DNA of 58,790 nt from a virus. The position numbers and the translations under genes are program-made. This document shows positions 1 through 58,790 of the stretch, piece by piece. The stretch covers positions 1 to 58,790 of the IMG/VR virus record IMGVR_UViG_3300028844_003404; one strand, given 5' to 3'. The number at the start of each line of letters is the position of its first letter. Positions within the stretch are counted from its first letter, which is position 1. The notes beneath the pieces are model-generated. The model had not been told where the DNA came from. It was given only the letters and a program-made list of their open reading frames with translations, and did not search any database.

Positions 1-2934
1 TTATGTCCTAATTGTCCAACACCGACACCTACACCCACACCAAGTACAACTCCCGATTCATGGACTATCGTAACTAATCTATTGACACTGGAAGGTTGTT
101 GCGATGGAATTACCTATACCGCAAATACCACATTAAACATATCTTCAAACGTTAATGACTACGTATATTTAATTAATGGTAACTCACCTTATAATAGTAG
201 TTTTACTTCTGGATGTTACAAAATACTCTCATCGTCGGCACAAACAGGGTCTTCACAAGGGACCATTACCGAAAATTATGGGTCAGTAAGTTGTACTTCA
301 TGTACAAATAACCACCCTTGTTTACAAAAATATACAGGTTGTTCCGAAGAATGTACGGTAGTTTCTTACCCATATGATACAGTACCCTTCAATTACTCCG
401 GAATCGACTATGAAATACCTACAGTCATACAAGAACCTGCCCATTTAGCACCTTTAGCAAATGAAAATGGTATTGTAACTGATTCCGCGATGTTGGCAAC
501 ATTAATATATTATCAAGGAGGTACATGTGATAATATTGAATATTTTTGTGATACGTTTCTGAATGATGATGGTGCAATAACAACCGCAGACCTATTGACG
601 GTTCTACAAACTTATGGAGAACTGTCTTCATATATTCAAGAACAAATAACATGTCCTTCGGTGTATACTCAAGGTCTTAATCCAACACTAAATGGTATTT
701 ACTACGTTACTCAAGAACAAAATTGTTATGAGTATGTGGGAGACGTTAACAGTATTGACCAACCCGTTATTGATTTTAGTATCGATACCGAATACACAGG
801 GTGTACCGAATGTATTGAAGACTCGATTCCTACACCCACACCTACACCTACAATAACACCTACAATAACACCTACACCATCTATAACACCATCTATAACC
901 TCAACTGTAACACCATCTATAACTGTAACACCTAGTTCGACACCTTCACAATTTATTTATAAAGTATTATTAAGTGGATGTTGCGATAATGAGACATATC
1001 TTGATAATGTTCAGTTTACTAATCAAATAACTCAAATAAATGATACTTTCTATTTTGGTGGTGACGGTACTCAGAACATATTACCACAATGTTATACGGT
1101 GATAAATTTTGTATTAGACAATACTTTAACACCTTCTTTCACAATAGATAACAGTACTGGATTTGATAACTGTTCTTCGTGTTTAGCGTCAAACCCATGT
1201 ACTTCATTATATCGAGCAAAATCTTGTTGTACAGAAGGAGTTGAAGATTTGTTTGTTACAGTAGTGGGAGACCAACCTATTTTAGGATTTCATGGATTCT
1301 CATATTTAGGAAATTGTTTTGTATTCGTTGAGGGTCAAGGTAGTGGAAGTGGTAGTATTACAGTAAATTCAGACAACTTTTTAGAAAATATATGTACTGA
1401 CTTAATATTAAACCCTCAACAATGTAACCCATGTCCATCAGTTACTCCTAGTGTAACACCATCGGTAACTACAACACCATCGGTAACTACAACACCATCG
1501 GTAACTATGACGCCATCGGTAACTATGACCGCAACACCGTCAGTGACTCCAAGTTCTTCAGAACCACTACCCATTGTTTATTACACAGTAGTTCCGTGTT
1601 GTTCATCAGTTAGCGATGGCTCCGGATATGTTTTGGGTGTTATTTTTAATGGTACCATCACATCTCTTAATATTGGTGATGTATTTGTTTGGAATGTTTT
1701 CAACCCTGGAAACCCAATATCATGGAGGGTAGTCGGAACTTCATCTTCGGAAAATGTCGCATATTTTTATTTAGAAGACGAAGATATATTTCAGGGAGGA
1801 GAAAATAATTGTTTCGATGCCGCTAATGCATTCGATATATTTTGTACCCAAACCGGATATTTCACCGGGTGTACAACAGGAAACGTATATTTTTTATATG
1901 ATTTGAACAGTAGTTCTGGGACCGTGGGAATCGCACCACAATACGGTGAATCGGCCACCTATTATTATGAGGGGATACAAGACGAGTTATCAGTAAACGG
2001 GGATTGTTATCTTAACTTTGTTGAGGGAGACATTTCAAATGGGTGGGCTGATATAACAACATTAGGTCCCGATTTAGGAGAACTTTTATCGTACCCCTTA
2101 GGATGTCAAAACTGTCCAACACTGACACCGACACCAACACCATCAATAACACCTACTCTCACACCTACTCTCACACCTACCATTACTCCAACACCTTCGG
2201 TTACGTCATCACCTATACCTGACTCTATACAGTGTGGAGACTTTATTAATATCAGTAGTGATAATTTTAATGAGGTTTTAAACCCTGACGGAACTATACA
2301 ATCATATCCAACGAGTAGTACGATTATAAACGCGACACTTAATTTATCATCTTGTGCCGGTACTGTAAAATTCTCGATGTTTACGTGGAATATACCGGAC
2401 AGGATTGTAGTTAAAAACAGTTCAGATGAGGTTGTTATTGATACTTTATATATAGGTCAACCATTGGTCGAAGGAAACGTTGTTAGTACTATTGTGGGGA
2501 ATAGTCCGTTTGAAAGTAACGTATTTACGTGGAATAACGATACTGAACAGTTAGAGTTCACTAACTCTGAATCTGTCGAAGTTACGGTGAATGACTTCCC
2601 CTTCCATTCAGATTCCGGTAATTTCACATATCCATTATATACTAATGTATGGGACGATAATGGAGTTTCTAGATATGGAGCAAAAGGGCAAATAGGTGGT
2701 ACTCTAGAATATGTTAATGATGTGGGGTCTCCTATATCTCCACTATTTTGTGACTCATCGGTGGTAGCTAATAACACTTACGCTTGTTGTGGTGGTGAAC
2801 CCTTCCAAAGGAGAGTATTCTCTTTTGTTAAACCTCAAGGGGAGTCAGTTTATAATTTAACAGTTTACGGAGGAACGTGGGGCACTTACGGAACTGGGTA
2901 CGGAATAACTTTATTAGAATGTCCATCTTGTTAA
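1..2934 (+). CDS. Cysteine-rich, TP-linker adhesin-like tail protein (5' partial)
   Basis: The frame is open from base 1, so the gene starts upstream of the window; 977 codons are present. The protein is a string of cysteine-rich globular segments joined by Thr/Pro/Ser/Val linkers (nt 25-54, 829-948, 1435-1560, 2116-2220). Segments tend to open with a GCC or PCC motif and close with a C-x-x-C pair just before the linker (CTEC, CNPC, CQNC, and CPNC at the window edge). The first full segment also holds an EF-hand/dockerin-like stretch (DTFLNDDGAITTADLL, nt ~550-600). The last segment (nt ~2230-2934) has no following linker and may be the C-terminal head. No signal peptide can be judged because the start is missing. 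Position among tail genes and the design suggest a long flexible fibre or host-adhesion protein of the virion; this is inference. It resembles the proteins at 51448 and 57998 in linker style. Confidence 0.6.
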   Translation, partial: LCPNCPTPTPTPTPSTTPDSWTIVTNLLTLEGCCDGITYTANTTLNISSNVNDYVYLINGNSPYNSSFTSGCYKILSSSAQTGSSQGTITENYGSVSCTSCTNNHPCLQKYTGCSEECTVVSYPYDTVPFNYSGIDYEIPTVIQEPAHLAPLANENGIVTDSAMLATLIYYQGGTCDNIEYFCDTFLNDDGAITTADLLTVLQTYGELSSYIQEQITCPSVYTQGLNPTLNGIYYVTQEQNCYEYVGDVNSIDQPVIDFSIDTEYTGCTECIEDSIPTPTPTPTITPTITPTPSITPSITSTVTPSITVTPSSTPSQFIYKVLLSGCCDNETYLDNVQFTNQITQINDTFYFGGDGTQNILPQCYTVINFVLDNTLTPSFTIDNSTGFDNCSSCLASNPCTSLYRAKSCCTEGVEDLFVTVVGDQPILGFHGFSYLGNCFVFVEGQGSGSGSITVNSDNFLENICTDLILNPQQCNPCPSVTPSVTPSVTTTPSVTTTPSVTMTPSVTMTATPSVTPSSSEPLPIVYYTVVPCCSSVSDGSGYVLGVIFNGTITSLNIGDVFVWNVFNPGNPISWRVVGTSSSENVAYFYLEDEDIFQGGENNCFDAANAFDIFCTQTGYFTGCTTGNVYFLYDLNSSSGTVGIAPQYGESATYYYEGIQDELSVNGDCYLNFVEGDISNGWADITTLGPDLGELLSYPLGCQNCPTLTPTPTPSITPTLTPTLTPTITPTPSVTSSPIPDSIQCGDFINISSDNFNEVLNPDGTIQSYPTSSTIINATLNLSSCAGTVKFSMFTWNIPDRIVVKNSSDEVVIDTLYIGQPLVEGNVVSTIVGNSPFESNVFTWNNDTEQLEFTNSESVEVTVNDFPFHSDSGNFTYPLYTNVWDDNGVSRYGAKGQIGGTLEYVNDVGSPISPLFCDSSVVANNTYACCGGEPFQRRVFSFVKPQGESVYNLTVYGGTWGTYGTGYGITLLECPSC
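829..948 (+). repeat. TP-rich linker coding repeat 1
   Basis: Degenerate ACACCT/ACACCATCT-type codon repeats encode alternating Thr-Pro, Ile-Thr-Pro and Pro-Ser units between two cysteine-rich segments of the same protein. Confidence 0.85.
1435..1560 (+). repeat. TP-rich linker coding repeat 2
   Basis: Repeats of the 15-base type ACACCATCGGTAACT encode Thr-Pro-Ser-Val-Thr units. Several copies are near-identical at the DNA level, so the tract could expand or contract by slippage or recombination. Confidence 0.85.
2116..2220 (+). repeat. TP-rich linker coding repeat 3
   Basis: Codes for Thr-Pro and Leu-Thr-Pro-Thr units, including a direct repeat of ACTCTCACACCT, directly after a C-x-x-C pair. 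Confidence 0.85.
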
Positions 2935-2935
2935 T

Positions 2936-3289
2936 ATGGAATTTTTTATAAATAAAGGTAGTGAGTCTCCCATCCTAATTATGGAAATAGTTCAGGATGG
3001 GAGAACTGACTCGTATCAGAAATTTAATGAAGAACTTGTAAACTCAGTTATAAGGTTTTCAATGAAAAGGGAGTCGGATGGTTTGGAAAAAATTATTATG
3101 AATAACGCATACATAACTGAAAAGTTATTAATAAATCCTGACACCCCACGAGAATATTACATTTATTATAAGTGGTTAGAAAGGGATACCAATCAAAAAG
3201 GTAGGTATATTGGAGAATTTTCAATAACCACTAAGGAAGGTATTTTAATCGCCCCAATCCGAGAACCTCTTTTTATTAATGTTATTTGA
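2936..3289 (+). CDS. Small tail-type structural protein, unknown
   Basis: 117 aa, ATG one base after the TAA of the preceding adhesin gene, so the two are likely translated together. The C-terminal half has the pattern Y-x-W-x-x-x-D-T ... G-x-Y-x-x-E-F ... P, which is common in beta-rich domains of phage baseplate and fibre-associated proteins (BppU-like N-terminal domains show it). No catalytic motif, signal peptide or membrane segment is seen. The role is inferred only from this pattern and from its neighbour. Confidence 0.6.
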   Translation: MEFFINKGSESPILIMEIVQDGRTDSYQKFNEELVNSVIRFSMKRESDGLEKIIMNNAYITEKLLINPDTPREYYIYYKWLERDTNQKGRYIGEFSITTKEGILIAPIREPLFINVI

Positions 3290-3316
3290 CAAACTTTAGA
3301 TTGTAGACTATATTTG
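3285..3316 (+). promoter_or_regulatory. Bacteroidetes-type promoter of DNA polymerase gene
   Basis: TTTG (3285-3288), then 20 bases, then TATATTTG (3309-3316), matching the Bacteroidetes consensus TTTG...TAnnTTTG. It lies about 70 bases upstream of the chosen polymerase start and overlaps the end of the preceding gene by a few bases. Confidence 0.65.
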
Positions 3317-3385
3317 TTACAAATACCAAGAGAAATCACGTCAAAGCGATGTGAGAATAATATCTCAGGTGAAAAGTTAAAAATT

Positions 3386-6145
3386 ATGGTCTCACAAGAA
3401 GAAATTGAACAATTCCTCCACGGAGAGGATGAAGAAAAATATATCGTAGCGCTAGAATACGACTACCGTTCGAATAAGATTTTTAAGGTTATTCAACACC
3501 CTACAAACGGAAAGCAGATAAAGACGGATTCTTTTATTCCATTCGCTTGGGTGGGTGATTTAAAAGGTAAAAACTTTTATAACGGTTCTAAACATGCTCA
3601 AAAACAGGCAATGTCCGAACATGGGATATTGATTGAAACTCTTTCTACCCATGGGGACGAAAGGATGGAGCAAGGTTTAAAGTATATGGTTAAGACCACT
3701 AAAACATATTCTAACCTTGTGAACTTTTTTAAAAATGGAGGATTAAACCCTTGGGATAGAGAGAATACAAATGCGATTGCGATACTATCTCCCGTAGAAC
3801 AGTATCTTTGTCAGAAACAAAAAAGATTGTTTAAGGGGTTTGATGAGTATGATGAAGTACATCGATTCGTCTTTGACATTGAGACTACGGGTTTGGATGC
3901 AAATACTGAAAAAATATTCCTAATCGGTATGAAAGATAATAGGGGGTATGAAAAGGTGATATCAGCACAAAATGAAGAAGAGGAAAAGGAGATGATTGTC
4001 GAATTTTTTAATGTCATTAATTATCTAAAACCGACATTGGTCGGTGGATATAACTCAGCGTTTTTCGATTTTCCTTTTATTTTAACAAGAGCAGAAATGT
4101 TAGGTTTGGATATTGGAAAAATAGCTAAGACTCTTAACCCCGAAAAAAAACTTAGACAAAAACAAGGGATGTTGAAGCTTGCAAATGAGATGGAAGATTA
4201 TACTCAGACCATGATGTGGGGTTATAATATTGTTGACATCGCACATGCTGTTAGGAGGGCTCAGGCAATTAACTCAGACATAAAGAGTTGGGGACTTAAG
4301 TACATCACCCAATTTATCGGAGCTGAAAAGGAAAATCGTGTATACGTCAAAGGAGATAAGATTGGAAAAATATATTTTGATAATAAGGATTACTACTTCA
4401 ACCCTAAAACTGGAGGATATAAAGAAGTAGGTTCTCCGGGTACAGAAAATCTTATGGAAAGGTTTCCTGGTCACTATGAAGAAGTAAATGGTGAATACCT
4501 CATCGAGAGATACCTATATGATGATATATGGGAAACCATGGTTGTCGATGAGGAGTTCAATCAAGCTAACTTTCTTCTCGCTAAACTTGTACCCACAACC
4601 TATGAACGACTTTCTACTATGGGTACCGCAACACTGTGGAAAATGATTATGATGTCATGGTCGTACAAACACAGTCTCGCAATACCTAAGAAAGGGGAGA
4701 AGAGGTCGTTTACAGGGGGTCTCTCACGACTTTTACAGGTCGGGTACTCCACTGATGTACTTAAGCTCGACTACTCGTCTCTATACCCCTCTATTCAACT
4801 CGTACACGATGTATTCCCTAAGTGTGATGTTACAGGTGCTATGAAGAGTATGTTGAAGTACTTCCGTGATACTCGTATTAAATATAAGAAGTTAGCTGCG
4901 GACCACTACACTACAGACCCTAAACTATCTTCACAGTATAATCGAAAACAACTTCCGATTAAAATTTTTATTAACGCGTTCTTCGGGTCTCTGTCTGCAC
5001 CTCATGTATTTCCGTGGGGAGATATGGATATGGGGGAACAGATTACGTGTACAGGTAGACAATACCTTAGACAGATGATTATGTGGTTTATGGAACGTGG
5101 GTATGAACCATTAGTTATGGATACTGATGGTGTTAACTTCGCAGTCCCTGACGGTCGAGATGACCATAAATACGTAGGTAAAGGGTTAAACGGTCTTGTG
5201 CAAGAAGGTAAAGAGTATTCGGGTTCAGAGGCTGATGTTGCGGAATATAATGATATATTTATGAGGGGTGAAATGGGTCTTGATACCGATGGTCAATGGC
5301 CGGCAACTATTAATGTTGCTCGTAAAAACTATGCACTTCTTACCGATAAAGGTAAAGTAAAACTAACAGGTAACACTATTAAGTCTAAGAAACTACAAAC
5401 GTATGTTGCCGAGTTTTTGGACTCAGGATTACGTATGTTGTTAGATGGTAAAGGTCAAGAATTCTTAGACTCATATTATGATTATGTCGGTAAGTTATAT
5501 AATCGTGAAATCCCTATATCTAAAATTGCGAATAAAGCTCGTGTAAAACAGTCTATAGAAGAATATAAAGTTCATATCACGAAAAGAACTAAGTCGGGGT
5601 CTTTTATGTCTAGACAAGCACATATGGAATTAGCAATGGCAAATAACTTAAGTGTGGGTTTGGGTGATACCATATACTATGTTAATAACGGTACTCGAAA
5701 ATCTCACGGTGATGTACAAAAGAAAAAAGATGAGGTTGTTATTAATTGTTATCATGTTGATGAAAAAGATATGGAGAATAACCCTAACAAGTTGGGTGAG
5801 TATAACGTTCCTCGTTATGTTACCGCTTTTAATAAAAGAATTGAACCTCTATTGGTTGTGTTTTCTCCTGAAATACGAGATGAAATTTTAGTAGAGAATC
5901 CTGATGATAGACCATTATTTACAAAGACTCAAACTAAATTAGGTAGAGGGTACCCAAGAAAAGATGGGGACCAAGATACATTAGATGAGGTACTTACCCT
6001 ATCTGACACTGAGAAAGTGTTTTGGGATAGTGTGGGTATCAACCCTTTCTATATGTATTTAGAAGGTACTGAAGAACTAGTCAACACCAATTATGTCGAG
6101 AAAAATAAAATTCTTATGAATTCTTTAAACCATCAGACGACATAA
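3386..6145 (+). CDS. 43: Family B DNA polymerase (T4 gp43-like)
   Basis: Replicative DNA polymerase with 3'-5' proofreading, 919 aa from the ATG at 3386; T4 gp43 is 898 aa. Exo I has D164 and E166 (DIETTGLD), Exo II is GYNSAFFDFPF. Polymerase motif A is DYSSLYPSI (D462), motif B is the KIFINAFFGS region, and motif C is MDTDGV (D579, D581), with Gly where many family B enzymes have Ser. An upstream in-frame TTG at 3314 is rejected as start because it overlaps the TATATTTG promoter element. The gene is expressed from its own host-type promoter and ends convergently, overlapping the minus-strand gene at 6114-6446 by 32 bases. Together with gp32, gp41, UvsX and RNase H encoded further on, it forms the phage replisome. 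Confidence 0.97.
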   Translation: MVSQEEIEQFLHGEDEEKYIVALEYDYRSNKIFKVIQHPTNGKQIKTDSFIPFAWVGDLKGKNFYNGSKHAQKQAMSEHGILIETLSTHGDERMEQGLKYMVKTTKTYSNLVNFFKNGGLNPWDRENTNAIAILSPVEQYLCQKQKRLFKGFDEYDEVHRFVFDIETTGLDANTEKIFLIGMKDNRGYEKVISAQNEEEEKEMIVEFFNVINYLKPTLVGGYNSAFFDFPFILTRAEMLGLDIGKIAKTLNPEKKLRQKQGMLKLANEMEDYTQTMMWGYNIVDIAHAVRRAQAINSDIKSWGLKYITQFIGAEKENRVYVKGDKIGKIYFDNKDYYFNPKTGGYKEVGSPGTENLMERFPGHYEEVNGEYLIERYLYDDIWETMVVDEEFNQANFLLAKLVPTTYERLSTMGTATLWKMIMMSWSYKHSLAIPKKGEKRSFTGGLSRLLQVGYSTDVLKLDYSSLYPSIQLVHDVFPKCDVTGAMKSMLKYFRDTRIKYKKLAADHYTTDPKLSSQYNRKQLPIKIFINAFFGSLSAPHVFPWGDMDMGEQITCTGRQYLRQMIMWFMERGYEPLVMDTDGVNFAVPDGRDDHKYVGKGLNGLVQEGKEYSGSEADVAEYNDIFMRGEMGLDTDGQWPATINVARKNYALLTDKGKVKLTGNTIKSKKLQTYVAEFLDSGLRMLLDGKGQEFLDSYYDYVGKLYNREIPISKIANKARVKQSIEEYKVHITKRTKSGSFMSRQAHMELAMANNLSVGLGDTIYYVNNGTRKSHGDVQKKKDEVVINCYHVDEKDMENNPNKLGEYNVPRYVTAFNKRIEPLLVVFSPEIRDEILVENPDDRPLFTKTQTKLGRGYPRKDGDQDTLDEVLTLSDTEKVFWDSVGINPFYMYLEGTEELVNTNYVEKNKILMNSLNHQTT

Positions 6146-6446
6146 TAAACCATCCGTCCCTTAGAAACCTAAGTTCTACAGATGCCCCATTCTGCAATTC
6201 AATCTCATCAAATTCTTCATCAATCGAATAATCTCCAACCACTAAAACATCGGTTAATGCTTTAATTGTTATGTGTTCAGTAGTTGTTGAGTCTAATTGT
6301 AACTTACAAACTTTAACGTCCTTAATGATAATTGCAGACTCTCCGTTTGTGGTATATGATTCACTACTTAAAAGTGTTGATTCTGAGGTTTTAATGGTTA
6401 GACCATTAATAATTTTTGTAACTGGTGTTGATTTAAAAATTGCCAT
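6114..6446 (-). CDS. Small beta-rich protein downstream of gp13-like gene, unknown
   Basis: 110 aa, not recognised. It starts one base after the stop of the gp13-like neck gene on the same strand and shares its operon. Its 3' end overlaps the 3' end of the polymerase gene by 32 bases. The sequence alternates short polar and aliphatic stretches, rich in Thr, Ser, Ile and Val, as in small beta-sandwich virion proteins; no Cys pair or catalytic motif stands out (one Cys). Because it follows a neck gene it may be a minor virion protein, but that is inference from position only. Confidence 0.65.
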   Translation of the reverse strand: MAIFKSTPVTKIINGLTIKTSESTLLSSESYTTNGESAIIIKDVKVCKLQLDSTTTEHITIKALTDVLVVGDYSIDEEFDEIELQNGASVELRFLRDGWFIMSSDGLKNS

Positions 6447-6447
6447 A

Positions 6448-7560
6448 TTATATTGAATAAAATTGTCTTGGGAATGCCCGATATTGTAATGATTTATTTA
6501 AGTTTTCAGCTTCGTTAGCCTGTCTTTCCATCATTTTATCAGGTCTTAATCTTTCTAATCTTTGAGTTAGTTCCTCGATTAGTTTTGATTTTTCGTCTTT
6601 TGATTCTGTTAAAAGGGAGTCGTACTCCATTTGTATTTCTGAGTCTGGTGTTTTTAGATTTCCTAAGTACTTTCCTCTTACCCTTCCTAAAGATTCTTTT
6701 ACGTAAGCCGTAAACCACCTTCTAACCCACGTCTGTGCCGGATTATTTAACTCATCCCACAACATTTCATCTATCGGGATGTCTGAAGGTAATCTTACTA
6801 TATCAGGGTTTTCAGCTAAACAAGTCTCTCGGTCATCAGTTTCATAATACCAATACCACACAACATATTGATTATATTGAATGTTACCAAAATCAAATTT
6901 ACCTCCAGGTACGTTCATTAGATGAACTGCCTTTTTACCTTCAGGTAGTGCTGTAATTCTATAAGTTAAATCACCTGAGATTATTCTTCGCTTAATGTTA
7001 ATGTCTTGCATTCTAAGTAACATATCAAATGCGGGTGTTATAAAATAATTTCCCTGAGAACCCATTTGAGAGAATCCCGCTCCACCACCTAATCCTACAC
7101 CACCGAAACCACCGAAACCACCCATAAATGGGTCAAAAAATGCCGCGTCTAATTCTGCCCTACTAAACCATAATAACTCATTAATTTCTCTTCCTGCGGG
7201 TACCTCATAAATTTGTTGTCCAGGAACTAAGGTAATAAAATCTTTTTTTAACACTGAGTCTCCTCCGGCCTGTAAACCAACAATTTTTGAATAGGCATAT
7301 GTGTATTGGGTTTCCCAATCTAAACTACGAGTTATAAACGCTCTAGTTACTGATTGTTCATCTAAATTTAATCCATATAATGATGTCCACTGAGCCTCAA
7401 TTAACCAGTCATTAACATACTGTGCGTAGTCTTGAATTGATAATTCCATTAGTGAGTCCATCATTTCATCGGTAATTTCTACACCGCGTAAGGGAGCACC
7501 TAATAGGTGTTTTATACGAGTATATAGTTTACTTCTTTGTGGTTCGTTAATTGCTGACAT
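6448..7560 (-). CDS. 13: Neck protein, gp13-like
   Basis: 370 aa. The N-terminal segment, with LGAP followed by acidic residues, a run of Asp/Glu-rich helix and a Tyr-rich end (residues ~15-50), resembles the start of T4-family neck protein gp13, which closes the portal and forms the head-tail neck. T4 gp13 is about 309 aa; the extra length is partly a glycine-rich insertion (residues ~145-168, GGFGGFGG and GLGGGAG). The C-terminal third is a charged helix/coiled coil rich in Glu, Lys and Arg. The ATATTTAT motif lies on the same strand 14 bases upstream of the ATG. In T4 gp13 and gp14 are adjacent; here the gp14-like gene (11005) is on the other strand, three genes away. The assignment rests on pattern memory, not an alignment. 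Confidence 0.6.
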   Translation of the reverse strand: MSAINEPQRSKLYTRIKHLLGAPLRGVEITDEMMDSLMELSIQDYAQYVNDWLIEAQWTSLYGLNLDEQSVTRAFITRSLDWETQYTYAYSKIVGLQAGGDSVLKKDFITLVPGQQIYEVPAGREINELLWFSRAELDAAFFDPFMGGFGGFGGVGLGGGAGFSQMGSQGNYFITPAFDMLLRMQDINIKRRIISGDLTYRITALPEGKKAVHLMNVPGGKFDFGNIQYNQYVVWYWYYETDDRETCLAENPDIVRLPSDIPIDEMLWDELNNPAQTWVRRWFTAYVKESLGRVRGKYLGNLKTPDSEIQMEYDSLLTESKDEKSKLIEELTQRLERLRPDKMMERQANEAENLNKSLQYRAFPRQFYSI

Positions 7561-7574
7561 AATGTGTTTTATAT

Positions 7575-7582
7575 ATAAATAT
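7575..7582 (-). promoter_or_regulatory. ATATTTAT candidate phage promoter, gp13-like gene
   Basis: ATATTTAT on the minus strand, followed by ATATAAAAC, 14 bases upstream of the start at 7560. Confidence 0.5.
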
Positions 7583-7599
7583 TTAGAAATCTTTATTTA

Positions 7600-9159
7600 T
7601 CAAGACTTATATTGAGACTCTTCGTCAAAAACATACTCTCCATTTTCAATTTGGGTGTTGTTATTATCAAATACCATTATTCCTCTGCCTTTGTTATGAA
7701 ATACTAACATATCAGTTTTATATTGTTTTATAACACCAGTTCCGACCATGGTTATTTTACCGTCTTCAACAGTATAATCTCTAAATGGTTTTATTTGTAC
7801 AGTTTTATCTCCATTATCAGTTCTTATAATTGCATCAACACCACCGATAGCATCTATAACACTACCTAATTCGCCGACTTTTTTTACGTTAGAGACTCCG
7901 AATACTTTTTGTAATTCTTTTACCGCTAAGTTTTCGGTTTTATCACCTTGTTTATTTCTTCTATTAACTGCGGTGTACATCGCATCAAACGTGTTGGATG
8001 TATTTTTAAATAGTCGGTCTTTCCAATGAGTGATATATTTTAAAAATCGATATAACTCTTTTATTTGTTCATTTTTACTTTTTCCGTAAAAACTAATAGG
8101 TGGATGTCCGTAGTGTTTTAATGCGACGTTAATGTCATTTTTTAAAATACAAAATGTAGTGGCGTTTGTATTGATTTTATTTAATACGGACCTGCCCCCT
8201 TCAACATTACCATTATACTCAAAGTCATATATACCTGACAGTTGTTCCCCTTGTTTTTCTCTCCAATAATCTTTAAAAATTTCTTTAAAAACTTTATCAA
8301 TTAATGTACGATATTTCCATTTTATTTGAGGGTTAGTGTTAAATAAATCTATAGTTTGTCTAACTTGTTTTGAGTTACATCCCTGACTTTCAATCTCAAC
8401 GAGGAGATTTTTTTTATTAAAAGATTCTTTTATTGTGGATTTAGGTTTAGATGAGTATAAACGGTTAACAAAATCCCAATTCACCACTGACCAAAAGTTT
8501 TTTATATAATCATCTTTTTTATTTCTATATTTTAAATAATAAGAGTGTTCCCATAAATCCAAACCTAATAATGGACGACCACCGTATTTAATCGTGTTCA
8601 TAAGGGGGTTGTCTTGATTTGCCGTGGTCATTATTTTTAACCTATTATTTTTTGTCAAAACAAGCCATACCCACCCTGAACCAAATCTTTTTTGGGCTGC
8701 GGATTCAAACAATTTTTTAAAATTATTAAATGTTTTATATTCTTTAATAATTTTTTCATAAATTTCTCCTGAACATCTTTGCTTTTTAGGACTTAACATC
8801 TTCCAAAACAATGCATGGTTGAAAGCTCCTCCAGCATTATTTTTTACCGTTTTATCGTACATTGATATTGTTTTTACAATATCTTTTAGTTTTTTGTCCT
8901 TACCCTTATTATCTTTTATAGCGTCATTAAGTTTATTAACATAACCTTTATAGTGCTTATTGTAATGTACGTTCATAGTTTCCTTATCTATAAAACGTTC
9001 TAAGGCTGAATAAGAGTAAGGTAATCTTTCGATACCTATTTTTTTCATTTCTTTTAAAATTTCTTTTGGGACGTTAGGTGATAATTTTCTTTTTATCCCT
9101 TCACTTATAATCTGATTTTCTATGTCAGTTATTTTATTTAATGTTCTTTTAGTTCCCAT
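7600..9159 (-). CDS. Superoxide dismutase fused to PD-(D/E)XK-like nuclease domain
   Basis: 519 aa. Residues ~45-237 are an Fe/Mn superoxide dismutase. All four metal ligands are present: H65 (VHYNKH), H115 (FNHALFW), D201 and H205 (DLWEH); active-site Y73 and second-shell H69 are also there. NNAGG before H115 and NQD with Q182 point to the Mn-type (or cambialistic) form. Residues ~245-519 are an extra domain not found in ordinary SODs. Its end has E409, D442 in GGVDAII, and Q455-I-K457, the E...D...(E/Q)xK layout of restriction-type nucleases. The first 20 residues (ending QIISE, then G) look like a T4-type capsid-targeting leader cut after Glu by the prohead protease. If so, the protein would be packaged and injected. 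Own-strand TATTTAT lies 11 bases upstream. SOD identity is firm; nuclease and leader are inference. Confidence 0.9.
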   Translation of the reverse strand: MGTKRTLNKITDIENQIISEGIKRKLSPNVPKEILKEMKKIGIERLPYSYSALERFIDKETMNVHYNKHYKGYVNKLNDAIKDNKGKDKKLKDIVKTISMYDKTVKNNAGGAFNHALFWKMLSPKKQRCSGEIYEKIIKEYKTFNNFKKLFESAAQKRFGSGWVWLVLTKNNRLKIMTTANQDNPLMNTIKYGGRPLLGLDLWEHSYYLKYRNKKDDYIKNFWSVVNWDFVNRLYSSKPKSTIKESFNKKNLLVEIESQGCNSKQVRQTIDLFNTNPQIKWKYRTLIDKVFKEIFKDYWREKQGEQLSGIYDFEYNGNVEGGRSVLNKINTNATTFCILKNDINVALKHYGHPPISFYGKSKNEQIKELYRFLKYITHWKDRLFKNTSNTFDAMYTAVNRRNKQGDKTENLAVKELQKVFGVSNVKKVGELGSVIDAIGGVDAIIRTDNGDKTVQIKPFRDYTVEDGKITMVGTGVIKQYKTDMLVFHNKGRGIMVFDNNNTQIENGEYVFDEESQYKS

Positions 9160-9170
9160 TATTTTTATAT

Positions 9171-9178
9171 ATAAATAA
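9171..9178 (-). promoter_or_regulatory. TATTTAT candidate phage promoter, SOD-fusion gene
   Basis: TTATTTAT on the minus strand, followed by ATATAAAAA, 11 bases upstream of the ATG at 9159; nearly identical in sequence to the motif before the gp13-like gene. Confidence 0.5.
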
Positions 9179-9198
9179 TGCGAAATATAAAAACAGAC

Positions 9199-10983
9199 TC
9201 ACCTTTCTTGTGAAATCATATTTAATATTTCTTCCATTACATCACCTTTACCTTCATTATCCCCCATGACTGTTTCAAAAATATTTTTCTTTTTAGTTAG
9301 TATATTATATATAATACCTTCTATTGTATTTTCTAATATCGGGTAATAAACTGAAACTGAGAACTTTTGTCCATATCTATACGCCCTATCTTCGGCTTGT
9401 GAATGGTCAGCAGGAACAAAAGATAGGTCATTCATTATAACTGCCTCTGCGGATGTTAGGGTTATTCCTACTCCCGCAGCTTTTAGATTACCTACAAAAA
9501 CTTTGATGTCATCATTGTTTTGAAACTCGTCTACAGATTCCTGTCTTTTAGGTTTGGTCATTTTACCGTCTAATTTAACTGACTCTTTTCCAAAATGTTC
9601 GTTTATTTTATTTAGTGTGTCTGTAAAATTTGTGAATATTATTACTTTTTTTCCTTGGTCTATTATGTTTTGAGCGATTTCTATGGTGTCCTTTATTTTT
9701 TCTTCAGCAATAACCTGACGAACCTTCATTAACTTAGAAAATTGTATTGTTAGTGAGCTCGAATCCTCTGAAGAATTATACCAGTCATAGTACTCTCCCA
9801 TCAATTTTTTATATTCTCTAGATTTTGTTCTTAAATAAACGGGGGTTATTATTTTTTCAGGTAAGTCTAAGATATCTTCCTTTAATCTTCTTAATACTTG
9901 CGGCTTTGTCCTATCTCTTAACTCTTCTAAATTAGACGCCCCTGAGACATTCCAAACTCTTTTACTACCGACACTGAATTGATACCCCGCACAATACCTT
10001 ATAGCATAAGCCATCCAATTCTCCGCCACTGGTGAATCTACTAAATCTAAAAGATTATAATAATTCATCGGTCTTGAGGTCATCGGAGTTCCCGTGAGTA
10101 ACCATACTTTTCCTATTTTGTTTGCGATGTCATTCGCTATTTTTGTTCTTTGAGCTTTTTTATTTTGAACGTAGTGTGCTTCGTCCATTACAATTAAATC
10201 AAAACCATAATTTAAAATTTCTGATTTGTCGGGGTGTTTTGGGTCGTGAAAGTTTTTCAAGATATCATAATTTATAATGGTATACTCAGAAGGTTCCCAT
10301 TTCTTACCCTCAATAATTGATATGGACTTATCCGTGTAGTTTTGTATTTCTCTTTCCCAATTAATTTTTAAAGACGCTGGACATATAATTAACACTTTTT
10401 CTATTCCCATCTCTAATGAAGCAATAACTGTTGAGGTTGTTTTTCCGAGACCCATATCATCGGCTAATATGTACTTATCATTACCCACAAGCTTTTCTAT
10501 TGATTCTTTTTGATGTGAAAGTGGAGGTCTATGTGAATATTTACTATAATCTATTTTTACTTCCCGTTGTTTGTTTTTTGTCAACGCAACCTTAGGTAAC
10601 CATATGTCTGTAAGATTTTCACTCTCAAATAACTTACCCCATATGTGGTATGACTTTTCTTTCTCCACCAATAATTTTTCCACATAAATTTTTTCGGGCC
10701 TCTTTGGTAGTAGTTTGTCGTTCATTAACTTTTGACCAAAGTAACTATCAAGTTCAACCCATCTTCTCGCAACTTTGGGGGTTGTGTCTTTAAATTTAAT
10801 TATGTAGTCCGCTTGAGCTCGAGTAAGTTTAAAATGATTAAACTTTTTCATTTTATCCTGTAAACGGATAATATAATTATTATACCCCTCGTACTTCTCT
10901 AAAATACGAAGAGCTCTCACTTCAGGTAAGCTATTTAATGTTTTATTTTCCAAAAGTCGACTAAATACACTTAAATATAACAA
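9199..10983 (-). CDS. SNF2-family (SMARCAL1-like) DNA helicase/translocase
   Basis: SNF2-type superfamily 2 ATPase, up to 594 aa. In the longest reading frame, Walker A is DDMGLGKT (K181), the Walker B box is DEAH (267-270), motif III is LTGTP, and the C-terminal lobe has QAEDRAYRYGQ (motif VI). Such enzymes translocate on DNA and remodel or anneal forks; a role in phage replication or recombination is likely, in the niche that UvsW fills in T4. The start is uncertain: the longest frame begins with TTG at 10983. Other options are TTG at 10953, with ATATTTAA on the same strand about 17 bases upstream, or the ATG at 10851. A TAA lies five codons above the first TTG. The gene is head-to-head with the gp14-like gene, 21 bases apart. 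Confidence 0.9.
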   Translation of the reverse strand: MLYLSVFSRLLENKTLNSLPEVRALRILEKYEGYNNYIIRLQDKMKKFNHFKLTRAQADYIIKFKDTTPKVARRWVELDSYFGQKLMNDKLLPKRPEKIYVEKLLVEKEKSYHIWGKLFESENLTDIWLPKVALTKNKQREVKIDYSKYSHRPPLSHQKESIEKLVGNDKYILADDMGLGKTTSTVIASLEMGIEKVLIICPASLKINWEREIQNYTDKSISIIEGKKWEPSEYTIINYDILKNFHDPKHPDKSEILNYGFDLIVMDEAHYVQNKKAQRTKIANDIANKIGKVWLLTGTPMTSRPMNYYNLLDLVDSPVAENWMAYAIRYCAGYQFSVGSKRVWNVSGASNLEELRDRTKPQVLRRLKEDILDLPEKIITPVYLRTKSREYKKLMGEYYDWYNSSEDSSSLTIQFSKLMKVRQVIAEEKIKDTIEIAQNIIDQGKKVIIFTNFTDTLNKINEHFGKESVKLDGKMTKPKRQESVDEFQNNDDIKVFVGNLKAAGVGITLTSAEAVIMNDLSFVPADHSQAEDRAYRYGQKFSVSVYYPILENTIEGIIYNILTKKKNIFETVMGDNEGKGDVMEEILNMISQER

Positions 10984-10991
10984 ATAACTTA

Positions 10992-10999
10992 ATATTTAT
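10992..10999 (+). promoter_or_regulatory. ATATTTAT candidate phage promoter, neck/terminator operon
   Basis: ATATTTAT ends only five bases before the ATG at 11005. If it acts as a -10 element, the transcript would start at or next to the start codon and be leaderless. Confidence 0.45.
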
Positions 11000-11004
11000 C
11001 AATA

Positions 11005-11520
11005 ATGAGTAATAGAAAGGTTCCAATTACAAGATTAGAAAAGTTTTTCGGAGCGGAAGACTTTGAGTTAGATATCGCAATGGGTCGAGAATGGCTTGAG
11101 GGTGATATGAACTTTAGGTTGGTTTTATATAGAATCGACCAACAAAAAACTGTAACTGATGATGTTTACGGCGAAACCGTAGAAGATGGTGTCAAGTTTC
11201 ATCCTCCTGTTGAGTTTAGGGGGTACGTCCAAATAGAACAACCTGAAAATCAAAATTACGGCAATAGTAATATGACACAAATGGAACCTGGTAATTTAAA
11301 AGTCGGTGTATATCAAACTACTTTAGATGAATTAGAAATAGATATTAATTATGGAGATTATATAGGTTACTATGAAACTGAATCTCGTGTTAGGTACTAC
11401 TCGGTATCTAATGACGGGAGAGTCACGAGTGATAATAAACATACTTATGGTGGTTACAAACCCTATTATAGGTCAATTACAGCATCACCTGTTAGTGAAA
11501 ATGAATTTAGAGGATTATGA
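11005..11520 (+). CDS. 14: Neck protein, gp14-like
   Basis: 171 aa. The layout resembles T4 gp14: a 'D-D-V-Y-G-E' element (gp14 has a similar IFGED), then a beta segment, then 'GDYIGYYETESRVRYY', which parallels the GDLIYFP...LFEI region of gp14. gp14 completes the neck that joins head and tail. T4 gp14 is longer (256 aa); this one lacks most of the C-terminal extension. It is the first gene of an operon followed by an unknown gene and a gp15-like tail terminator, as expected for a neck block. Its stop overlaps the next start (ATGA). The assignment is from motif order and position. Confidence 0.55.
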   Translation: MSNRKVPITRLEKFFGAEDFELDIAMGREWLEGDMNFRLVLYRIDQQKTVTDDVYGETVEDGVKFHPPVEFRGYVQIEQPENQNYGNSNMTQMEPGNLKVGVYQTTLDELEIDINYGDYIGYYETESRVRYYSVSNDGRVTSDNKHTYGGYKPYYRSITASPVSENEFRGL

Positions 11521-11990
11521 AAAGTTATCTGATAAAAGAAATAAATAAAATGAAGACCCAAATGGGGTTGGTTGTTGAACAGGAGGAAGAGTTAACCCCT
11601 GAGGATTTAACTGGCTTAAGGGTTATGGTGTATTATAACTTACATAAACATACATTTTCCGTAACTTATGGTGGAAAAGTAATATTATACGCCGATTATG
11701 TTAAATTAAGAAATGTGGAGTTTAGGGTAAGAAAGGGGGGTCAAGACAAAGTAAGACAGGAAATGAGAAAGAACGTACATGCTTTTGTTATTGGTAACTT
11801 AGTCGACTACTGTCAATTTCCTTGTGAAGAAATGCCTGAGGAAACTAATGATAACGTAATTACATATAACCCATACAAATATGATTCATTCGTTAAAAAA
11901 GATAGTGAAGAACCGATTTATAATGCAAATGAGATTGATATGATTAACACCCGAAATAAAATCTTCCATATAAATGAGATAGTAAACTAA
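11517..11990 (+). CDS. Conserved phage protein of unknown function
   Basis: 157 aa. Start overlaps the preceding stop by four bases and its own stop overlaps the next ATG (TAATG), so translation is coupled. The middle has a pattern I recall from many phage genomes without assigned function: VYYNLHKHTFSV, a Val-rich strand, then KNVHAFVIGN. The first ~25 residues are a charged helix ending in VVEQEEE and are unlike the rest, as in proteins with a removable leader. T4 has no gene between 14 and 15, so this is an addition. A virion or tail-completion role is possible from context only. Confidence 0.7.
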   Translation: MKSYLIKEINKMKTQMGLVVEQEEELTPEDLTGLRVMVYYNLHKHTFSVTYGGKVILYADYVKLRNVEFRVRKGGQDKVRQEMRKNVHAFVIGNLVDYCQFPCEEMPEETNDNVITYNPYKYDSFVKKDSEEPIYNANEIDMINTRNKIFHINEIVN

Positions 11991-13039
11991 TGGCCTTTCC
12001 TAAAAAAATAAAAAAACATCTACCTTTAACTCCCGATAAAATTTTATTAGAGAGAAGAGAGCAGTTATTAGAATATATTCAAAAAGACGGTACATATCTA
12101 CCTAAGAGTGTTTTACATGCTGATTTAGATAGAGGTATGTTAGATTTTGTTAAGAACGATTTAGAAATGACTGCAGAGGGTAAAAAAGTTAATCCTGTCG
12201 ATATTATTATTACAACTCAAAACTGGTCACAGTTTGCAGAAACTTGGGATTTTCAAAATTTAGATAAGAATATAAAACCTCCATTTATTGCTACTGTAAG
12301 AAATCCAGACGTTAAGTATGGTACAAACCCTTCACTACAATACACTATACCAAACAGAAAACAATTTTATTACGCCAAGGTTCCAACGTGGGACGGACAA
12401 AGAAAAGGGATGGACATTTATAAAATTCCACAACCCGTACCTGTAGATATTACGTATAACATAAAAATATTTTGTACTAAAATGCGTCACTTGAATGAGT
12501 TTAACAAATTAGTTTTACAAAAGTTCTCTTCAAGACAGGCGTATACATTTGTTAAGGGTCATTATGTACCTATTATTTTAAATGGTATATCTGATGAGTC
12601 AGTTTTAGATATTGAAAAAAGAAAGTATTATGTTCAAAACTATGAGTTTTTAATGATGGGGTTTTTGATTGATGAAGAAGAGTTCCAAGTTTCTCCAGCT
12701 ATTAGTAGAGCGTTAACCTTGTATGAAGTAGAAGAGGGGTCACAGTCAAGAAGAGCTAGAAAAACTCCACCTAATCCTCAAAATTTTGACATAGATATTT
12801 TATTTATGTCAGGAATTAATAGTTTGTCCGAAAAATATCCGTACACTATAGACTTAACTTTTTTGGAGACAGATAACGTCGATGAGTTTTCAGTATACAT
12901 TAATGACAATTATATGGGAGAGGATTTAAGTTCTATACAGGTTAATACTAATGACGTTATTAGATTTGACGTTGTTAAAATAGATGACAATAAAGAATCT
13001 ATAATTAAATCAAAGGCCCACATACCCTACAGTAATTAA
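11990..13039 (+). CDS. 15: Tail terminator / sheath stabiliser, gp15-like
   Basis: 349 aa. The core (residues ~135-235) has the order seen in T4 gp15: 'PVPVDITYNIKIF', a helix ending in a 'F' near 'LQKFSSRQ', a middle 'YVPIILNGISDES', then 'RKYYVQNYEFLMMGFLIDEEEF'. T4 gp15 has the matching IYELSIFT..., ILPYFQP, ...LMSAAIDEA and RRRIEWSLTFEVNGW. gp15 caps the tail tube and sheath and docks to the neck. It lies between a gp14-like gene and the sheath, as expected. The N-terminal ~100 residues and the C-terminal ~110 residues are extra relative to T4 (272 aa). This is pattern-level similarity only. Confidence 0.55.
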   Translation: MAFPKKIKKHLPLTPDKILLERREQLLEYIQKDGTYLPKSVLHADLDRGMLDFVKNDLEMTAEGKKVNPVDIIITTQNWSQFAETWDFQNLDKNIKPPFIATVRNPDVKYGTNPSLQYTIPNRKQFYYAKVPTWDGQRKGMDIYKIPQPVPVDITYNIKIFCTKMRHLNEFNKLVLQKFSSRQAYTFVKGHYVPIILNGISDESVLDIEKRKYYVQNYEFLMMGFLIDEEEFQVSPAISRALTLYEVEEGSQSRRARKTPPNPQNFDIDILFMSGINSLSEKYPYTIDLTFLETDNVDEFSVYINDNYMGEDLSSIQVNTNDVIRFDVVKIDDNKESIIKSKAHIPYSN

Positions 13040-13189
13040 TTACTCACCATATATATCAATATCTTCTTTACAATTTTCTTCAATAAGTTTTTCAATAAAC
13101 TTAAACATTTTTAACCCGTTTATTTGACAGTGTTTTTTTAACATATCATGAGACTCTTCAGATATTTTTAAATTCTTTATTTTTGTCAT
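13040..13189 (-). CDS. Small ribbon-helix-helix-like protein
   Basis: 49 aa, lying in the gap between the tail terminator and sheath genes on the opposite strand; its stop directly abuts the stop of the gp15-like gene. The layout is a short strand (KIKNLKIS), then helix 1 (EESHDMLKKHCQING) and helix 2 (KMFKFIEKLIEEN), which fits the Arc/MetJ ribbon-helix-helix fold used by small DNA-binding regulators. Charged and helical composition and a clean start make it a probable gene. ATATTTAT lies on its own strand at 13245-13252, 55 bases upstream. It may be a regulator, but no target can be named. Confidence 0.7.
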   Translation of the reverse strand: MTKIKNLKISEESHDMLKKHCQINGLKMFKFIEKLIEENCKEDIDIYGE

Positions 13190-13244
13190 TTAAAAAAGGT
13201 TTTTAAAAAGGTAGAAAAAAGTGAGAAATTTTTCATACTATCAA

Positions 13245-13252
13245 ATAAATAT
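13245..13252 (-). promoter_or_regulatory. ATATTTAT candidate phage promoter, small RHH gene
   Basis: ATATTTAT on the minus strand, 55 bases upstream of the 49-aa gene, back to back with the plus-strand motif of the sheath gene about 40 bases away. Confidence 0.4.
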
Positions 13253-13287
13253 AACGCCATAACATTTGTCGTTTGGTTTTTTCTATA

Positions 13288-13295
13288 ATATTTAT
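13288..13295 (+). promoter_or_regulatory. ATATTTAT candidate phage promoter, tail sheath
   Basis: ATATTTAT followed by CAATAAAAT, 32 bases upstream of the sheath ATG, in an A-rich leader without a Shine-Dalgarno sequence. Confidence 0.5.
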
Positions 13296-13327
13296 CAATA
13301 AAATAAATAAAAAGAAAATTAATTAAC

Positions 13328-14863
13328 ATGGCAGCAGAAAAAGTATTCGTATCTCCAGGTGTATACACATCAGAAAGAGATTTAAGTTTTGTGGCTCAAA
13401 GCGTCGGTGTAACGACTTTAGGGGTCGTCGGTGAAACCTTATCAGGTCCGGCGTTTGAACCTATCTTCATAACAAACTTTGATGAGTTTACCGCATTTTT
13501 TGGAGGAACAGAACCAACTAAATTTGTAAACACACAAATTCCGAAATATGAGGCGGCATATATAGCCAAAGCCTATTTACAACAATCAAATCAACTTTTT
13601 GTAACTCGTGTCTTAGGTTTATCAGGGTATGATGCTGGTCCGTCATGGTCAATATCAACAGTAGGTAATGTAAATAAGTCATTGGTCACCCCTGAAAGTT
13701 CTGACGGTATTGCATATACAATAAGTTTTAGTGGTGTTTCAGGAACTAGTAGTTCAACGGAGATTACTGATTTTAGTAATTTACCTTTATCAATAAAAAA
13801 TGTATTCGGTTTACCTTATACCACATTTTCAGGTGGACAATCCACATTACAGTCCGACTTTGAGTCTGCAGCTTATCAAAATATTGTTAACCCTACTGAC
13901 TCAGGTACAACTGCATTTATATTTGGTACTGTTAGTGGAAATACTTATGACTCAATAACTGGTGCTTCGGGAACATGGGTAAGTTCAACTAATGTATTGG
14001 GTGTTGATGGTCTTACCATTGATACTGCAGATTTTGAAGCGTCTGAAAATGATTCATGGTATTACGCATTGTTCCCATATAATAGTGGTACAGGTCAATA
14101 CAGTGGTGTTGGTTTTGGTTTAGCGATTACAGGGTTAACAAATACTACAGGTAATAATTATACAGGTGAGGGAGTCGTGTACACTACAACATACACGGGA
14201 ACACCGATTACTGATTACCATAATATGGTTGTTAGTACACTAAGGTCAAGAGGAATTTCAACGAATAGTGATTCTAATAATCCAAATTACGAAGTTTCAG
14301 GATTAACTAATGTAGAACTTAATTCTACAGGTGTGTACTCAGGTATAACCAATAATCCATTCGCTAATTTCCAAATTTCAGGTATAACAAACGATTCAGA
14401 GATATTCACATTCAATACCTCACTTAGTTTAACTGACCCTAACTTCATAACTAAAGTTTTAGGTCAAAGTAATTTTTCTAAACCAAAAAATGAGGTTCCA
14501 TTATTTGTTGAGGAAATTTATTATAACTTATTAAATACAGGATATAAGGAAGGTAAGATTAGAGGATTAAATACTACCTTGTTAGATTTACAAAGTGCTA
14601 GAGGAGATGTTGATAATACAGGTATCGGATGGTACTTAGATAGATATCAAACCCCATCGACACCATATTTAGTTTCAGAATTAAGAGGTAACGAGGTTTC
14701 TGACTTATTCAGAGTTATTTCAATCTCAGATGGTAACTCGGCGAATAGAGAGATTAAAGTCTCTATCATGAATATATCGTTTAATAACTTAACTTTTGAC
14801 GTTGTTGTAAGAAGTTTTTATGACACTGAGTCTAACCCAGTTGTTTTAGAGAAAGGATTTTGA
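13328..14863 (+). CDS. 18: Tail sheath protein, N-terminal part (frame 0)
   Basis: 511 aa. The start 'VFVSPGVYTSERDLSF' and 'VGVTTLGVVGETLSGPAFEPIFI' are typical of T4-family contractile sheath proteins (gp18), and the end 'ANREIKVSI...TFDVVVRSFYDTESNPVVLEK' is a core sheath segment that normally continues into the conserved C-terminal domain. Instead the frame stops at TGA 14861-14863 right after TTT. Reading on in the +1 frame from GAG 14862 gives ELKSRYIMLEVNEEA, the expected continuation, which joins the ORF annotated from 14883. A joined product would be 1038 aa, large compared with T4 gp18 (659 aa) because of a Ser/Gly/Thr-rich insertion around residues 100-350. Alone, this part would lack the C-terminal arm needed for sheath subunit linkage. 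Confidence 0.93.
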   Translation: MAAEKVFVSPGVYTSERDLSFVAQSVGVTTLGVVGETLSGPAFEPIFITNFDEFTAFFGGTEPTKFVNTQIPKYEAAYIAKAYLQQSNQLFVTRVLGLSGYDAGPSWSISTVGNVNKSLVTPESSDGIAYTISFSGVSGTSSSTEITDFSNLPLSIKNVFGLPYTTFSGGQSTLQSDFESAAYQNIVNPTDSGTTAFIFGTVSGNTYDSITGASGTWVSSTNVLGVDGLTIDTADFEASENDSWYYALFPYNSGTGQYSGVGFGLAITGLTNTTGNNYTGEGVVYTTTYTGTPITDYHNMVVSTLRSRGISTNSDSNNPNYEVSGLTNVELNSTGVYSGITNNPFANFQISGITNDSEIFTFNTSLSLTDPNFITKVLGQSNFSKPKNEVPLFVEEIYYNLLNTGYKEGKIRGLNTTLLDLQSARGDVDNTGIGWYLDRYQTPSTPYLVSELRGNEVSDLFRVISISDGNSANREIKVSIMNISFNNLTFDVVVRSFYDTESNPVVLEKGF

Positions 14864-14864
14864 G
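14858..14864 (+). other. Candidate +1 frameshift site in sheath gene (TTT TGA G)
   Basis: P-site TTT (14858-14860) is followed by stop TGA. Sliding one base forward puts TTT (14859-14861) under the same Phe tRNA, and the next codon is GAG, in the frame of the C-terminal sheath half. The purine run GAGAAAGGA lies directly upstream. This resembles the RF2 site (CTT TGA). A single extra T from sequencing or mutation would look the same. Confidence 0.55.
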
Positions 14865-14882
14865 TTAAAGTCAAGGTATATT

Positions 14883-16445
14883 ATGTTAGAAGTAAATGAA
14901 GAGGCTCCGTCTGACTCATTACCGTGTGGATTTAAAGGATACCAAACTAGACAGTACAGTAGTTATAAATCACCACACTTACTTTATAAGACTAAGTATG
15001 ATACCCCAGGTGAGGTGTTGTTTAACCCACCTTTTGGGTCGTCTAATGGTGATAACTTAACAAGAAGTGCGGGTGACAACCCAAGAAGAGTTTTCTTAGG
15101 TGTGTCAAATACGGTCGGAATTGATGTTGATTTTACATCATATAAAGGTAAACAAAACCCGACTAACTTAGGAACCGCAACTGAATCTTCACCATGGGCT
15201 GAATTAACAAAAGGTTTTCACATGGATTCAGGGGCTACTGTAGTCCTAATACCACCAACATATGTAACTTCAGGTGAAACGGCTTTTGAAGTTGGTGATG
15301 CGTCCTTCGATAGTGAACCTAATGAAGATAGTCCATATTATAGATTAAATTCTCGTAAATTTACATTAGTACCTACGGGAGGATTTGATGGTTGGGATGT
15401 CTATCGTGAGTCACGTACTAATGGAGATACATTTATATTAGGTAATAATGGATATTTACGTGGAGCGGCACCTTCAGTTAGATTCCCAAGTGCAACAGGA
15501 TGGGGAGCGTTTAAGACAATTGTTGGTCCAGATAAACAGGATTGGGGTAATACTGACTATTACGCATACTTATGGGGTCAGTGGACATTTGTTAACCCTG
15601 AAGCAGTAAACATTAACGTGTTTACTACTACAGGTATCGATTATGTTAATAACTCAAACTTAGTGGAGGAAGCAATTGATATGATTGAAACAGATAGGGC
15701 AGACTCAATTTATATATGTACTACACCTGATTATAATATGTTCGTTAATACTACATCTAATTTTACAACTGACTTTATTTACCCACAAGAAGCTACCGAA
15801 AACTTAGAAGATACTGGAATTGACTCTAACTACACGGCAACTTATTACCCATGGATTCTTACAAGAGATACAGTAAATAATACACAAATTTACTTACCAC
15901 CTACCGCTGAAGTTGTTAGAAACTTAGCGTTAACAGATAACATATCATTCCCTTGGTTCGCGTCCGCGGGTTATACAAGAGGTTTAGTAAATGGTATCAA
16001 AGCTCGTAAGAAACTAACTCAAGATGATAGAGACATACTATATAAAGGTAGAATAAACCCAATAGCAACCTTCTCAGATGTAGGTACGGTAATTTGGGGT
16101 AATAAAACTACTCAGGTTAAGCAGTCGGCACTCGACAGAATCAATGTTAGAAGATTGCTATTACAAGCTCGTAAATTAATTTCAGCAGTGGCGGTTAGAC
16201 TGTTGTTCGAACAAAATGACGACCAAGTAAGACAAGAGTTCTTAGATTCAGTAAATCCAATCTTAGACTCAATAAGAAGAGATAGAGGTTTAATAGATTT
16301 TAGAGTTGTGGTTCAAAACACTCCTGAAGATTTAGATAACAATACACTTGTAGGTAAAATTTATTTAAAACCAACAAGGGCTCTTGAATTCATCGATATA
16401 GAATTCTTAATTACTCCAACAGGAGCATCATTTGAAGATATCTGA
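14883..16445 (+). CDS. 18: Tail sheath protein, C-terminal part (+1 frame)
   Basis: 520 aa from the first ATG; the open frame extends back to 14862 and joins the N-terminal part. It contains the conserved sheath end: 'PCGFKGY', the segment 'WFASAGYTRGLVNGI', 'LYKGRINPIATFSDVGTVIWGNKT', 'INVRRLLLQARKLI', and the final strand with 'GKIYLKPTRALEFIDIEF'. These form the inner conserved domain and C-terminal arm of contractile sheaths. There is no promoter motif or separate leader before ATG 14883, so independent expression is less likely than frameshift expression. Compared with my memory of T4 gp18, roughly 25 residues between 'VLEK' and 'LKSRY' appear to be missing at the joint. Followed by an intrinsic terminator. 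Confidence 0.93.
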   Translation: MLEVNEEAPSDSLPCGFKGYQTRQYSSYKSPHLLYKTKYDTPGEVLFNPPFGSSNGDNLTRSAGDNPRRVFLGVSNTVGIDVDFTSYKGKQNPTNLGTATESSPWAELTKGFHMDSGATVVLIPPTYVTSGETAFEVGDASFDSEPNEDSPYYRLNSRKFTLVPTGGFDGWDVYRESRTNGDTFILGNNGYLRGAAPSVRFPSATGWGAFKTIVGPDKQDWGNTDYYAYLWGQWTFVNPEAVNINVFTTTGIDYVNNSNLVEEAIDMIETDRADSIYICTTPDYNMFVNTTSNFTTDFIYPQEATENLEDTGIDSNYTATYYPWILTRDTVNNTQIYLPPTAEVVRNLALTDNISFPWFASAGYTRGLVNGIKARKKLTQDDRDILYKGRINPIATFSDVGTVIWGNKTTQVKQSALDRINVRRLLLQARKLISAVAVRLLFEQNDDQVRQEFLDSVNPILDSIRRDRGLIDFRVVVQNTPEDLDNNTLVGKIYLKPTRALEFIDIEFLITPTGASFEDI

Positions 16446-16452
16446 TATTTAT
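16445..16452 (+). promoter_or_regulatory. ATATTTAT motif after sheath gene
   Basis: ATATTTAT overlaps the sheath stop codon by one base and sits two bases before the left arm of the terminator at 16454. It could drive the small gene at 16520. Confidence 0.35.
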
Positions 16453-16453
16453 T

Positions 16454-16485
16454 AAATGGGGGGTACAAAAGTATCCCCCATTTTT
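16454..16485 (+). terminator. Intrinsic terminator after tail sheath
   Basis: A 13-bp stem (16454-16466 with 16471-16483, one G-T pair) with loop AAAA is followed by T residues. The stem core is GGGGG/CCCCC. Confidence 0.85.
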
Positions 16486-16519
16486 AACCATATAACTAAA
16501 CGTTTAATAAAATAAAAAA

Positions 16520-16657
16520 ATGGAATTTAAAAAAAAATTACTAAGAGAGTCATTACAAATTGATAGTAATGGAGTTAAGACTTATTCTGACAAATCACAA
16601 AGTATTGTTTTGACAGAATCACAATTAGAGAGATTAATTGAAAATTTAAACGATTAA
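16520..16657 (+). CDS. Small protein upstream of HAD gene, unknown
   Basis: 45 aa, ATG after an A-rich leader (AATAAAAAAA), stop five bases before the HAD-fold gene. It starts with a basic helix (MEFKKKLLRESL), has a short polar middle, and ends in a helix 'LTESQLERLIENLND'. Such 'LTESQLERLI' tails occur in small proteins of other marine T4-like phages as far as I recall, without known function. The ORF is short, but the leader, spacing and helix pattern support it as a real gene. Confidence 0.6.
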   Translation: MEFKKKLLRESLQIDSNGVKTYSDKSQSIVLTESQLERLIENLND

Positions 16658-16662
16658 AATAC

Positions 16663-17514
16663 ATGAGTCTTAAAAGTATTATACATCGAAGTCTTAATAA
16701 TTTACTTATAAGTGAAGGTATCGAAGAAGGTCAACCTGATTTAAAGTATTATGCTTTTGATTGGGATGATAATATTGTCGTTATGCCGACACAAATAATT
16801 TTAAAAACCGATGAAGGTAATGAGATAGGTATGTCTACTGAAGATTTTGCAGAGTATCGACAAAACATTGGTGTAGAACCTTTTGAATATAAAAACGAGA
16901 CTGTTGTAGGTTATTCTGAAAACCCCTACCGTAATTTTGGAGTCGATGGTGATAAAAAGTTTATAGTGGATTCTTTATTAGCATCTCCAGGACCTTCATG
17001 GAATGATTTTGTGGAGTGTATTAATGGAGGTTCTATATTTGCAATTATTACAGCTAGAGGTCATACACCATCAGTATTAAGAGACTCAATTTATAATCTT
17101 ATAGTTACAAATCATAATGGAATAGACTCAAGTAAGTTAATAGAGAACCTAAAAAAGTATCGAGACTTATCAGGTGAGGTCATGAAAGACGACCAACTTT
17201 TAATAAAAGAATATTTAGATATGAATAAATATTATCCTGTTACTTATGGTGAGGGTTCAGCTTCTAATCCTGAAGAAGGTAAAATAAAAGCGTTAAGAGA
17301 ATTTATTAATTACGTTAAATATCAAAGCCAAAAACTAGGTAAAAAAGTATCATTTACTAATGATGTGACTAATAACTTCATACCACAAATAGGATTTTCT
17401 GATGACGACCCAGGAAATATAGACTCTATAAAATCATTTTTAGATAAAGAATATAAAGATGAAAGCCCAGTAAAAACTTATTTAACTAAAGGAGGTGAAA
17501 AAAAAGAAGTTTAA
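16663..17514 (+). CDS. HAD-fold phosphatase-like protein with possible capsid leader
   Basis: 283 aa. HAD-superfamily motifs are present in order: motif I 'FDWDDN' (D33, D35), motif II 'IITARGHTP' (T130), a motif III lysine candidate (K207 or near), and motif IV 'GFSDDDPGNID' (D247, D248). HAD enzymes act as phosphatases or phosphotransferases; the substrate cannot be told. The first ~18 residues form a separate helix ending 'NLLISE' before Gly19, matching the (I/L)-x-E cut rule of T4-type prohead protease and echoing the SOD-fusion N-terminus (QIISE, Gly21). That would make it an internal virion protein. Located between sheath and tube genes. The C-terminus is Lys/Glu-rich. The fold is likely, packaging is inference. 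Confidence 0.8.
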   Translation: MSLKSIIHRSLNNLLISEGIEEGQPDLKYYAFDWDDNIVVMPTQIILKTDEGNEIGMSTEDFAEYRQNIGVEPFEYKNETVVGYSENPYRNFGVDGDKKFIVDSLLASPGPSWNDFVECINGGSIFAIITARGHTPSVLRDSIYNLIVTNHNGIDSSKLIENLKKYRDLSGEVMKDDQLLIKEYLDMNKYYPVTYGEGSASNPEEGKIKALREFINYVKYQSQKLGKKVSFTNDVTNNFIPQIGFSDDDPGNIDSIKSFLDKEYKDESPVKTYLTKGGEKKEV

Positions 17515-17591
17515 AAATAATAGTTTCTAATCTCTAGTTAAGGATTTTACAATTAAAAAAGTAAAAGTAAAGAGAAAAAAGTTTAACACTG

Positions 17592-17599
17592 ATATTTAT
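17592..17599 (+). promoter_or_regulatory. ATATTTAT candidate phage promoter, tail tube
   Basis: ATATTTAT followed by AATAAAATAA, 36 bases upstream of the tube ATG at 17636; no Shine-Dalgarno sequence, A-rich leader. Confidence 0.5.
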
Positions 17600-17635
17600 A
17601 ATAAAATAAACAACGAAATTTAAAACCAAAATACA

Positions 17636-18124
17636 ATGGCTGATTTATTAATGAAAATGCCCGTACCGTATGAACCAAAAAGAAAAAATAGATTTGTTCT
17701 AAGTTTTCCTTCATCATTGGGTATTAACTCTTGGTATGTTGAGTCCACATCTAGACCTAACGTCCAAATTAACGCAACTGAGATTCCTTTCTTAAACACA
17801 TCAACTTATGTTGCTGGTAGATTTACTTGGAATACGATAAACGTGACGTTTAGAGACCCCATTGGTCCATCGGCAGCACAGGCCTTAATGGAATGGGTTA
17901 GATTAACCTCAGAGTCTGTAACAGGTCGTATGGGATACGCTGCTGGTTATAAGAAAGACTTAGACCTTGAAATGTTAGACCCCACAGGAGTTGCAGTTGA
18001 AAAATGGATTCTACAGGGTACTTTCTTAACTGACGTTAATTTCGATAGTTTGGGTTATAGTGATGATGCATTGGCAACAATTTCGGCAACATTACGTCCT
18101 GATAGATGTATTTTGGTTTACTAA
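17636..18124 (+). CDS. 19: Tail tube protein (T4 gp19-like)
   Basis: 162 aa, same size as T4 gp19 (163 aa). Conserved features are 'PYEPKRKNRFVLSFPSSLGI', 'WYVESTSRPNV', the strand 'FTWNTINVTFRDPIGPSAAQ', and an ending 'ATISATLRPDRCILVY'. It polymerises into the inner tail tube around the tape measure. It forms a single-gene transcription unit with its own motif upstream and a terminator 35 bases after its stop, which suits a protein made in high copy. Confidence 0.97.
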   Translation: MADLLMKMPVPYEPKRKNRFVLSFPSSLGINSWYVESTSRPNVQINATEIPFLNTSTYVAGRFTWNTINVTFRDPIGPSAAQALMEWVRLTSESVTGRMGYAAGYKKDLDLEMLDPTGVAVEKWILQGTFLTDVNFDSLGYSDDALATISATLRPDRCILVY

Positions 18125-18143
18125 TACTATTGAAAATAAAATA

Positions 18144-18151
18144 ATATTTAT
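18144..18151 (+). promoter_or_regulatory. ATATTTAT candidate phage promoter before tail chaperone
   Basis: ATATTTAT between the tube stop and the terminator hairpin that starts at 18159, 50 bases before ATG 18202. Confidence 0.4.
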
Positions 18152-18158
18152 TATAATT

Positions 18159-18191
18159 AACCATAGGGTTCATTCCCTATGGTTTTTTTTT
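18159..18191 (+). terminator. Intrinsic terminator after tail tube
   Basis: A perfect 10-bp stem (18159-18168 with 18175-18184, core CCATAGGG/CCCTATGG), a six-base loop and a run of about nine T. Confidence 0.9.
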
Positions 18192-18201
18192 ATGTAAAAA
18201 T

Positions 18202-18957
18202 ATGGACGAAGCAAAACAATATGGACAACAAGACTTTAACTTACCTCATGACGTGGTAACACTTCCGTCGCAGGGTAAGTTTTACAAAAACAAGAAAAAG
18301 AGTCTTAAAATTGGGTATCTTACCGCACAAGATGAAAACATTTTGGTATCTGCGGGTAACGGTCAAAACCCAAACATTATTAACGATTTAGTTAAAAATA
18401 AAATTTATGAACCAGACGTTAAGGTTAGTGAATTATTAGAGGGTGATTTAGAAGCTATTTTAATATTTTTGAGAAATACTGCGTTTGGTCCTGACTATAA
18501 TTTTACACTAAGAGACCCTAAAACTAATAACACGTTTGAACACACAGTTCGTCTCGATGAATTAGATTTCAAAAAACTTGAAAAAGAACCCGAAGAAGAC
18601 GGTACATTTATATTTAAACTACCTAAATCAGGAAATAGAATAAAATGTAAACTACTTACGGTGGGAGAAGTCAAAGAACTTAACGACATTATCGAGAAGT
18701 ACCCAAGTAACATGACACCTCCCATAGTAACCAATAGGTTATCAAAACAAATAATAAGTGTGGACGATAACACCGACAGAGAGTTTATAACGAGCTTCGT
18801 CATAAAACTACCTATTATGGATTCTAAATTCATAAGAAATAGCCTTTCTAATTCGGAACCAAAATTAGACTTAGAAAGGAGTTTAAAAGCCCCGTCAGGA
18901 GAAGAGTTGACAGTTAGAGTCACCTTTGGGGTGGAGTTTTTTCGGCCTTTCTTCTGA
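18202..18957 (+). CDS. Tail/baseplate assembly chaperone, frame 0 (gp26/gp51-like, G-type)
   Basis: 251 aa. 'VTLPSQGKFYKNKKKSLKIGYLTAQDENILVS' is the typical N-terminal signature of T4-like baseplate/tail assembly proteins (LPSxGxFY ... LTAxxE). It lies between tube and tape measure, the position of tail assembly chaperones G and GT in other tailed phages. The frame stops at TGA 18955 after 'GVEFFRPFF'. A second frame (18926-19129) overlaps its end and has no ATG of its own before 'INM'. A +1 (or -2) shift on the T6 run 18937-18942 would give a 308-aa GT-like product. Both forms are expected in G/GT systems. Confidence 0.85.
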   Translation: MDEAKQYGQQDFNLPHDVVTLPSQGKFYKNKKKSLKIGYLTAQDENILVSAGNGQNPNIINDLVKNKIYEPDVKVSELLEGDLEAILIFLRNTAFGPDYNFTLRDPKTNNTFEHTVRLDELDFKKLEKEPEEDGTFIFKLPKSGNRIKCKLLTVGEVKELNDIIEKYPSNMTPPIVTNRLSKQIISVDDNTDREFITSFVIKLPIMDSKFIRNSLSNSEPKLDLERSLKAPSGEELTVRVTFGVEFFRPFF

Positions 18958-19129
18958 CTCTAGGGTATCTGTGCTTGATGAAATCTATTATTTAACTCGT
19001 CACGCGAATTTTTCTTATAACGACTTAATTAATATGCCCACATATGAAAGAAAATATTTTATAGGTAAGTTAGTTGAAGAGTTTGAAAAACGAAATCAAC
19101 AGGCTGAAAAGGCAAAATCTAAAAGATAA
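18926..19129 (+). CDS. Tail assembly chaperone, shifted-frame domain (T-type)
   Basis: Up to 67 aa in the +1 frame relative to the preceding gene, overlapping its last 32 bases. The unique part has 'VLDEIYYLTRHANFSYNDLINMPTYERKYFIGKLVEEF', the pattern of the C-terminal domain of T4-like tail/baseplate assembly proteins (E-I-x-x-L ... F-x-Y-x-D ... M-P-x-x-x-R-x-F). Internal starts are only TTG (18926), GTG (~18970) or ATG far inside the domain, which supports expression as a frameshift extension rather than alone. It ends in a Lys/Arg/Glu-rich tail, 24 bases before the tape measure. Confidence 0.75.
   Translation: MGWSFFGLSSDSRVSVLDEIYYLTRHANFSYNDLINMPTYERKYFIGKLVEEFEKRNQQAEKAKSKR
18937..18943 (+). 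other. Candidate +1/-2 frameshift site in tail chaperone (TTTTTTC)
   Basis: Frame 0 reads GAG TTT TTT CGG. After the first TTT a one-base forward slip (TTT to TTT) makes the next codon TTC, in the frame of the downstream ORF; a two-base backward slip after the second TTT leads to the same frame. It is the longest T-run in the overlap of the two ORFs. Confidence 0.6.
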
Positions 19130-19137
19130 GTATTTAT
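19130..19137 (+). promoter_or_regulatory. GTATTTAT candidate phage promoter, tape measure
   Basis: GTATTTAT followed by AGTATAAT, 16 bases upstream of ATG 19154. Confidence 0.45.
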
Positions 19138-19153
19138 AGTATAATACTTAATA

Positions 19154-21283
19154 ATGTTTCAAAACAATACGGGAGCAGGGAAAGGACCTGTAGATAGTGC
19201 TAAAGACGCGATATCTGAAGTTACTAAAGGTATGGACGGCTTAAATAAAGCCGCAGGACTGTTAGATACAACGGTATTAAATATCACCTCAAGTTTAGCT
19301 CGGATGTATATTCCAACTGCAGTTATTGAAGATACTGCTAAACTACAACAATTAACATTTGATTTAAGTACTAAGTCCATGGGACAAACTAGTGTCATTG
19401 GTAACGCACTAATGACTACTATGGCTGAGGCCACATTTGAAACGACTAAATTTGGAGTTGGATTAGAGGAGAACTTAATGTTAACCCAACAAATAAATGA
19501 TGTGATGGGAACTAACACTTTATTATCTTCTGAGCAAGTTATAAATATGCAACTTTTAGCTCGTAACGCCGGTCTCACATCTGCTGAGATAGTTCCTATT
19601 GTAGAAGGGTTTAGAAATATCGGAGTGGGTACCTCAAGCGCGATATCACAAATTAGTGATATGCAAAAACAAGCCAGAGATTATGGTATTAATGTTGGTA
19701 AGTTCATGAAGGATATTGGTAGTAACATAAAAATGTTATCTTCTTATAATTTTAAAGATGGTGTAGAAGGATTTTCTCGTATGATTGCAAAGGCACAGGC
19801 GTTAAGGATGGACGTGTCTACTACTTTTGCTCTTTCTGAAAAGTTAATGGACCCGGAAACCGCGATAGAAACCGCCGCTGGATTTCAGATGTTGGGGGGT
19901 GCTGTTGGTGATTTAGGAGACCCATTTAAATTATTACATTTAGCCCAGACAGATACAGAAGGTTTACAGGATGCAATTATTGGTATGGCGGAAGGGGCTG
20001 CCGTATTTAATGAAGAAACTGGTGAATTTGATATACCGGTAACTGAAATGTATAGGTTAAGAGAGGCTGCTAAATTAGCGGGAATATCTTATCAAGACAT
20101 GACCCAAACGGCTTTTAAAGCCGCTGAAAGGACAAAAAAATTGGATATGTTGGGAACAACCACAGTTCCTCAGGAGTTTAAAGACTTAGTTGCGAACATG
20201 AGTGACATTGAGGGTGGACAATTACGAGTGGACATACCGGCTTTTGATGAAATGGGTAAACAGATAATTGTTGCAAATAAAGCGGCGGCAGACTTAACAA
20301 AAGATGATTTTGCAGCGTTAAAAGAAGCGAATGATATAAATTCGATGTCCGATAGAGATATCGCAATGAGTCAACTTACTGCCCTTCAAAAAATTGCGGG
20401 AGCTAATGAATCTGCTAAGGCCGCGACCTTATTAGCAGGTACGAAAACAGAAGGAGTAACTGATGTTTTAGGTGGTTTAGACGCATACGCAGATGTTGTT
20501 AGAGAAGGTTTAGACGCTTCTATAAATAAAGAGAATCTACAAGTATATGGGGAGGCTTTAAGTGCAAATATAGCCAATGGATTTAAAGACGAGGAGTCTA
20601 GTAAACATTTTAGAAACGCAGCGTTTTCGATGTCCGCAGAGTTTGCAACTGCGATTGAGGACTCAGTTGTAAATATGAATGAAAAGTTGCCAGACAAAAA
20701 TCTAATAAAAGATTTAGATATAGATGTTGAGGGGTTGTTAACCACGGCTTATCAAACTACTAGTGAAGGAGTTGAAAAGTTAAAAACAAAGCTTACAGGT
20801 TTAGTTCCCCCTGAACTTATAGACAATCTTACTACTATAAATCCACTATTAGGTACCACTAGCGATTTAATTAGTAATTTTAGTGATATGGTTGGAGGTT
20901 TAGCTGAAAACGCGGCTAACCAACTAGGTGTGAGTTTAGATGAATTTGCCGCGGGAAGACCTGACACATCTCCAGATACTAACGCCCCTATTGCTAAAGA
21001 TTTTATTTCTAGACCTGGAATGCCTGTTCAAAAATTCTTAGCAAATGATTTAGTAATTGGTGGGACTAACCTATTAAATAATCTCGGTTCAAACACCAAT
21101 AATAATGTTAACGGTGATATTAATCTAAATGTGGGGGGTAAGATAGACCTATCAGTTGACGGAAGAAATCTCCCTCAAAACATAACATCTGAACAATTGG
21201 CAAATGAAATTGTTAATAACCCCACTTTCACAAGTAAACTAATGACAATATTTACGGATTCTAATAATACATATTCCGCTTAA
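19154..21283 (+). CDS. Tape measure protein
   Basis: 709 aa, long, mostly helical, rich in Ala, Met, Thr and Asn, and poor in Cys. It directly follows the tail chaperone gene and precedes the baseplate genes, the standard place for the tape measure (T4 gp29 region). Features include repeated amphipathic helices around 'MQLLARNAGLTSAEIVPIVEGF' positions and a short glycine-rich segment 'GFQMLGGAVGDLGDPFKLL' near residue 240. At about 1.5 angstrom per residue the length predicts a tail near 105 nm. The C-terminal ~60 residues are Asn- and Asp-rich, ending in a beta segment. No lytic domain or membrane helix of note is visible. Confidence 0.85.
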   Translation: MFQNNTGAGKGPVDSAKDAISEVTKGMDGLNKAAGLLDTTVLNITSSLARMYIPTAVIEDTAKLQQLTFDLSTKSMGQTSVIGNALMTTMAEATFETTKFGVGLEENLMLTQQINDVMGTNTLLSSEQVINMQLLARNAGLTSAEIVPIVEGFRNIGVGTSSAISQISDMQKQARDYGINVGKFMKDIGSNIKMLSSYNFKDGVEGFSRMIAKAQALRMDVSTTFALSEKLMDPETAIETAAGFQMLGGAVGDLGDPFKLLHLAQTDTEGLQDAIIGMAEGAAVFNEETGEFDIPVTEMYRLREAAKLAGISYQDMTQTAFKAAERTKKLDMLGTTTVPQEFKDLVANMSDIEGGQLRVDIPAFDEMGKQIIVANKAAADLTKDDFAALKEANDINSMSDRDIAMSQLTALQKIAGANESAKAATLLAGTKTEGVTDVLGGLDAYADVVREGLDASINKENLQVYGEALSANIANGFKDEESSKHFRNAAFSMSAEFATAIEDSVVNMNEKLPDKNLIKDLDIDVEGLLTTAYQTTSEGVEKLKTKLTGLVPPELIDNLTTINPLLGTTSDLISNFSDMVGGLAENAANQLGVSLDEFAAGRPDTSPDTNAPIAKDFISRPGMPVQKFLANDLVIGGTNLLNNLGSNTNNNVNGDINLNVGGKIDLSVDGRNLPQNITSEQLANEIVNNPTFTSKLMTIFTDSNNTYSA

Positions 21284-21298
21284 AAATGAATATTTAAT

Positions 21299-21306
21299 CT
21301 ATTTAT
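21299..21306 (+). promoter_or_regulatory. CTATTTAT candidate phage promoter, baseplate operon
   Basis: CTATTTAT followed by ATAAAAAT, 16 bases upstream of ATG 21323. It would drive the baseplate genes through about 32983. Confidence 0.45.
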
Positions 21307-21322
21307 ATAAAAATAGATTCGT

Positions 21323-24300
21323 ATGCCGAACCAATCAAATAGTCAATTAACGTTTAGCGCTACTGAAGGTTTTAGAAAAAAACTTTTAGTCAGGAATTTA
21401 GAACCATATGCTGAAGGTTATAAAGGTAATGATTCAGCGGGTAATGCGGAGTTTGCAATTAACGATGTCGCAGTTTTAGACGCGATTAGAATCGAAGAGT
21501 CCCAAATAACCGACCAATCACAAAAAAGAGCGTTTATACAAAATCAATACGGACCTGAAGGAGGGTTCAACGATTTAATAAATATAAGAGATATAGAAAG
21601 GAAAATAGAAAAAAGAGAGACGTATTATACGTTTGTTGCGTCAACGTACAACTCACTTACATTATTAACAAGCTTTGACCCTATGGGTTCCAACGGGAGA
21701 CTCACACAAGACTCTGAGTTAGCTCAAATCGCAGGAAACCAACTAAAAACTCAATTTCAATTTAGAATTGCGGAAGAAACTTATCAACAAACATTGGGTA
21801 GGGTAAATATACTCGATGCGTTAGGTGACCCTTTTGATGCATTGGCAATTGCTACAGGAAATGAAGAACTAATTGAAAGTGATTGGAAAATTTCTGTTCC
21901 TGATAATGTGGTGGGTAAAGGTTTAGACTTTATAAGTAGAGTTTCGGGAATATACTCACCATACTCATGGATACCAGGTAGTTATTTTGGTGAAGTGACA
22001 CAACAATCGAGTGTGAATCAAGCGACAAACAATGGAGGTGAATTTAGTGATAGAGCTACATTATTACCACAAGCCAATAAGAGGGCGTCTGATACATTTA
22101 TATCAAATACAGGTAGGGGACAGACTAAGAGATTATTTAAGAATATATCATTAAATGTTTTTGCACCTGACTATACCGAAAACTCTAGAAGTTTTGGACT
22201 AAGAGCACCGGCGGGAAATTACTACGTAGGTAGTAAAATACAGGAATTAACAGATATTGTAGCACCTTCCAAAGAGTTACCCATAGACCAATTCGGTAAT
22301 AGAGTAAGAATTGCTAGTAGAGGTTACGGTGAAATAGCTAAAATATATGAGGAAAATGGAGGAAACGTATTTAAGTTTGGTTTAAACGGAAGTAATTTTC
22401 TAAGGGCGGGCACCGCAACAAACAGTAACTATGACGCGCCTAGACTACAAGGAGGTTTTACTTGGGTAGGACCTAGTCTAAGACTTGCGGGTAGATACCC
22501 GACACAGGGAGGGGGAGAAGGGTCTATGAGTGAACCATATAGTAAATTAATACAATCACTTTTGTTATCAACCACAAGTGCTGGTAATTATATATTTAAG
22601 AAAGGTTCGATATTAGATGACACTCAGAGGTTAGTTGATGCTGCTGAAGGACTAAATGGAGATGCTAGATTACAACATGTTGGAAATGCAATAAATCAAG
22701 TTTCTAAAGTTTTTAATGACGGGACAAGGGAAATGACAAAAGGTTCTAGAGTTTATAAATATGAAGACCAAAGCACAGGAGAAATAAAAGGAATAGAATA
22801 CTGTAGGGTTTTTACTAAAGACATACCATATTTTAGTAATGATGAGATACAAAAAAGTGAGGGTATTACAACACAAAACAGAAAATTCACATATTCGGTA
22901 TTAGATAACACTTATAATTTAAATATTGCACCTTGGAGAGGTAACGAATCAACTAATATTCAAGACGAAAAGGTAAAAAAGTACATGTTTTCGATAGAAA
23001 ATTTAGCTTGGAGAACATCCTCTAGACCTGGTTTTACAGTACAAGATTTACCTTCATGTGAAAGAGGTCCGAACGGTGGAAGAGTTATGTGGTTCCCTCC
23101 ATATGATATGAAAGTAAGTGAACAGAATAGTGCTGACTGGACTGCAAATCAATTTTTAGGTAGACCTGAACCTATTTACACATATAATAACACAACTAGA
23201 CAAGGTAATTTAAATTGGAAGATAGTCGTTGACCACCCATCAATATTGAACGCTATAGTCGATAAAGAATTAGACGGACAAGACAATCAAAAGATAAACG
23301 ATATTGTCGATTCATTTTTTGCGGGATGTAGAAAATATGATATCTATGAATTAGCACAAAGATTTCCACAATTTACACTTAAAGATATATATGATATTGT
23401 AACTACAACACAAAACGTCACAGATTATGAATATTTTGAAAATGAAATACAAAGTACTCAAATAACAACCACACAACCAGTCATTGAAGAATATACACCC
23501 GTAATAACGGAAACTGATTATAGTTATTCATTCTACTTCGATAATGACGTTCCTGGACCAAAAAACGCAAACTCAACCACTACGGAAGAACCTTATTCGT
23601 CTAATTTATCCGCATATATACTTAATCAATCAAATTATTACACTAACGCCGATGAGGACCAAAAAGGACCCACTAGTACATTCTTCCAAGAAAATATTTT
23701 TAATATTGAACAAAAAACAAAAGAATTATGTGTTAAAATAAAAGAAGCTATTGATAAAGGGGCTATAGTTAATATAAAATTAGAAGGTTCCGCATCTTCA
23801 CCTAATAGCGCTCCGTATAATTTATCCTTAAGTAAAAGAAGGGTCGACTCAATAAAAAAATATATCTTAAGTTTTTCTGGATTAGATAAGTTACAAGATA
23901 AGTTAAATATTAGTGAGGTATCACTAGGCGAAAATACAACAATTGATGGTGTTTCGTGTAGTGAAGAATTAACAGGTGCAGATAAAATTTATTCTACAAG
24001 TGCTATGGGATGTAGGGCGGTCTCATTCTCCACTACAATTGAAGAAATCCCACCCGAACCTAATCCTCAAGACTTAGAACCGATTATTCAAGAAACAATT
24101 ATAACAGATACTGTTACAGGACGTACTGAAGTACAAAGACAAGAAGAGTCTAAAGAGGTTAGAGAAAAAAGAAACGTCGCTAAAATAATAGTTAAAAAAC
24201 TACTAACCGAGTGTGACTACTTTGATAAAATGAAAGAGGACTCACCACAAGTATATCAAGGGATAAAAGACAAACTTAAATTTTTCCACCCAACATTTCA

Positions 24301-26044
24301 TTCAATAACACCTGAAGGGTTAAACTCACGACTTACTTTTTTACAACAATGTTTAAGACCTGGAGATACAATACCCGTAATAGGTGAAGATGGTAAACCT
24401 AGACAGGGAGATATAAAAAACACTGCATTTGGTTCGCCACCTATTTGTGTATTAAGGATAGGAGATTTCTACCATACTAAAATTGTTATACAACAGATGA
24501 GTATCAGCTATGAACCACTAACATTTGATTTAAATCCTGAAGGTATTGGAGTCCAACCAATGATTGCCGATATTAGTATGTCATTTAATTTTATAGGTGG
24601 ACAAGGACTTAAAGAACCCGTTAGTAGATTACAAAATGCGGTTTCATTTAATTATTTTGGTAATACTGAAGTATATGATGAACGTTCCGTACCTACAGAA
24701 GATACTACAGATTTAGACAGGTCAGTGTTAGACGAAATAGAATCGGATAATAACTTTACAGTTAAAGACGGAAAAGTGGAAAGGACTGAAGAGGCTGGAG
24801 AAACTATAGGTCAGATAACATCTACATTAGTTGAGGAGTTTTTAACGGGAGATATTAATTATAAATCATTTATGAAAGACTATGTTTTGAAGTCCCAAGA
24901 ATATGTACAAAATGTGATTAGTAGTATAGACACCATAAGCCGAATTCAATCGAAAATAGGGGTACACTATTTTACTCAAGATAGACTTTACACTTACGGA
25001 ACGTCAACGGGATATTTAAACGGTTCAAACGTATATACGACTAATATTTTAGGTAAACCAAACAAACTTCAAAACAAACAAATTACACTTAAAAACAAAC
25101 TAATAGAAGATGTGGATAATGGATTAAACCCATTTTTAAAAGGTCCTAATACTAATATAGAAAATCAAAACTTTAAAAATAGTGAAGTAAAAAAATTCAA
25201 GAAAAACTTAAAATCTTACATTGAGCTTCAAATGAATGTATTTCTCAGTATTATGAATGGTGAAATGGGTGATTTATTAAATGTACAGACTAATTTTGTT
25301 AGACAAAACGACATTTCAAACCTAATTACGGCAAATACGGATGGATATAAAAATAAAACAGGAAGTATAGATATTTTTGAATTGTCAGGAACTACTAATG
25401 TTGACCCATCATCGTCAGAGGCGAATACAAATTTAGAAATGGTGGCGGACATACAAACAGTTGGAGAAGATTTATTTGTTTTTTATAACTTGTTATTTGA
25501 TGATGAATTGGGTTATTACCCTCCTGTGGATAATTTGGAAAAAGGATTTTTATCTGAAGAATATGACACCGAACCACAAACTAGATTTTGTACTATGGCT
25601 TACTCACCTATATTAAATAACCCTGAATTTGTTAAAAAAACAATTTTAGGAGAAGAGCTTATACTTAAGGAAGAATGGGTAAAGTATGTAAATGAAGTTC
25701 TGTATGGTTTTGACACACTAACAATACCTAATACAACTTCAACAGGACTATTTGGTGACGGACAAACACCAATAATAATAAACGGTCAGTCAGGATTGGT
25801 TGATGTGTATGAAATATTAAAACGTTCGTCCGACGCAGTTACAAATCAACTAAAAAATGGATTTGCGCAGAAGTTTACGGTATATAACCCGTTTAACTTA
25901 GAAAAAGAAAGAAACTTCACGTATATACAAAAACCACAAGCACAGGCCAATAACGTACAATTAGGGTATTTTAATACGATATTTACTGACGGAATAAATA
26001 CAGGAACAGACCTCGAATTTAACGGAAAATACACATTTAACTAA
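21323..26044 (+). CDS. Large baseplate protein with internal OmpA-like domain
   Basis: 1573 aa, not matched to a single T4 protein. The first ~700 residues and the segment from ~970 to 1110 ('PGDTIPV', 'VLRIGDFYHTKIVIQQMSISY', 'NFIGGQGLKEPVSRLQNAVSFNYFG') look like beta-rich baseplate modules. Between them, residues ~735-900, is an OmpA-like fold: 'VNIKLEGSAS' followed by 'YNLSLSKRR' and a long helix. The peptidoglycan-contact Arg of OmpA (R286) is matched by R840; the contact Asp (D271) is replaced by Ser825. An OmpA-like domain in a baseplate could touch the host cell wall; this is inference. The downstream gp53-like and hub-like genes overlap or abut it, forming one operon. Confidence 0.75.
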   Translation: MPNQSNSQLTFSATEGFRKKLLVRNLEPYAEGYKGNDSAGNAEFAINDVAVLDAIRIEESQITDQSQKRAFIQNQYGPEGGFNDLINIRDIERKIEKRETYYTFVASTYNSLTLLTSFDPMGSNGRLTQDSELAQIAGNQLKTQFQFRIAEETYQQTLGRVNILDALGDPFDALAIATGNEELIESDWKISVPDNVVGKGLDFISRVSGIYSPYSWIPGSYFGEVTQQSSVNQATNNGGEFSDRATLLPQANKRASDTFISNTGRGQTKRLFKNISLNVFAPDYTENSRSFGLRAPAGNYYVGSKIQELTDIVAPSKELPIDQFGNRVRIASRGYGEIAKIYEENGGNVFKFGLNGSNFLRAGTATNSNYDAPRLQGGFTWVGPSLRLAGRYPTQGGGEGSMSEPYSKLIQSLLLSTTSAGNYIFKKGSILDDTQRLVDAAEGLNGDARLQHVGNAINQVSKVFNDGTREMTKGSRVYKYEDQSTGEIKGIEYCRVFTKDIPYFSNDEIQKSEGITTQNRKFTYSVLDNTYNLNIAPWRGNESTNIQDEKVKKYMFSIENLAWRTSSRPGFTVQDLPSCERGPNGGRVMWFPPYDMKVSEQNSADWTANQFLGRPEPIYTYNNTTRQGNLNWKIVVDHPSILNAIVDKELDGQDNQKINDIVDSFFAGCRKYDIYELAQRFPQFTLKDIYDIVTTTQNVTDYEYFENEIQSTQITTTQPVIEEYTPVITETDYSYSFYFDNDVPGPKNANSTTTEEPYSSNLSAYILNQSNYYTNADEDQKGPTSTFFQENIFNIEQKTKELCVKIKEAIDKGAIVNIKLEGSASSPNSAPYNLSLSKRRVDSIKKYILSFSGLDKLQDKLNISEVSLGENTTIDGVSCSEELTGADKIYSTSAMGCRAVSFSTTIEEIPPEPNPQDLEPIIQETIITDTVTGRTEVQRQEESKEVREKRNVAKIIVKKLLTECDYFDKMKEDSPQVYQGIKDKLKFFHPTFHSITPEGLNSRLTFLQQCLRPGDTIPVIGEDGKPRQGDIKNTAFGSPPICVLRIGDFYHTKIVIQQMSISYEPLTFDLNPEGIGVQPMIADISMSFNFIGGQGLKEPVSRLQNAVSFNYFGNTEVYDERSVPTEDTTDLDRSVLDEIESDNNFTVKDGKVERTEEAGETIGQITSTLVEEFLTGDINYKSFMKDYVLKSQEYVQNVISSIDTISRIQSKIGVHYFTQDRLYTYGTSTGYLNGSNVYTTNILGKPNKLQNKQITLKNKLIEDVDNGLNPFLKGPNTNIENQNFKNSEVKKFKKNLKSYIELQMNVFLSIMNGEMGDLLNVQTNFVRQNDISNLITANTDGYKNKTGSIDIFELSGTTNVDPSSSEANTNLEMVADIQTVGEDLFVFYNLLFDDELGYYPPVDNLEKGFLSEEYDTEPQTRFCTMAYSPILNNPEFVKKTILGEELILKEEWVKYVNEVLYGFDTLTIPNTTSTGLFGDGQTPIIINGQSGLVDVYEILKRSSDAVTNQLKNGFAQKFTVYNPFNLEKERNFTYIQKPQAQANNVQLGYFNTIFTDGINTGTDLEFNGKYTFN

Positions 26045-26361
26045 TGAGATATTACGACAGATACCAAGACTTTTTAATTAACGGAAAACAAACTGTAGTG
26101 CCATTTGTGTCATTACCCGCAAAACCCACAGATAGAAAATTTATTTATAAAGTGGCTCAAAGTAGGTTAGATAAAGTAAGTCAAGAATTTTATGGTACGC
26201 CTTATTTTGGTTGGTTAATATTAATGGCGAACCCAAAATACGGAGGGTTAGAAAATGACATTAGCGATGGGTCAGTTTTAATAATACCCTTTCCTTTGGT
26301 AAATTCTTTACAAGATTATAAAAAGGCATTAGATACTCATTTCTTCTATTATGGCAGATAA
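26044..26361 (+). CDS. 53: Baseplate wedge protein, gp53-like
   Basis: 105 aa. The order 'YYDRYQDFLINGKQTVVPFVSLPAKPTDR...KSRLDKVSQEFYGTPYFGWLILMANP' style, ending in 'ISDGSVLIIPFPL', is characteristic of T4-family gp53, a wedge component with a LysM-like fold that links wedges to the hub. It is shorter than T4 gp53 (196 aa), keeping the core domain. Its ATG overlaps the stop of the preceding gene (TAATG), and the next gene starts 11 bases before its own stop, so all three are translationally coupled. Confidence 0.9.
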   Translation: MRYYDRYQDFLINGKQTVVPFVSLPAKPTDRKFIYKVAQSRLDKVSQEFYGTPYFGWLILMANPKYGGLENDISDGSVLIIPFPLVNSLQDYKKALDTHFFYYGR

Positions 26362-29300
26362 CAAATTTTTTAACAATCAAGACGTATATGTAGAAACCGA
26401 CTATGACAACATAATAATTGTAGACCCAAATAGAGTTGTTGACAGTGACGGTACAGTATCTGAAAGGTTAGTCAACCAAGAAGAGTTAGTTATGTACGCT
26501 AACTTAGAAACTAAAGTATTACCTAGAAGTAAATTAGTTGTGGGTAGTAATTTTCAAGACACAATTGAAAATATACGAATAGGGGCGCTAGACCAAGATA
26601 AGTCTACTGTTATTAACTTTATGAAACCACAGACTACCGATAATGGTCAATCACAAACACAAGATGATTACTTAGATACCTCATGGACTGATAATTTAAC
26701 TTTAGGTCAAAATAGAGGAGGAGATGCGGACAGTCAGATGTTAGGGATTACTAATATTTCAGTTAAAGTTAACGCGTCTTTCGCGGCAATAGTTAGTATT
26801 GAGATGGAGGATGTACAAGGTAGAGTACTATTTGAACAAGGAGAAAATTCACCATACAGTGCGTTCTTTCAGTTTCCATATCCACTATTTACATTAACAC
26901 TTAAAGGATATTATGGTAAGGCGATTAGATATGAGTTAATGTTAAAAGACTTTAACGCAAGATTTGACCCATCTTCAGGTAATTATAAAATAAGTACTAA
27001 CTTTATAAGTCGAACATATGCGATGCTATCCGACATTCCGATAGAGGCGTTATTTGCGTTACCACATATGTACAGTAGGACTACGACAATAGGAACAGAT
27101 AAGAGTAGTAATCAGACAGGTCAGGATACACAAGAAATACGTCAAATAAAATCCACAAAAGGTTATGACACAATTAAAGAAGTCTATTCTGCTTACAAGG
27201 CCAAAGGACTCATAGAAGATAATTTTCCAGAATTAACAATCAATCAAATGTTATTGAAATTACAAAACTTTGAAAGGTATGTCATGGAAGCTTACGGTAA
27301 GGAAGATATGTCTCCATTAACAGAGATTCAAAAATACTTAAACACAATTAACGAATATAGGAATGAAATATATGGACTATTTACAGGTAATTGGTTTAGT
27401 GAGAACATTGATAACAGGGTAGGTTTAATAACTACAATGCCAAACTCACCTATACTGTACCCAATAAAAAATAATGGAGGGAAGAACGAAAAACTACAAA
27501 AAAGAAAAGACGCAATCTCAGAGCTAGAGAGTATAATTGAAAAATATAACACCAAACTTAATGAAAACCCGGTTTTTGGTACCAATGGAAGTGCTGAAGT
27601 TAGTGGAAAAAAAATAGAAACTACTTTAAACTGTGATATTAAGATATCTGATTTTAAAAGACAAAAACCCACAGAATCGGAAGTGGATTATGAAAACACA
27701 TTTGAGTTAAGATACAAATCTACACCCACCGAGTTAGAGTTATCCGATTTTAAAAATAATGTCATAATAAAAGAACTTGCGGTACCGCCTATGGTTGTTG
27801 ATGCGCAAACATTGGAAGTTGAAGAAGACTCTGTATTAAATCAATATATAATATTTGGAGACCAAAATAGTTCTAATAATCTTACCAAAAAAAGTTTTTT
27901 AAGAAAATTAGAAGAATTACAAGATAATTTTGAAACAAAAAAACAACAAGTTGAAGAAGCTATTTCGTACGCTTTAGCCGAAAAAATAAAGTCCCCTGAT
28001 GTTGGACTAGGATTTAATCCAACAATTAATAACGTTATGGCTGTGATATGTGCATCCGCGGATGGATTTTTAAGATTAATGGATAAAGTTCACGATGACG
28101 CTTGGGATAAAAGAAAAGACCCCATTAGAGTTGGGGCTATTATGTCACCCGAAAAATCAGAAGGAACGGAAACAACTATGGTAAACGCGTTATTAAATGG
28201 GTTAAGCTCTTTCGGAACCGCGGAAGAAGATTCGCCTACAGTATATCCGTGGCCTCAATATTTTGTAACCTCTATAGATGAGGAGGGTAATGAGTTATAT
28301 GAAGACAAATACCCTGGTGACACCTCAGAAGTTAATAAAGTGCAGGGATGGAAATATAGTGTATGGCCTGAGATACAATTTGTTGAAGAGTTTGTTAAAG
28401 GGGCTGTACAGATTGAGAATCAAACGTTAGGATATAACTACACCAACGAACTTAAAGAAACCCCGTTTATAAGTTGTAATGCTATTGAGTTCCCATTTCA
28501 GGGACAACCATATGGTGATTTAAGGGTTGTTTCATTTTTTTATGAATTGTTTGAAAGGACTTTTTTAAACTCTAACTACACTAAATTATATAGAGATAGT
28601 GGTTACAATAATGAATTATATAGTGTTTTTGGTGATTTTGAATACATTAATTTACAAGAGTCGGTAGTTAAATCTCCTGAATTAATTGAATTATTAAAAA
28701 ACTTTTCATTTAGTTATGAAAACTTATTAAAATATATGTTAAATATTTCTAATAACGGTCAGGGTCAAAGCTGGAATTTATTTAGGAGGGGAGACTTTAC
28801 TACACCATATATCAAGTCTTTAATAAAACAAGATTTTGGAGTTTACAAACTATCATATTTAGAAGGTAATTCTATTAAGGTATCATCGTCTAGTGAGAGT
28901 AGTAATAAGCTGATAAAATATCTTAATTCAAACCAATCAGATGAATTAACATTCACGGACGGATACCCATTTAATAACCTTGATTGGTTACAAAATAATT
29001 TATCGGAAGGTAATAAAGTTAATTCTATAAGAATTAGTAATGACACTTCTAAAATGTTTTCATTTAACGAAGACCAAAAGACAATTGCTTCGTTTTCTAA
29101 TGAGGATGAAACGTATGGTAAAAAGATGTTTTCATACTTTGAATGGATAACAAATACCTCTACCTCACCTAACCAAGAGGTTTCGGAAATGAGTCCAAAC
29201 CCAAATAATAACAGTGAAAATATTTTTGAGACAAATAACCAAGTAATTAATTACTATAATTATCGAACTAAAGAAAAATTCGTACTCACAGAATCTACTT

Positions 29301-32300
29301 TAGAGTATGGTAATAACTACGACACCACCAAAAATTTCATAACTAAAACCCAAACAACATCACTACTAAATACACCTTATTTTGCCAACGCAATCCTTAA
29401 AGGAGTAGAAAATGAAAAAAATGAAATAGAAAATCCATATGCGGTTTTAGGGTATTTATATTTAAATTCCTTACCTCTCACAACATTAAAAGAAAAATTT
29501 AAATCATATAGTAATAATGTTACAACAGATTTAAACTATATTTTTGCGACATTAAATAAATTTTCGTCAATACATAAAGTCCCTTATTATTGGATATTAA
29601 AATATGGTTCTATATGGTATAGATATAAAAAATATAAAGAGAGTGGTATTGATATATTAGATGATATATGGAAAGATTTTGATTATAAATTTGCGTATGA
29701 CCCTATTGGGGGTAACACATCTAAATCATATACTTTTGAAAATTATGATGGGGATAGCGTTACAATAAAACAATTAGAGGAGGAGTTCGGAACTATAGTA
29801 GAAGACATATCACCTATACCCAATGAGGTGTTAAACGTAACATATCCATACGTTAATAAGAAAGTAGAAAACGGATTTTACCCAAAGGTAATAAACAGTC
29901 TGTATTATTACTTCACTAAAAAAGATATTTTCACGACTTACACTTCAGATGAAATACAAAACGCTCAAACTGAGAAAAATTTAAAAATAGGTAATTCAGA
30001 TAATGGAAGTATAGATAAAATAATATCTAGTGGAGACACGAGAGGACAGTACAATATGAATAGTTGGTCTCAGTACTTTAATATAAAAGGAAATTATGAT
30101 TTTAGAGAAAATCAAGAAGATAAAATATTAATTGTACCATCTTTTGGTAGTGTTAAATTTAATCAAGCTCAGTTCGAATGTTTTAATACTCAAGGTAAAT
30201 ATAAACAAAATTTAACAACTAATAATTCCATTTATAATGGAAGTGTTAGGTCCTTTTGGGCGTCATCTAATTTCGGTTATTTCTCTAATGAAATGGTAAG
30301 CAAACCAACACCGTTACAATACATTAAAAATATAAATCCTGAAAATAGAAACGCGCAACCATTTAATATAAGTGATACGGATACCTCACCATACTCATCT
30401 ATAGATGATATATTCGGAGTTTTCACAAAGGAAATGTTGGATAATTTTGAGTCTTATTTCTTAAATTTTTGTGAAGTAGACACTAAATATAATATCGATA
30501 AGGTAAATAGAGGTGAAACTACATTTGAAGAGTTTTTAGAATTAAACTTTCCGGAATTGGTTGGGGATGATATAAGTGTAACCGACTTAAATAGAAAATT
30601 AGAATTAGAAAGGGTGTATAATAATGTGCCATCTACATTTAACGGGTTAAATGCTAACGAATACGATATTAATTTATCTACGGTTATGAAGTCCTTATTT
30701 ATTATAGATAAACCAACAATAACTAATAACATAGACGAGGACCTTAAGAATATAAGTGACGGTCAACTAACCTCGTTTTTAAATTATCACATTCAAAAAG
30801 CATTAAATCGTGAAATTGTATTAAAAATAGGAAATCCCGGAAAATATGATAACAAAGTTTACGGTTCAGTAACCACTGTTAGTAATCAAATGATTAAAGA
30901 CCCTTATGACTTCGGAACATATGTGGCAAATAGTCTACCCACACAAGGAGGAAGTACTAGTTTAGGTGAAAGCGAGGGAAACCACGCCGAGGCATGGAAT
31001 TCTATGTATCTAAATGTGGGGGAGTTTAATGAGGTAGGTTTTAAGTACGGTGATAATGGTTCGTATCTGACAGATTTTTTCGTAGACATGGATTACGAAT
31101 TCAACGAAAGTAATGTTGTAAATTTATCGTCTTTAATTAAAATATATGCGGCTAAAAAATCACAAGACAGTACGTATAATAAAAATAAATTCATAGAAGA
31201 TTTAAATAACTCACTAATAGATAAGGAAAACTTTCAGCAAAATATATTAAATGATATTTTCATTAAACTAAATAGACAATTACCTTCTGTTTCAGTTACT
31301 GATGATACATTTAGAATTTCAAAAATTGATGGAAACGTTCCTAAATTAGAACTATGGAAATCATTTCAAGTACTAAATGATAAGTGGATTGCTGGACAAG
31401 ATTTTAAAACGAGAACTATATTCGAAGACTTTTTATTTTTAGACCGAGCCAATAGACCTATCGGAGATAAAGTTGTAATAAATATTAAAGAACTTGAGGG
31501 GTTTTTAAGGGGTAGAAGTGATAAGACTACTGTATATTCTTTACTTGGGACAATATATGAAAAAAATAATTTTGTTTTTATGCCTACACCGGCATATACC
31601 AATTTCTATGGTAGAGATGATAGAGTAAAAAAAGGAGAACCATTCCCACAAGACATACCTAATGACTTGTTTGGAACATTCATGGAGGTAGATGCGAGAA
31701 ACAGTAGACCAAAAATGTTAGGGGTATGGATGGGACCACCATCGGAAAACTTAGGTATGGAACAAAATAAAAATGTTAGGAAAGGTAATGACTCATTTGA
31801 CATTACCAACCCATCAGACTGTCCATTGAGGGAAAATCAACAAAATAAAGACAATTATTCAGACAGTAATAGATGTGTAGGGTTTCAAGTAGACTTTGGT
31901 AAGAGAAATCAAGGAGTTTTTAACTCAGTATCTATTGATATGAATCAACATAAAAATATCGGACCAACATTTGGAGTATTAGAACAATTAGGTTCACAAG
32001 CGTCTGGTCAAAAAGTTGCGCAACAATCACAATCACTTTATAATTTTTATAAGTCTAGAAGTTATACATGTCAGGTACAGTCTTTAGGTAATGTTATGAT
32101 ACAGCCGACTATGTACTTTAATCTAACAAACGTACCAATGTTTTATGGACCATATTACATAATGAATGTTAGTCATAATATAAGTACAAGGGGTTTCGTG
32201 ACTAATTTTGAAGGAGTAAGGATGCCGAAATACTCATTTCCTACACCAGATAAATTAGTTGCTAGTGTAAACAGAGAGTTGTTAGGTTTATATCAACAGA

Positions 32301-32983
32301 AATTAAGGAGTATTGAAATTAATAACCCATCAGGAAAAACAAATAATATAATTGCGTTATCTGAAGCCAAAGATATTAGTCAAGTTCCTGAAGAGAAATG
32401 TAAATCACTAACTAAATTTAATGATAAGTCATTTGTTGATATGACACCGACAAAGGTTAATGGTCAAGAAGTTAAGGAGTATATAGATAACAACCAGTTT
32501 ACAAATAACAATTTAAAATCATTCATATATGGAATCGCGACTCAGAATCAAGCGGTCAGACAAAATGTGTATAATAATAATTTAATGGATTTGGTTACGA
32601 GCAGAGAAATAAGGCCAACACAAAGGACACAATATTTTAACTCTCAAACTTGTATTAGCGCTAACGAACAAGTTTTCCCTATTGCATCATTTTCAAGCAT
32701 TAAAGATTCATTAGATTTTATGAAAGCGACATTTAACCCCTTAGGTACAATACTTAGGGCTATAAACGAAGAGTTACAACTCACCACCACGATTAATACA
32801 ACACCTAAGGCTTTAACATATTTATACTTAGCTCAAGTATATGAAATTAACCCAATACAAGGAACACCACAACAGATTATTAGTATTGTAAAAACTAAAA
32901 TAAATAATAATACTGAGTATAAGTCTGAGTACGAAGAATGGTTAAATATATTTACATCGGTAGTTTCTAGGGGAGATATTTGA
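26351..32983 (+). CDS. Giant baseplate hub-like protein
   Basis: 2210 aa, the largest protein here. The N-terminal part (residues ~130-230: 'ITNISVKVNASFAAIVSIEMEDVQG', 'PLFTLTLKGYYGKAIRYEL', 'NFISRTYAMLSDI') and the C-terminal part (~1890-1980: 'GNVMIQPTMYFNLTNVPMFYGPYYIMNVSHNIS', then 'GFVTNFEGVRM') look like the two halves of a gp27/gpD-type hub fold. They are separated by about 1600 residues of Asn-, Tyr- and Ser-rich sequence. If so, the hub ring carries very large insertions. No lysozyme domain like that of T4 gp5 was recognised. It overlaps the gp53-like gene by 11 bases. The hub assignment is inferred from motif style and neighbours. Confidence 0.7.
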   Translation: MADNKFFNNQDVYVETDYDNIIIVDPNRVVDSDGTVSERLVNQEELVMYANLETKVLPRSKLVVGSNFQDTIENIRIGALDQDKSTVINFMKPQTTDNGQSQTQDDYLDTSWTDNLTLGQNRGGDADSQMLGITNISVKVNASFAAIVSIEMEDVQGRVLFEQGENSPYSAFFQFPYPLFTLTLKGYYGKAIRYELMLKDFNARFDPSSGNYKISTNFISRTYAMLSDIPIEALFALPHMYSRTTTIGTDKSSNQTGQDTQEIRQIKSTKGYDTIKEVYSAYKAKGLIEDNFPELTINQMLLKLQNFERYVMEAYGKEDMSPLTEIQKYLNTINEYRNEIYGLFTGNWFSENIDNRVGLITTMPNSPILYPIKNNGGKNEKLQKRKDAISELESIIEKYNTKLNENPVFGTNGSAEVSGKKIETTLNCDIKISDFKRQKPTESEVDYENTFELRYKSTPTELELSDFKNNVIIKELAVPPMVVDAQTLEVEEDSVLNQYIIFGDQNSSNNLTKKSFLRKLEELQDNFETKKQQVEEAISYALAEKIKSPDVGLGFNPTINNVMAVICASADGFLRLMDKVHDDAWDKRKDPIRVGAIMSPEKSEGTETTMVNALLNGLSSFGTAEEDSPTVYPWPQYFVTSIDEEGNELYEDKYPGDTSEVNKVQGWKYSVWPEIQFVEEFVKGAVQIENQTLGYNYTNELKETPFISCNAIEFPFQGQPYGDLRVVSFFYELFERTFLNSNYTKLYRDSGYNNELYSVFGDFEYINLQESVVKSPELIELLKNFSFSYENLLKYMLNISNNGQGQSWNLFRRGDFTTPYIKSLIKQDFGVYKLSYLEGNSIKVSSSSESSNKLIKYLNSNQSDELTFTDGYPFNNLDWLQNNLSEGNKVNSIRISNDTSKMFSFNEDQKTIASFSNEDETYGKKMFSYFEWITNTSTSPNQEVSEMSPNPNNNSENIFETNNQVINYYNYRTKEKFVLTESTLEYGNNYDTTKNFITKTQTTSLLNTPYFANAILKGVENEKNEIENPYAVLGYLYLNSLPLTTLKEKFKSYSNNVTTDLNYIFATLNKFSSIHKVPYYWILKYGSIWYRYKKYKESGIDILDDIWKDFDYKFAYDPIGGNTSKSYTFENYDGDSVTIKQLEEEFGTIVEDISPIPNEVLNVTYPYVNKKVENGFYPKVINSLYYYFTKKDIFTTYTSDEIQNAQTEKNLKIGNSDNGSIDKIISSGDTRGQYNMNSWSQYFNIKGNYDFRENQEDKILIVPSFGSVKFNQAQFECFNTQGKYKQNLTTNNSIYNGSVRSFWASSNFGYFSNEMVSKPTPLQYIKNINPENRNAQPFNISDTDTSPYSSIDDIFGVFTKEMLDNFESYFLNFCEVDTKYNIDKVNRGETTFEEFLELNFPELVGDDISVTDLNRKLELERVYNNVPSTFNGLNANEYDINLSTVMKSLFIIDKPTITNNIDEDLKNISDGQLTSFLNYHIQKALNREIVLKIGNPGKYDNKVYGSVTTVSNQMIKDPYDFGTYVANSLPTQGGSTSLGESEGNHAEAWNSMYLNVGEFNEVGFKYGDNGSYLTDFFVDMDYEFNESNVVNLSSLIKIYAAKKSQDSTYNKNKFIEDLNNSLIDKENFQQNILNDIFIKLNRQLPSVSVTDDTFRISKIDGNVPKLELWKSFQVLNDKWIAGQDFKTRTIFEDFLFLDRANRPIGDKVVINIKELEGFLRGRSDKTTVYSLLGTIYEKNNFVFMPTPAYTNFYGRDDRVKKGEPFPQDIPNDLFGTFMEVDARNSRPKMLGVWMGPPSENLGMEQNKNVRKGNDSFDITNPSDCPLRENQQNKDNYSDSNRCVGFQVDFGKRNQGVFNSVSIDMNQHKNIGPTFGVLEQLGSQASGQKVAQQSQSLYNFYKSRSYTCQVQSLGNVMIQPTMYFNLTNVPMFYGPYYIMNVSHNISTRGFVTNFEGVRMPKYSFPTPDKLVASVNRELLGLYQQKLRSIEINNPSGKTNNIIALSEAKDISQVPEEKCKSLTKFNDKSFVDMTPTKVNGQEVKEYIDNNQFTNNNLKSFIYGIATQNQAVRQNVYNNNLMDLVTSREIRPTQRTQYFNSQTCISANEQVFPIASFSSIKDSLDFMKATFNPLGTILRAINEELQLTTTINTTPKALTYLYLAQVYEINPIQGTPQQIISIVKTKINNNTEYKSEYEEWLNIFTSVVSRGDI

Positions 32984-33001
32984 ATATTCCAAATAAACAA
33001 T

Positions 33002-33009
33002 ATATTTAT
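33002..33009 (+). promoter_or_regulatory. ATATTTAT candidate phage promoter
   Basis: ATATTTAT followed by ATAAAAAAG, 13 bases upstream of ATG 33023. Confidence 0.5.
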
Positions 33010-33022
33010 ATAAAAAAGAGTA

Positions 33023-33247
33023 ATGAACATAAAAAATTTATTAGACACATACTTACAAAAGGATAGCCGATTAACTGAACGTGATAACGGAAATGGTTAT
33101 AAAGAAGTTTGTGATTTAGATACCGGAGACTGTTATACAGTAAGAATGAGAGACGGACTAATCGAAAGAGTGGATAATACTATGAAAGTAAATAAAACTC
33201 TAAGAGTTGAGACCCCAACGGGAATGAAGACACTACTAAACGGATAA
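33023..33247 (+). CDS. Small protein, unknown
   Basis: 74 aa, not recognised. Highly charged N-terminal half with 'CDLDTGDCYTVRMRDGLIERVD', which contains two Cys seven residues apart within a possible beta-hairpin. Preceded closely by the ATATTTAT motif and followed 12 bases later by an acidic coiled-coil gene, so the two probably form an operon ended by the terminator at 33905. No function can be assigned. Confidence 0.65.
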   Translation: MNIKNLLDTYLQKDSRLTERDNGNGYKEVCDLDTGDCYTVRMRDGLIERVDNTMKVNKTLRVETPTGMKTLLNG

Positions 33248-33259
33248 AATAAAAATACT

Positions 33260-33880
33260 ATGTCAGTAGATAAAAAAATATTAGAAGAAATAAAGAGACA
33301 TCAAAACATAAATAATTATGTTTTTGAGCAAGAAGAAAATTTAGACTTACCTGATGAGGGTGGTGAAGATATTGCACAAACAGATGACTTAGAAGTTGAC
33401 GAAGTTCCTGAACCTGTGGACGTAAATGATGACCCAGACGTTGAAGTTGTTAACGATGATGGTGAAGTTGATGTTACTGATGAAGGGGGAACCGAAGAAT
33501 TAGATATTACAGATTTAGTGACGACACAAAAAGATATATCTAATAAACAAGATGAGTACATGGATACTATGTTTAGTAAATTAGATGACTTAACAAGTAA
33601 GTTGGGGGAAATGGATTCTATATTAGACCGAATTAATAGTTTAGAAAATAAAATAGAGAAATATAGACAAAAATCACCTGAAGAAAAATTACAGTTAAGA
33701 AGTTTAGATAGTTACCCATATAATCAAAAACTAACTGATTTCTTTACCGATAAGCAAGACGAATTAGAAAAAACGGGTAAAAACGAATATGTACTTACGA
33801 GTGATGAAGTTGAAAGTTACTCCGATGGTAACATTAAAAAATCATTTGACCAACCGTTCGAAGACGAGGGTCTTATGTAA
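33260..33880 (+). CDS. Acidic coiled-coil protein, unknown
   Basis: 206 aa. Residues ~24-85 are extremely acidic (many Asp, Glu, Val, Pro). Residues ~88-135 form a coiled-coil heptad region (KLDDLTSKLGEMDSILDRI...). The remainder is charged. The first ~23 residues are a basic amphipathic helix ending 'NYVFEQEE', unlike the acidic region. Acidic plus coiled-coil proteins are typical of scaffolding or core proteins in T4-like heads, but no homolog is recognised, so that is only a suggestion. Followed by a terminator, after which the gp32 operon starts. Confidence 0.75.
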   Translation: MSVDKKILEEIKRHQNINNYVFEQEENLDLPDEGGEDIAQTDDLEVDEVPEPVDVNDDPDVEVVNDDGEVDVTDEGGTEELDITDLVTTQKDISNKQDEYMDTMFSKLDDLTSKLGEMDSILDRINSLENKIEKYRQKSPEEKLQLRSLDSYPYNQKLTDFFTDKQDELEKTGKNEYVLTSDEVESYSDGNIKKSFDQPFEDEGLM

Positions 33881-33904
33881 TTAAGGGATAAAATATTTTT
33901 TATT

Positions 33905-33933
33905 AAAAAGAGACTTAATAGTCTCTTTTTTTT
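33905..33933 (+). terminator. Intrinsic terminator before gp32
   Basis: A 10-bp stem AAAAAGAGAC/GTCTCTTTTT (33905-33914 with 33921-33930), loop TTAATA, continuing T-run to 33933. Confidence 0.9.
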
Positions 33934-33944
33934 GTTTCTACTAA

Positions 33945-33975
33945 TTTGACTTAAGTAAAAAATCATTTATATTTG
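33945..33975 (+). promoter_or_regulatory. Bacteroidetes-type promoter of gp32 gene
   Basis: TTTG (33945-33948), 19-base spacer, TATATTTG (33968-33975). Both boxes match those of the polymerase promoter, including the AC after TTTG. It is just downstream of a terminator and 42 bases upstream of ATG 34018. Confidence 0.7.
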
Positions 33976-34017
33976 TATAGAATAACAGATAAACATTTAA
34001 AGAAAAAAAGAAAAAAC

Positions 34018-34872
34018 ATGGCAAATGCACTCGACGCAGTACTAGCTCAGTACGACAAAAATGTCACATCTCGTGGTAATGGAGATGGAATGACACAAGA
34101 GCAACGGTTGAAGAAGTACTTCACTACGTACCTACCTAAAGGTACTAAATCTGGCCAATCTAAAATAAGAATACTACCGACGCCCGATGGTTCATCACCA
34201 TTTAAAGAAGTTTGGTTTCACGAGGTTCAAGTAGACGGTAGATGGGTCAAACTATACGACCCAGGTAAAAATGACGGGGAACGCTCTCCATTGACTGAGG
34301 TCTACGAAGAACTCATGTCAACGGGAAAGGAGTCAGATAAAAAACTGGCAATGCAATACCGACCTCGCAAGTTTTACATAGTAAAAGTTGTTGACCGTGA
34401 TAATGAGTCTGACGGGGTTAAATTTTGGAGATTTAAGGATAACTATAAGCAAGAAGGCATCTTGGATAAGATTATCCCAATTTGGAGAGCGAAGGGAGAT
34501 GTCACGGACTCTCAAGAAGGTAGAGACTTGATTGTCGAACTCTCAAAGTCTAAAACTAATTCAGGTATTGAATATACGGTAGTTCAAACTATTATGTACG
34601 ACGACCCGACATCATTAAGTGATGATGCTGATACGATGAAAGAGTGGATGGAAGATGAAATGACATGGTCTGACGTATATGCACAAAGACCTGTAGAGTA
34701 TCTTGAAGCGGTCGCAAGGGGAGAGACGCCTGTTTGGGACTCAGAACTTAAAAAGTTCGTTTATGGAGACAATACTACTGAAACGATTGGTGGTAATGGT
34801 GAAAACACAACAATTAAGGAAGAAAGTGACCCACAGTCGACCACTAAAGTCGATGATAACCTTCCCTTTTAA
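34018..34872 (+). CDS. 32: Single-stranded DNA-binding protein (T4 gp32-like)
   Basis: 284 aa from ATG 34018; the upstream in-frame TTG at 33973 lies inside the promoter box and is rejected. It coats ssDNA during replication and recombination. Gp32 features are the basic N-terminal region with 'KYFTTYLPKGTKSGQSKIRILPTP', the 'FKEVWFHEVQVDG' strand, 'PRKFYIVKVVDRD', and an acidic C-terminal tail ending 'DDNLPF' that would bind partner proteins. The protein has no cysteine at all, so the zinc-binding site of T4 gp32 is absent. It has its own host-type promoter and is followed by a strong hairpin, so it can be expressed apart from uvsX. Confidence 0.93.
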   Translation: MANALDAVLAQYDKNVTSRGNGDGMTQEQRLKKYFTTYLPKGTKSGQSKIRILPTPDGSSPFKEVWFHEVQVDGRWVKLYDPGKNDGERSPLTEVYEELMSTGKESDKKLAMQYRPRKFYIVKVVDRDNESDGVKFWRFKDNYKQEGILDKIIPIWRAKGDVTDSQEGRDLIVELSKSKTNSGIEYTVVQTIMYDDPTSLSDDADTMKEWMEDEMTWSDVYAQRPVEYLEAVARGETPVWDSELKKFVYGDNTTETIGGNGENTTIKEESDPQSTTKVDDNLPF

Positions 34873-34885
34873 AAATTACAAATGT

Positions 34886-34924
34886 TAATGGTGGGGAGGG
34901 TTCTATCCTCCCCACCATTATTTT
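34886..34924 (+). terminator. Strong intrinsic terminator between gp32 and uvsX
   Basis: A perfect 14-bp stem (34886-34899 with 34907-34920), loop GTTCTAT, followed by TTTT. It may let gp32 be made in excess over uvsX by partial read-through. Confidence 0.85.
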
Positions 34925-34936
34925 AATCAAAATAAG

Positions 34937-35941
34937 ATGGCAATTAAAAAGAAAGACTTTAAAGATATTAAGAAGAAATTTTCTTCATCAGCTAAGTTTA
35001 AACCTCAAAAGTTTTATGACTTAGGTACTGATTTCTTAGATGCGGTAGGAGTTCCTGGACCTGCAATGGGTCACCTTAATATGTTTTTAGGTCACTCCGA
35101 CACAGGAAAAACGACAGCACTTGTTAAAGCCGCTGTGGATGCACAAAAAAAAGGTATACTTCCCGTTTTTATAATTACAGAACAAAAGTGGTCTTTTGAG
35201 CACGCAAAACTTATGGGTTTTGAATGTGATGAAGTTGTTGATGAAGAAACAGGTGAGTTAGATTGGGACGGATTTTTCCTATTTAATAACAACTTTGAAT
35301 ACATTGAGCAAATCACTAATTTTATTAATGAATTGTTAGACGCACAGAGTAGTGGAGATTTGGACTACGACTTACTATTTTTGTGGGACTCAGTTGGTTC
35401 AGTTCCATGTAAGATGACATATGACGGTAAAGGTGGTAAACAACACAATGCAGCTGTTTTGGCAGATAAGATAGGTATGGGAATAAACCAAAGAATATCA
35501 GGTTCTCGTAGGTCAGATTCTAAACATGAGAACACACTAGTAATCGTTAACCAACCATGGGTCGAACTTCCTGACAACCCTTTTGGACAACCTAAAATTA
35601 AGGCTAAAGGAGGAGAGGCAATTTGGTTAAACTCATCATTAGTTTTTCTTTTTGGAAATCAAAAGAATGCGGGTACTACAAAAATAACTGCAGTTAAAGA
35701 TAAAAGAAAAGTAAAATTTGCAACTCGGACTAAGGTCTCAGTTATGAAAAACCACATTAATGGTTTAGGATATGAAGACGGTAGAATATTGGTAACGGCT
35801 CACGGTTTTTTACCCGGAAAAGACTCCTCGGAGGAAAAAAAATCCATCGAAAAGTATAAGGGAGAAAACGCTGAGTATTGGAAAGACATTATCGGTACAG
35901 GTAGTGATTTTAAGTTGGAAGAAGAAAGTTTAATCCTTTAA
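34937..35941 (+). CDS. uvsX: UvsX/RecA-family recombinase
   Basis: 334 aa. ATP-dependent strand-exchange protein. Walker A is GHSDTGKT (K58), followed by 'PVFIITEQKWS' where RecA proteins have the catalytic Glu; Walker B-like 'LLFLWDSVGSV' is near residue 150, and the L2 region has 'NQPWVELPDNPFGQPKIKAKGG'. Somewhat shorter than T4 UvsX (391 aa), lacking part of the C-terminal extension. It lies in a recombination/replication block: gp32 just upstream, RNase H just downstream. It would act on ssDNA coated by gp32. Confidence 0.93.
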   Translation: MAIKKKDFKDIKKKFSSSAKFKPQKFYDLGTDFLDAVGVPGPAMGHLNMFLGHSDTGKTTALVKAAVDAQKKGILPVFIITEQKWSFEHAKLMGFECDEVVDEETGELDWDGFFLFNNNFEYIEQITNFINELLDAQSSGDLDYDLLFLWDSVGSVPCKMTYDGKGGKQHNAAVLADKIGMGINQRISGSRRSDSKHENTLVIVNQPWVELPDNPFGQPKIKAKGGEAIWLNSSLVFLFGNQKNAGTTKITAVKDKRKVKFATRTKVSVMKNHINGLGYEDGRILVTAHGFLPGKDSSEEKKSIEKYKGENAEYWKDIIGTGSDFKLEEESLIL

Positions 35942-35951
35942 ATATTTTAGC

Positions 35952-36959
35952 GTGACTAAAGCCTTATTAGTGGATGGAAATAACCTATTTAAGATAGGTT
36001 ATCATGGAGTACGTGAGTATTATCATAAAGGTAATCATATAGGTGCTATATATCACTTTGTTAACACTTTACGTAAATTTATTTCAGAGTACAACTATGA
36101 TAAGGTAATTGTTTTTTGGGATGGAAACGACAACTCTATACAGAGGAAGAAAATTTTTGCAGAATACAAAGAAAATAGAAGGTATAATAGACTTAATGAC
36201 ATTCAAATGCAGTCATTTGAATGGCAACTCAAAAGAGTAAAAGAATATCTTGAGGAAATGTTTATACGTCAGGTTATAGTTGACGGTAATGAATCAGATG
36301 ATATGATAGCCCATTATTGTCATATATCAGAGGATGAAAACAAAACTATATTTTCTGCGGATAAAGACCTAACACAACTAATATCTGAAAAAGTACAAAT
36401 ATATTCTCCGACACAGAAACAAATGATTAAGTACGGGGATAAAGTTAAATTGAAAGATATTTCTATACCCCATCAAAACGTATCTACTTTTAAAATTATA
36501 TCAGGAGATAAGTCCGACAATATTGATGGTATTTACTATTTTGGTGAAAAAACTTTCGTAAAACTTTTCCCTGAGATAGTTGATTCTGTGGTCTCTGTTG
36601 ACGATATTTTAGAGAAAGGTGAAAAATTACACGAAAATGATAAGGATAACAGAGCACTACAAAACCTACTATCTGGCAAAACTAAGAGAGGGGTGTATGG
36701 TGATGAATTTTATGTTATTAATAGGAAACTTGTAGATTTATCAGTACCTTTACTAACTGAAGAAGCAAAAGAATTAGTTGAACTTTATTACTCTGAAGAT
36801 ATTGACCCTGAAGGTAGGGGGTATCAAAATTTGATGAGGATGATGATGGATGATGGAATATTCAAATACCTACCTAAAACTGACAACGCATGGGTTTATT
36901 TTCTTACCCCATTTATGAAACTAACAAGAAAAGAAAAAAGACGATTTAAAAAAAACTAA
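35952..36959 (+). CDS. rnh: RNase H / 5'-3' exonuclease (FEN family, T4 Rnh-like)
   Basis: 335 aa, GTG start at 35952 chosen because the conserved 'ALLVDGNNLF' (D8) begins four residues later and no closer ATG exists. Acidic metal-site motifs of the FEN family follow: 'VIVDGNESDDMIAHYC', 'FSADKDLTQL' and 'ISGDKSDNIDGI' (helix-hairpin-helix region). It removes RNA primers and flaps on the lagging strand. Similar in length to T4 Rnh (305 aa). Ten bases after uvsX, same operon. Confidence 0.92.
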   Translation: MTKALLVDGNNLFKIGYHGVREYYHKGNHIGAIYHFVNTLRKFISEYNYDKVIVFWDGNDNSIQRKKIFAEYKENRRYNRLNDIQMQSFEWQLKRVKEYLEEMFIRQVIVDGNESDDMIAHYCHISEDENKTIFSADKDLTQLISEKVQIYSPTQKQMIKYGDKVKLKDISIPHQNVSTFKIISGDKSDNIDGIYYFGEKTFVKLFPEIVDSVVSVDDILEKGEKLHENDKDNRALQNLLSGKTKRGVYGDEFYVINRKLVDLSVPLLTEEAKELVELYYSEDIDPEGRGYQNLMRMMMDDGIFKYLPKTDNAWVYFLTPFMKLTRKEKRRFKKN

Positions 36960-36978
36960 CTTAAAAAAAAATTAAAAA

Positions 36979-37434
36979 ATGAGTAAGGAAAAAAGTGAAA
37001 TGACTAAAATGGAGTTTCTTCTAACTCTTAATGATAACATCATTGTTCAGAGATATTATAATGTTAAAGGTTATAACAAAAACGCGAAAAATAGTTTTGA
37101 GTTGTACGAGACAGTCATGGGGATTCAGGAGGAGATTCATAACGACCTCAAAATGAAATCTATAACCTATATGTTAGACAACGAGTATCAAATTGCTGCT
37201 GACCCAAAAATTATGGAGACATCAATGACGGACGAAGCAGAAGATTTCAACGTATACATTAAACTAAATGAGGATGTAATATATCACCGCATTTGGGACG
37301 GAAAAGTATACCCACCCAAAGTAAGATATACTGTTGATGTAAGACCTCATTTGAAGTCTGTACTAAAGGCATTAACTAATGTTTTTTCTACTGACAAATT
37401 GACATACGAAATCGCTGGATATAACTTAGTTTGA
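36979..37434 (+). CDS. Conserved replication-block protein, unknown
   Basis: 151 aa, not recognised. Mixed alpha/beta with 'MEFLLTLNDNIIVQRYYNVKGYN' at the start and 'DVRPHLKSVLKALTNVFS' near the end. It sits between RNase H and the replicative helicase; in T4 this niche is near the helicase loader (gene 59), but I see no motif that ties it to gp59. The leader is A-rich (TTAAAAAAAAATTAAAAA). Confidence 0.7.
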   Translation: MSKEKSEMTKMEFLLTLNDNIIVQRYYNVKGYNKNAKNSFELYETVMGIQEEIHNDLKMKSITYMLDNEYQIAADPKIMETSMTDEAEDFNVYIKLNEDVIYHRIWDGKVYPPKVRYTVDVRPHLKSVLKALTNVFSTDKLTYEIAGYNLV

Positions 37435-37436
37435 TT

Positions 37437-37444
37437 ATATTTAT
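37437..37444 (+). promoter_or_regulatory. ATATTTAT motif upstream of gp41
   Basis: ATATTTAT just after the preceding stop, 29 bases before ATG 37474. If this is a late promoter element, its presence before a replication helicase is unexpected. Confidence 0.35.
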
Positions 37445-37473
37445 TAAGACACGTATTTTAAAAACTGATAAAC

Positions 37474-38850
37474 ATGTCGAAGGAAAAAAATTTTGGTTAT
37501 CTCGGAAACACATTTCAAAATCAACTACTTAATAACATCGTTCTTTATAAGGACTTTGCGGCTTCTATTGTTGATGTAATTGAACCGAAATATTTTGACA
37601 ATCAGTACTTTAAACTCATTATGCAAATTATTAAGGAGTATTACATAAAATATGAACATACCCCTTCTTATAACACTCTAGAACAACTTATTAAGTCTGA
37701 AGTGTCCTCACCCATGGCTCAAAAGATGGTTTTGGATATGGTTGAACAAATCAAAGAAGCCCCATCGGAGGGTGAAAGTTTTGTGCAAGAAAAAGCTTTA
37801 AAATTCTGTAAACAACAAGAACTACAAAAGGTTATGGGTAAAGCTCAAAAAATCATTGATAAAGGTGATTTTGAGAGTTACGACCACCTTGAGGAGATGG
37901 TTCGAGAAGCCTTACAAGTTGGAGAAGTTGACACAGGAACGGCTGATGTATTTGCTAACCTTGACAACGTATTAGAAGAGGATTTTAGACACCCAATTCC
38001 TATGGGGATAGACGGTATTGATAATCTTTTAAAAGGTGGAATTGCAAAGGGAGAATTAGGTGTAATCCTCGCACCTACTGGTGTAGGAAAATCCACACTG
38101 TTGACCAAGATTAGTAACCACGCATTTAATTTAGGATATAACGTACTTCAGATATTCTTTGAGGATAACCCTAAAATTATACAAAGAAAACATTTTACGT
38201 TATGGACTGAAATTGCCCCTGATTTATTGTCTTTACATAAAGACAAAGTCATGGACAAAATTAAAGATATTCGTGAAAACGCACCAAATAAGTTAATCTT
38301 AAAGAAACTTCCATCAGATACACTTACTATGAATCAGATTAAAAATCAAATTCGTAAGATGACTGCGGAAGGTAATAAAGTTGATATGGTGGTGTTAGAT
38401 TATATTGATTGTGTGGTTCCTGATAAAAACTTAGGTGATGAGTGGAAAAGCGAGGGTTCAGTAATGAGAGGATTTGAGGCTATGTGTCATGAATTAGATT
38501 TGGTAGGATGGACAGCAACTCAAGGTAACAGAAGTTCGATATCTTCTGAGGTAGTCACCACTGACCAAATGGGAGGGTCGATTAAGAAAGCACAAGTAGG
38601 TCACGTAATTATATCTGTTGCAAAATCCTTACAACAAAAAGAAATGAATTTAGCCACAATCGCTATCACTAAGTCAAGGATTGGAAAAGACGGGGTTGTG
38701 TTTGAAAATTGTAAATTTGATAACGAGATGTTAGTTATAGATACTGAACAGAGTGTAACCTTCTTAGGTTTGGAAGAACAAAAAGAAGAGAACAACAGGA
38801 AACGAATTAAAGAACTTTTGGATAGAAAAAAACAAAAGGAGAGTAATTAA
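37474..38850 (+). CDS. 41: Replicative DNA helicase (DnaB/T4 gp41-like)
   Basis: 458 aa. N-terminal helical domain (residues 1-150), then the RecA-like motor: 'GGIAKGELGVILAPTGVGKST' with the Walker A Lys near residue 208, 'VLQIFFEDNP', Walker B 'DMVVLDYIDCV', and 'GWTATQGNRSS'. Length is close to T4 gp41 (475 aa). It forms the hexameric 5'-3' helicase at the phage fork, working with the polymerase at 3386. Followed after 23 bases by nrdB. No primase gene is recognised in the window. Confidence 0.95.
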   Translation: MSKEKNFGYLGNTFQNQLLNNIVLYKDFAASIVDVIEPKYFDNQYFKLIMQIIKEYYIKYEHTPSYNTLEQLIKSEVSSPMAQKMVLDMVEQIKEAPSEGESFVQEKALKFCKQQELQKVMGKAQKIIDKGDFESYDHLEEMVREALQVGEVDTGTADVFANLDNVLEEDFRHPIPMGIDGIDNLLKGGIAKGELGVILAPTGVGKSTLLTKISNHAFNLGYNVLQIFFEDNPKIIQRKHFTLWTEIAPDLLSLHKDKVMDKIKDIRENAPNKLILKKLPSDTLTMNQIKNQIRKMTAEGNKVDMVVLDYIDCVVPDKNLGDEWKSEGSVMRGFEAMCHELDLVGWTATQGNRSSISSEVVTTDQMGGSIKKAQVGHVIISVAKSLQQKEMNLATIAITKSRIGKDGVVFENCKFDNEMLVIDTEQSVTFLGLEEQKEENNRKRIKELLDRKKQKESN

Positions 38851-38873
38851 TAAACCTTAAAATTATTATAAAA

Positions 38874-40154
38874 ATGGAAAGTTTAATGGATAAAATTGAT
38901 AGAGATATACGCTATGTCGTAAAAAGAAGTGGAGATAAAGTACCATTTCATTCTGAAAAAATTGAGAAAGCGGTTATAAAGGCGATGAAAAGTATCGACA
39001 TGATAGATGAAAATATGGCTGAAAAAATTGCTAGAATAACCACTAAGGCAATTTTTAGGAACAATAAAGAACACGTTCCTCATGTTGATGAAATACACGA
39101 TATGGTGGAAAATAAATTAATGGATAACGGTTTGAATGACGTTGCGAAAGAGTATATCATTTACCGTTCAAAAAGCAGACCCAACATCTTTTCTAAAAGA
39201 ACAAATCTAAAACCATATGACTACCCTAACCTTAATGAATATGTAGACGCAATAAGACATTCATATTGGGTTCATACTGAATTTAATTTCACGTCTGATA
39301 TACAAGACTATAAAGTTCATTTAAATGAAAAAGAAAAATCTGCGGTTGAAAGGGCTATGTTAGCAATATCTCAAATAGAAATCGCAGTTAAAACATTTTG
39401 GGGTGACATATACAAAAGAATGCCTAAACCTGAGATTGGGAGTGTAGGGGCTACTTTTGCAGAATCGGAGGTTAGACATGCCGACGCTTATTCACACCTA
39501 ATACAACTTTTAGGTTTAAATAGAAAATTTGAAAATTTACTTGAAGTACCTGCAATTAGAAGAAGAATTAAATATTTAGAAAAATCTATTACTAACTCAA
39601 AAGCGGTAGAGAATAAAGAATATTTCGAATCAATTGTACTGTTCTCGATGTTTATTGAAAACGTATCATTATTCTCACAATTTCTAGTTATTATGTCATT
39701 TAATAAACATAAAAACAAATTAAAAGGAATTAGTAATGCGGTTGAGGCAACATCAAAAGAAGAAAATATTCACGCTGAATTTGGATTTGAGTTGGTTAAC
39801 TTAATTAAACAAGAGAATCCTGATTGGTGGACACAGGAATTAGTGGAGGACTTAATAATCTCAACTCACGAAGCGTATGAAGCTGAGCAAGAAGTGATAA
39901 ATTGGATTTTCGAAGAAGGAGATTTAGAATTCCTCACTAAAAAACAAACATTGGAGTTTATTAAACACAGATTTAATGTATCTTTAAATTCAATTGGTAT
40001 TGATAGTATCTTTGAAGTTAATGAGACAATATTAGAAACCACGGAATGGTTTGACGATGAGATTTTAACTACAAAACACACAGATTTCTTTAATAAAAGA
40101 AGTATTAATTATAGTAAAAAATCAAAATCAATTACATCAAACGATTTATTTTAA
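38874..40154 (+). CDS. nrdB: Ribonucleotide reductase small subunit with N-terminal ATP-cone
   Basis: 426 aa. Residues ~10-100 are an ATP-cone ('YVVKRSGDKVPFHSEKIEKAVIKAMK...HVDEIHDMVE'), the allosteric on/off module normally on NrdA. Residues ~110-415 are the metal-binding ferritin-like subunit: candidate ligands E136, E199, H202 (E-V-R-H), E262, E297 and H300, with Tyr206 at the position of the E. coli radical tyrosine Y122. The C-terminus is hydrophobic (SNDLF), fitting the NrdA docking tail. ATP-cones fused to NrdB are known from Bacteroidetes such as Leeuwenhoekiella blandensis. The partner NrdA, 16 bases downstream, lacks the cone, so control of the enzyme has moved to the small subunit. 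Confidence 0.95.
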   Translation: MESLMDKIDRDIRYVVKRSGDKVPFHSEKIEKAVIKAMKSIDMIDENMAEKIARITTKAIFRNNKEHVPHVDEIHDMVENKLMDNGLNDVAKEYIIYRSKSRPNIFSKRTNLKPYDYPNLNEYVDAIRHSYWVHTEFNFTSDIQDYKVHLNEKEKSAVERAMLAISQIEIAVKTFWGDIYKRMPKPEIGSVGATFAESEVRHADAYSHLIQLLGLNRKFENLLEVPAIRRRIKYLEKSITNSKAVENKEYFESIVLFSMFIENVSLFSQFLVIMSFNKHKNKLKGISNAVEATSKEENIHAEFGFELVNLIKQENPDWWTQELVEDLIISTHEAYEAEQEVINWIFEEGDLEFLTKKQTLEFIKHRFNVSLNSIGIDSIFEVNETILETTEWFDDEILTTKHTDFFNKRSINYSKKSKSITSNDLF

Positions 40155-40170
40155 AACGATATAACTAAAA

Positions 40171-41877
40171 ATGAAAAATAGAGAAAATTTTGATTGGATA
40201 AACGAGGAGTCCATTACCTTTCTTCGTAGAGGGTATCTTAGTGATGGAGAAGAGGCGTTAGATAGAATTCGCACTATAGCTAATCATGCTGAGAAAATAT
40301 TAGGAATCGAAGGGTTCGCGGATAAATTTTATGACTATATGGGTCGAGGATGGTATTCACTATCTTCACCTGTTTGGGCTAATTTTGGTAAAAAAAGAGG
40401 TCTACCTGTCAGTTGTTTCGGGTCAAATATAGGTGATAATATAGAATCAATATTATATACACAAGCAGAAGTAGGTGAAATGAGTAAAATGGGTGGAGGT
40501 ACCTCAGGTTACTTTGGTAATATTAGAGCAAGAGGTGCTGAGATTACAGATAATGGACACGCGCCAGGTTCAGTTCATTTTATGAACTTATTCGAAAGTG
40601 TTGTTGATAATATCTCACAGGGGTCTACTAGAAGAGGTAGATTTTCTCCATATTTACCTGTAGAACATCCAGATATTATGGAATTTTTAGAAATTGGAAC
40701 TGAAGGTTTTCCTATTCAGGACTTAACACATGCAGTTAGTGTTACTGATGAGTTTATGAATGATATGATAGGTGGTGATAATGAAAAAAGGGCAATTTGG
40801 GCTAAAGTAATACAAAGAAGGGGGGAGATTGGTTATCCTTATATTATGTTTAACGATACTATGAATAATAAGGCACCTGAAGTTTATAGAGATAAAGGTG
40901 CTAAAATTTATAATTCTAACCTTTGTTCAGAAATTGCTTTACACAACTCAGATGAGGAATCATTCGTATGTGTTCTTTCATCTATGAATGTACTTCACTA
41001 TGATGAGTGGAAAGATACTGACGCAGTTGAGACGATGACTTTCTTTTTAGACGCGGTTGTAAGCGAATTTTTAACAAAAATTGAAAATATTAGAGACGAT
41101 GGTACTATAGAAGGTAAAAGAGGGTTCTTTTATTTGGAAAAGGCTTATAACTTCGCAAAAAGACAAAGAGCTTTAGGTTTAGGTGTTTTAGGGTGGCACT
41201 CACTATTACAATCTAAAAATTTAGCGTTTGACACTAAAGAAAGTGCTAAACTTAATGTGGAAGTTTTTAAATTGATAAAAGAAAAGTCATACAAAGCATC
41301 GGAAGATTTGGCTAATATTTTTGGAGAACCTGATTATCTTGAAGGTTATGGTAGAAGAAATGTCACTCTAAACGCAATTGCACCTACTACCTCATCGGCT
41401 TTTATTTTAGGACAAGTATCACAATCAATAGAACCTATATGGTCTAATTGTTATGTTAAAGATGTTGCTAAATTAAAAGTTACTATTAAAAATCCAGTAC
41501 TTAAAAAACTCCTACAAGAGTTAGGTAAAGATACTAAACAAGTGTGGGATAGTATTAAGAAAAAAGATGGCTCAGCTCAACACTTAGATTTTCTAAGTAC
41601 AGAACAGAAAGATGTATTTAGAACATTTGCTGAAATAAACCAAGCATCTATAATTAATCAAGCGGCTATCAGACAAGATTATATCGACCAATCACAGTCA
41701 TTAAATTTAATGGTTTCACCTGATATGCCAACAAAAGACGTTAATAAACTTTTAATTGACGCTTGGAAATTAGGAGTAAAAACACTGTACTATCAACACT
41801 CGATGAATTCCGCTCAGGCTTTCGCAAGGAAAAAATTAAACCTCAACGATTTACAATGTGTTGCTTGTGAAGGATAA
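40171..41877 (+). CDS. nrdA: Class I ribonucleotide reductase large subunit
   Basis: 568 aa, short because the usual N-terminal ATP-cone is missing. Catalytic residues are visible: N250, C252 and E254 (NLCSE; thiyl radical Cys252), the reducing pair C82 (PVSCF) and C267 (VCVLSS), the radical-transfer tyrosines Y540-Y541, and the C-terminal redox pair in CVACEG (C563, C566). It makes deoxynucleotides from ribonucleotides for phage DNA synthesis with NrdB. No intein or intron interrupts it, unlike many phage nrdA genes. A terminator follows seven bases after the stop. Confidence 0.97.
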   Translation: MKNRENFDWINEESITFLRRGYLSDGEEALDRIRTIANHAEKILGIEGFADKFYDYMGRGWYSLSSPVWANFGKKRGLPVSCFGSNIGDNIESILYTQAEVGEMSKMGGGTSGYFGNIRARGAEITDNGHAPGSVHFMNLFESVVDNISQGSTRRGRFSPYLPVEHPDIMEFLEIGTEGFPIQDLTHAVSVTDEFMNDMIGGDNEKRAIWAKVIQRRGEIGYPYIMFNDTMNNKAPEVYRDKGAKIYNSNLCSEIALHNSDEESFVCVLSSMNVLHYDEWKDTDAVETMTFFLDAVVSEFLTKIENIRDDGTIEGKRGFFYLEKAYNFAKRQRALGLGVLGWHSLLQSKNLAFDTKESAKLNVEVFKLIKEKSYKASEDLANIFGEPDYLEGYGRRNVTLNAIAPTTSSAFILGQVSQSIEPIWSNCYVKDVAKLKVTIKNPVLKKLLQELGKDTKQVWDSIKKKDGSAQHLDFLSTEQKDVFRTFAEINQASIINQAAIRQDYIDQSQSLNLMVSPDMPTKDVNKLLIDAWKLGVKTLYYQHSMNSAQAFARKKLNLNDLQCVACEG

Positions 41878-41883
41878 TAAAAT

Positions 41884-41913
41884 AAAACCCATCTAAAAAG
41901 GTGGGTTTTTTTT
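41884..41913 (+). terminator. Intrinsic terminator after nrdA
   Basis: Stem AAAACCCATC with GGTGGGTTTT (41884-41893 and 41900-41909, one T-G pair), loop TAAAAA, T-run to 41913. Confidence 0.88.
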
Positions 41914-41931
41914 ATAAAAATATTATATCGA

Positions 41932-41939
41932 ATATTTAT
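41932..41939 (+). promoter_or_regulatory. ATATTTAT candidate phage promoter, gp25 operon
   Basis: ATATTTAT ends four bases before ATG 41944, directly after the nrdA terminator. Transcription start would coincide with the start codon, implying a leaderless mRNA. Confidence 0.5.
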
Positions 41940-41943
41940 TGTT

Positions 41944-42423
41944 ATGGCAATAAATAAATCATACGGTATAAAATTTCCATTTTCTAAAAGTGTTAATGGT
42001 AATTATCTCACTCGGACAAAAACTGCGGAAGAGGAGATAAGAACGGATTTATTACATTTAATATTAACAAGGAAAGGTAGTAGATACTACTTACCTGACT
42101 TTGGGACTAGAATTTATGAGTTTATTTTTGAACCAATGGACGGTCCGACATTTGACGCGATAAAATCAGATATACAAACATCTGTTGATAAATATATACC
42201 TAATTTACAGATTAATGATATATCAATATCTCCTTATAGTGAAGATGATAGAAATGTTGCGGGTACTCTAAACACCGAAGACCAAAACTCTGAATATGAA
42301 ATGTTTGATATTTTTAGGACAGCGGGTGAAGGGGTAGATGAATATACTGCGAAAGTAAAAATAGACTATTCTATTAAAGATACTACATTTGAAAGTAGAG
42401 ATTTTATAATAATTAATATTTAA
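41944..42423 (+). CDS. 25: Baseplate wedge protein, gp25-like
   Basis: 159 aa. 'YGIKFPFSKS', 'EEIRTDLLHLILTRKGSRYYLPDFGTRIYEFIFEP' and 'DKYIPNLQINDISI' are the hallmarks of the gp25/lysozyme-like wedge family, which anchors the sheath to the baseplate. Slightly longer than T4 gp25 (132 aa) owing to a polar insertion near residues 95-120. Gene 6 follows five bases after the stop, giving the conserved 25-6 order. Confidence 0.95.
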   Translation: MAINKSYGIKFPFSKSVNGNYLTRTKTAEEEIRTDLLHLILTRKGSRYYLPDFGTRIYEFIFEPMDGPTFDAIKSDIQTSVDKYIPNLQINDISISPYSEDDRNVAGTLNTEDQNSEYEMFDIFRTAGEGVDEYTAKVKIDYSIKDTTFESRDFIIINI

Positions 42424-42428
42424 ATTAT

Positions 42429-44267
42429 ATGGCTAATCGTAAAATATCGTATACGGAAAGAGATTTCGAAGGTTTAAGGCAAGACCTTATAAACTTTACA
42501 AGACAGTATTATCCGGACCTCATTGATAATTTTAATGACGCTTCTGTATTCTCAGTATTTTTAGATTTAAATGCGGCTATTGGAGATAACTTAAATTATC
42601 ATATAGACAGAAGTATACAAGAAACTGTATTACAATATGCACAACAAAAATCTTCAATATATAATATTGCTAGAACCTATGGATTAAAAATACCTGGTAA
42701 TAGACCTTCTATAGCTTTATTAGATGTATCTATCACTGTTCCTGCTTTTGGAGACCAAGAAGATAGTAGGTATTTAGGTATTATAAGGTCAGGTTCTCAG
42801 TTTATAGGCGCGGGACAAATATTTGAAAATCAAGACGATATTGACTTTAGCACTCAATATAATAGTAGTGGATTCCCTAATAGGACTAAAATACCTAATT
42901 TTGATAGTAATAACCGAATTATTAATTATACGATAACTAAACGAGAAGTTGTGGTTAACGGAGCCACTAAAATATTTAAAAAAGTAATTAATAATAATGA
43001 TGTTAAACCATTTTATGAGTTCTTTTTACCTGAAAAAAATGTTATAAGTATAACATCATTAATTCAGAAAGACGGTATTACCTACTCAAGCCCACCCACT
43101 TATGGTGAATTTATAACCGCACCTGATAGATGGTATGAGGTAGACGCTTTGGCGGAAAACACAGTATTTGTTGAAGACCCAACAAAAGCTTCGGATAATC
43201 CAGGAATAAAAGTAGGTCGTTATATTGAAACTGAAAGTAGATTTATATCTGAATACACACCTGAAGGTTATTGTAAATTAACTTTTGGTTCTGCTACGGT
43301 TACTGCTGATGACCAATTAGCTCAATTTGCTAAAACAGGGATACCACTTAGGCTTGAAAATTATCAAAACAATATTGGGTTAGGTAGAACTGTTAAGGCT
43401 AATACCACATTATTTGTTAAATATAGAGTAGGGGGTGGAATAGGTTCTAATATCGGAGTAAATACGATAACTCAAATCGGAACCATTAATTTTGCAGTAA
43501 ACGGACCGTCACCTAGTATTAATCAGAATGTAATTCAAAGTTTAAGGTCTAATAATGTAACCGCTGCGATAGGAGGAGGTAACCTACCCACTACTGAAGA
43601 GGTACGTAATATGGTTACATATAATTTTGCCGCTCAAAAAAGGGCGGTTACAGTAAATGATTATAATTCATTAATTAGAACTATGCCAAGTAGATTTGGT
43701 GCACCAGCTAAAGCATCTATAACGGAAGAAGATAATAAGATTAAAATAGAAATACTATCATTTGATGATAATGGTAAATTAACTAGTAATGTGTCAAATA
43801 CCTTAAAACAAAATATTGCAAATTATTTATCTAATTACAGGATGATTAATGATTATATTTCAGTAAGAAGTGCTCAAGTAATTGATTTAGAATATGAATT
43901 TTCAGTAGCAATGGAATCTAGTGAAAATCAGGGTCAAGTAATAACGAGTATAGTTGACAGTGTTAATTCATATATGTCACCATCGACTAACCTATTAGGT
44001 AAAAATGTAAATATATCTGACATAAGGAGATTGATACAAGATATACCTGGAGTAAGTACATTGGCGGATTTGAAAGTTTTTAATAAAACAGGAGGTCAGT
44101 ACTCATCTTCTGAGACCTCACAAAGATATTTGGACAAAAACACCAAACAAATTGAACTAATTGACGATACTATTTTTGCACAACCAAATCAGATATATCA
44201 GATAAAGTTTCCTGAAAAAGATATTAAAGTGAGAATAAAGCAATTGAAGAACGTGGAATTCTCATAA
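42429..44267 (+). CDS. 6: Baseplate wedge protein, gp6/BaseplateJ-like
   Basis: 612 aa, close to T4 gp6 (660 aa). 'ISYTERDFEGLRQDLINFTRQYYPDLIDNFNDASVFSVFLDLNAAIGDNLNYHID' type N-terminus and 'VNDYNSLIRTMPSRFGAPAKASI' in the C-terminal third are typical. gp6 dimers form the inner ring of the baseplate and control sheath contraction. It directly follows gp25. A new promoter motif appears in the 73-base gap after it. Confidence 0.95.
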   Translation: MANRKISYTERDFEGLRQDLINFTRQYYPDLIDNFNDASVFSVFLDLNAAIGDNLNYHIDRSIQETVLQYAQQKSSIYNIARTYGLKIPGNRPSIALLDVSITVPAFGDQEDSRYLGIIRSGSQFIGAGQIFENQDDIDFSTQYNSSGFPNRTKIPNFDSNNRIINYTITKREVVVNGATKIFKKVINNNDVKPFYEFFLPEKNVISITSLIQKDGITYSSPPTYGEFITAPDRWYEVDALAENTVFVEDPTKASDNPGIKVGRYIETESRFISEYTPEGYCKLTFGSATVTADDQLAQFAKTGIPLRLENYQNNIGLGRTVKANTTLFVKYRVGGGIGSNIGVNTITQIGTINFAVNGPSPSINQNVIQSLRSNNVTAAIGGGNLPTTEEVRNMVTYNFAAQKRAVTVNDYNSLIRTMPSRFGAPAKASITEEDNKIKIEILSFDDNGKLTSNVSNTLKQNIANYLSNYRMINDYISVRSAQVIDLEYEFSVAMESSENQGQVITSIVDSVNSYMSPSTNLLGKNVNISDIRRLIQDIPGVSTLADLKVFNKTGGQYSSSETSQRYLDKNTKQIELIDDTIFAQPNQIYQIKFPEKDIKVRIKQLKNVEFS

Positions 44268-44317
44268 TCTTCTTCCATATACTTTTATTTAATTAGTTTT
44301 AAAATTAGTATGATTAA

Positions 44318-44325
44318 CTATTTAT
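44318..44325 (+). promoter_or_regulatory. CTATTTAT candidate phage promoter, tail-tip operon
   Basis: CTATTTAT followed by TTTAAAAG, 15 bases before ATG 44341. The genes from 44341 to the window end overlap or abut and could form one long transcript. Confidence 0.45.
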
Positions 44326-44340
44326 TTTAAAAGTAATTTT

Positions 44341-47300
44341 ATGCCAAAATCATATAGATTTAGAACACAAGTTGGAGTCGACAGAGAAGTACGACTTAAT
44401 ATTGAACAAGATTTTGATTTTTTAGAAATTTTATCGTTAAAATTACGACAAGAAGATTTATATGAAAGATTTTGTGCTGACTATGGTGTTGTAACAGGTA
44501 GAGTAGTTGCGAATGGTGGATTTGGTGTACCTAATGTAAATGTTTCTATATTTGTACCTTTAGATAATGTAGATGAAAATAATATTATAATATCTACATT
44601 ATACCCTTACAAAAATTTAAAAACAAAAAATGAAGATGGTTATAGATATAACCTATTACCATATAAAAAAGAATATGGAGGACATACACCTACAGGAACA
44701 TTTCCAGACAGACAAGATGTGTTAACCCGTAGAGAAGTATTACAAGTGTATGAAAAATATTACAAATACACGGTAAAAACAAACAGTTCTGGTGACTTTA
44801 TGATTGTTGGAGTACCATTAGGTCAACAGAAATTAATAATGGATTTAGACCTATCCAATATGGGTCAGTTTTCATTAAGACCATCTGATTTGATAAGAAT
44901 GGGTATGGGAGTCCCTTCACAATTTAATGGACAACAATTCAAAGCCTCTGAAGACTTAAGTAGTTTACCACAAATAGTTAATAGTGTTAAGGAAATTGAC
45001 GTAACACCTTTTTGGGGGGATAACGACCTATGCAATGTAGGAATAACTAGAAGTGATTTTGATTTAAGAGATTTAGGTATCGAAATAGAACCACAATCTA
45101 TATTTATGGGCTCAGTATTTAGTTCTACTGAAGATGATTTTATAAGGGGTAATTGTAAACCTAAAAATGATGTTGGTAAACTATGTGATGTTGTTGCGGG
45201 TCCCGGTCAAATATTAGCATTAAGACATACAATTTCTGTAGATGCTGAAGGACAACCAATATTAGAACAACACCAACTCGAAGATGGGGGTAATATAATT
45301 GATGATAGTGGTACTTGGATGATAGACCTACCCATGAATTTAGACTATATCATTACTAATGAGTTCGGAGAGCAAATCATTTCTTTAGACCCTAAGGTTG
45401 GAATACCAACTAAAGGTAAGTATCGATTTAGAGTAAAATGGCAAAATGAAGGGGGGATGTCTAATGATATATTTAGAGCTGACTACCTAATACCAAATAT
45501 AAGAGAACACGGATGGTCAGGGACCACAACTGATGAAATGCCATCTGAAGAGATTAGGAATAAATCATATGCCTTTTCTTTAGATTGGGATGAGTATTAT
45601 GATAAAACCGCAGCTATAAATTGCGAAGATAGTTTTTATGAATTTACATACAATAAAGTTTATACTATTGCGTCCCACTATGATAGATTTAAATGGGGAT
45701 TCAACAGGATAAAACATTTAGGTATAAAGGAAATTAATGATAAAACGTGTCAGAGCGAGCATAACCCGTTACCTGTAATTGAAGCACAAAGAAATGGGAG
45801 TGTTTTAATATTTTTATTTAATTTTATACTATCTATTTTAACTATTCCGTTAATAGCATTATTAGCTATTGCCCATATTATTACATTTATATGGCCTGTT
45901 ATCCGAGCGATTATAATTGTGATATCTGCAATTATTAATTTTGTCATATATGCGATTTGTAGAATTATTGCATCGATACCGTTCACAAACAAAAGCAAAG
46001 ATGATTGTGTAAAGAAAGAAGTGACCCCACCACCTAAAGAAAGTCCATTTTCTACTATTAACTTTCCTATGTTAAGCTATCCTGATTGTGAGGCTTGCGC
46101 GTGTGACACAAACAAACCTCAAGGGGAAGAAAACGATACAGCATCTCAGTTAGAATCATATTCTGATGAGGTAAACTTTGGTCCCATAATCGACGCAACA
46201 TATACTGAAACATTTTCTAAACAAACAGGTGCGGCTTCTGTAGATAATGCTGATTGTCCTGAAGCGAGTGATGAAGTTAGACTTACACAAGGTAGGTTGA
46301 TGTGTGCGGGATACGACCAATTTTCAAAAAATGGTTACTATACAATACAACTTAAAGAACAAGGTTCAGGAATAGAAGATTGTGATTGGGATATTGCTCG
46401 TAGTTTTAATAGAAGAGACCAAGTTCAGTGGTATAAATCACCAGCATATCCTGTTTTTTTCGCAAATCAAAAAAGAGTGAGGTGGAAATTAGGGGCTCAA
46501 CCCACTTGGGCTCAATCACTTAATCTACTTAACAGAAGAAAAATGTATTTCGGTGAAGCTGCTGTGGCAACTAATAAATTACAATACAACAATTGGGACA
46601 CAAGTAGTGAAGGTGAGTATCCCGCACCATATGATACTATAGCATGGAATAAAAGAACAACCACAAGTATACAGGCAGAATTAATTAATAATCAGATAAA
46701 CGGAGTAACACCACAAGCACCTTCATCTAATTTTAATAGATGGATGGATAATGCATTTATAATGGTTTTAGACCCTGGAGACGATATGGAAAGGGGTCAA
46801 CTATTTTTCTTTAACGACCCATCAAAAATTAATGACCCTAACTTTATTACGTTCCCTGATGGAAATCAGTTTGATACTAATGGTATTACCGGAACATGTG
46901 AAAACAGTACAACGGGATATATTAATAAACCATTCTCATATATGGATAGAACGGGTGCTGTGCAAAACACAACACTACAATTATATAATACTGCCTCCAC
47001 TATGTCGTATAACTTTAAATCAGGAGTGGAGTATTTCCAGTGTATTAGAACATTTACTTTCGACGAAATATGGTCTTTAGGTGACGCATCTTCAGATGCT
47101 GCAAATACGTTATTTTATAAATTTACAAATGGGGAACCAGATGGAAGTGCCTCGGTTAAGGCTAGTTCTTTAGTTAGATATATTACAGATTATTACCAAC
47201 AATACGGTAATAATTGGCAAGGGGAAGAAATGGGTTACAACTCATCAATAAGTAAAAGAGTAGATAATGATGGAGGTATAGCTGATGATATTGCATCTTC

Positions 47301-49749
47301 AATAAAAGTTGTTGTCGCGGTAAGAGGTGTTGACCCATATATGCCCAGACAAAGAGTTAGGTATGACTTATCTAAATTATTTGGTAGAGGAGTTGCAAGT
47401 CCTGATGACGAAGATTTAAATATATTTAACGGAGCGGTTACAGTAACTGGAGATTATTTTTTAAATATTCCTATACAACCTAACGATGTAGATATGATGA
47501 ATAACCCACCATGGAGGTATAACGATTATTCACCGATTGGGCATTATAGAATATGGCAAGGAGGGACAGATGAGGACCAAAATAAAAGAAATGCGTTATG
47601 GTTTCACGATTGTGATAATGATGGTAGGAGATACGATTCTTCTGGTAATATAGCGGGATATGGCTTTAACACAAAATTATGGCATGAACCATTTTTATTT
47701 ACACCAGACGCGGAATTATGGGAATCATTTGAAACTTATTGTCCGAATAAATATGTATCAATAGATAATCAGTTTACAGAAATCGAATCAGGCACTTTTG
47801 AAACATTTATGGGTAGAGTAAGTGACTCAGCTAAACGAGGAGTTTTTATACCTAGTGGGAATGATGATACATATACTGGTGTGAATGGAGGAAATTTACC
47901 CGGTGACGACTCAAAAAAATTCCCAAAATACGGAATAAACCCATGGTATCAAAGAAATATAGAAGGGTGTGGATATCAATATAGTGATACCGGAGGTGCC
48001 AATAGTGATAATAGGAAAAGACAATTAAGAAATAATGGAAATAAAGAATTATTTGCAATGTCTCCACTTTATTTACCTAAAAATTATAAAGATTTAGATG
48101 AAAGTGACGGTGTACCAAAAACATTTATGAATAACTCTCATAAAATTATTTTTAGAAGTGATAGAATACCTTCATCAGATAAATTTGACAGTCCCGACTT
48201 TAAATTTTTTGTTAGTCAGAAGAAGTTACAATTTAGAAGATATGCTTTACATATGAACCTACAACAACAATTGTTTCTTTCTGATGATAATGGTACTGTT
48301 GTAGATATTGACGGTAATGTACAACCTACAGATGCTAGCGGTAATTATTTAGACAGTATTGAAGACACTAATTGTGAGACGTCATTATTACTCTCAACCT
48401 TTAACTGTGGGTCTATGGTATCTTTAGGGTGTTACAGTGGTGATGGAGAAAACTTTGGAGTTGAAGTACCTTGTGAAGTTGAAGATGATGAAAGATGGGA
48501 TATTGAGGGTGACGAAAGAGTTCAGAATGGATGTTATGTATTTGTCATTAAAAAACCTATAAAGTCGTTAGGTGCGGATATAAAAATGTTATTTGAGTAT
48601 AGGACACGTCTTAGGTTTATGTTTGCGGTGTGTCAAGGAGTCATAGGAGAATCATTTCAAAATAACTGGTTAAATGGTTCTTTATATATGCCATCATTTC
48701 AGAAGCAAACAATATATAATTCAGATAATGAAGTTAAAAGGTACAGGTACTGTGGAGACCCACAACAGTTCTTTTCAAAACTAAGACACCAAGGTCCGTT
48801 ATATTTTAATACTAATACTAATTCTTTTTATTATCGTTCAACCCCGTTCAATGACACTACTAATCAATTTGTTGGTCAAGAACCGTCTAGAGATTACTAT
48901 TATGGTCAAAATTCTAAGAACCTGTGGTCACCAACCACAATAATGGAGTTAGGTCCAAGGGACGAGTTTACTAAGGAAATTGCGTTTTCACCTGAATTCG
49001 AAGGATATATAATCGACACATTAAAAACAACTACCTATCAAAGTCCATCTGGCGTGGTAAATTTATTTATACTATCTAGACTCGTTAATACAAGTTTCTT
49101 AGAACAGATATTAAATAATGGAGACGCCTCTGTCGGACAATTATTTTCTAGAGAATCTGGTACTGTTTTAGGTAGGTTATTTGATGCTAGGGTTGATGGG
49201 GACTTCGCTCAAATGGTAGGAATTAATTCAGAATACGGAGTGGTACCATTTTTAGAAGGTAACTATTGCGACAACGGAATTACAGTTCAAGACGATAGGT
49301 TTGGGATATGGTTTAGCTCTAACACTATTAATCGTAGAATCTTAACAAATGGTACTACAACATTTGGTACAGAACCTGAAGGTCCGTCAAATTACTTTGG
49401 TTATACGGACACTCAGGTAGTTCCTTATTATATGTGGAATATAAAAAATAATGGGTTGTTCGGTACAGAGTATAATACATGGGAGACAGACGTAGTATTT
49501 TCATCACAATATCAGGGAGATGACTTTTTTAATAGTACACAACCATATATGAAACCTAATATCGGTTATGGTAGAGGTCATATTTTTAATGCAAACGCCT
49601 TCGACCCTGAATATGATAGTTTACCTATTAATAATAGTAATCAAAATAACTTTAAAGTTGGTTCGCCTTTTTACTTTTATTTCGGGTTAAAGAGAGGTAA
49701 AAGTGCAATGAATAGATACATAAAAAAGTATATTTTTAATTTAGGATGA
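44341..49749 (+). CDS. Giant tail/baseplate protein with membrane-like hydrophobic segment
   Basis: 1802 aa, not recognised as a whole. Residues ~45-175 contain a carboxypeptidase-regulatory-like beta-sandwich ('VTGRVVANGGFGVPNVNVSIFVPL ... SSGDFMIVGVPLGQQKLIMDL' style), often used as a spacer or adhesion module. Residues 488-548 are almost purely hydrophobic with only R522 and R541 charged, enough for two or three membrane helices. A Cys-rich spot (CEACAC) follows near residue 583. The remaining ~1200 residues are Asn/Asp/Tyr-rich beta-type sequence, as in tail-tip or wedge proteins. It follows gp25 and gp6, where T4 has the wedge genes 7-10. The stop overlaps the next start by four bases. 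Confidence 0.75.
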   Translation: MPKSYRFRTQVGVDREVRLNIEQDFDFLEILSLKLRQEDLYERFCADYGVVTGRVVANGGFGVPNVNVSIFVPLDNVDENNIIISTLYPYKNLKTKNEDGYRYNLLPYKKEYGGHTPTGTFPDRQDVLTRREVLQVYEKYYKYTVKTNSSGDFMIVGVPLGQQKLIMDLDLSNMGQFSLRPSDLIRMGMGVPSQFNGQQFKASEDLSSLPQIVNSVKEIDVTPFWGDNDLCNVGITRSDFDLRDLGIEIEPQSIFMGSVFSSTEDDFIRGNCKPKNDVGKLCDVVAGPGQILALRHTISVDAEGQPILEQHQLEDGGNIIDDSGTWMIDLPMNLDYIITNEFGEQIISLDPKVGIPTKGKYRFRVKWQNEGGMSNDIFRADYLIPNIREHGWSGTTTDEMPSEEIRNKSYAFSLDWDEYYDKTAAINCEDSFYEFTYNKVYTIASHYDRFKWGFNRIKHLGIKEINDKTCQSEHNPLPVIEAQRNGSVLIFLFNFILSILTIPLIALLAIAHIITFIWPVIRAIIIVISAIINFVIYAICRIIASIPFTNKSKDDCVKKEVTPPPKESPFSTINFPMLSYPDCEACACDTNKPQGEENDTASQLESYSDEVNFGPIIDATYTETFSKQTGAASVDNADCPEASDEVRLTQGRLMCAGYDQFSKNGYYTIQLKEQGSGIEDCDWDIARSFNRRDQVQWYKSPAYPVFFANQKRVRWKLGAQPTWAQSLNLLNRRKMYFGEAAVATNKLQYNNWDTSSEGEYPAPYDTIAWNKRTTTSIQAELINNQINGVTPQAPSSNFNRWMDNAFIMVLDPGDDMERGQLFFFNDPSKINDPNFITFPDGNQFDTNGITGTCENSTTGYINKPFSYMDRTGAVQNTTLQLYNTASTMSYNFKSGVEYFQCIRTFTFDEIWSLGDASSDAANTLFYKFTNGEPDGSASVKASSLVRYITDYYQQYGNNWQGEEMGYNSSISKRVDNDGGIADDIASSIKVVVAVRGVDPYMPRQRVRYDLSKLFGRGVASPDDEDLNIFNGAVTVTGDYFLNIPIQPNDVDMMNNPPWRYNDYSPIGHYRIWQGGTDEDQNKRNALWFHDCDNDGRRYDSSGNIAGYGFNTKLWHEPFLFTPDAELWESFETYCPNKYVSIDNQFTEIESGTFETFMGRVSDSAKRGVFIPSGNDDTYTGVNGGNLPGDDSKKFPKYGINPWYQRNIEGCGYQYSDTGGANSDNRKRQLRNNGNKELFAMSPLYLPKNYKDLDESDGVPKTFMNNSHKIIFRSDRIPSSDKFDSPDFKFFVSQKKLQFRRYALHMNLQQQLFLSDDNGTVVDIDGNVQPTDASGNYLDSIEDTNCETSLLLSTFNCGSMVSLGCYSGDGENFGVEVPCEVEDDERWDIEGDERVQNGCYVFVIKKPIKSLGADIKMLFEYRTRLRFMFAVCQGVIGESFQNNWLNGSLYMPSFQKQTIYNSDNEVKRYRYCGDPQQFFSKLRHQGPLYFNTNTNSFYYRSTPFNDTTNQFVGQEPSRDYYYGQNSKNLWSPTTIMELGPRDEFTKEIAFSPEFEGYIIDTLKTTTYQSPSGVVNLFILSRLVNTSFLEQILNNGDASVGQLFSRESGTVLGRLFDARVDGDFAQMVGINSEYGVVPFLEGNYCDNGITVQDDRFGIWFSSNTINRRILTNGTTTFGTEPEGPSNYFGYTDTQVVPYYMWNIKNNGLFGTEYNTWETDVVFSSQYQGDDFFNSTQPYMKPNIGYGRGHIFNANAFDPEYDSLPINNSNQNNFKVGSPFYFYFGLKRGKSAMNRYIKKYIFNLG

Positions 49750-51461
49750 GTAATAAAAAAAACTCAGATATTAGAATAGTTAGAGGTGAAGACCGGTTTG
49801 CGGGCGCTTCTAATACTGATTTATTGATTAACGTTAATTTAGAGAGTAAAGAAAAAAATCTTATAGAAGGTGATAGAAGTTATGTTTTAAATTTAGAACA
49901 AAGATTTGATGATGAGAGACAAAAGTCTACTAAATTTAGAATTGCAGGTAAAATAACTAACATATTTAACAATATCATTAGTGGGCAAACTACCTATGAA
50001 CCATTTAGAAATTCTTTATTTTATGTAAACGCGTATAACGCCGTTTCTTTAGGGTCTCCATGGCAAGGATACCCTCAATACGATGAATTTACTTTTTTTA
50101 GAACTAGAGGGATAGAGGGTCATATACCGTTTATAAATAAAAGTGCTAGTTCATATAATTGGATGACATATGTGACATATGCTAGTGGAAATAATACAAC
50201 TCAGAACTTAAGACAAACAGTAAACTTCGAAAGCGGTACATCGGTTAATAATTTTGTGGTAAGTGACGGTGTTCCATACTATATAATTAATACTCAAGAT
50301 AGGGGCAAAAATTTAATTACTTTTTATTGTGGGTTTAAACATAACTTATCACTTGGAGACTGGATTTACACTAAAGACGAAATAAACGGTAAGAGGTATT
50401 TTGAAGTATATCAATTAGGGGATGCTTCATATGATAATGAGATGAGTGTTTTTTCTATTTTTAATTATGGATTTACCGACCCTCTTTTTGGTAATTACTC
50501 TATAGGTAATTTCAAAAAAGTTATTGATATAAATAATAAAGAAGAGACCACTTCACAATATTATGTTAGGGAACATAAAGTACTTACAAAAAATACTCAC
50601 TCCGACTTAACAAAATTAGGATATGAAACTAATCCTTTTCCTGTTAAAAAACAATTAGAATACTCGGCATTAACACCTAATAATATAGAAAGGGTGTCCA
50701 TTAAAGACGGTAACAATAGCGTTGGATTTTCTTTTGACAAAGATATTGATATTAATACGTTAAGAGATAATTTAGAAAGACCTTTAAGTGAGTTATTTGT
50801 TACAATCATAAATAAAGGTTATATGGGTTGGTTTAATAATCCATACGTACCTAATAATACTACTGGAGTTCAGGTAGGTTGGGATTTAAACTTTTTGAAG
50901 GATACTGTAGACGAGTGGTGGGATGTTAATAATACTACTAATCGAGATAACATCCCTAATGGAAGTTATGAGTACAATAGTAATACATTTTTTTATAATA
51001 AAAATTTAGAAATTGGACATAAGTTAATGGGTGATATATGTGACTATAACGATTACGAACAAAAAGAAACGGTACTATCAAATATAAGTCATAAAATATC
51101 TTATAATCCTCAGACTTTCGATAATAATAGTATTAATACTCTACCTAACGGATACGCTTATAAACCACATTACAATGTACCTATACGAACCTATTCTGAT
51201 TACCTTGAAGTCGGTGAAGAAAATTCAGTAGACTTAGTACCCGATTACGCCTTTTTATCCAAATATGAAAGGCAATGGAGATGGAGAGATTTATATCCAT
51301 ATGGATATAAAGATACTGATGGTAATGGTATTGATAACCCATTTTTAAATGGAGCCCACTACCCATTTAAAGAAATAATATTTCTACTAACGCCCATGAA
51401 AAGAAATGATAATAATTACAACAATGTAATATTTGCCCCAATATCTGATGACTGTGAATAA
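49746..51461 (+). CDS. Tail-tip structural protein, unknown
   Basis: 571 aa, not recognised. Rich in Asn, Tyr, Phe and Gly, beta-type throughout, with no Cys cluster. Its ATG overlaps the previous stop (ATGA) and its last 14 bases overlap the next gene, so it is made with them. The composition and coupling indicate a virion tail-tip or baseplate part. The last ~100 residues contain 'YERQWRWRDLYPYGYKDTDGNGIDNPFLNGAHYPF', in which DTDGNGIDN could be a short Ca-binding-like loop. Confidence 0.7.
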   Translation: MSNKKNSDIRIVRGEDRFAGASNTDLLINVNLESKEKNLIEGDRSYVLNLEQRFDDERQKSTKFRIAGKITNIFNNIISGQTTYEPFRNSLFYVNAYNAVSLGSPWQGYPQYDEFTFFRTRGIEGHIPFINKSASSYNWMTYVTYASGNNTTQNLRQTVNFESGTSVNNFVVSDGVPYYIINTQDRGKNLITFYCGFKHNLSLGDWIYTKDEINGKRYFEVYQLGDASYDNEMSVFSIFNYGFTDPLFGNYSIGNFKKVIDINNKEETTSQYYVREHKVLTKNTHSDLTKLGYETNPFPVKKQLEYSALTPNNIERVSIKDGNNSVGFSFDKDIDINTLRDNLERPLSELFVTIINKGYMGWFNNPYVPNNTTGVQVGWDLNFLKDTVDEWWDVNNTTNRDNIPNGSYEYNSNTFFYNKNLEIGHKLMGDICDYNDYEQKETVLSNISHKISYNPQTFDNNSINTLPNGYAYKPHYNVPIRTYSDYLEVGEENSVDLVPDYAFLSKYERQWRWRDLYPYGYKDTDGNGIDNPFLNGAHYPFKEIIFLLTPMKRNDNNYNNVIFAPISDDCE

Positions 51462-53073
51462 GTATAAAATTAAAATATCACCAAATGACAGGTACATCAA
51501 TATACCTATCCAAATCGACACCGACCTTTTAGGTAGGGATGATTTAATTGATGAATTTGAAGATGAAACAATAGAAAAAGTAATAAATCCTATTGAAGAT
51601 TTTGAATTAACTAGATTTGCTCATAAAGATTGGGTTGAAAACAATCAATTAAAATCTAGTATCGAACATAAATTCTTTTTTTATAATAGAGAGCAAGATA
51701 TAGGTAGTATTTCTAACACTAATAGCTCAGTTTGGGTTAATGATTACAATTTTACGAACAATCCTAATTATATTGATACATGTTTTACAGAGGCGGACGT
51801 TTACTATAACTCAAATTCATTTAGAAACAGTTTTTTTAAGTTAGACTTATACGATACTATTGATACTGAAACTCAAAAACTTTATTTAACGATAATAATA
51901 CCCACGCAACAGGGTAAGACTAGACTTTCATCTACTGAACCATTCGTAGATAGTAGTGGTCCGATACAAGGACCTGATTTACCTGACTTACAACCTGATT
52001 CACCTTCAGGCGCTCGTAATGCGTCGGAAAGGATGAGTCAAAAAGTGTATGAAGATGAATTAAATAGATTAATTATAGAAAAAGAAAACAACCCAAAAAA
52101 ATACGAAACTACAAATATACATAATCGAGCCCATAAGGCTCAACTACAATATGAGTTGGACGAGGTTGTAAGGAAAGTTGAAGAAAGTAGAAACGAACAT
52201 AAAAAAGATAGTCTAACGACTACTACACCATTAATAACTCCATCTATAACACCATCATTATCGTCTACAATTCCTTCAGATGTTAATTTATTGTTTGATT
52301 CTTATGAGGTTACATTTGTAAATTGTAATTCAGAAACATTAACAAAGTATATATCGGTAAATTTATGGAATAATTTCTTTGATTGGCCGACTTATGGATA
52401 TTCAACAAACTTTGATTCTGTATGTTATGAAATAACAAGTGCAAATACATCTACAATTATACCTGACCCACCTTTATCAGACTACATACAGTCTTCTTAT
52501 GGATTTGTAAATAATGATTGTGGGTGTATAACACCTACACCTACACCGACTAATAGTGTTACATCCACTCCACCTCCTACCCTAACCCCTACTCCAACAC
52601 CAACGACTTCACCTCCACCTCCACCAACACCAACGGCTAGTTATATCCCTGCAGAAGATGTGGGAAATGTCAATAATAATCCAAATGGTATTGGTAGTGG
52701 GGGTACACCGTCTTTAGTTACCGCACCGGCAAACGCTCAAATTAAAATACCCGACTTTATTTTAGATTACGTAGGGGATAAAGAGGGATACTTTATTTAT
52801 TGGTTAAAAAATCCTAACTACTTAGTTATTAATGATTTTTATATGTCCGCTAAATTTTTTAATGCCAAAACAGGTCAATTTATTAGAATGATGAACCAAC
52901 CTCAAAACTCAATACCTACGAGATATAACTTTAATAATGCGGATTACTTTTATTATAAAATATTGATGGACTATGATAATTATGAATATGAGGTTAATAA
53001 TACACAATCAAATCAAAGGGTGGGAACATCGTTAAATGAAATAAAATGGTATGAATATGTTAATCCATCATGA
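51448..53073 (+). CDS. Tail-tip protein with inserted TP-linker adhesin module
   Basis: 541 aa from ATG 51448; an upstream in-frame TTG at 51433 is less likely. Three parts can be seen: an N-terminal domain starting 'KYKIKISPNDRYINIPI'; a charged helical stretch (~190-255) with many Glu, Lys and Arg; and a Cys-containing bead ('FVNCNSETLTKYIS...FDSVCYEITS...NDCGC') flanked by TP/PS linkers (nt ~52228-52275 and 52527-52643). A final beta domain follows ('QIKIPDFILDYVGDKEGYFIYWL'). The bead plus linker resembles the modules in the protein at the left window edge, as if a mobile adhesin cassette was placed inside a tail protein. Overlaps both neighbours. Confidence 0.75.
   Translation: MTVNKYKIKISPNDRYINIPIQIDTDLLGRDDLIDEFEDETIEKVINPIEDFELTRFAHKDWVENNQLKSSIEHKFFFYNREQDIGSISNTNSSVWVNDYNFTNNPNYIDTCFTEADVYYNSNSFRNSFFKLDLYDTIDTETQKLYLTIIIPTQQGKTRLSSTEPFVDSSGPIQGPDLPDLQPDSPSGARNASERMSQKVYEDELNRLIIEKENNPKKYETTNIHNRAHKAQLQYELDEVVRKVEESRNEHKKDSLTTTTPLITPSITPSLSSTIPSDVNLLFDSYEVTFVNCNSETLTKYISVNLWNNFFDWPTYGYSTNFDSVCYEITSANTSTIIPDPPLSDYIQSSYGFVNNDCGCITPTPTPTNSVTSTPPPTLTPTPTPTTSPPPPPTPTASYIPAEDVGNVNNNPNGIGSGGTPSLVTAPANAQIKIPDFILDYVGDKEGYFIYWLKNPNYLVINDFYMSAKFFNAKTGQFIRMMNQPQNSIPTRYNFNNADYFYYKILMDYDNYEYEVNNTQSNQRVGTSLNEIKWYEYVNPS
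52527..52643 (+). repeat. TP/PP-rich linker coding repeat
   Basis: Codes for alternating Thr-Pro and a run of Pro directly after a C-x-C (CGC) motif, in a tail-tip protein. Confidence 0.85.
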
Positions 53074-54140
53074 ACGAAGAGAGGTACTATATAAAAATAT
53101 CACCAGAATCTTTAAAAAGTGATATTGTTCAGCAAACTTATAGTGGTAATACGTTTGGTGTTTATTCTGCAATGACACAAATATTAAGTGGTGGGACTAA
53201 TGGTGATAGTTTACTAACAGATTTAACAGTACCTATCGTTTTTAATCAAACTTTTGATGATATGGGATTCTACTCAACATTTGATGGGTTTGTCTTACAA
53301 AAAGATGTGGTATCTAACTTTATAGTTAGTGGGGACCCGACCAACGACTTTAAAGTTAAATTATATAACACTTCAGACCAGTTAAAAAAGTTTTTAAAGT
53401 TATCTACCTACACTGTAGATTGGGGAGACGGTACCGTGGAGCCTTTTACCGCGATTTATCCAGATTACATGGAACATGAGTATCCACCATTAACTTCATC
53501 ATATAAAATAGAGTTAACACAAAATAATCCTTGGGGTGTGACAAATATAGTTAAAGGAGTTTCAATACCTAATACATTGGTCACCATATCCAATCCCTCA
53601 GAAACTATAACGTTCACTCAACAAGGGGGTAATTGGGCCAATATCCCGATTAGTTATAATTTTATTTTTACAGGAGACTCAGAAAATACTGTAAGCGCTC
53701 AATCAAGTAATCAAACATTTACTATAACAGGATTTACTTCTTCACAACTTAATAATTTAAAACTTTACGGACCGATAAAATACGATACCTCGGTTGTGGT
53801 AAAGAAGAATAATGAAGATTACGGTAGAGTAACTGAGATAACAGATGCGTATACGGCATATACAATACAAGACGTAGAATACTATGATTACCCCAACGGT
53901 AAGACTTTATTTTTTATAGAATCTAACGGAATAACTGACAATACAGTAGTTGCAGAACCGATTACCAAAGAAGAAGTATTATTTGGTGTAGTTTCCTCAC
54001 CGGAAATACAATCCCAAATATTTATTGATAGAGGTAAAAATTCTGCGTTCGAAGGAATACAGAGACTCGGAGAAGTTGATAACATCGGAGACTTAGTATC
54101 TTATGGGTACGGTTTCTTTAAAATAAAAGAACAACAGTAA
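53070..54140 (+). CDS. Tail-tip protein with PKD-like domain
   Basis: 356 aa. Residues ~112-150 have 'YTVDWGDGTVEPF' followed by 'YMEHEYPP', the W-G-D-G-T core and aromatic strand of PKD-type beta sandwiches. The N-terminus 'RYYIKISPESLKSDI' resembles that of the preceding protein, hinting at a shared attachment segment. The rest is beta-rich. ATG overlaps the previous stop (ATGA); the next gene starts one base after its stop. A virion surface or baseplate-fibre role is inferred from domain type and context. Confidence 0.75.
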   Translation: MNEERYYIKISPESLKSDIVQQTYSGNTFGVYSAMTQILSGGTNGDSLLTDLTVPIVFNQTFDDMGFYSTFDGFVLQKDVVSNFIVSGDPTNDFKVKLYNTSDQLKKFLKLSTYTVDWGDGTVEPFTAIYPDYMEHEYPPLTSSYKIELTQNNPWGVTNIVKGVSIPNTLVTISNPSETITFTQQGGNWANIPISYNFIFTGDSENTVSAQSSNQTFTITGFTSSQLNNLKLYGPIKYDTSVVVKKNNEDYGRVTEITDAYTAYTIQDVEYYDYPNGKTLFFIESNGITDNTVVAEPITKEEVLFGVVSSPEIQSQIFIDRGKNSAFEGIQRLGEVDNIGDLVSYGYGFFKIKEQQ

Positions 54141-54141
54141 A

Positions 54142-55050
54142 ATGGCTTTAGGAACATACGGAACAACAAGACCAGCAGACATGTCCCCTGAGGACGTGGA
54201 AATAATATTAAATTACACCCCGTCAAGGGATGTGACCAACAACTTTGAATTAAAAACTTTAAACGCCTCAGAAGTTTTAACGCCTTATTTTCATAATGCA
54301 GATACAGGAGGAAATGCCGACCTTGAAATATTAGGGGGATTATATAACCTTAAATTACCTGCGGATGAATTTAATCAAATTGGTATATATACTCTATATA
54401 TAAGACCTGTGGAGATACGGACTACAATTACTGATTGTGGAGTACTTTCATCGTTACCTAACGTAAAAGGGATAATTGTAGATTTAAACAATGTACCTTC
54501 TCAGTATAGAAATAGATTCGTTAATCAAGGATTAGTTGGTCATAGAGTAGAGTATTTAAATAATGATGGTACAAAAATTACTAATTTTTATAGAATTATA
54601 ACATCATCATTTTATTGTGAGCCCGTAGTTACTAATCTCACTAACTCATCACAAAAATCTATTAGATATAGATATGTGGATGGTGGTAGTGATTTATTGT
54701 TTTGTACAGTTTCACCGGCAAGTGCTCCGTCGAATAGGCCGAGTGCAACTCCATTTATAGGTCAACCTAATCAAAATATAATAATTACTAATACATTTTT
54801 TAATCCGATAACATTGGATATTGAATTAGCAGAAAATGACATCGATACGTTGGCAATTGCACTTTATGGTAATCAGACTAAATCCATTGAAGATGGAGTT
54901 TATACCTTATATGACAACGACCTTAATATTTACAAACAATATAACCTATATGAGATTAGGGACGAGTTTAACAATTTATTATATGAGGTTAGACAAAATA
55001 GAGGGGATAATATAGATTTCAGTAAAAACTTCACCAATATCACACAGTAA
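54142..55050 (+). CDS. Tail-tip structural protein, unknown
   Basis: 302 aa, not recognised. Starts 'ALGTYGTTRPADMSPEDVEIILNYTPSRD' and has a central beta-rich domain with 'IYTLYIRPVEIRTTITDCGVL'. The C-terminal region has 'GVYTLYDNDLNIYKQYNLYEIRDEFNNLLYEV'. Its stop overlaps the next ATG by one base (TAATG). It belongs to the same coupled tail-tip operon; no enzyme motif is seen. Confidence 0.75.
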   Translation: MALGTYGTTRPADMSPEDVEIILNYTPSRDVTNNFELKTLNASEVLTPYFHNADTGGNADLEILGGLYNLKLPADEFNQIGIYTLYIRPVEIRTTITDCGVLSSLPNVKGIIVDLNNVPSQYRNRFVNQGLVGHRVEYLNNDGTKITNFYRIITSSFYCEPVVTNLTNSSQKSIRYRYVDGGSDLLFCTVSPASAPSNRPSATPFIGQPNQNIIITNTFFNPITLDIELAENDIDTLAIALYGNQTKSIEDGVYTLYDNDLNIYKQYNLYEIRDEFNNLLYEVRQNRGDNIDFSKNFTNITQ

Positions 55051-58001
55051 TGGCTGATAACAAGTTTAGATATCCACCAGCTCCTCCTAATGCTAGAGGA
55101 ACATTTTCTGACAACTTAGTTGGTTTACAACTTGTTGATGGTGGAGGTCTTACGCAGGCAAATTTTGAATTCACAACAAATGTTGTTGAAAAGGTTAATA
55201 GAACTTTTGATACGGGTGTCTTTTCTAATCCTATATCATTAAATGATTTAGATTTTAACAGTATTGAAGAATCTAAGATAGTATTGGCTAAAAACTTTAA
55301 AGTTTACCCTAATTATGATATAAGTCAGGTTACTAATTTTGCGATGTATGGTTCTTTAAGAAAAAGAATGTCATCTTCAGTAACAAATATAGTTAATTTT
55401 TTTCCAGCTGCAATATCTATAGATAGGATTTATTATGATTATAACACAGGATATACGGCTTATAATATTTCTTATGATGATATTGAAGGTTTAACAACTT
55501 TTGATATTGACGTTACCAGATTTAAAAATCCATTCGATATTGATTACTCAGAAAATTCCGATAGGAATATCTCAGTTAGACCTTTTGAGGTGAGCCCTTT
55601 AAGAAATCTTACTAGACATTTCTTAAAGTATTCTTTATTTTTTGAGGATTTGAAGACTGAATATAAATTTGTTGACTTCGACCCTTCAACAAAACTATCG
55701 GCAGGGACTGTACAAATCGTAGTACAAGGAAATCCTTTCAGTGGCCAATCCACTTCAGTTGATAATATTTTATTAAAACCAAATAAAGAAGAAACGGATA
55801 AAGTATTTATCGACGATTTTAATGAAGTAGAAGATTTCTTATTAAATCGTTTAGTAGTTCCAATATACACTTCTAAATTTGAAATATTAAGGGAGGGGCA
55901 AGACGGTCAAGTATATAAGGCTTATCAGAGTATAACTTGGAGTTTAGACGGGACTTGGAATTTAGATATAAGAACAAATAAGTTTGATAATTACTTAACA
56001 GAATTAAATAGTATATCTGATGAAATTGATGAGTATAAGAGTAATTTAATATCGAGATTTTTAACCACAGGGGCTTTTAAAGATTTTGACACTCCTAATA
56101 AAAATGTCGAAAAGGTTTTACAATTATATGGTAGGAGTTTTGATGAAACTAAAAAGTTCATTGACGCGTTATCTTATATGAATTCAGTTAATTATGTCGT
56201 GCAAAATGATATACCTTCTCAGTTATTAACAAATTTGGCTCAGACAATAGGATGGGACACTAACATTTCACCGATTACGAATGATAAGTTCCTAAGTAGT
56301 GTATTTGGAAATCAAGATGGTAACGTATTTCCTGGTCAATCAGTAAATAAGACACCAACCGAACTTAACTATCAGTATTATAGAAATTTAATATTAAATT
56401 CCGCTTACTTATTTAAATCTAAAGGTACTAGACGCTCAATAGAGGCTCTTATGAGACTAGTCGGGGCTCCCGACGCATTAATAGACTTTAATGAAATAAT
56501 TTATTTAGCTGACGGTCCAATAAATATAGAAAGATTTAATGAAGAATACGCAACTATAACGGGAGGTACTAAGACCACAGAAACGCCGGTTTTAGACCCA
56601 AACGTTACTTTTAGTTTTGAAGGTGTTACATATACCGGGTTTACAACTCAACTAACATTAAGTAATGTAGATACTGTTAGAAATGATTATCCTGTTGATA
56701 GTTTTGGATATCCACAATCTCCGGTAGAGACTGAAGAAATGTTTTTTGAAAAAGGTGCTGGATGGTACGAACAGACACCTGAACATAGGGCGCCTACTGT
56801 GTTAGATACTACAGATTCTGTTTTCACAGGACAAAACCCTGATATACAGACAACCTTAGAACCGTTTACTTATGGTCAAAAATATTTTAATAGATTTAGA
56901 GATTTCCCATATATGGATTTGGGTTTTGGTTTAACAAGAACCTATGATAATAATAAATCTTGGACAGATAATGAATTAGGTTTAAGGAGAAATACTGAGG
57001 CTGGTTATAATGCCTATTATGTGGTAGATAATGAAAAATTGGTATTAAATGCTAAAAATATCGATTTAGGGTTAAATATGGGTCAAGGTATTATATACGA
57101 TATATGGGATATGTCAAAAAAATATAATTACCCATTCCCTTCAACAGGTTTAACATCACCTTATCCTTATCCTGAAGGAATTGATTGGACAGTAATTAAT
57201 CCAAAGCCAAAAGAAAAGACATTTTTTGAATTTGCTCAGACCTTTTATCGTAACATGATTAATGTTAGGAATAGACAAACAATAACAGACGGTAAAGGAG
57301 GCGGGTATCCGACACTACAATCAGTTTATTGGAAATATCTTAACTCAGAAGAGTCTGTAGGTATACCATCCAATAAATATACCTATCAAAAAATGATTGA
57401 TTTCACTAATGGTATTGGTGATTATTGGATGAAACTAATTGAACAGATGATTCCCGCTTCAACTATATGGATGGGGGGTCAAAAAATGGAAAATAACGTA
57501 TTACAGAGACAAAAAGTAGTATGGAGAAGACAAAGAGGATGTGAGTTAGTACCGATACCCTGCATACCATGTACATTCACGGGTCAATTACTTGGTAGTG
57601 ACTGTACTACACAAACTTTAGACTGTGATATTGGATTAACAAATCCACAAACGACATTGATAAATAGCATTAATAGTGCGGTTGGTAACGAAGGGTATAA
57701 TGTAAGTGACTGTCAATTAAACACTTTGACAAGTTTGTGGTATGTGGATATAAGACTTAGTGGTTCATTACTTAGAAAAGATTTATTCTACACTGGATAT
57801 GGAAGTGGTGATTACCCATCTAGTGCTGAGTGGTTGACGGCGGTAGAGACATCTTTATCTAATTTATCTCAGGACGGACTATCTTATAGTATTAACGGTA
57901 ATAACATAACAGTTACTAATATAGGGTGTAATAATGATTTTACTAATAAAACTTTGCAAATAAACGCAGGAGTCAACATAAATATTAATTGTACGTCATG
58001 A
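55050..58001 (+). CDS. Baseplate/tail protein, gpI-like, with Cys-rich C-terminal module
   Basis: 983 aa. Residues ~350-480 have the signature of P2 gpI-type baseplate proteins: 'VLQLYGRSFDETKKFIDAL', 'LLTNLAQTIGWD', 'YRNLILNSAYLFKSKGTRRSIEALMRLVG'. These link wedges to fibres. From residue ~825 on there is a different, Cys-rich tail ('CELVPIPCIPCTFTG...SDCTTQTLDCD', then 'GLSYSINGNNITVTNIGC') that looks like a separate bead-type domain. ATG overlaps the previous stop; its own stop overlaps the next ATG (ATGA at 57998-58001). Confidence 0.8.
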   Translation: MADNKFRYPPAPPNARGTFSDNLVGLQLVDGGGLTQANFEFTTNVVEKVNRTFDTGVFSNPISLNDLDFNSIEESKIVLAKNFKVYPNYDISQVTNFAMYGSLRKRMSSSVTNIVNFFPAAISIDRIYYDYNTGYTAYNISYDDIEGLTTFDIDVTRFKNPFDIDYSENSDRNISVRPFEVSPLRNLTRHFLKYSLFFEDLKTEYKFVDFDPSTKLSAGTVQIVVQGNPFSGQSTSVDNILLKPNKEETDKVFIDDFNEVEDFLLNRLVVPIYTSKFEILREGQDGQVYKAYQSITWSLDGTWNLDIRTNKFDNYLTELNSISDEIDEYKSNLISRFLTTGAFKDFDTPNKNVEKVLQLYGRSFDETKKFIDALSYMNSVNYVVQNDIPSQLLTNLAQTIGWDTNISPITNDKFLSSVFGNQDGNVFPGQSVNKTPTELNYQYYRNLILNSAYLFKSKGTRRSIEALMRLVGAPDALIDFNEIIYLADGPINIERFNEEYATITGGTKTTETPVLDPNVTFSFEGVTYTGFTTQLTLSNVDTVRNDYPVDSFGYPQSPVETEEMFFEKGAGWYEQTPEHRAPTVLDTTDSVFTGQNPDIQTTLEPFTYGQKYFNRFRDFPYMDLGFGLTRTYDNNKSWTDNELGLRRNTEAGYNAYYVVDNEKLVLNAKNIDLGLNMGQGIIYDIWDMSKKYNYPFPSTGLTSPYPYPEGIDWTVINPKPKEKTFFEFAQTFYRNMINVRNRQTITDGKGGGYPTLQSVYWKYLNSEESVGIPSNKYTYQKMIDFTNGIGDYWMKLIEQMIPASTIWMGGQKMENNVLQRQKVVWRRQRGCELVPIPCIPCTFTGQLLGSDCTTQTLDCDIGLTNPQTTLINSINSAVGNEGYNVSDCQLNTLTSLWYVDIRLSGSLLRKDLFYTGYGSGDYPSSAEWLTAVETSLSNLSQDGLSYSINGNNITVTNIGCNNDFTNKTLQINAGVNININCTS

Positions 58002-58790
58002 CATTAGTAAAATATACCATACAAAATTGTAACGACCAATCAGAGTATAGGTTAACCTTTAATAATGCTACGCACCTAAATTCAGGTGAGATTTGGGATA
58101 TTGAGTGTAATAACATAAATAATGGATGTTATTACATTAATGAAGACACTAATAAAGTTTTAGATGAAATAAATGGAGACGATTGTACATTTATTGAGTA
58201 TGTCGATTGTGAAACATGTGAAGAAGCGAATTTACTTATTTCATCCTTAATGTCGGCACCTGCTCAAAGCTGTTATCGGTGGGATAGATGTGACGCGGGG
58301 TTAGGAAACTTATACACACTAATAACCGACACACCAATAAATGATAGTATTTTATATTACGGAGTGTGTTATGAAATAACCACTATAGTTGTAAATATTG
58401 ACCCTACCGACTTAAGTGGAATACCTAGTAACTTATACTATGATAAATGTTCTATGTGTGTACCTACGTTTTTAGATTGTGATTTAGAGTTCGGTACGGT
58501 TAGTCCTACACCGACACCCACAATAGGCGCAACACCATCAGTCACTGCCACACCATCAATCACCGCTACTCCATCAATTACCGCAACTCCAGGAGCGTCA
58601 ATCACTGCCACACCATCAGTCACTCCATCAATCACTGCCACACCATCAATCACCGCTACTCCAGGAGCGTCAATCACAGCAACTCCATCAATCACTGCAA
58701 CTCCATCAATCACTGCAACTCCATCAATTACCGCAACACCATCCATAACAGCAACACCATCAATCACCGCTACTCCAGGAGAGTCAATCA
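57998..58790 (+). CDS. Cysteine-rich TP-repeat adhesin-like protein (3' partial)
   Basis: ATG at 57998 overlaps the preceding stop; the frame is open to the window end (264 codons). Residues 1-165 form a Cys-rich segment: 'IQNCNDQSEYRLTF', 'IECNNINNGCYYI', 'YVDCETCEEANLL', and a closing pair 'KCSMC'. From residue ~168 it is pure Thr/Pro/Ser/Ile/Ala repeat (PSITAT units). The architecture matches the partial protein at the left edge. It is probably a long tail fibre or adhesin whose globular tip lies beyond the window. Confidence 0.8.
   Translation, partial: MTLVKYTIQNCNDQSEYRLTFNNATHLNSGEIWDIECNNINNGCYYINEDTNKVLDEINGDDCTFIEYVDCETCEEANLLISSLMSAPAQSCYRWDRCDAGLGNLYTLITDTPINDSILYYGVCYEITTIVVNIDPTDLSGIPSNLYYDKCSMCVPTFLDCDLEFGTVSPTPTPTIGATPSVTATPSITATPSITATPGASITATPSVTPSITATPSITATPGASITATPSITATPSITATPSITATPSITATPSITATPGESI
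58502..58790 (+). repeat. Tandem 18-base repeat coding PSITAT units
   Basis: About a dozen copies of an 18-base unit (CCATCAATCACTGCCACA and close variants) encode Pro-Ser-Ile-Thr-Ala-Thr. They are broken at intervals by CCAGGAGCGTCA, giving PGAS. Near-identical copies side by side make slippage or recombination likely. The repeat runs off the window. Confidence 0.9.

Follow-up and report, generated by a model that had tools for sequence, protein, structure and literature searches.

The 58,790-nt stretch of viral DNA analysed here (the window) begins inside a gene whose product strings cysteine-rich beads on Thr-Pro linkers, which raises the question of what these beads are and what such chains do for the phage. 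The open reading frame (ORF 1; 1-2934, + strand) is 5'-truncated, with no start in the window, and encodes 977 of ~1,440 aa, i.e., the C-terminal two thirds of the protein. It contains about six Cys beads of ~75 aa, four of them strong profile matches, in the motif pattern CC...CY/CF...CxxC, together with uncharged Thr-Pro linkers. Its features, with scores from the profiles described below, are as follows:

1..2934, + strand: Cys-bead/Thr-Pro adhesin-like protein, C-terminal part; full-length copies in relatives
16..54, + strand: Thr-Pro linker 1 (PTPTPTPTPSTTP); linker composition scan
76..321, + strand: bead 1 (GCC...CY...CxxC); profile A2 E 4.9e-10, held-out profile 13.0 bits
322..840, + strand: bead 2, apparently interrupted by a ~90-100-aa insert; C-terminal part 667-840 E 6.2e-9, held-out 16.3 bits
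823..948, + strand: Thr-Pro linker 2; linker scan
958..1203, + strand: bead 3 (type GCC); E 3.4e-10
1204..1434, + strand: bead 4, abutting bead 3 without a linker; E 1.3e-12, held-out 21.4 bits
1435..1560, + strand: Thr-Pro linker 3; linker scan
1561..2115, + strand: two candidate degenerate beads in tandem (PCC...; GC...CY...CxxC); weak, held-out 7.2 bits, E 0.38 at 1579-1701, motif by eye
2116..2220, + strand: Thr-Pro linker 4; linker scan
2221..2931, + strand: C-terminal domain, non-bead; homologous in L102, preceded by a different ~230-aa module in L108

Full-length copies of the protein (1,439 and 1,443 aa) are present at L007:4134-8453, on another IMG/VR contig (97% identity to ORF 1 in the matched segment), and at L009:4981-9312, on the 270-kb record G001 (77% identity); given these copies and the size of G001, the window is a fragment of a large genome. 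It maps to G001 in reverse orientation, from about 75 kb down to about 16.5 kb, and its two bead genes are therefore separate loci. Both window ends (1 and 58790) lie inside Thr-Pro genes, and the contig ends of the window, G001, G002, and G004 repeatedly fall within Thr-Pro or Gly-Ser repeat genes; such genes explain why assemblies of this lineage frequently break and why genes are cut there. G001 also carries four adjacent genes of Gly-Ser-Ser/Gly-Thr-Ser/Gly-Glu-Ser triplet repeats (L014:1-9516, i.e., G001 1-9,516; up to ~1,000 aa), which have a collagen-like period, contain no proline, and adjoin Thr-Pro genes.

A bead family was built from a seed of nine beads, with which an HMM search gathered 87 unique beads in 32 loci. 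The bead alignment and profile (A2; 53 rows) has a mean column identity of 19% and four near-invariant cysteines: the first of the CC pair, that of CY, and both of a final C-x(2-8)-C. In the window, A2 matched 76-321, 667-840, 958-1203, 1204-1434, 58010-58231, 58268-58480, and, weakly, 1579-1701 (E 0.38). A2 is partly built from window beads, and as a test against circularity we used a held-out profile trained only on beads of other proteins. This profile recovered residues 404-476 (21.4 bits), 209-272 (16.3), 28-102 (13.0), 323-395 (9.2), and 528-612 (7.2) of ORF 1, and recovered nothing from 400 composition-matched or Cys-fixed shuffles. Cysteine makes up 4.4% of ORF 1, compared to 0.56% of the other window proteins. 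The motifs CxxC (7 observed, mean 1.8 after shuffling; P = 0.003) and CC (5 observed, mean 1.8; P = 0.02) were enriched, and C[YF] alone showed no excess over shuffled sequence. Such counts only modestly exceed those of shuffles; the held-out profile is the real support for the beads. The architecture that the initial annotation had read in 1-2934, i.e., CC...CxxC beads joined by Thr-Pro linkers, is confirmed by both profiles, which also place the beads in a common sequence family; judged by these profiles, the beads make up a single domain family, which is new and very divergent.

The simpler picture of one bead per linker needs amending: beads and linkers are real, but beads often occur in pairs with no linker between them, and inserted domains interrupt some of them. 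The bead 2 insert has, by eye only, a likeness to an EF-hand/dockerin loop. Dockerin (PF00404) was rejected for this insert, as ORF 1 gave no match at E 0.1; in the relative L036 the dockerin profile scored 17.0 bits, below the 22.9 cut-off. No bead matched Pfam, PHROGs (53 beads searched), or NCBIfam, and a search of PDB sequences returned nothing significant (best E 0.064, an unrelated demethylase domain). Against PHROGs, the bead proteins matched no tail-fibre family, only two families of unknown function through the Thr-Pro stretch. No description of these beads was found in open-licence papers.

Cysteines are near-frozen in these proteins while the remaining sequence drifts. The L101 and L108 proteins keep 53 of 54 cysteines at 51% overall identity, and all 14 members of a related bead protein family have exactly 28 cysteines, with 26 of the 28 Cys columns invariant compared to 22% of the other columns. 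This conservation agrees with the earlier description of the beads as disulfide-looking, and the beads are likely to be disulfide-stapled; two core disulfides, and often a third, would be expected per bead. Among 53 beads, 35 contain six cysteines and seven contain four, odd counts being partly due to cut boundaries. The optional cysteines tend to come in pairs, although the best-paired ones are from orthologous N-terminal beads and hence non-independent. Beads that instead bind a metal (Zn) through the four near-invariant cysteines, with no disulfides, appear quite unlikely: the number is exactly four and the cytoplasm in which assembly takes place is reducing, but the optional fifth and sixth cysteines tend to appear together and the last two core cysteines are spaced by 2 to about 8 residues, a variability unlike that of a zinc knuckle, which we dropped for this reason. 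Given the reducing conditions of cytoplasmic assembly, the disulfides could form only late or once the cell has lysed. G001 encodes thioredoxin.

The ORF 1 linkers (residues 6-18, 275-316, 479-520, and 706-740) comprise 132 residues, none of them charged, and consist of T, P, and S with a few V, I, L, M, and A. The known O-glycosylation system of Bacteroidota depends on an Asp preceding the Ser/Thr and targets non-cytoplasmic proteins (PMC12871550). The earlier speculation that the linkers are O-glycosylated fares poorly against this requirement: the Asp-Ser/Thr-hydrophobic sequon of the known system is absent from 25,466 linker residues pooled from all loci; ORF 1 outside its linkers contains four, and the bead sequences 35. 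This system is thus disfavoured as a route to linker glycosylation, which could still proceed by another. Among other genes of the relatives, a trypsin-like protease gene with a GDSGSALL motif lies between two Thr-Pro genes (L015:6772-8028 (-) and L007:1493-2749) and matches Pfam Trypsin at E 4.6e-4, just below the cut-off, and L016:5761-6651 (-) encodes an apparent coiled coil of VEKIVEVIKEVE-type heptads repeated in tandem.

The second bead locus lies at the right end of the window, in the following context:

41944..44267, + strand: baseplate wedge genes (gp25-like, gp6-like), as context; PHROG matches
51433..53073, + strand: 546-aa gene with two Thr-Pro linkers around one divergent bead-like stretch; 5 Cys, weak bead 6.0 bits
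55050..58001, + strand: 983-aa conserved gene with no database name, directly upstream of the right-end bead gene; anchor for 80 relatives
57989..58790, + strand: second bead/Thr-Pro gene, 5' part, cut by the contig end; 891 aa in G001
58010..58231, + strand: N-terminal bead of C-N type, in which an extra Cys pair compensates; E 7.9e-15
58268..58480, + strand: second bead of the right-end gene; E 1.4e-10
58493..58789, + strand: Thr-Pro/SITATP linker array, cut by the contig end; linker scan

The initial annotation had noted the same style in both Thr-Pro genes listed here. This holds for the right-end gene, with its two beads, but less so for 51433-53073, with its few cysteines and single weak candidate; the G001 homologue of the latter has a bead match at E 1.5e-5. 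Similarly, the noted G/P-C-C opening of the beads holds in ORF 1, but the right-end beads open with CN/CD instead. PHROG matches in the window to sheath (E 9e-49), tube (6.5e-30), gp25-like (1.5e-18), and gp6-like (2e-20) proteins identify a predicted T4-like myovirus tail module, i.e., contractile sheath, tube, and gp25/gp6 baseplate. The right-end bead locus is downstream of the gp25-/gp6-like genes on the same strand.

We collected 160 IMG/VR loci of relatives at the two loci: 80 via the 983-aa gene and 80 further via the DNA polymerase, with some on the same contigs. At the locus beside the tail genes, most of the 80 relatives have the 983-aa gene directly followed by a ~780-aa SprB-like core. 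In one part of the tree, beads, vWA, and a 'FYDGTSL' domain, joined by Thr-Pro linkers, stand between the two; mapped on the tree, the switch between direct-core and inserted arrangements requires two changes. L023, L024, and L026 encode the core and the beads in a single chain; in G001, L028, and L042 the core has a gene of its own. vWA (PF00092, E down to 5e-49) scored above the cut-off in L022, L023, L024, L026, L030, and L048, and the SprB repeat did so in a G001 gene adjoining the homologue of the right-end gene (43.2 bits vs 28); in fused proteins of relatives, both lie within bead chains. Neither vWA (PF00092) nor the SprB repeat (PF13573) was found in the window's own proteins. The presence of vWA varies between close relatives: it is found in L026 but not in the L027/L028/L042 clade, and in L024 but not in its sister L025, which is, however, cut short by a contig end. 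The FYDGTSL domain (L023, L033, L043, L048; ~350 aa, with a DGTS motif) sits inside a bead, between the CC half and the CY half, and is reminiscent of a divergent vWA. Separately, the last ~75 aa of the 55050-58001 product are 37% identical (E 5e-6) to part of the SprB-core protein (L014:12071-12295 (-)); the two segments could possibly represent a common docking domain.

A simple scan for an N-terminal hydrophobic segment was negative for 7/7 bead proteins (maximum 1.28, compared to 2.58 in the OmpA control). SprB-type repeats and vWA are, by their Pfam names, typical of bacterial surface proteins, and one might therefore suppose that the chains are host-surface or secreted proteins made during infection, e.g., for superinfection exclusion or biofilm change. 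We regard this as very improbable in view of the lack of a signal-peptide-like N-terminus in all seven proteins and the gene position among tail genes.

At the ORF 1 locus, a small gene lies between the bead gene and the DNA polymerase gene:

2936..3289, + strand: 117-aa conserved gene; most relatives have a homologue next to their polymerase gene, and L112, L118, and L147 also have homologues

This gene (117-135 aa) is kept nearly throughout, and the gene preceding it varies: members of the window's clade and L108/L109 have a bead protein gene there, L103 has bead, Thr-Pro, and other genes, L112, L117, and L118 have Thr-Pro genes without detected beads, and more distant relatives mostly have neither a bead nor a Thr-Pro gene. 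The bead part of the L108 protein shows 50% identity over 1,100 aa; after it, a new ~230-aa module precedes the C-terminal domain. In L112, L118, and L147, long Thr-Pro proteins begin with the small domain of the 117-aa gene. A BppU-type baseplate anchor was rejected for the 2936-3289 product, which had no Pfam or PDB profile match.

Comparisons of closely related chains show where they differ. L043 and L051, whose neighbouring gene is 97.8% identical in nucleotides, differ by one module of ~400 aa, in which a bead encloses the FYDGTSL domain; it is present in L043 and absent in L051, with both breakpoints in Thr-Pro linkers. A 59-nt direct repeat (90%) flanks the L043 module, its copies lying 1,383 nt apart; a simple recombination of one copy with the other would not give the L051 junction. 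Linkers are also the sites at which L045 and L047 differ, by one module of 108 aa and another of at least 49 aa. In addition, phages with 83% identity in their polymerases have a 303-aa module in common at 92.7-94.1% identity, placed in different chains. This module (SCYVAGPL...HIFHTVHLFG; L015:8056-11607 (-), L112:1751-7063, L007:1-1480) has no Pfam match and is possibly an enzyme domain. Modules are thus gained, lost, and re-used, as the initial annotation had suggested, and cassette gain and loss at linkers is well supported.

Across close pairs (≥80% identity), all 21 indels of at least 4 aa, from the six pairs having such indels, fell in linkers, which make up 13-34% of the alignments of these six pairs (11-34% over the close pairs) and within which alignment is uncertain. 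Most of the 21 are short (4-34 aa) and the small ones may be slippage; L022 and L023, a divergent pair with 49% identity, have the majority of their indels outside linkers, as would be expected of an old split. Because low-complexity tracts gain small slippage indels anyway, only about three module-size events support cassette exchange. It is conceivable that linkers change by ordinary slippage and that module differences are rare deletions, with no special exchange mechanism; the short lengths of most linker indels would fit, and ordinary homologous recombination between repeats requires no dedicated system. We consider this account somewhat unlikely, given that near-identical modules recur in different chains and in different phages, and that vWA is repeatedly present or absent among close relatives. 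We infer that recombination between linkers causes the module changes.

Our preferred reading, to which we assign a probability of roughly 0.6, is that these genes specify attachment proteins of a T4-like myovirus that are long, flexible, and built of several domains, that most likely sit on the baseplate or tail, and whose modules are exchanged at the linkers. Of the modular adhesin system first suggested, the modular part stands on the observed module turnover; for the adhesin part, we infer a virion location and receptor binding from the position by baseplate genes, the lack of a hydrophobic N-terminus, and the vWA and SprB repeats in relatives' chains. The proteins might instead decorate or shield the virion in the form of whiskers on the head or tail, keeping the phage in mucus, gels, or particles, with the beads as mere spacers. 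There are several such genes per genome with collagen-like GSSG-repeat genes nearby, the beads themselves have no recognised binding domain, and jumbo phages are known to carry whiskers and hair-like fibres of unproven role (PMC7824862). This alternative nonetheless seems unlikely to us, since the genes adjoin baseplate genes and since the vWA/SprB modules and fast module turnover suggest selection on specificity.

As attachment proteins, the chains would consist of Cys-stapled beads and optional larger binding domains (vWA, SprB-type, and others), spaced by uncharged, extended Thr-Pro tethers such that several weak binding sites could sample the host surface. Beads would serve as rigid spacers and scaffolds, with binding domains placed into or beside them. 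The Thr-Pro coding tracts may act as seams because they are low-complexity and mutually similar; recombination there would add, remove, or replace whole modules in frame, leaving folded domains undamaged. More tentatively, and with somewhat less than even odds, we propose that the unnamed Cys-stapled bead is a generic scaffold in a phage display-like system, in which Thr-Pro recombination seams exchange binding modules between genes and phages, re-tooling attachment quickly without a dedicated recombinase or reverse transcriptase; the vWA, SprB-type, and other modules would possibly be host-captured.

For phage host range, the usual account is one of point changes or swaps at a fibre tip. Here, the attachment protein would appear as an open string with its seams written in the DNA, in a widespread lineage of large, uncultured marine phages. 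This provides a concrete model, testable on sequences through linker breakpoints and intact modules, of how large phages change attachment domains, and adds a new small, probably disulfide-stapled domain family. Searches by tblastn with ORF 1, the upstream tail gene, and the vWA-bead stretches gave no match in cultured phages; the SprB-like core found one uncultured 642-kb record (E 6e-6). No cellular contig was retrieved in contig searches that used either the 983-aa gene or the DNA polymerase as query. Among cultured phages, Salinibacter phages have the closest polymerases (about 25% identity), and from these and the SprB repeats our guess is that the host may belong to the Bacteroidota. If true, domain-level exchange of host-like SprB/vWA modules would bear on how phages track gliding bacteria.

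Among known systems, cellulosome scaffoldins with Thr-Pro boxes are secreted cellular proteins in which Thr-Pro tethers connect small, rigid domains and binding modules can be swapped. The chains resemble such bacterial P/T-linker surface proteins in having small domains on Thr-Pro tethers with swappable modules; in contrast, the bead genes are phage genes with no apparent signal peptides, and beads match no database searched. The likeness to SprB, the gliding adhesin of Flavobacterium (PF13573), consists of SprB repeats, scoring above the curated cut-off, in neighbouring proteins of G001 and in fused proteins of relatives; the repeat domain alone is common to both, and the phage proteins appear to lack a secretion signal. 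Jumbo phages display LamG/concanavalin, discoidin, and C1q domains on virion fibres (PMC7824862), and likewise have adhesion-type domains in common with cell-surface proteins. However, the text of that paper does not contain the word cysteine, its passages on these domains do not describe beads or Thr-Pro strings, and vWA there concerns a MoxR-vWA chaperone and TerF. There is a parallel in position with T4-like tail fibre/adhesin loci, which are likewise beside baseplate genes, hypervariable, mosaic, modular, and presumed to mediate host recognition; similarly, in haloarchaeal tailed viruses an adhesin gene in a hypervariable region sets host range (PMC8651126). The bead/linker chains differ from T4-like fibres in matching no recognised tail-fibre family and in the site of exchange, which takes place in one fibre tip in those loci and between tethered cassettes here.

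What the first reader, a model, noticed from the sequence alone, without database searches (positions are those of the whole stretch)
7600..9159. Phage superoxide dismutase fused to a nuclease-like domain
A complete Mn/Fe-SOD domain (ligands H65, H115, D201, H205) continues into a ~275-residue domain ending with an E409 / D442 / Q455-x-K457 pattern like PD-(D/E)XK nucleases. An SOD fused to a candidate nuclease in a phage is, as far as I know, undescribed. It could protect injected DNA from oxidative defence while cutting host DNA, or couple redox state to nuclease action. The SOD part is seen directly; the nuclease call and role are inference.
Basis: partly seen in the sequence, partly recalled or inferred. 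Interest (0 to 1): 0.88.

Follow-up and report, generated by a model that had tools for sequence, protein, structure and literature searches.

The report
Phage antioxidant enzyme fused to nuclease
Hundreds of uncultured T4-like water phages carry one protein that joins a complete superoxide-destroying enzyme to a DNA-cutting enzyme fold, with likely cut sites between the parts that suggest both travel inside the virus head into the host cell.

Summary
The 519-aa ORF at 7600-9159 (-) is an intact Mn-type superoxide dismutase (SOD, about residues 38-245) joined in one frame to a nuclease module (256-519) whose last ~117 residues are predicted as a PD-(D/E)XK fold (nearest: Hjc resolvases). SOD ligands and E409/D442/Q455/K457 are invariant in 40 non-redundant homologues. 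The fusion recurs in hundreds of IMG/VR contigs, always in the same four-gene block beside a head-completion gene; the nuclease part was found in no cellular genome and, in GenBank phages, only as a SOD-less relative in one huge-phage genome.

New here: (1) the SOD is a removable cargo: related phages keep the nuclease at the same locus after in-frame SOD loss (at least two losses); (2) conserved (L/I)-x-E sites, the T4 prohead-protease motif, lie before the SOD, after it and before the nuclease, and the same phages' capsid protein has such a site where T4 gp23 is cut; (3) a promoter-like TATTTAT motif is shared with tail and neck genes, not with polymerase or helicase.

Best reading: a late, head-packaged precursor cut into propeptide, SOD and nuclease and delivered with the DNA. 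Packaging, cleavage and both activities remain untested.

The parts
7600..9159 (-). Whole ORF, 519 aa: propeptide-like N-terminus + Mn/Fe superoxide dismutase + nuclease module
9049..9159 (-). Residues 1-37: propeptide-like, helix-forming N-terminal segment ending in a conserved (L/I)-x-E site (E37)
   Evidence: alignment of N-termini; [LI]xE at E37 in 83% of 77 non-redundant homologues; cleavage is inferred
8425..9048 (-). Residues 38-245: complete Mn-type superoxide dismutase; ligands H65, H115, D201, H205; second-shell H69, Y73, W119, W163, Q182, W203, E204, Y208 all invariant
   Evidence: Pfam, PDB sequence match, alignment, structure match Z about 20
8395..8424 (-). Linker, residues 246-255, between two conserved (L/I)-x-E sites (E245 in 92%, E255 in 96% of homologues)
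   Evidence: cleavage is inferred
7603..8394 (-). Residues 256-519: nuclease module = helical middle region with GRSxxNKxNTN motif (322-332) + PD-(D/E)XK domain
   Evidence: alignments A1, A2 and A3, model
7603..7953 (-). Residues 403-519: predicted PD-(D/E)XK nuclease fold; E409, D442, Q455-x-K457 invariant
9170..9177 (-). TATTTATA motif just upstream of the ORF; TATTTAT within 60 nt upstream in 53 of 58 distinct homologous upstream sequences; shared with gp13-like, tail-sheath and other structural genes, not with DNA polymerase or helicase
9199..10983 (-). SNF2/UvsW-like helicase, upstream neighbour in the same block
   Evidence: Pfam SNF2-rel_dom 7.5e-26 and PHROG DNA helicase 3e-105
6448..7560 (-). 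Head-completion / head-tail connector protein (gp13-like), downstream neighbour, with its own TATTTATA motif at 7574-7581
   Evidence: phrog_211 4e-10; similar to a 'putative head completion protein' of Flavobacterium phage immuto
6114..6446 (-). Small 110-aa protein, last gene of the conserved four-gene block
   Evidence: conserved synteny

Best explanation
The gene encodes a late, head-associated precursor of a large clade of T4-like phages. After synthesis with the other virion genes, its N-terminal propeptide would bring it into the prohead, where the phage's gp21-type protease would cut after (L/I)-x-E at three places: after residue 37, freeing a normal-length MnSOD; after 245; and after 255, freeing the PD-(D/E)XK nuclease. 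Both enzymes would then sit in the mature head and enter the cell with the DNA. The SOD would remove superoxide around the incoming DNA and takeover proteins. The nuclease would cut DNA, most likely either host DNA or branched/protruding phage DNA at the packaging and neck stage. Shown here: the fusion, its conservation, the two folds (model and sequence level), invariant catalytic residues, the conserved (L/I)-x-E sites at domain borders, a gp21-type protease gene in 8 large relatives, the upstream motif shared with virion genes, and repeated loss of the SOD part alone. Inferred: late expression, cleavage, packaging, injection, both catalytic activities and the nuclease's target.
For: Intact SOD with all ligands and second-shell residues invariant at 48-74% identity to the window protein. 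Nuclease fold with E-D-QxK placed as in the fold: E in the first helix, D at the start of a strand, QxK on the next. (L/I)-x-E at E37 (83%), E245 (92%) and E255 (96%) of 77 sequences; two or more such sites in 71 of 77 linkers against 12.8 in shuffled linkers; only 13 of 94 conserved Glu columns in nine neighbour families carry the motif. gp21 cleaves after L/I-X-E (PMC9026906). Peptidase_S77 is found in 8 large relatives; all 8 capsid proteins examined have an invariant LINE|A site near residue 60, where T4 gp23 is cut, resembling K(L/I)NE|S in the linker. TATTTAT upstream: this gene 91%, gp13-like 100%, sheath 98%; polymerase 7%, helicase 8%. Fixed position next to the gp13-like gene. SOD-less homologues at the same locus keep (L/I)-x-E sites; L211 lacks the SOD while its nuclease is 93% identical to that of fused L219. 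Precedent: the chlorovirus PBCV-1 SOD is a late gene product packaged in the virion (PMC7019647).
Against: No proteomics, cleavage or activity data exist for this clade. The (L/I)-x-E motif is short, and Glu-rich linkers carry it by chance fairly often (shuffled linkers: 41 of 77 have at least one); one conserved helix site in the nuclease part (E368, 71%) and a buried SOD site (E204) fit it too. A free DNase packaged with the genome needs restraint or selectivity that I cannot show. The distant huge-phage homologues (L154, L158) have neither SOD nor propeptide, so the nuclease can act without this route. TATTTAT is not the textbook T4 late promoter (TATAAATA); calling it late is inference.
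Confidence: 0.5

Rival explanations
1. Head-completion nuclease: the C-terminal module does the job of T4 gp4 (trimming or checking DNA at the filled head before the neck closes) and works uncut, with the SOD as a fused accessory.
For: Sits directly upstream of a gp13-like head-completion gene and shares its upstream motif. Neither gp4 profile (phrog_218, PF08722) hits any of the SOD-bearing relatives searched, although both ring in the 735-kb phage. T4 gp4 is itself a PD-(D/E)XK protein (PMC1189080) whose DNase is needed for packaging (PMC7824862 citing Benler 2020).
Against: No sequence relation to gp4/TnsA: no such hit for this protein. The 735-kb phage has both gp4 and the SOD-less homologue, so they are not simply interchangeable. 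Does not explain the conserved protease-type sites. Some relatives are fragments, so absence of gp4 is weak.
Confidence: 0.22
2. Intracellular recombination or packaging nuclease: an Hjc-like resolvase for branched replicating DNA, working with the adjacent SNF2/UvsW-like helicase; the SOD protects DNA from oxidation in the infected cell.
For: Closest folds are archaeal Hjc resolvases (Z 8.0). Helicase is the fixed upstream neighbour. No T4 endonuclease VII above cut-off in the genomes searched.
Against: Shares the upstream motif with virion genes, not with the helicase or polymerase. Hjc similarity is at fold level only and other PD-(D/E)XK enzymes score within 1 Z unit. The endonuclease VII profile had no positive control in that search.
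Confidence: 0.18
3. The SOD part is only a structural or solubility module and the nuclease part is a dead scaffold; neither is catalytic.
For: No activity has been measured. SOD can be lost without loss of the gene.
Against: All metal ligands, second-shell residues and E/D/Q/K are invariant, as expected under selection for catalysis.
Confidence: 0.07

Closest known systems
T4 internal head proteins (IPI-III, Alt) processed by prohead protease gp21
   Same: N-terminal propeptide-like segment, L/I-X-E cut-site motif, gp21-type protease in the genomes; expression with virion genes is inferred from a shared upstream motif
   Different: Carries two enzymes in one chain with motifs between them; T4 internal proteins are not SODs or nucleases; virion presence not shown
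Mn/Fe superoxide dismutase (SodA type), nearest cellular forms mainly Bacteroidota
   Same: Whole domain, ligands, fold
   Different: Embedded between a propeptide and a nuclease; the phage SODs form one clade apart from the bacterial ones sampled
Free-standing SODs of other phages (Pseudomonas PA5oct/MIJ3 group, Vibrio phage 2.275.O)
   Same: SOD encoded by a large phage
   Different: Single-domain, about 26-27% identical, among host-takeover or metabolic genes, no nuclease
Archaeal Hjc resolvases and other PD-(D/E)XK nucleases (I-Ssp6803I, NhoI, HhaI, DpnI)
   Same: Fold and position of the E-D-(E/Q)xK residues
   Different: No sequence-level relation; extra 145-residue helical region with GRSxxNKxNTN motif; Q replaces the usual D/E of the xK motif
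T4 gp4 head-completion nuclease (TnsA-like)
   Same: PD-(D/E)XK superfamily, head-completion context
   Different: No profile match; different size and architecture
Chlorovirus PBCV-1 Cu/Zn SOD
   Same: Late, virion-packaged viral SOD (PMC7019647)
   Different: Unrelated enzyme class, free-standing, eukaryotic virus

Membership tests
Mn/Fe superoxide dismutase | Both Pfam SOD domains, complete, in order | tested here: met
   Sod_Fe_N 4e-24 and Sod_Fe_C 3e-38
Mn/Fe superoxide dismutase | Three His + one Asp metal ligands and second-shell His/Tyr/Gln/Trp/Glu | tested here: met
   H65, H115, D201, H205 and H69, Y73, Q182, W163, W203, E204, Y208 invariant in 40 sequences; role of each second-shell residue from general knowledge of the family
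Mn/Fe superoxide dismutase | SOD fold | tested here: met
   Z about 20-21 over 184-198 residues to solved SODs, though the SOD part of the model has modest pLDDT
Mn/Fe superoxide dismutase | Dismutase activity | not testable with these tools
   needs purified protein
PD-(D/E)XK nuclease | Alpha-beta core fold | tested here: met
   Confident model; matches are almost all PD-(D/E)XK enzymes, best Z 8.0, 104 residues, 3.5 A; Foldseek best E 7e-3, so the match is at fold level
PD-(D/E)XK nuclease | Conserved acidic residues and (D/E/Q)-x-K | tested here: met
   E409, D442, Q455, K457 invariant in 40; equivalents kept in the SOD-less huge-phage homologue
PD-(D/E)XK nuclease | Metal-dependent DNA cleavage | not testable with these tools
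   needs purified protein
T4 gp4 / TnsA-like head-completion nuclease | Match to PF08722 or phrog_218 | tested here: not met
   no hit for this protein at E up to 1, while T4 gp4 hits both
Hjc Holliday-junction resolvase | Sequence family match | tested here: not met
   No Hjc family match in Pfam at E up to 1; no Hjc sequence among the PDB matches shown
Hjc Holliday-junction resolvase | Closest structural match and junction cleavage | tested here: inconclusive
   Hjc ranks first (Z 8.0) but NhoI, HhaI and I-Ssp6803I lie within 1 Z unit; cleavage not testable
T4-type internal head protein | L/I-X-E prohead-protease sites at domain borders | tested here: met
   E37, E245, E255; clade calibrated on its capsid protein
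T4-type internal head protein | gp21-type protease in the same genome | tested here: met
   Peptidase_S77 in 8 large relatives, including the 270-kb contig whose copy of the protein is 93% identical to the window's; not checked in this 58.8-kb fragment itself
T4-type internal head protein | Late expression with virion genes | tested here: inconclusive
   shared TATTTAT upstream motif, no transcript data
T4-type internal head protein | Presence and cleavage in the virion | not testable with these tools
   needs virion proteomics

The most novel reading that the evidence does not exclude
A phage head polyprotein: a prohead protease releases an active superoxide dismutase and an active nuclease inside the capsid, and both are injected with the genome, making antioxidant enzyme delivery part of infection in a large, uncultured T4-like clade, with the SOD as an exchangeable cargo.
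Probability: 0.4. Interest if true: 0.82.

Novelty: new variant of a known kind. Interest (0 to 1): 0.68.

Why it matters
Phage SODs are known, as far as I could find, only as free-standing genes of unclear use. Here a SOD is built into a conserved gene of an abundant aquatic phage clade (more than 590 matching stretches in IMG/VR), beside head-completion genes. If it is packaged, phages deliver a ready-made antioxidant enzyme and a nuclease at the moment of infection, before any phage gene is expressed. The close pair of phages with and without the SOD part (L219 and L211) makes its value directly testable, and the conserved protease-type sites offer a way to predict other injected cargo from sequence alone.

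Tried and rejected
PHROGs: no family for this protein. A DNA-pattern search with the nuclease module in cellular genomes found nothing, so it appears phage-specific within that search's reach. GenBank phages: only SOD-only matches and the SOD-less 735-kb phage homologue; MT835505 (H29) is a bacterial SOD in an 'unverified' record, not a fusion. Searching with the huge-phage homologue alone found no kin; an alignment query did. Textbook T4 late promoter TATAAATA upstream: found in 1 of 81 upstream regions, which led to TATTTAT. Split gene in L191: the SOD and nuclease frames part inside the linker, a frameshift in one contig that may be an error. DNA-end-protector profile (phrog_429): no hit, but no positive control, so nothing follows. 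VIA search of the full-length model reported only the SOD; the nuclease had to be folded alone. Redox-coupled nuclease action: no evidence for it; SOD loss with nuclease retention speaks against an obligatory coupling.

Full report
OBSERVATION. The ORF at 7600-9159 (-) is 519 codons with an ATG start. Pfam finds a complete two-domain Mn/Fe SOD at residues 44-233; the best solved relatives are bacterial MnSODs. Residues 240-519 match no Pfam or PHROG family above cut-off.

DISTRIBUTION. A search with the C-terminal alignment gave 486 relatives. Every IMG/VR locus from these two searches, plus the window record, holds SOD and C-terminal part in one open frame. In GenBank phages the best matches cover the SOD alone, and the nuclease module is found only in a 735-kb uncultured phage as a free 290-aa protein. 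A scan of cellular genomes with the nuclease module found no relative. UniProt already holds a 501-aa relative, called just 'superoxide dismutase'.

FOLD AND ACTIVE SITES. Across 40 non-redundant sequences (48-74% identical to the window protein) all four SOD ligands and the second-shell residues are invariant, as are E409, D442, Q455 and K457. The full model matches SODs at Z about 20. The C-terminal module folded alone has pLDDT 86 and pTM 0.81; residues 403-519 match PD-(D/E)XK enzymes, led by Hjc (Z 8.0), NhoI, HhaI and I-Ssp6803I. Single scores of Z 7-8 are weak alone; the weight comes from nearly all matches being one superfamily plus the invariant E-D-QxK residues in the right structural elements.

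CONTEXT. In all 20 relatives laid out, the gene sits in the same block: SNF2/UvsW-like helicase, SOD-nuclease, gp13-like head-completion protein, small ORF, all on one strand and flanked by oppositely oriented DNA polymerase and neck/tail genes. Capsid (gp23) and prohead protease (Peptidase_S77) genes are T4-type. The nearest named phages by the gp13-like protein are Flavobacterium phage immuto and Microcystis phage Mel-JY01. The SOD's best cellular matches are mostly Bacteroidota, and the phage SODs form one clade against 32 bacterial ones; this sample was chosen by similarity, so the source phylum is a lead, not proof.

THE SOD IS REMOVABLE. Searching with an alignment led by the huge-phage homologue brought in SOD-less proteins of 280-320 aa. 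Apart from the huge-phage pair, those laid out lie at the same locus with the same neighbours and nest among fused forms on the nuclease tree: one clade of four rows (support 100), plus L211, whose partner is the fused L219 (support 100). L211 and L219 nucleases are 93% identical and the SOD is missing by a clean in-frame deletion. Three large SOD-less records (272, 318 and 215 kb) have no Sod_Fe_C domain anywhere, while each fused record searched has exactly one. Deeper branches of the tree are uncertain (long branches at the root).

PROTEASE-TYPE SITES. T4 gp21 cuts after L/I-X-E (PMC9026906). Of the Glu columns conserved in at least 60% of 77 homologues, those with [LI]xE in more than 80% are E37, E245, E255 and the SOD active-site E204. 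The first three lie just before the SOD, just after it and just before the nuclease; their P2 position varies while P3 stays L/I. Background: 13 of 94 conserved Glu columns in nine neighbour families; two or more sites in 71 of 77 linkers against 12.8 for shuffled linkers. All eight capsid proteins examined carry an invariant LINE|A near residue 60, like the known T4 gp23 site (gp23 loses a 65-residue propeptide, PMC9026906). SOD-less forms keep sites such as VLSE|S, or SINE|M and IISE|G. Cutting would leave an SOD of normal length (38-245) and a nuclease of 264 residues.

EXPRESSION. TATTTAT lies within 60 nt upstream of this gene in 53 of 58 distinct sequences, of the gp13-like gene in 56 of 56 and of the tail sheath in 48 of 49, but of DNA polymerase in 3 of 46 and of the helicase in 5 of 62; shuffled sequences give 2-9%. 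The gene thus seems to be expressed with virion genes; timing itself is inferred.

MECHANISM. Together these point to a head-packaged precursor processed into SOD and nuclease. A viral precedent for a late, packaged SOD exists in chlorovirus PBCV-1, where infected cells show less superoxide than with a SOD-less relative (PMC7019647). The nuclease's substrate is open: injected nuclease, gp4-like DNA trimming or junction resolution. gp4 profiles hit no fused genome, which keeps the gp4-like rival alive, but the nuclease is not a gp4 family member by sequence.

VERDICT. Real, widespread, and not described in the papers I could search; both halves belong to known enzyme superfamilies, the combination and the predicted processing are new. 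Catalysis, cleavage and packaging are untested.

Noticed in passing
window 7574-7581, 9170-9177; upstream of 13328, 17636, 19154, 21323, 44341: A TATTTAT(A/C) motif shortly upstream of virion genes across the clade (71-100% for several families, shuffled 2-9%), absent from polymerase and helicase: a candidate late promoter that differs from T4's TATAAATA.
   Followed up: partly
L191:6923-8484: SOD and nuclease frames part inside the linker (frameshift): either a contig error or a natural split of the fusion.
   Followed up: partly
L154:7743-8615 and L158:7965-8852: Free SOD-less homologue in a 735-kb huge phage and a relative, without propeptide; the huge phage also has a gp4 homologue.
   Followed up: partly
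BFVD entry A0A8D9CCA0 (1113 aa, uncultured marine phage): Structure match to the nuclease module (TM 0.78 over the query) inside a much longer protein: possibly another fusion partner.
   Followed up: no
window 11517-11990: Relative of mycobacteriophage L5 gp82 (Pfam Phage_L5_gp82, 1e-31) in a T4-like phage neck region.
   Followed up: no
upstream of most window genes: A-rich start regions without an evident Shine-Dalgarno sequence, in keeping with a Bacteroidota host (by eye only).
   Followed up: no
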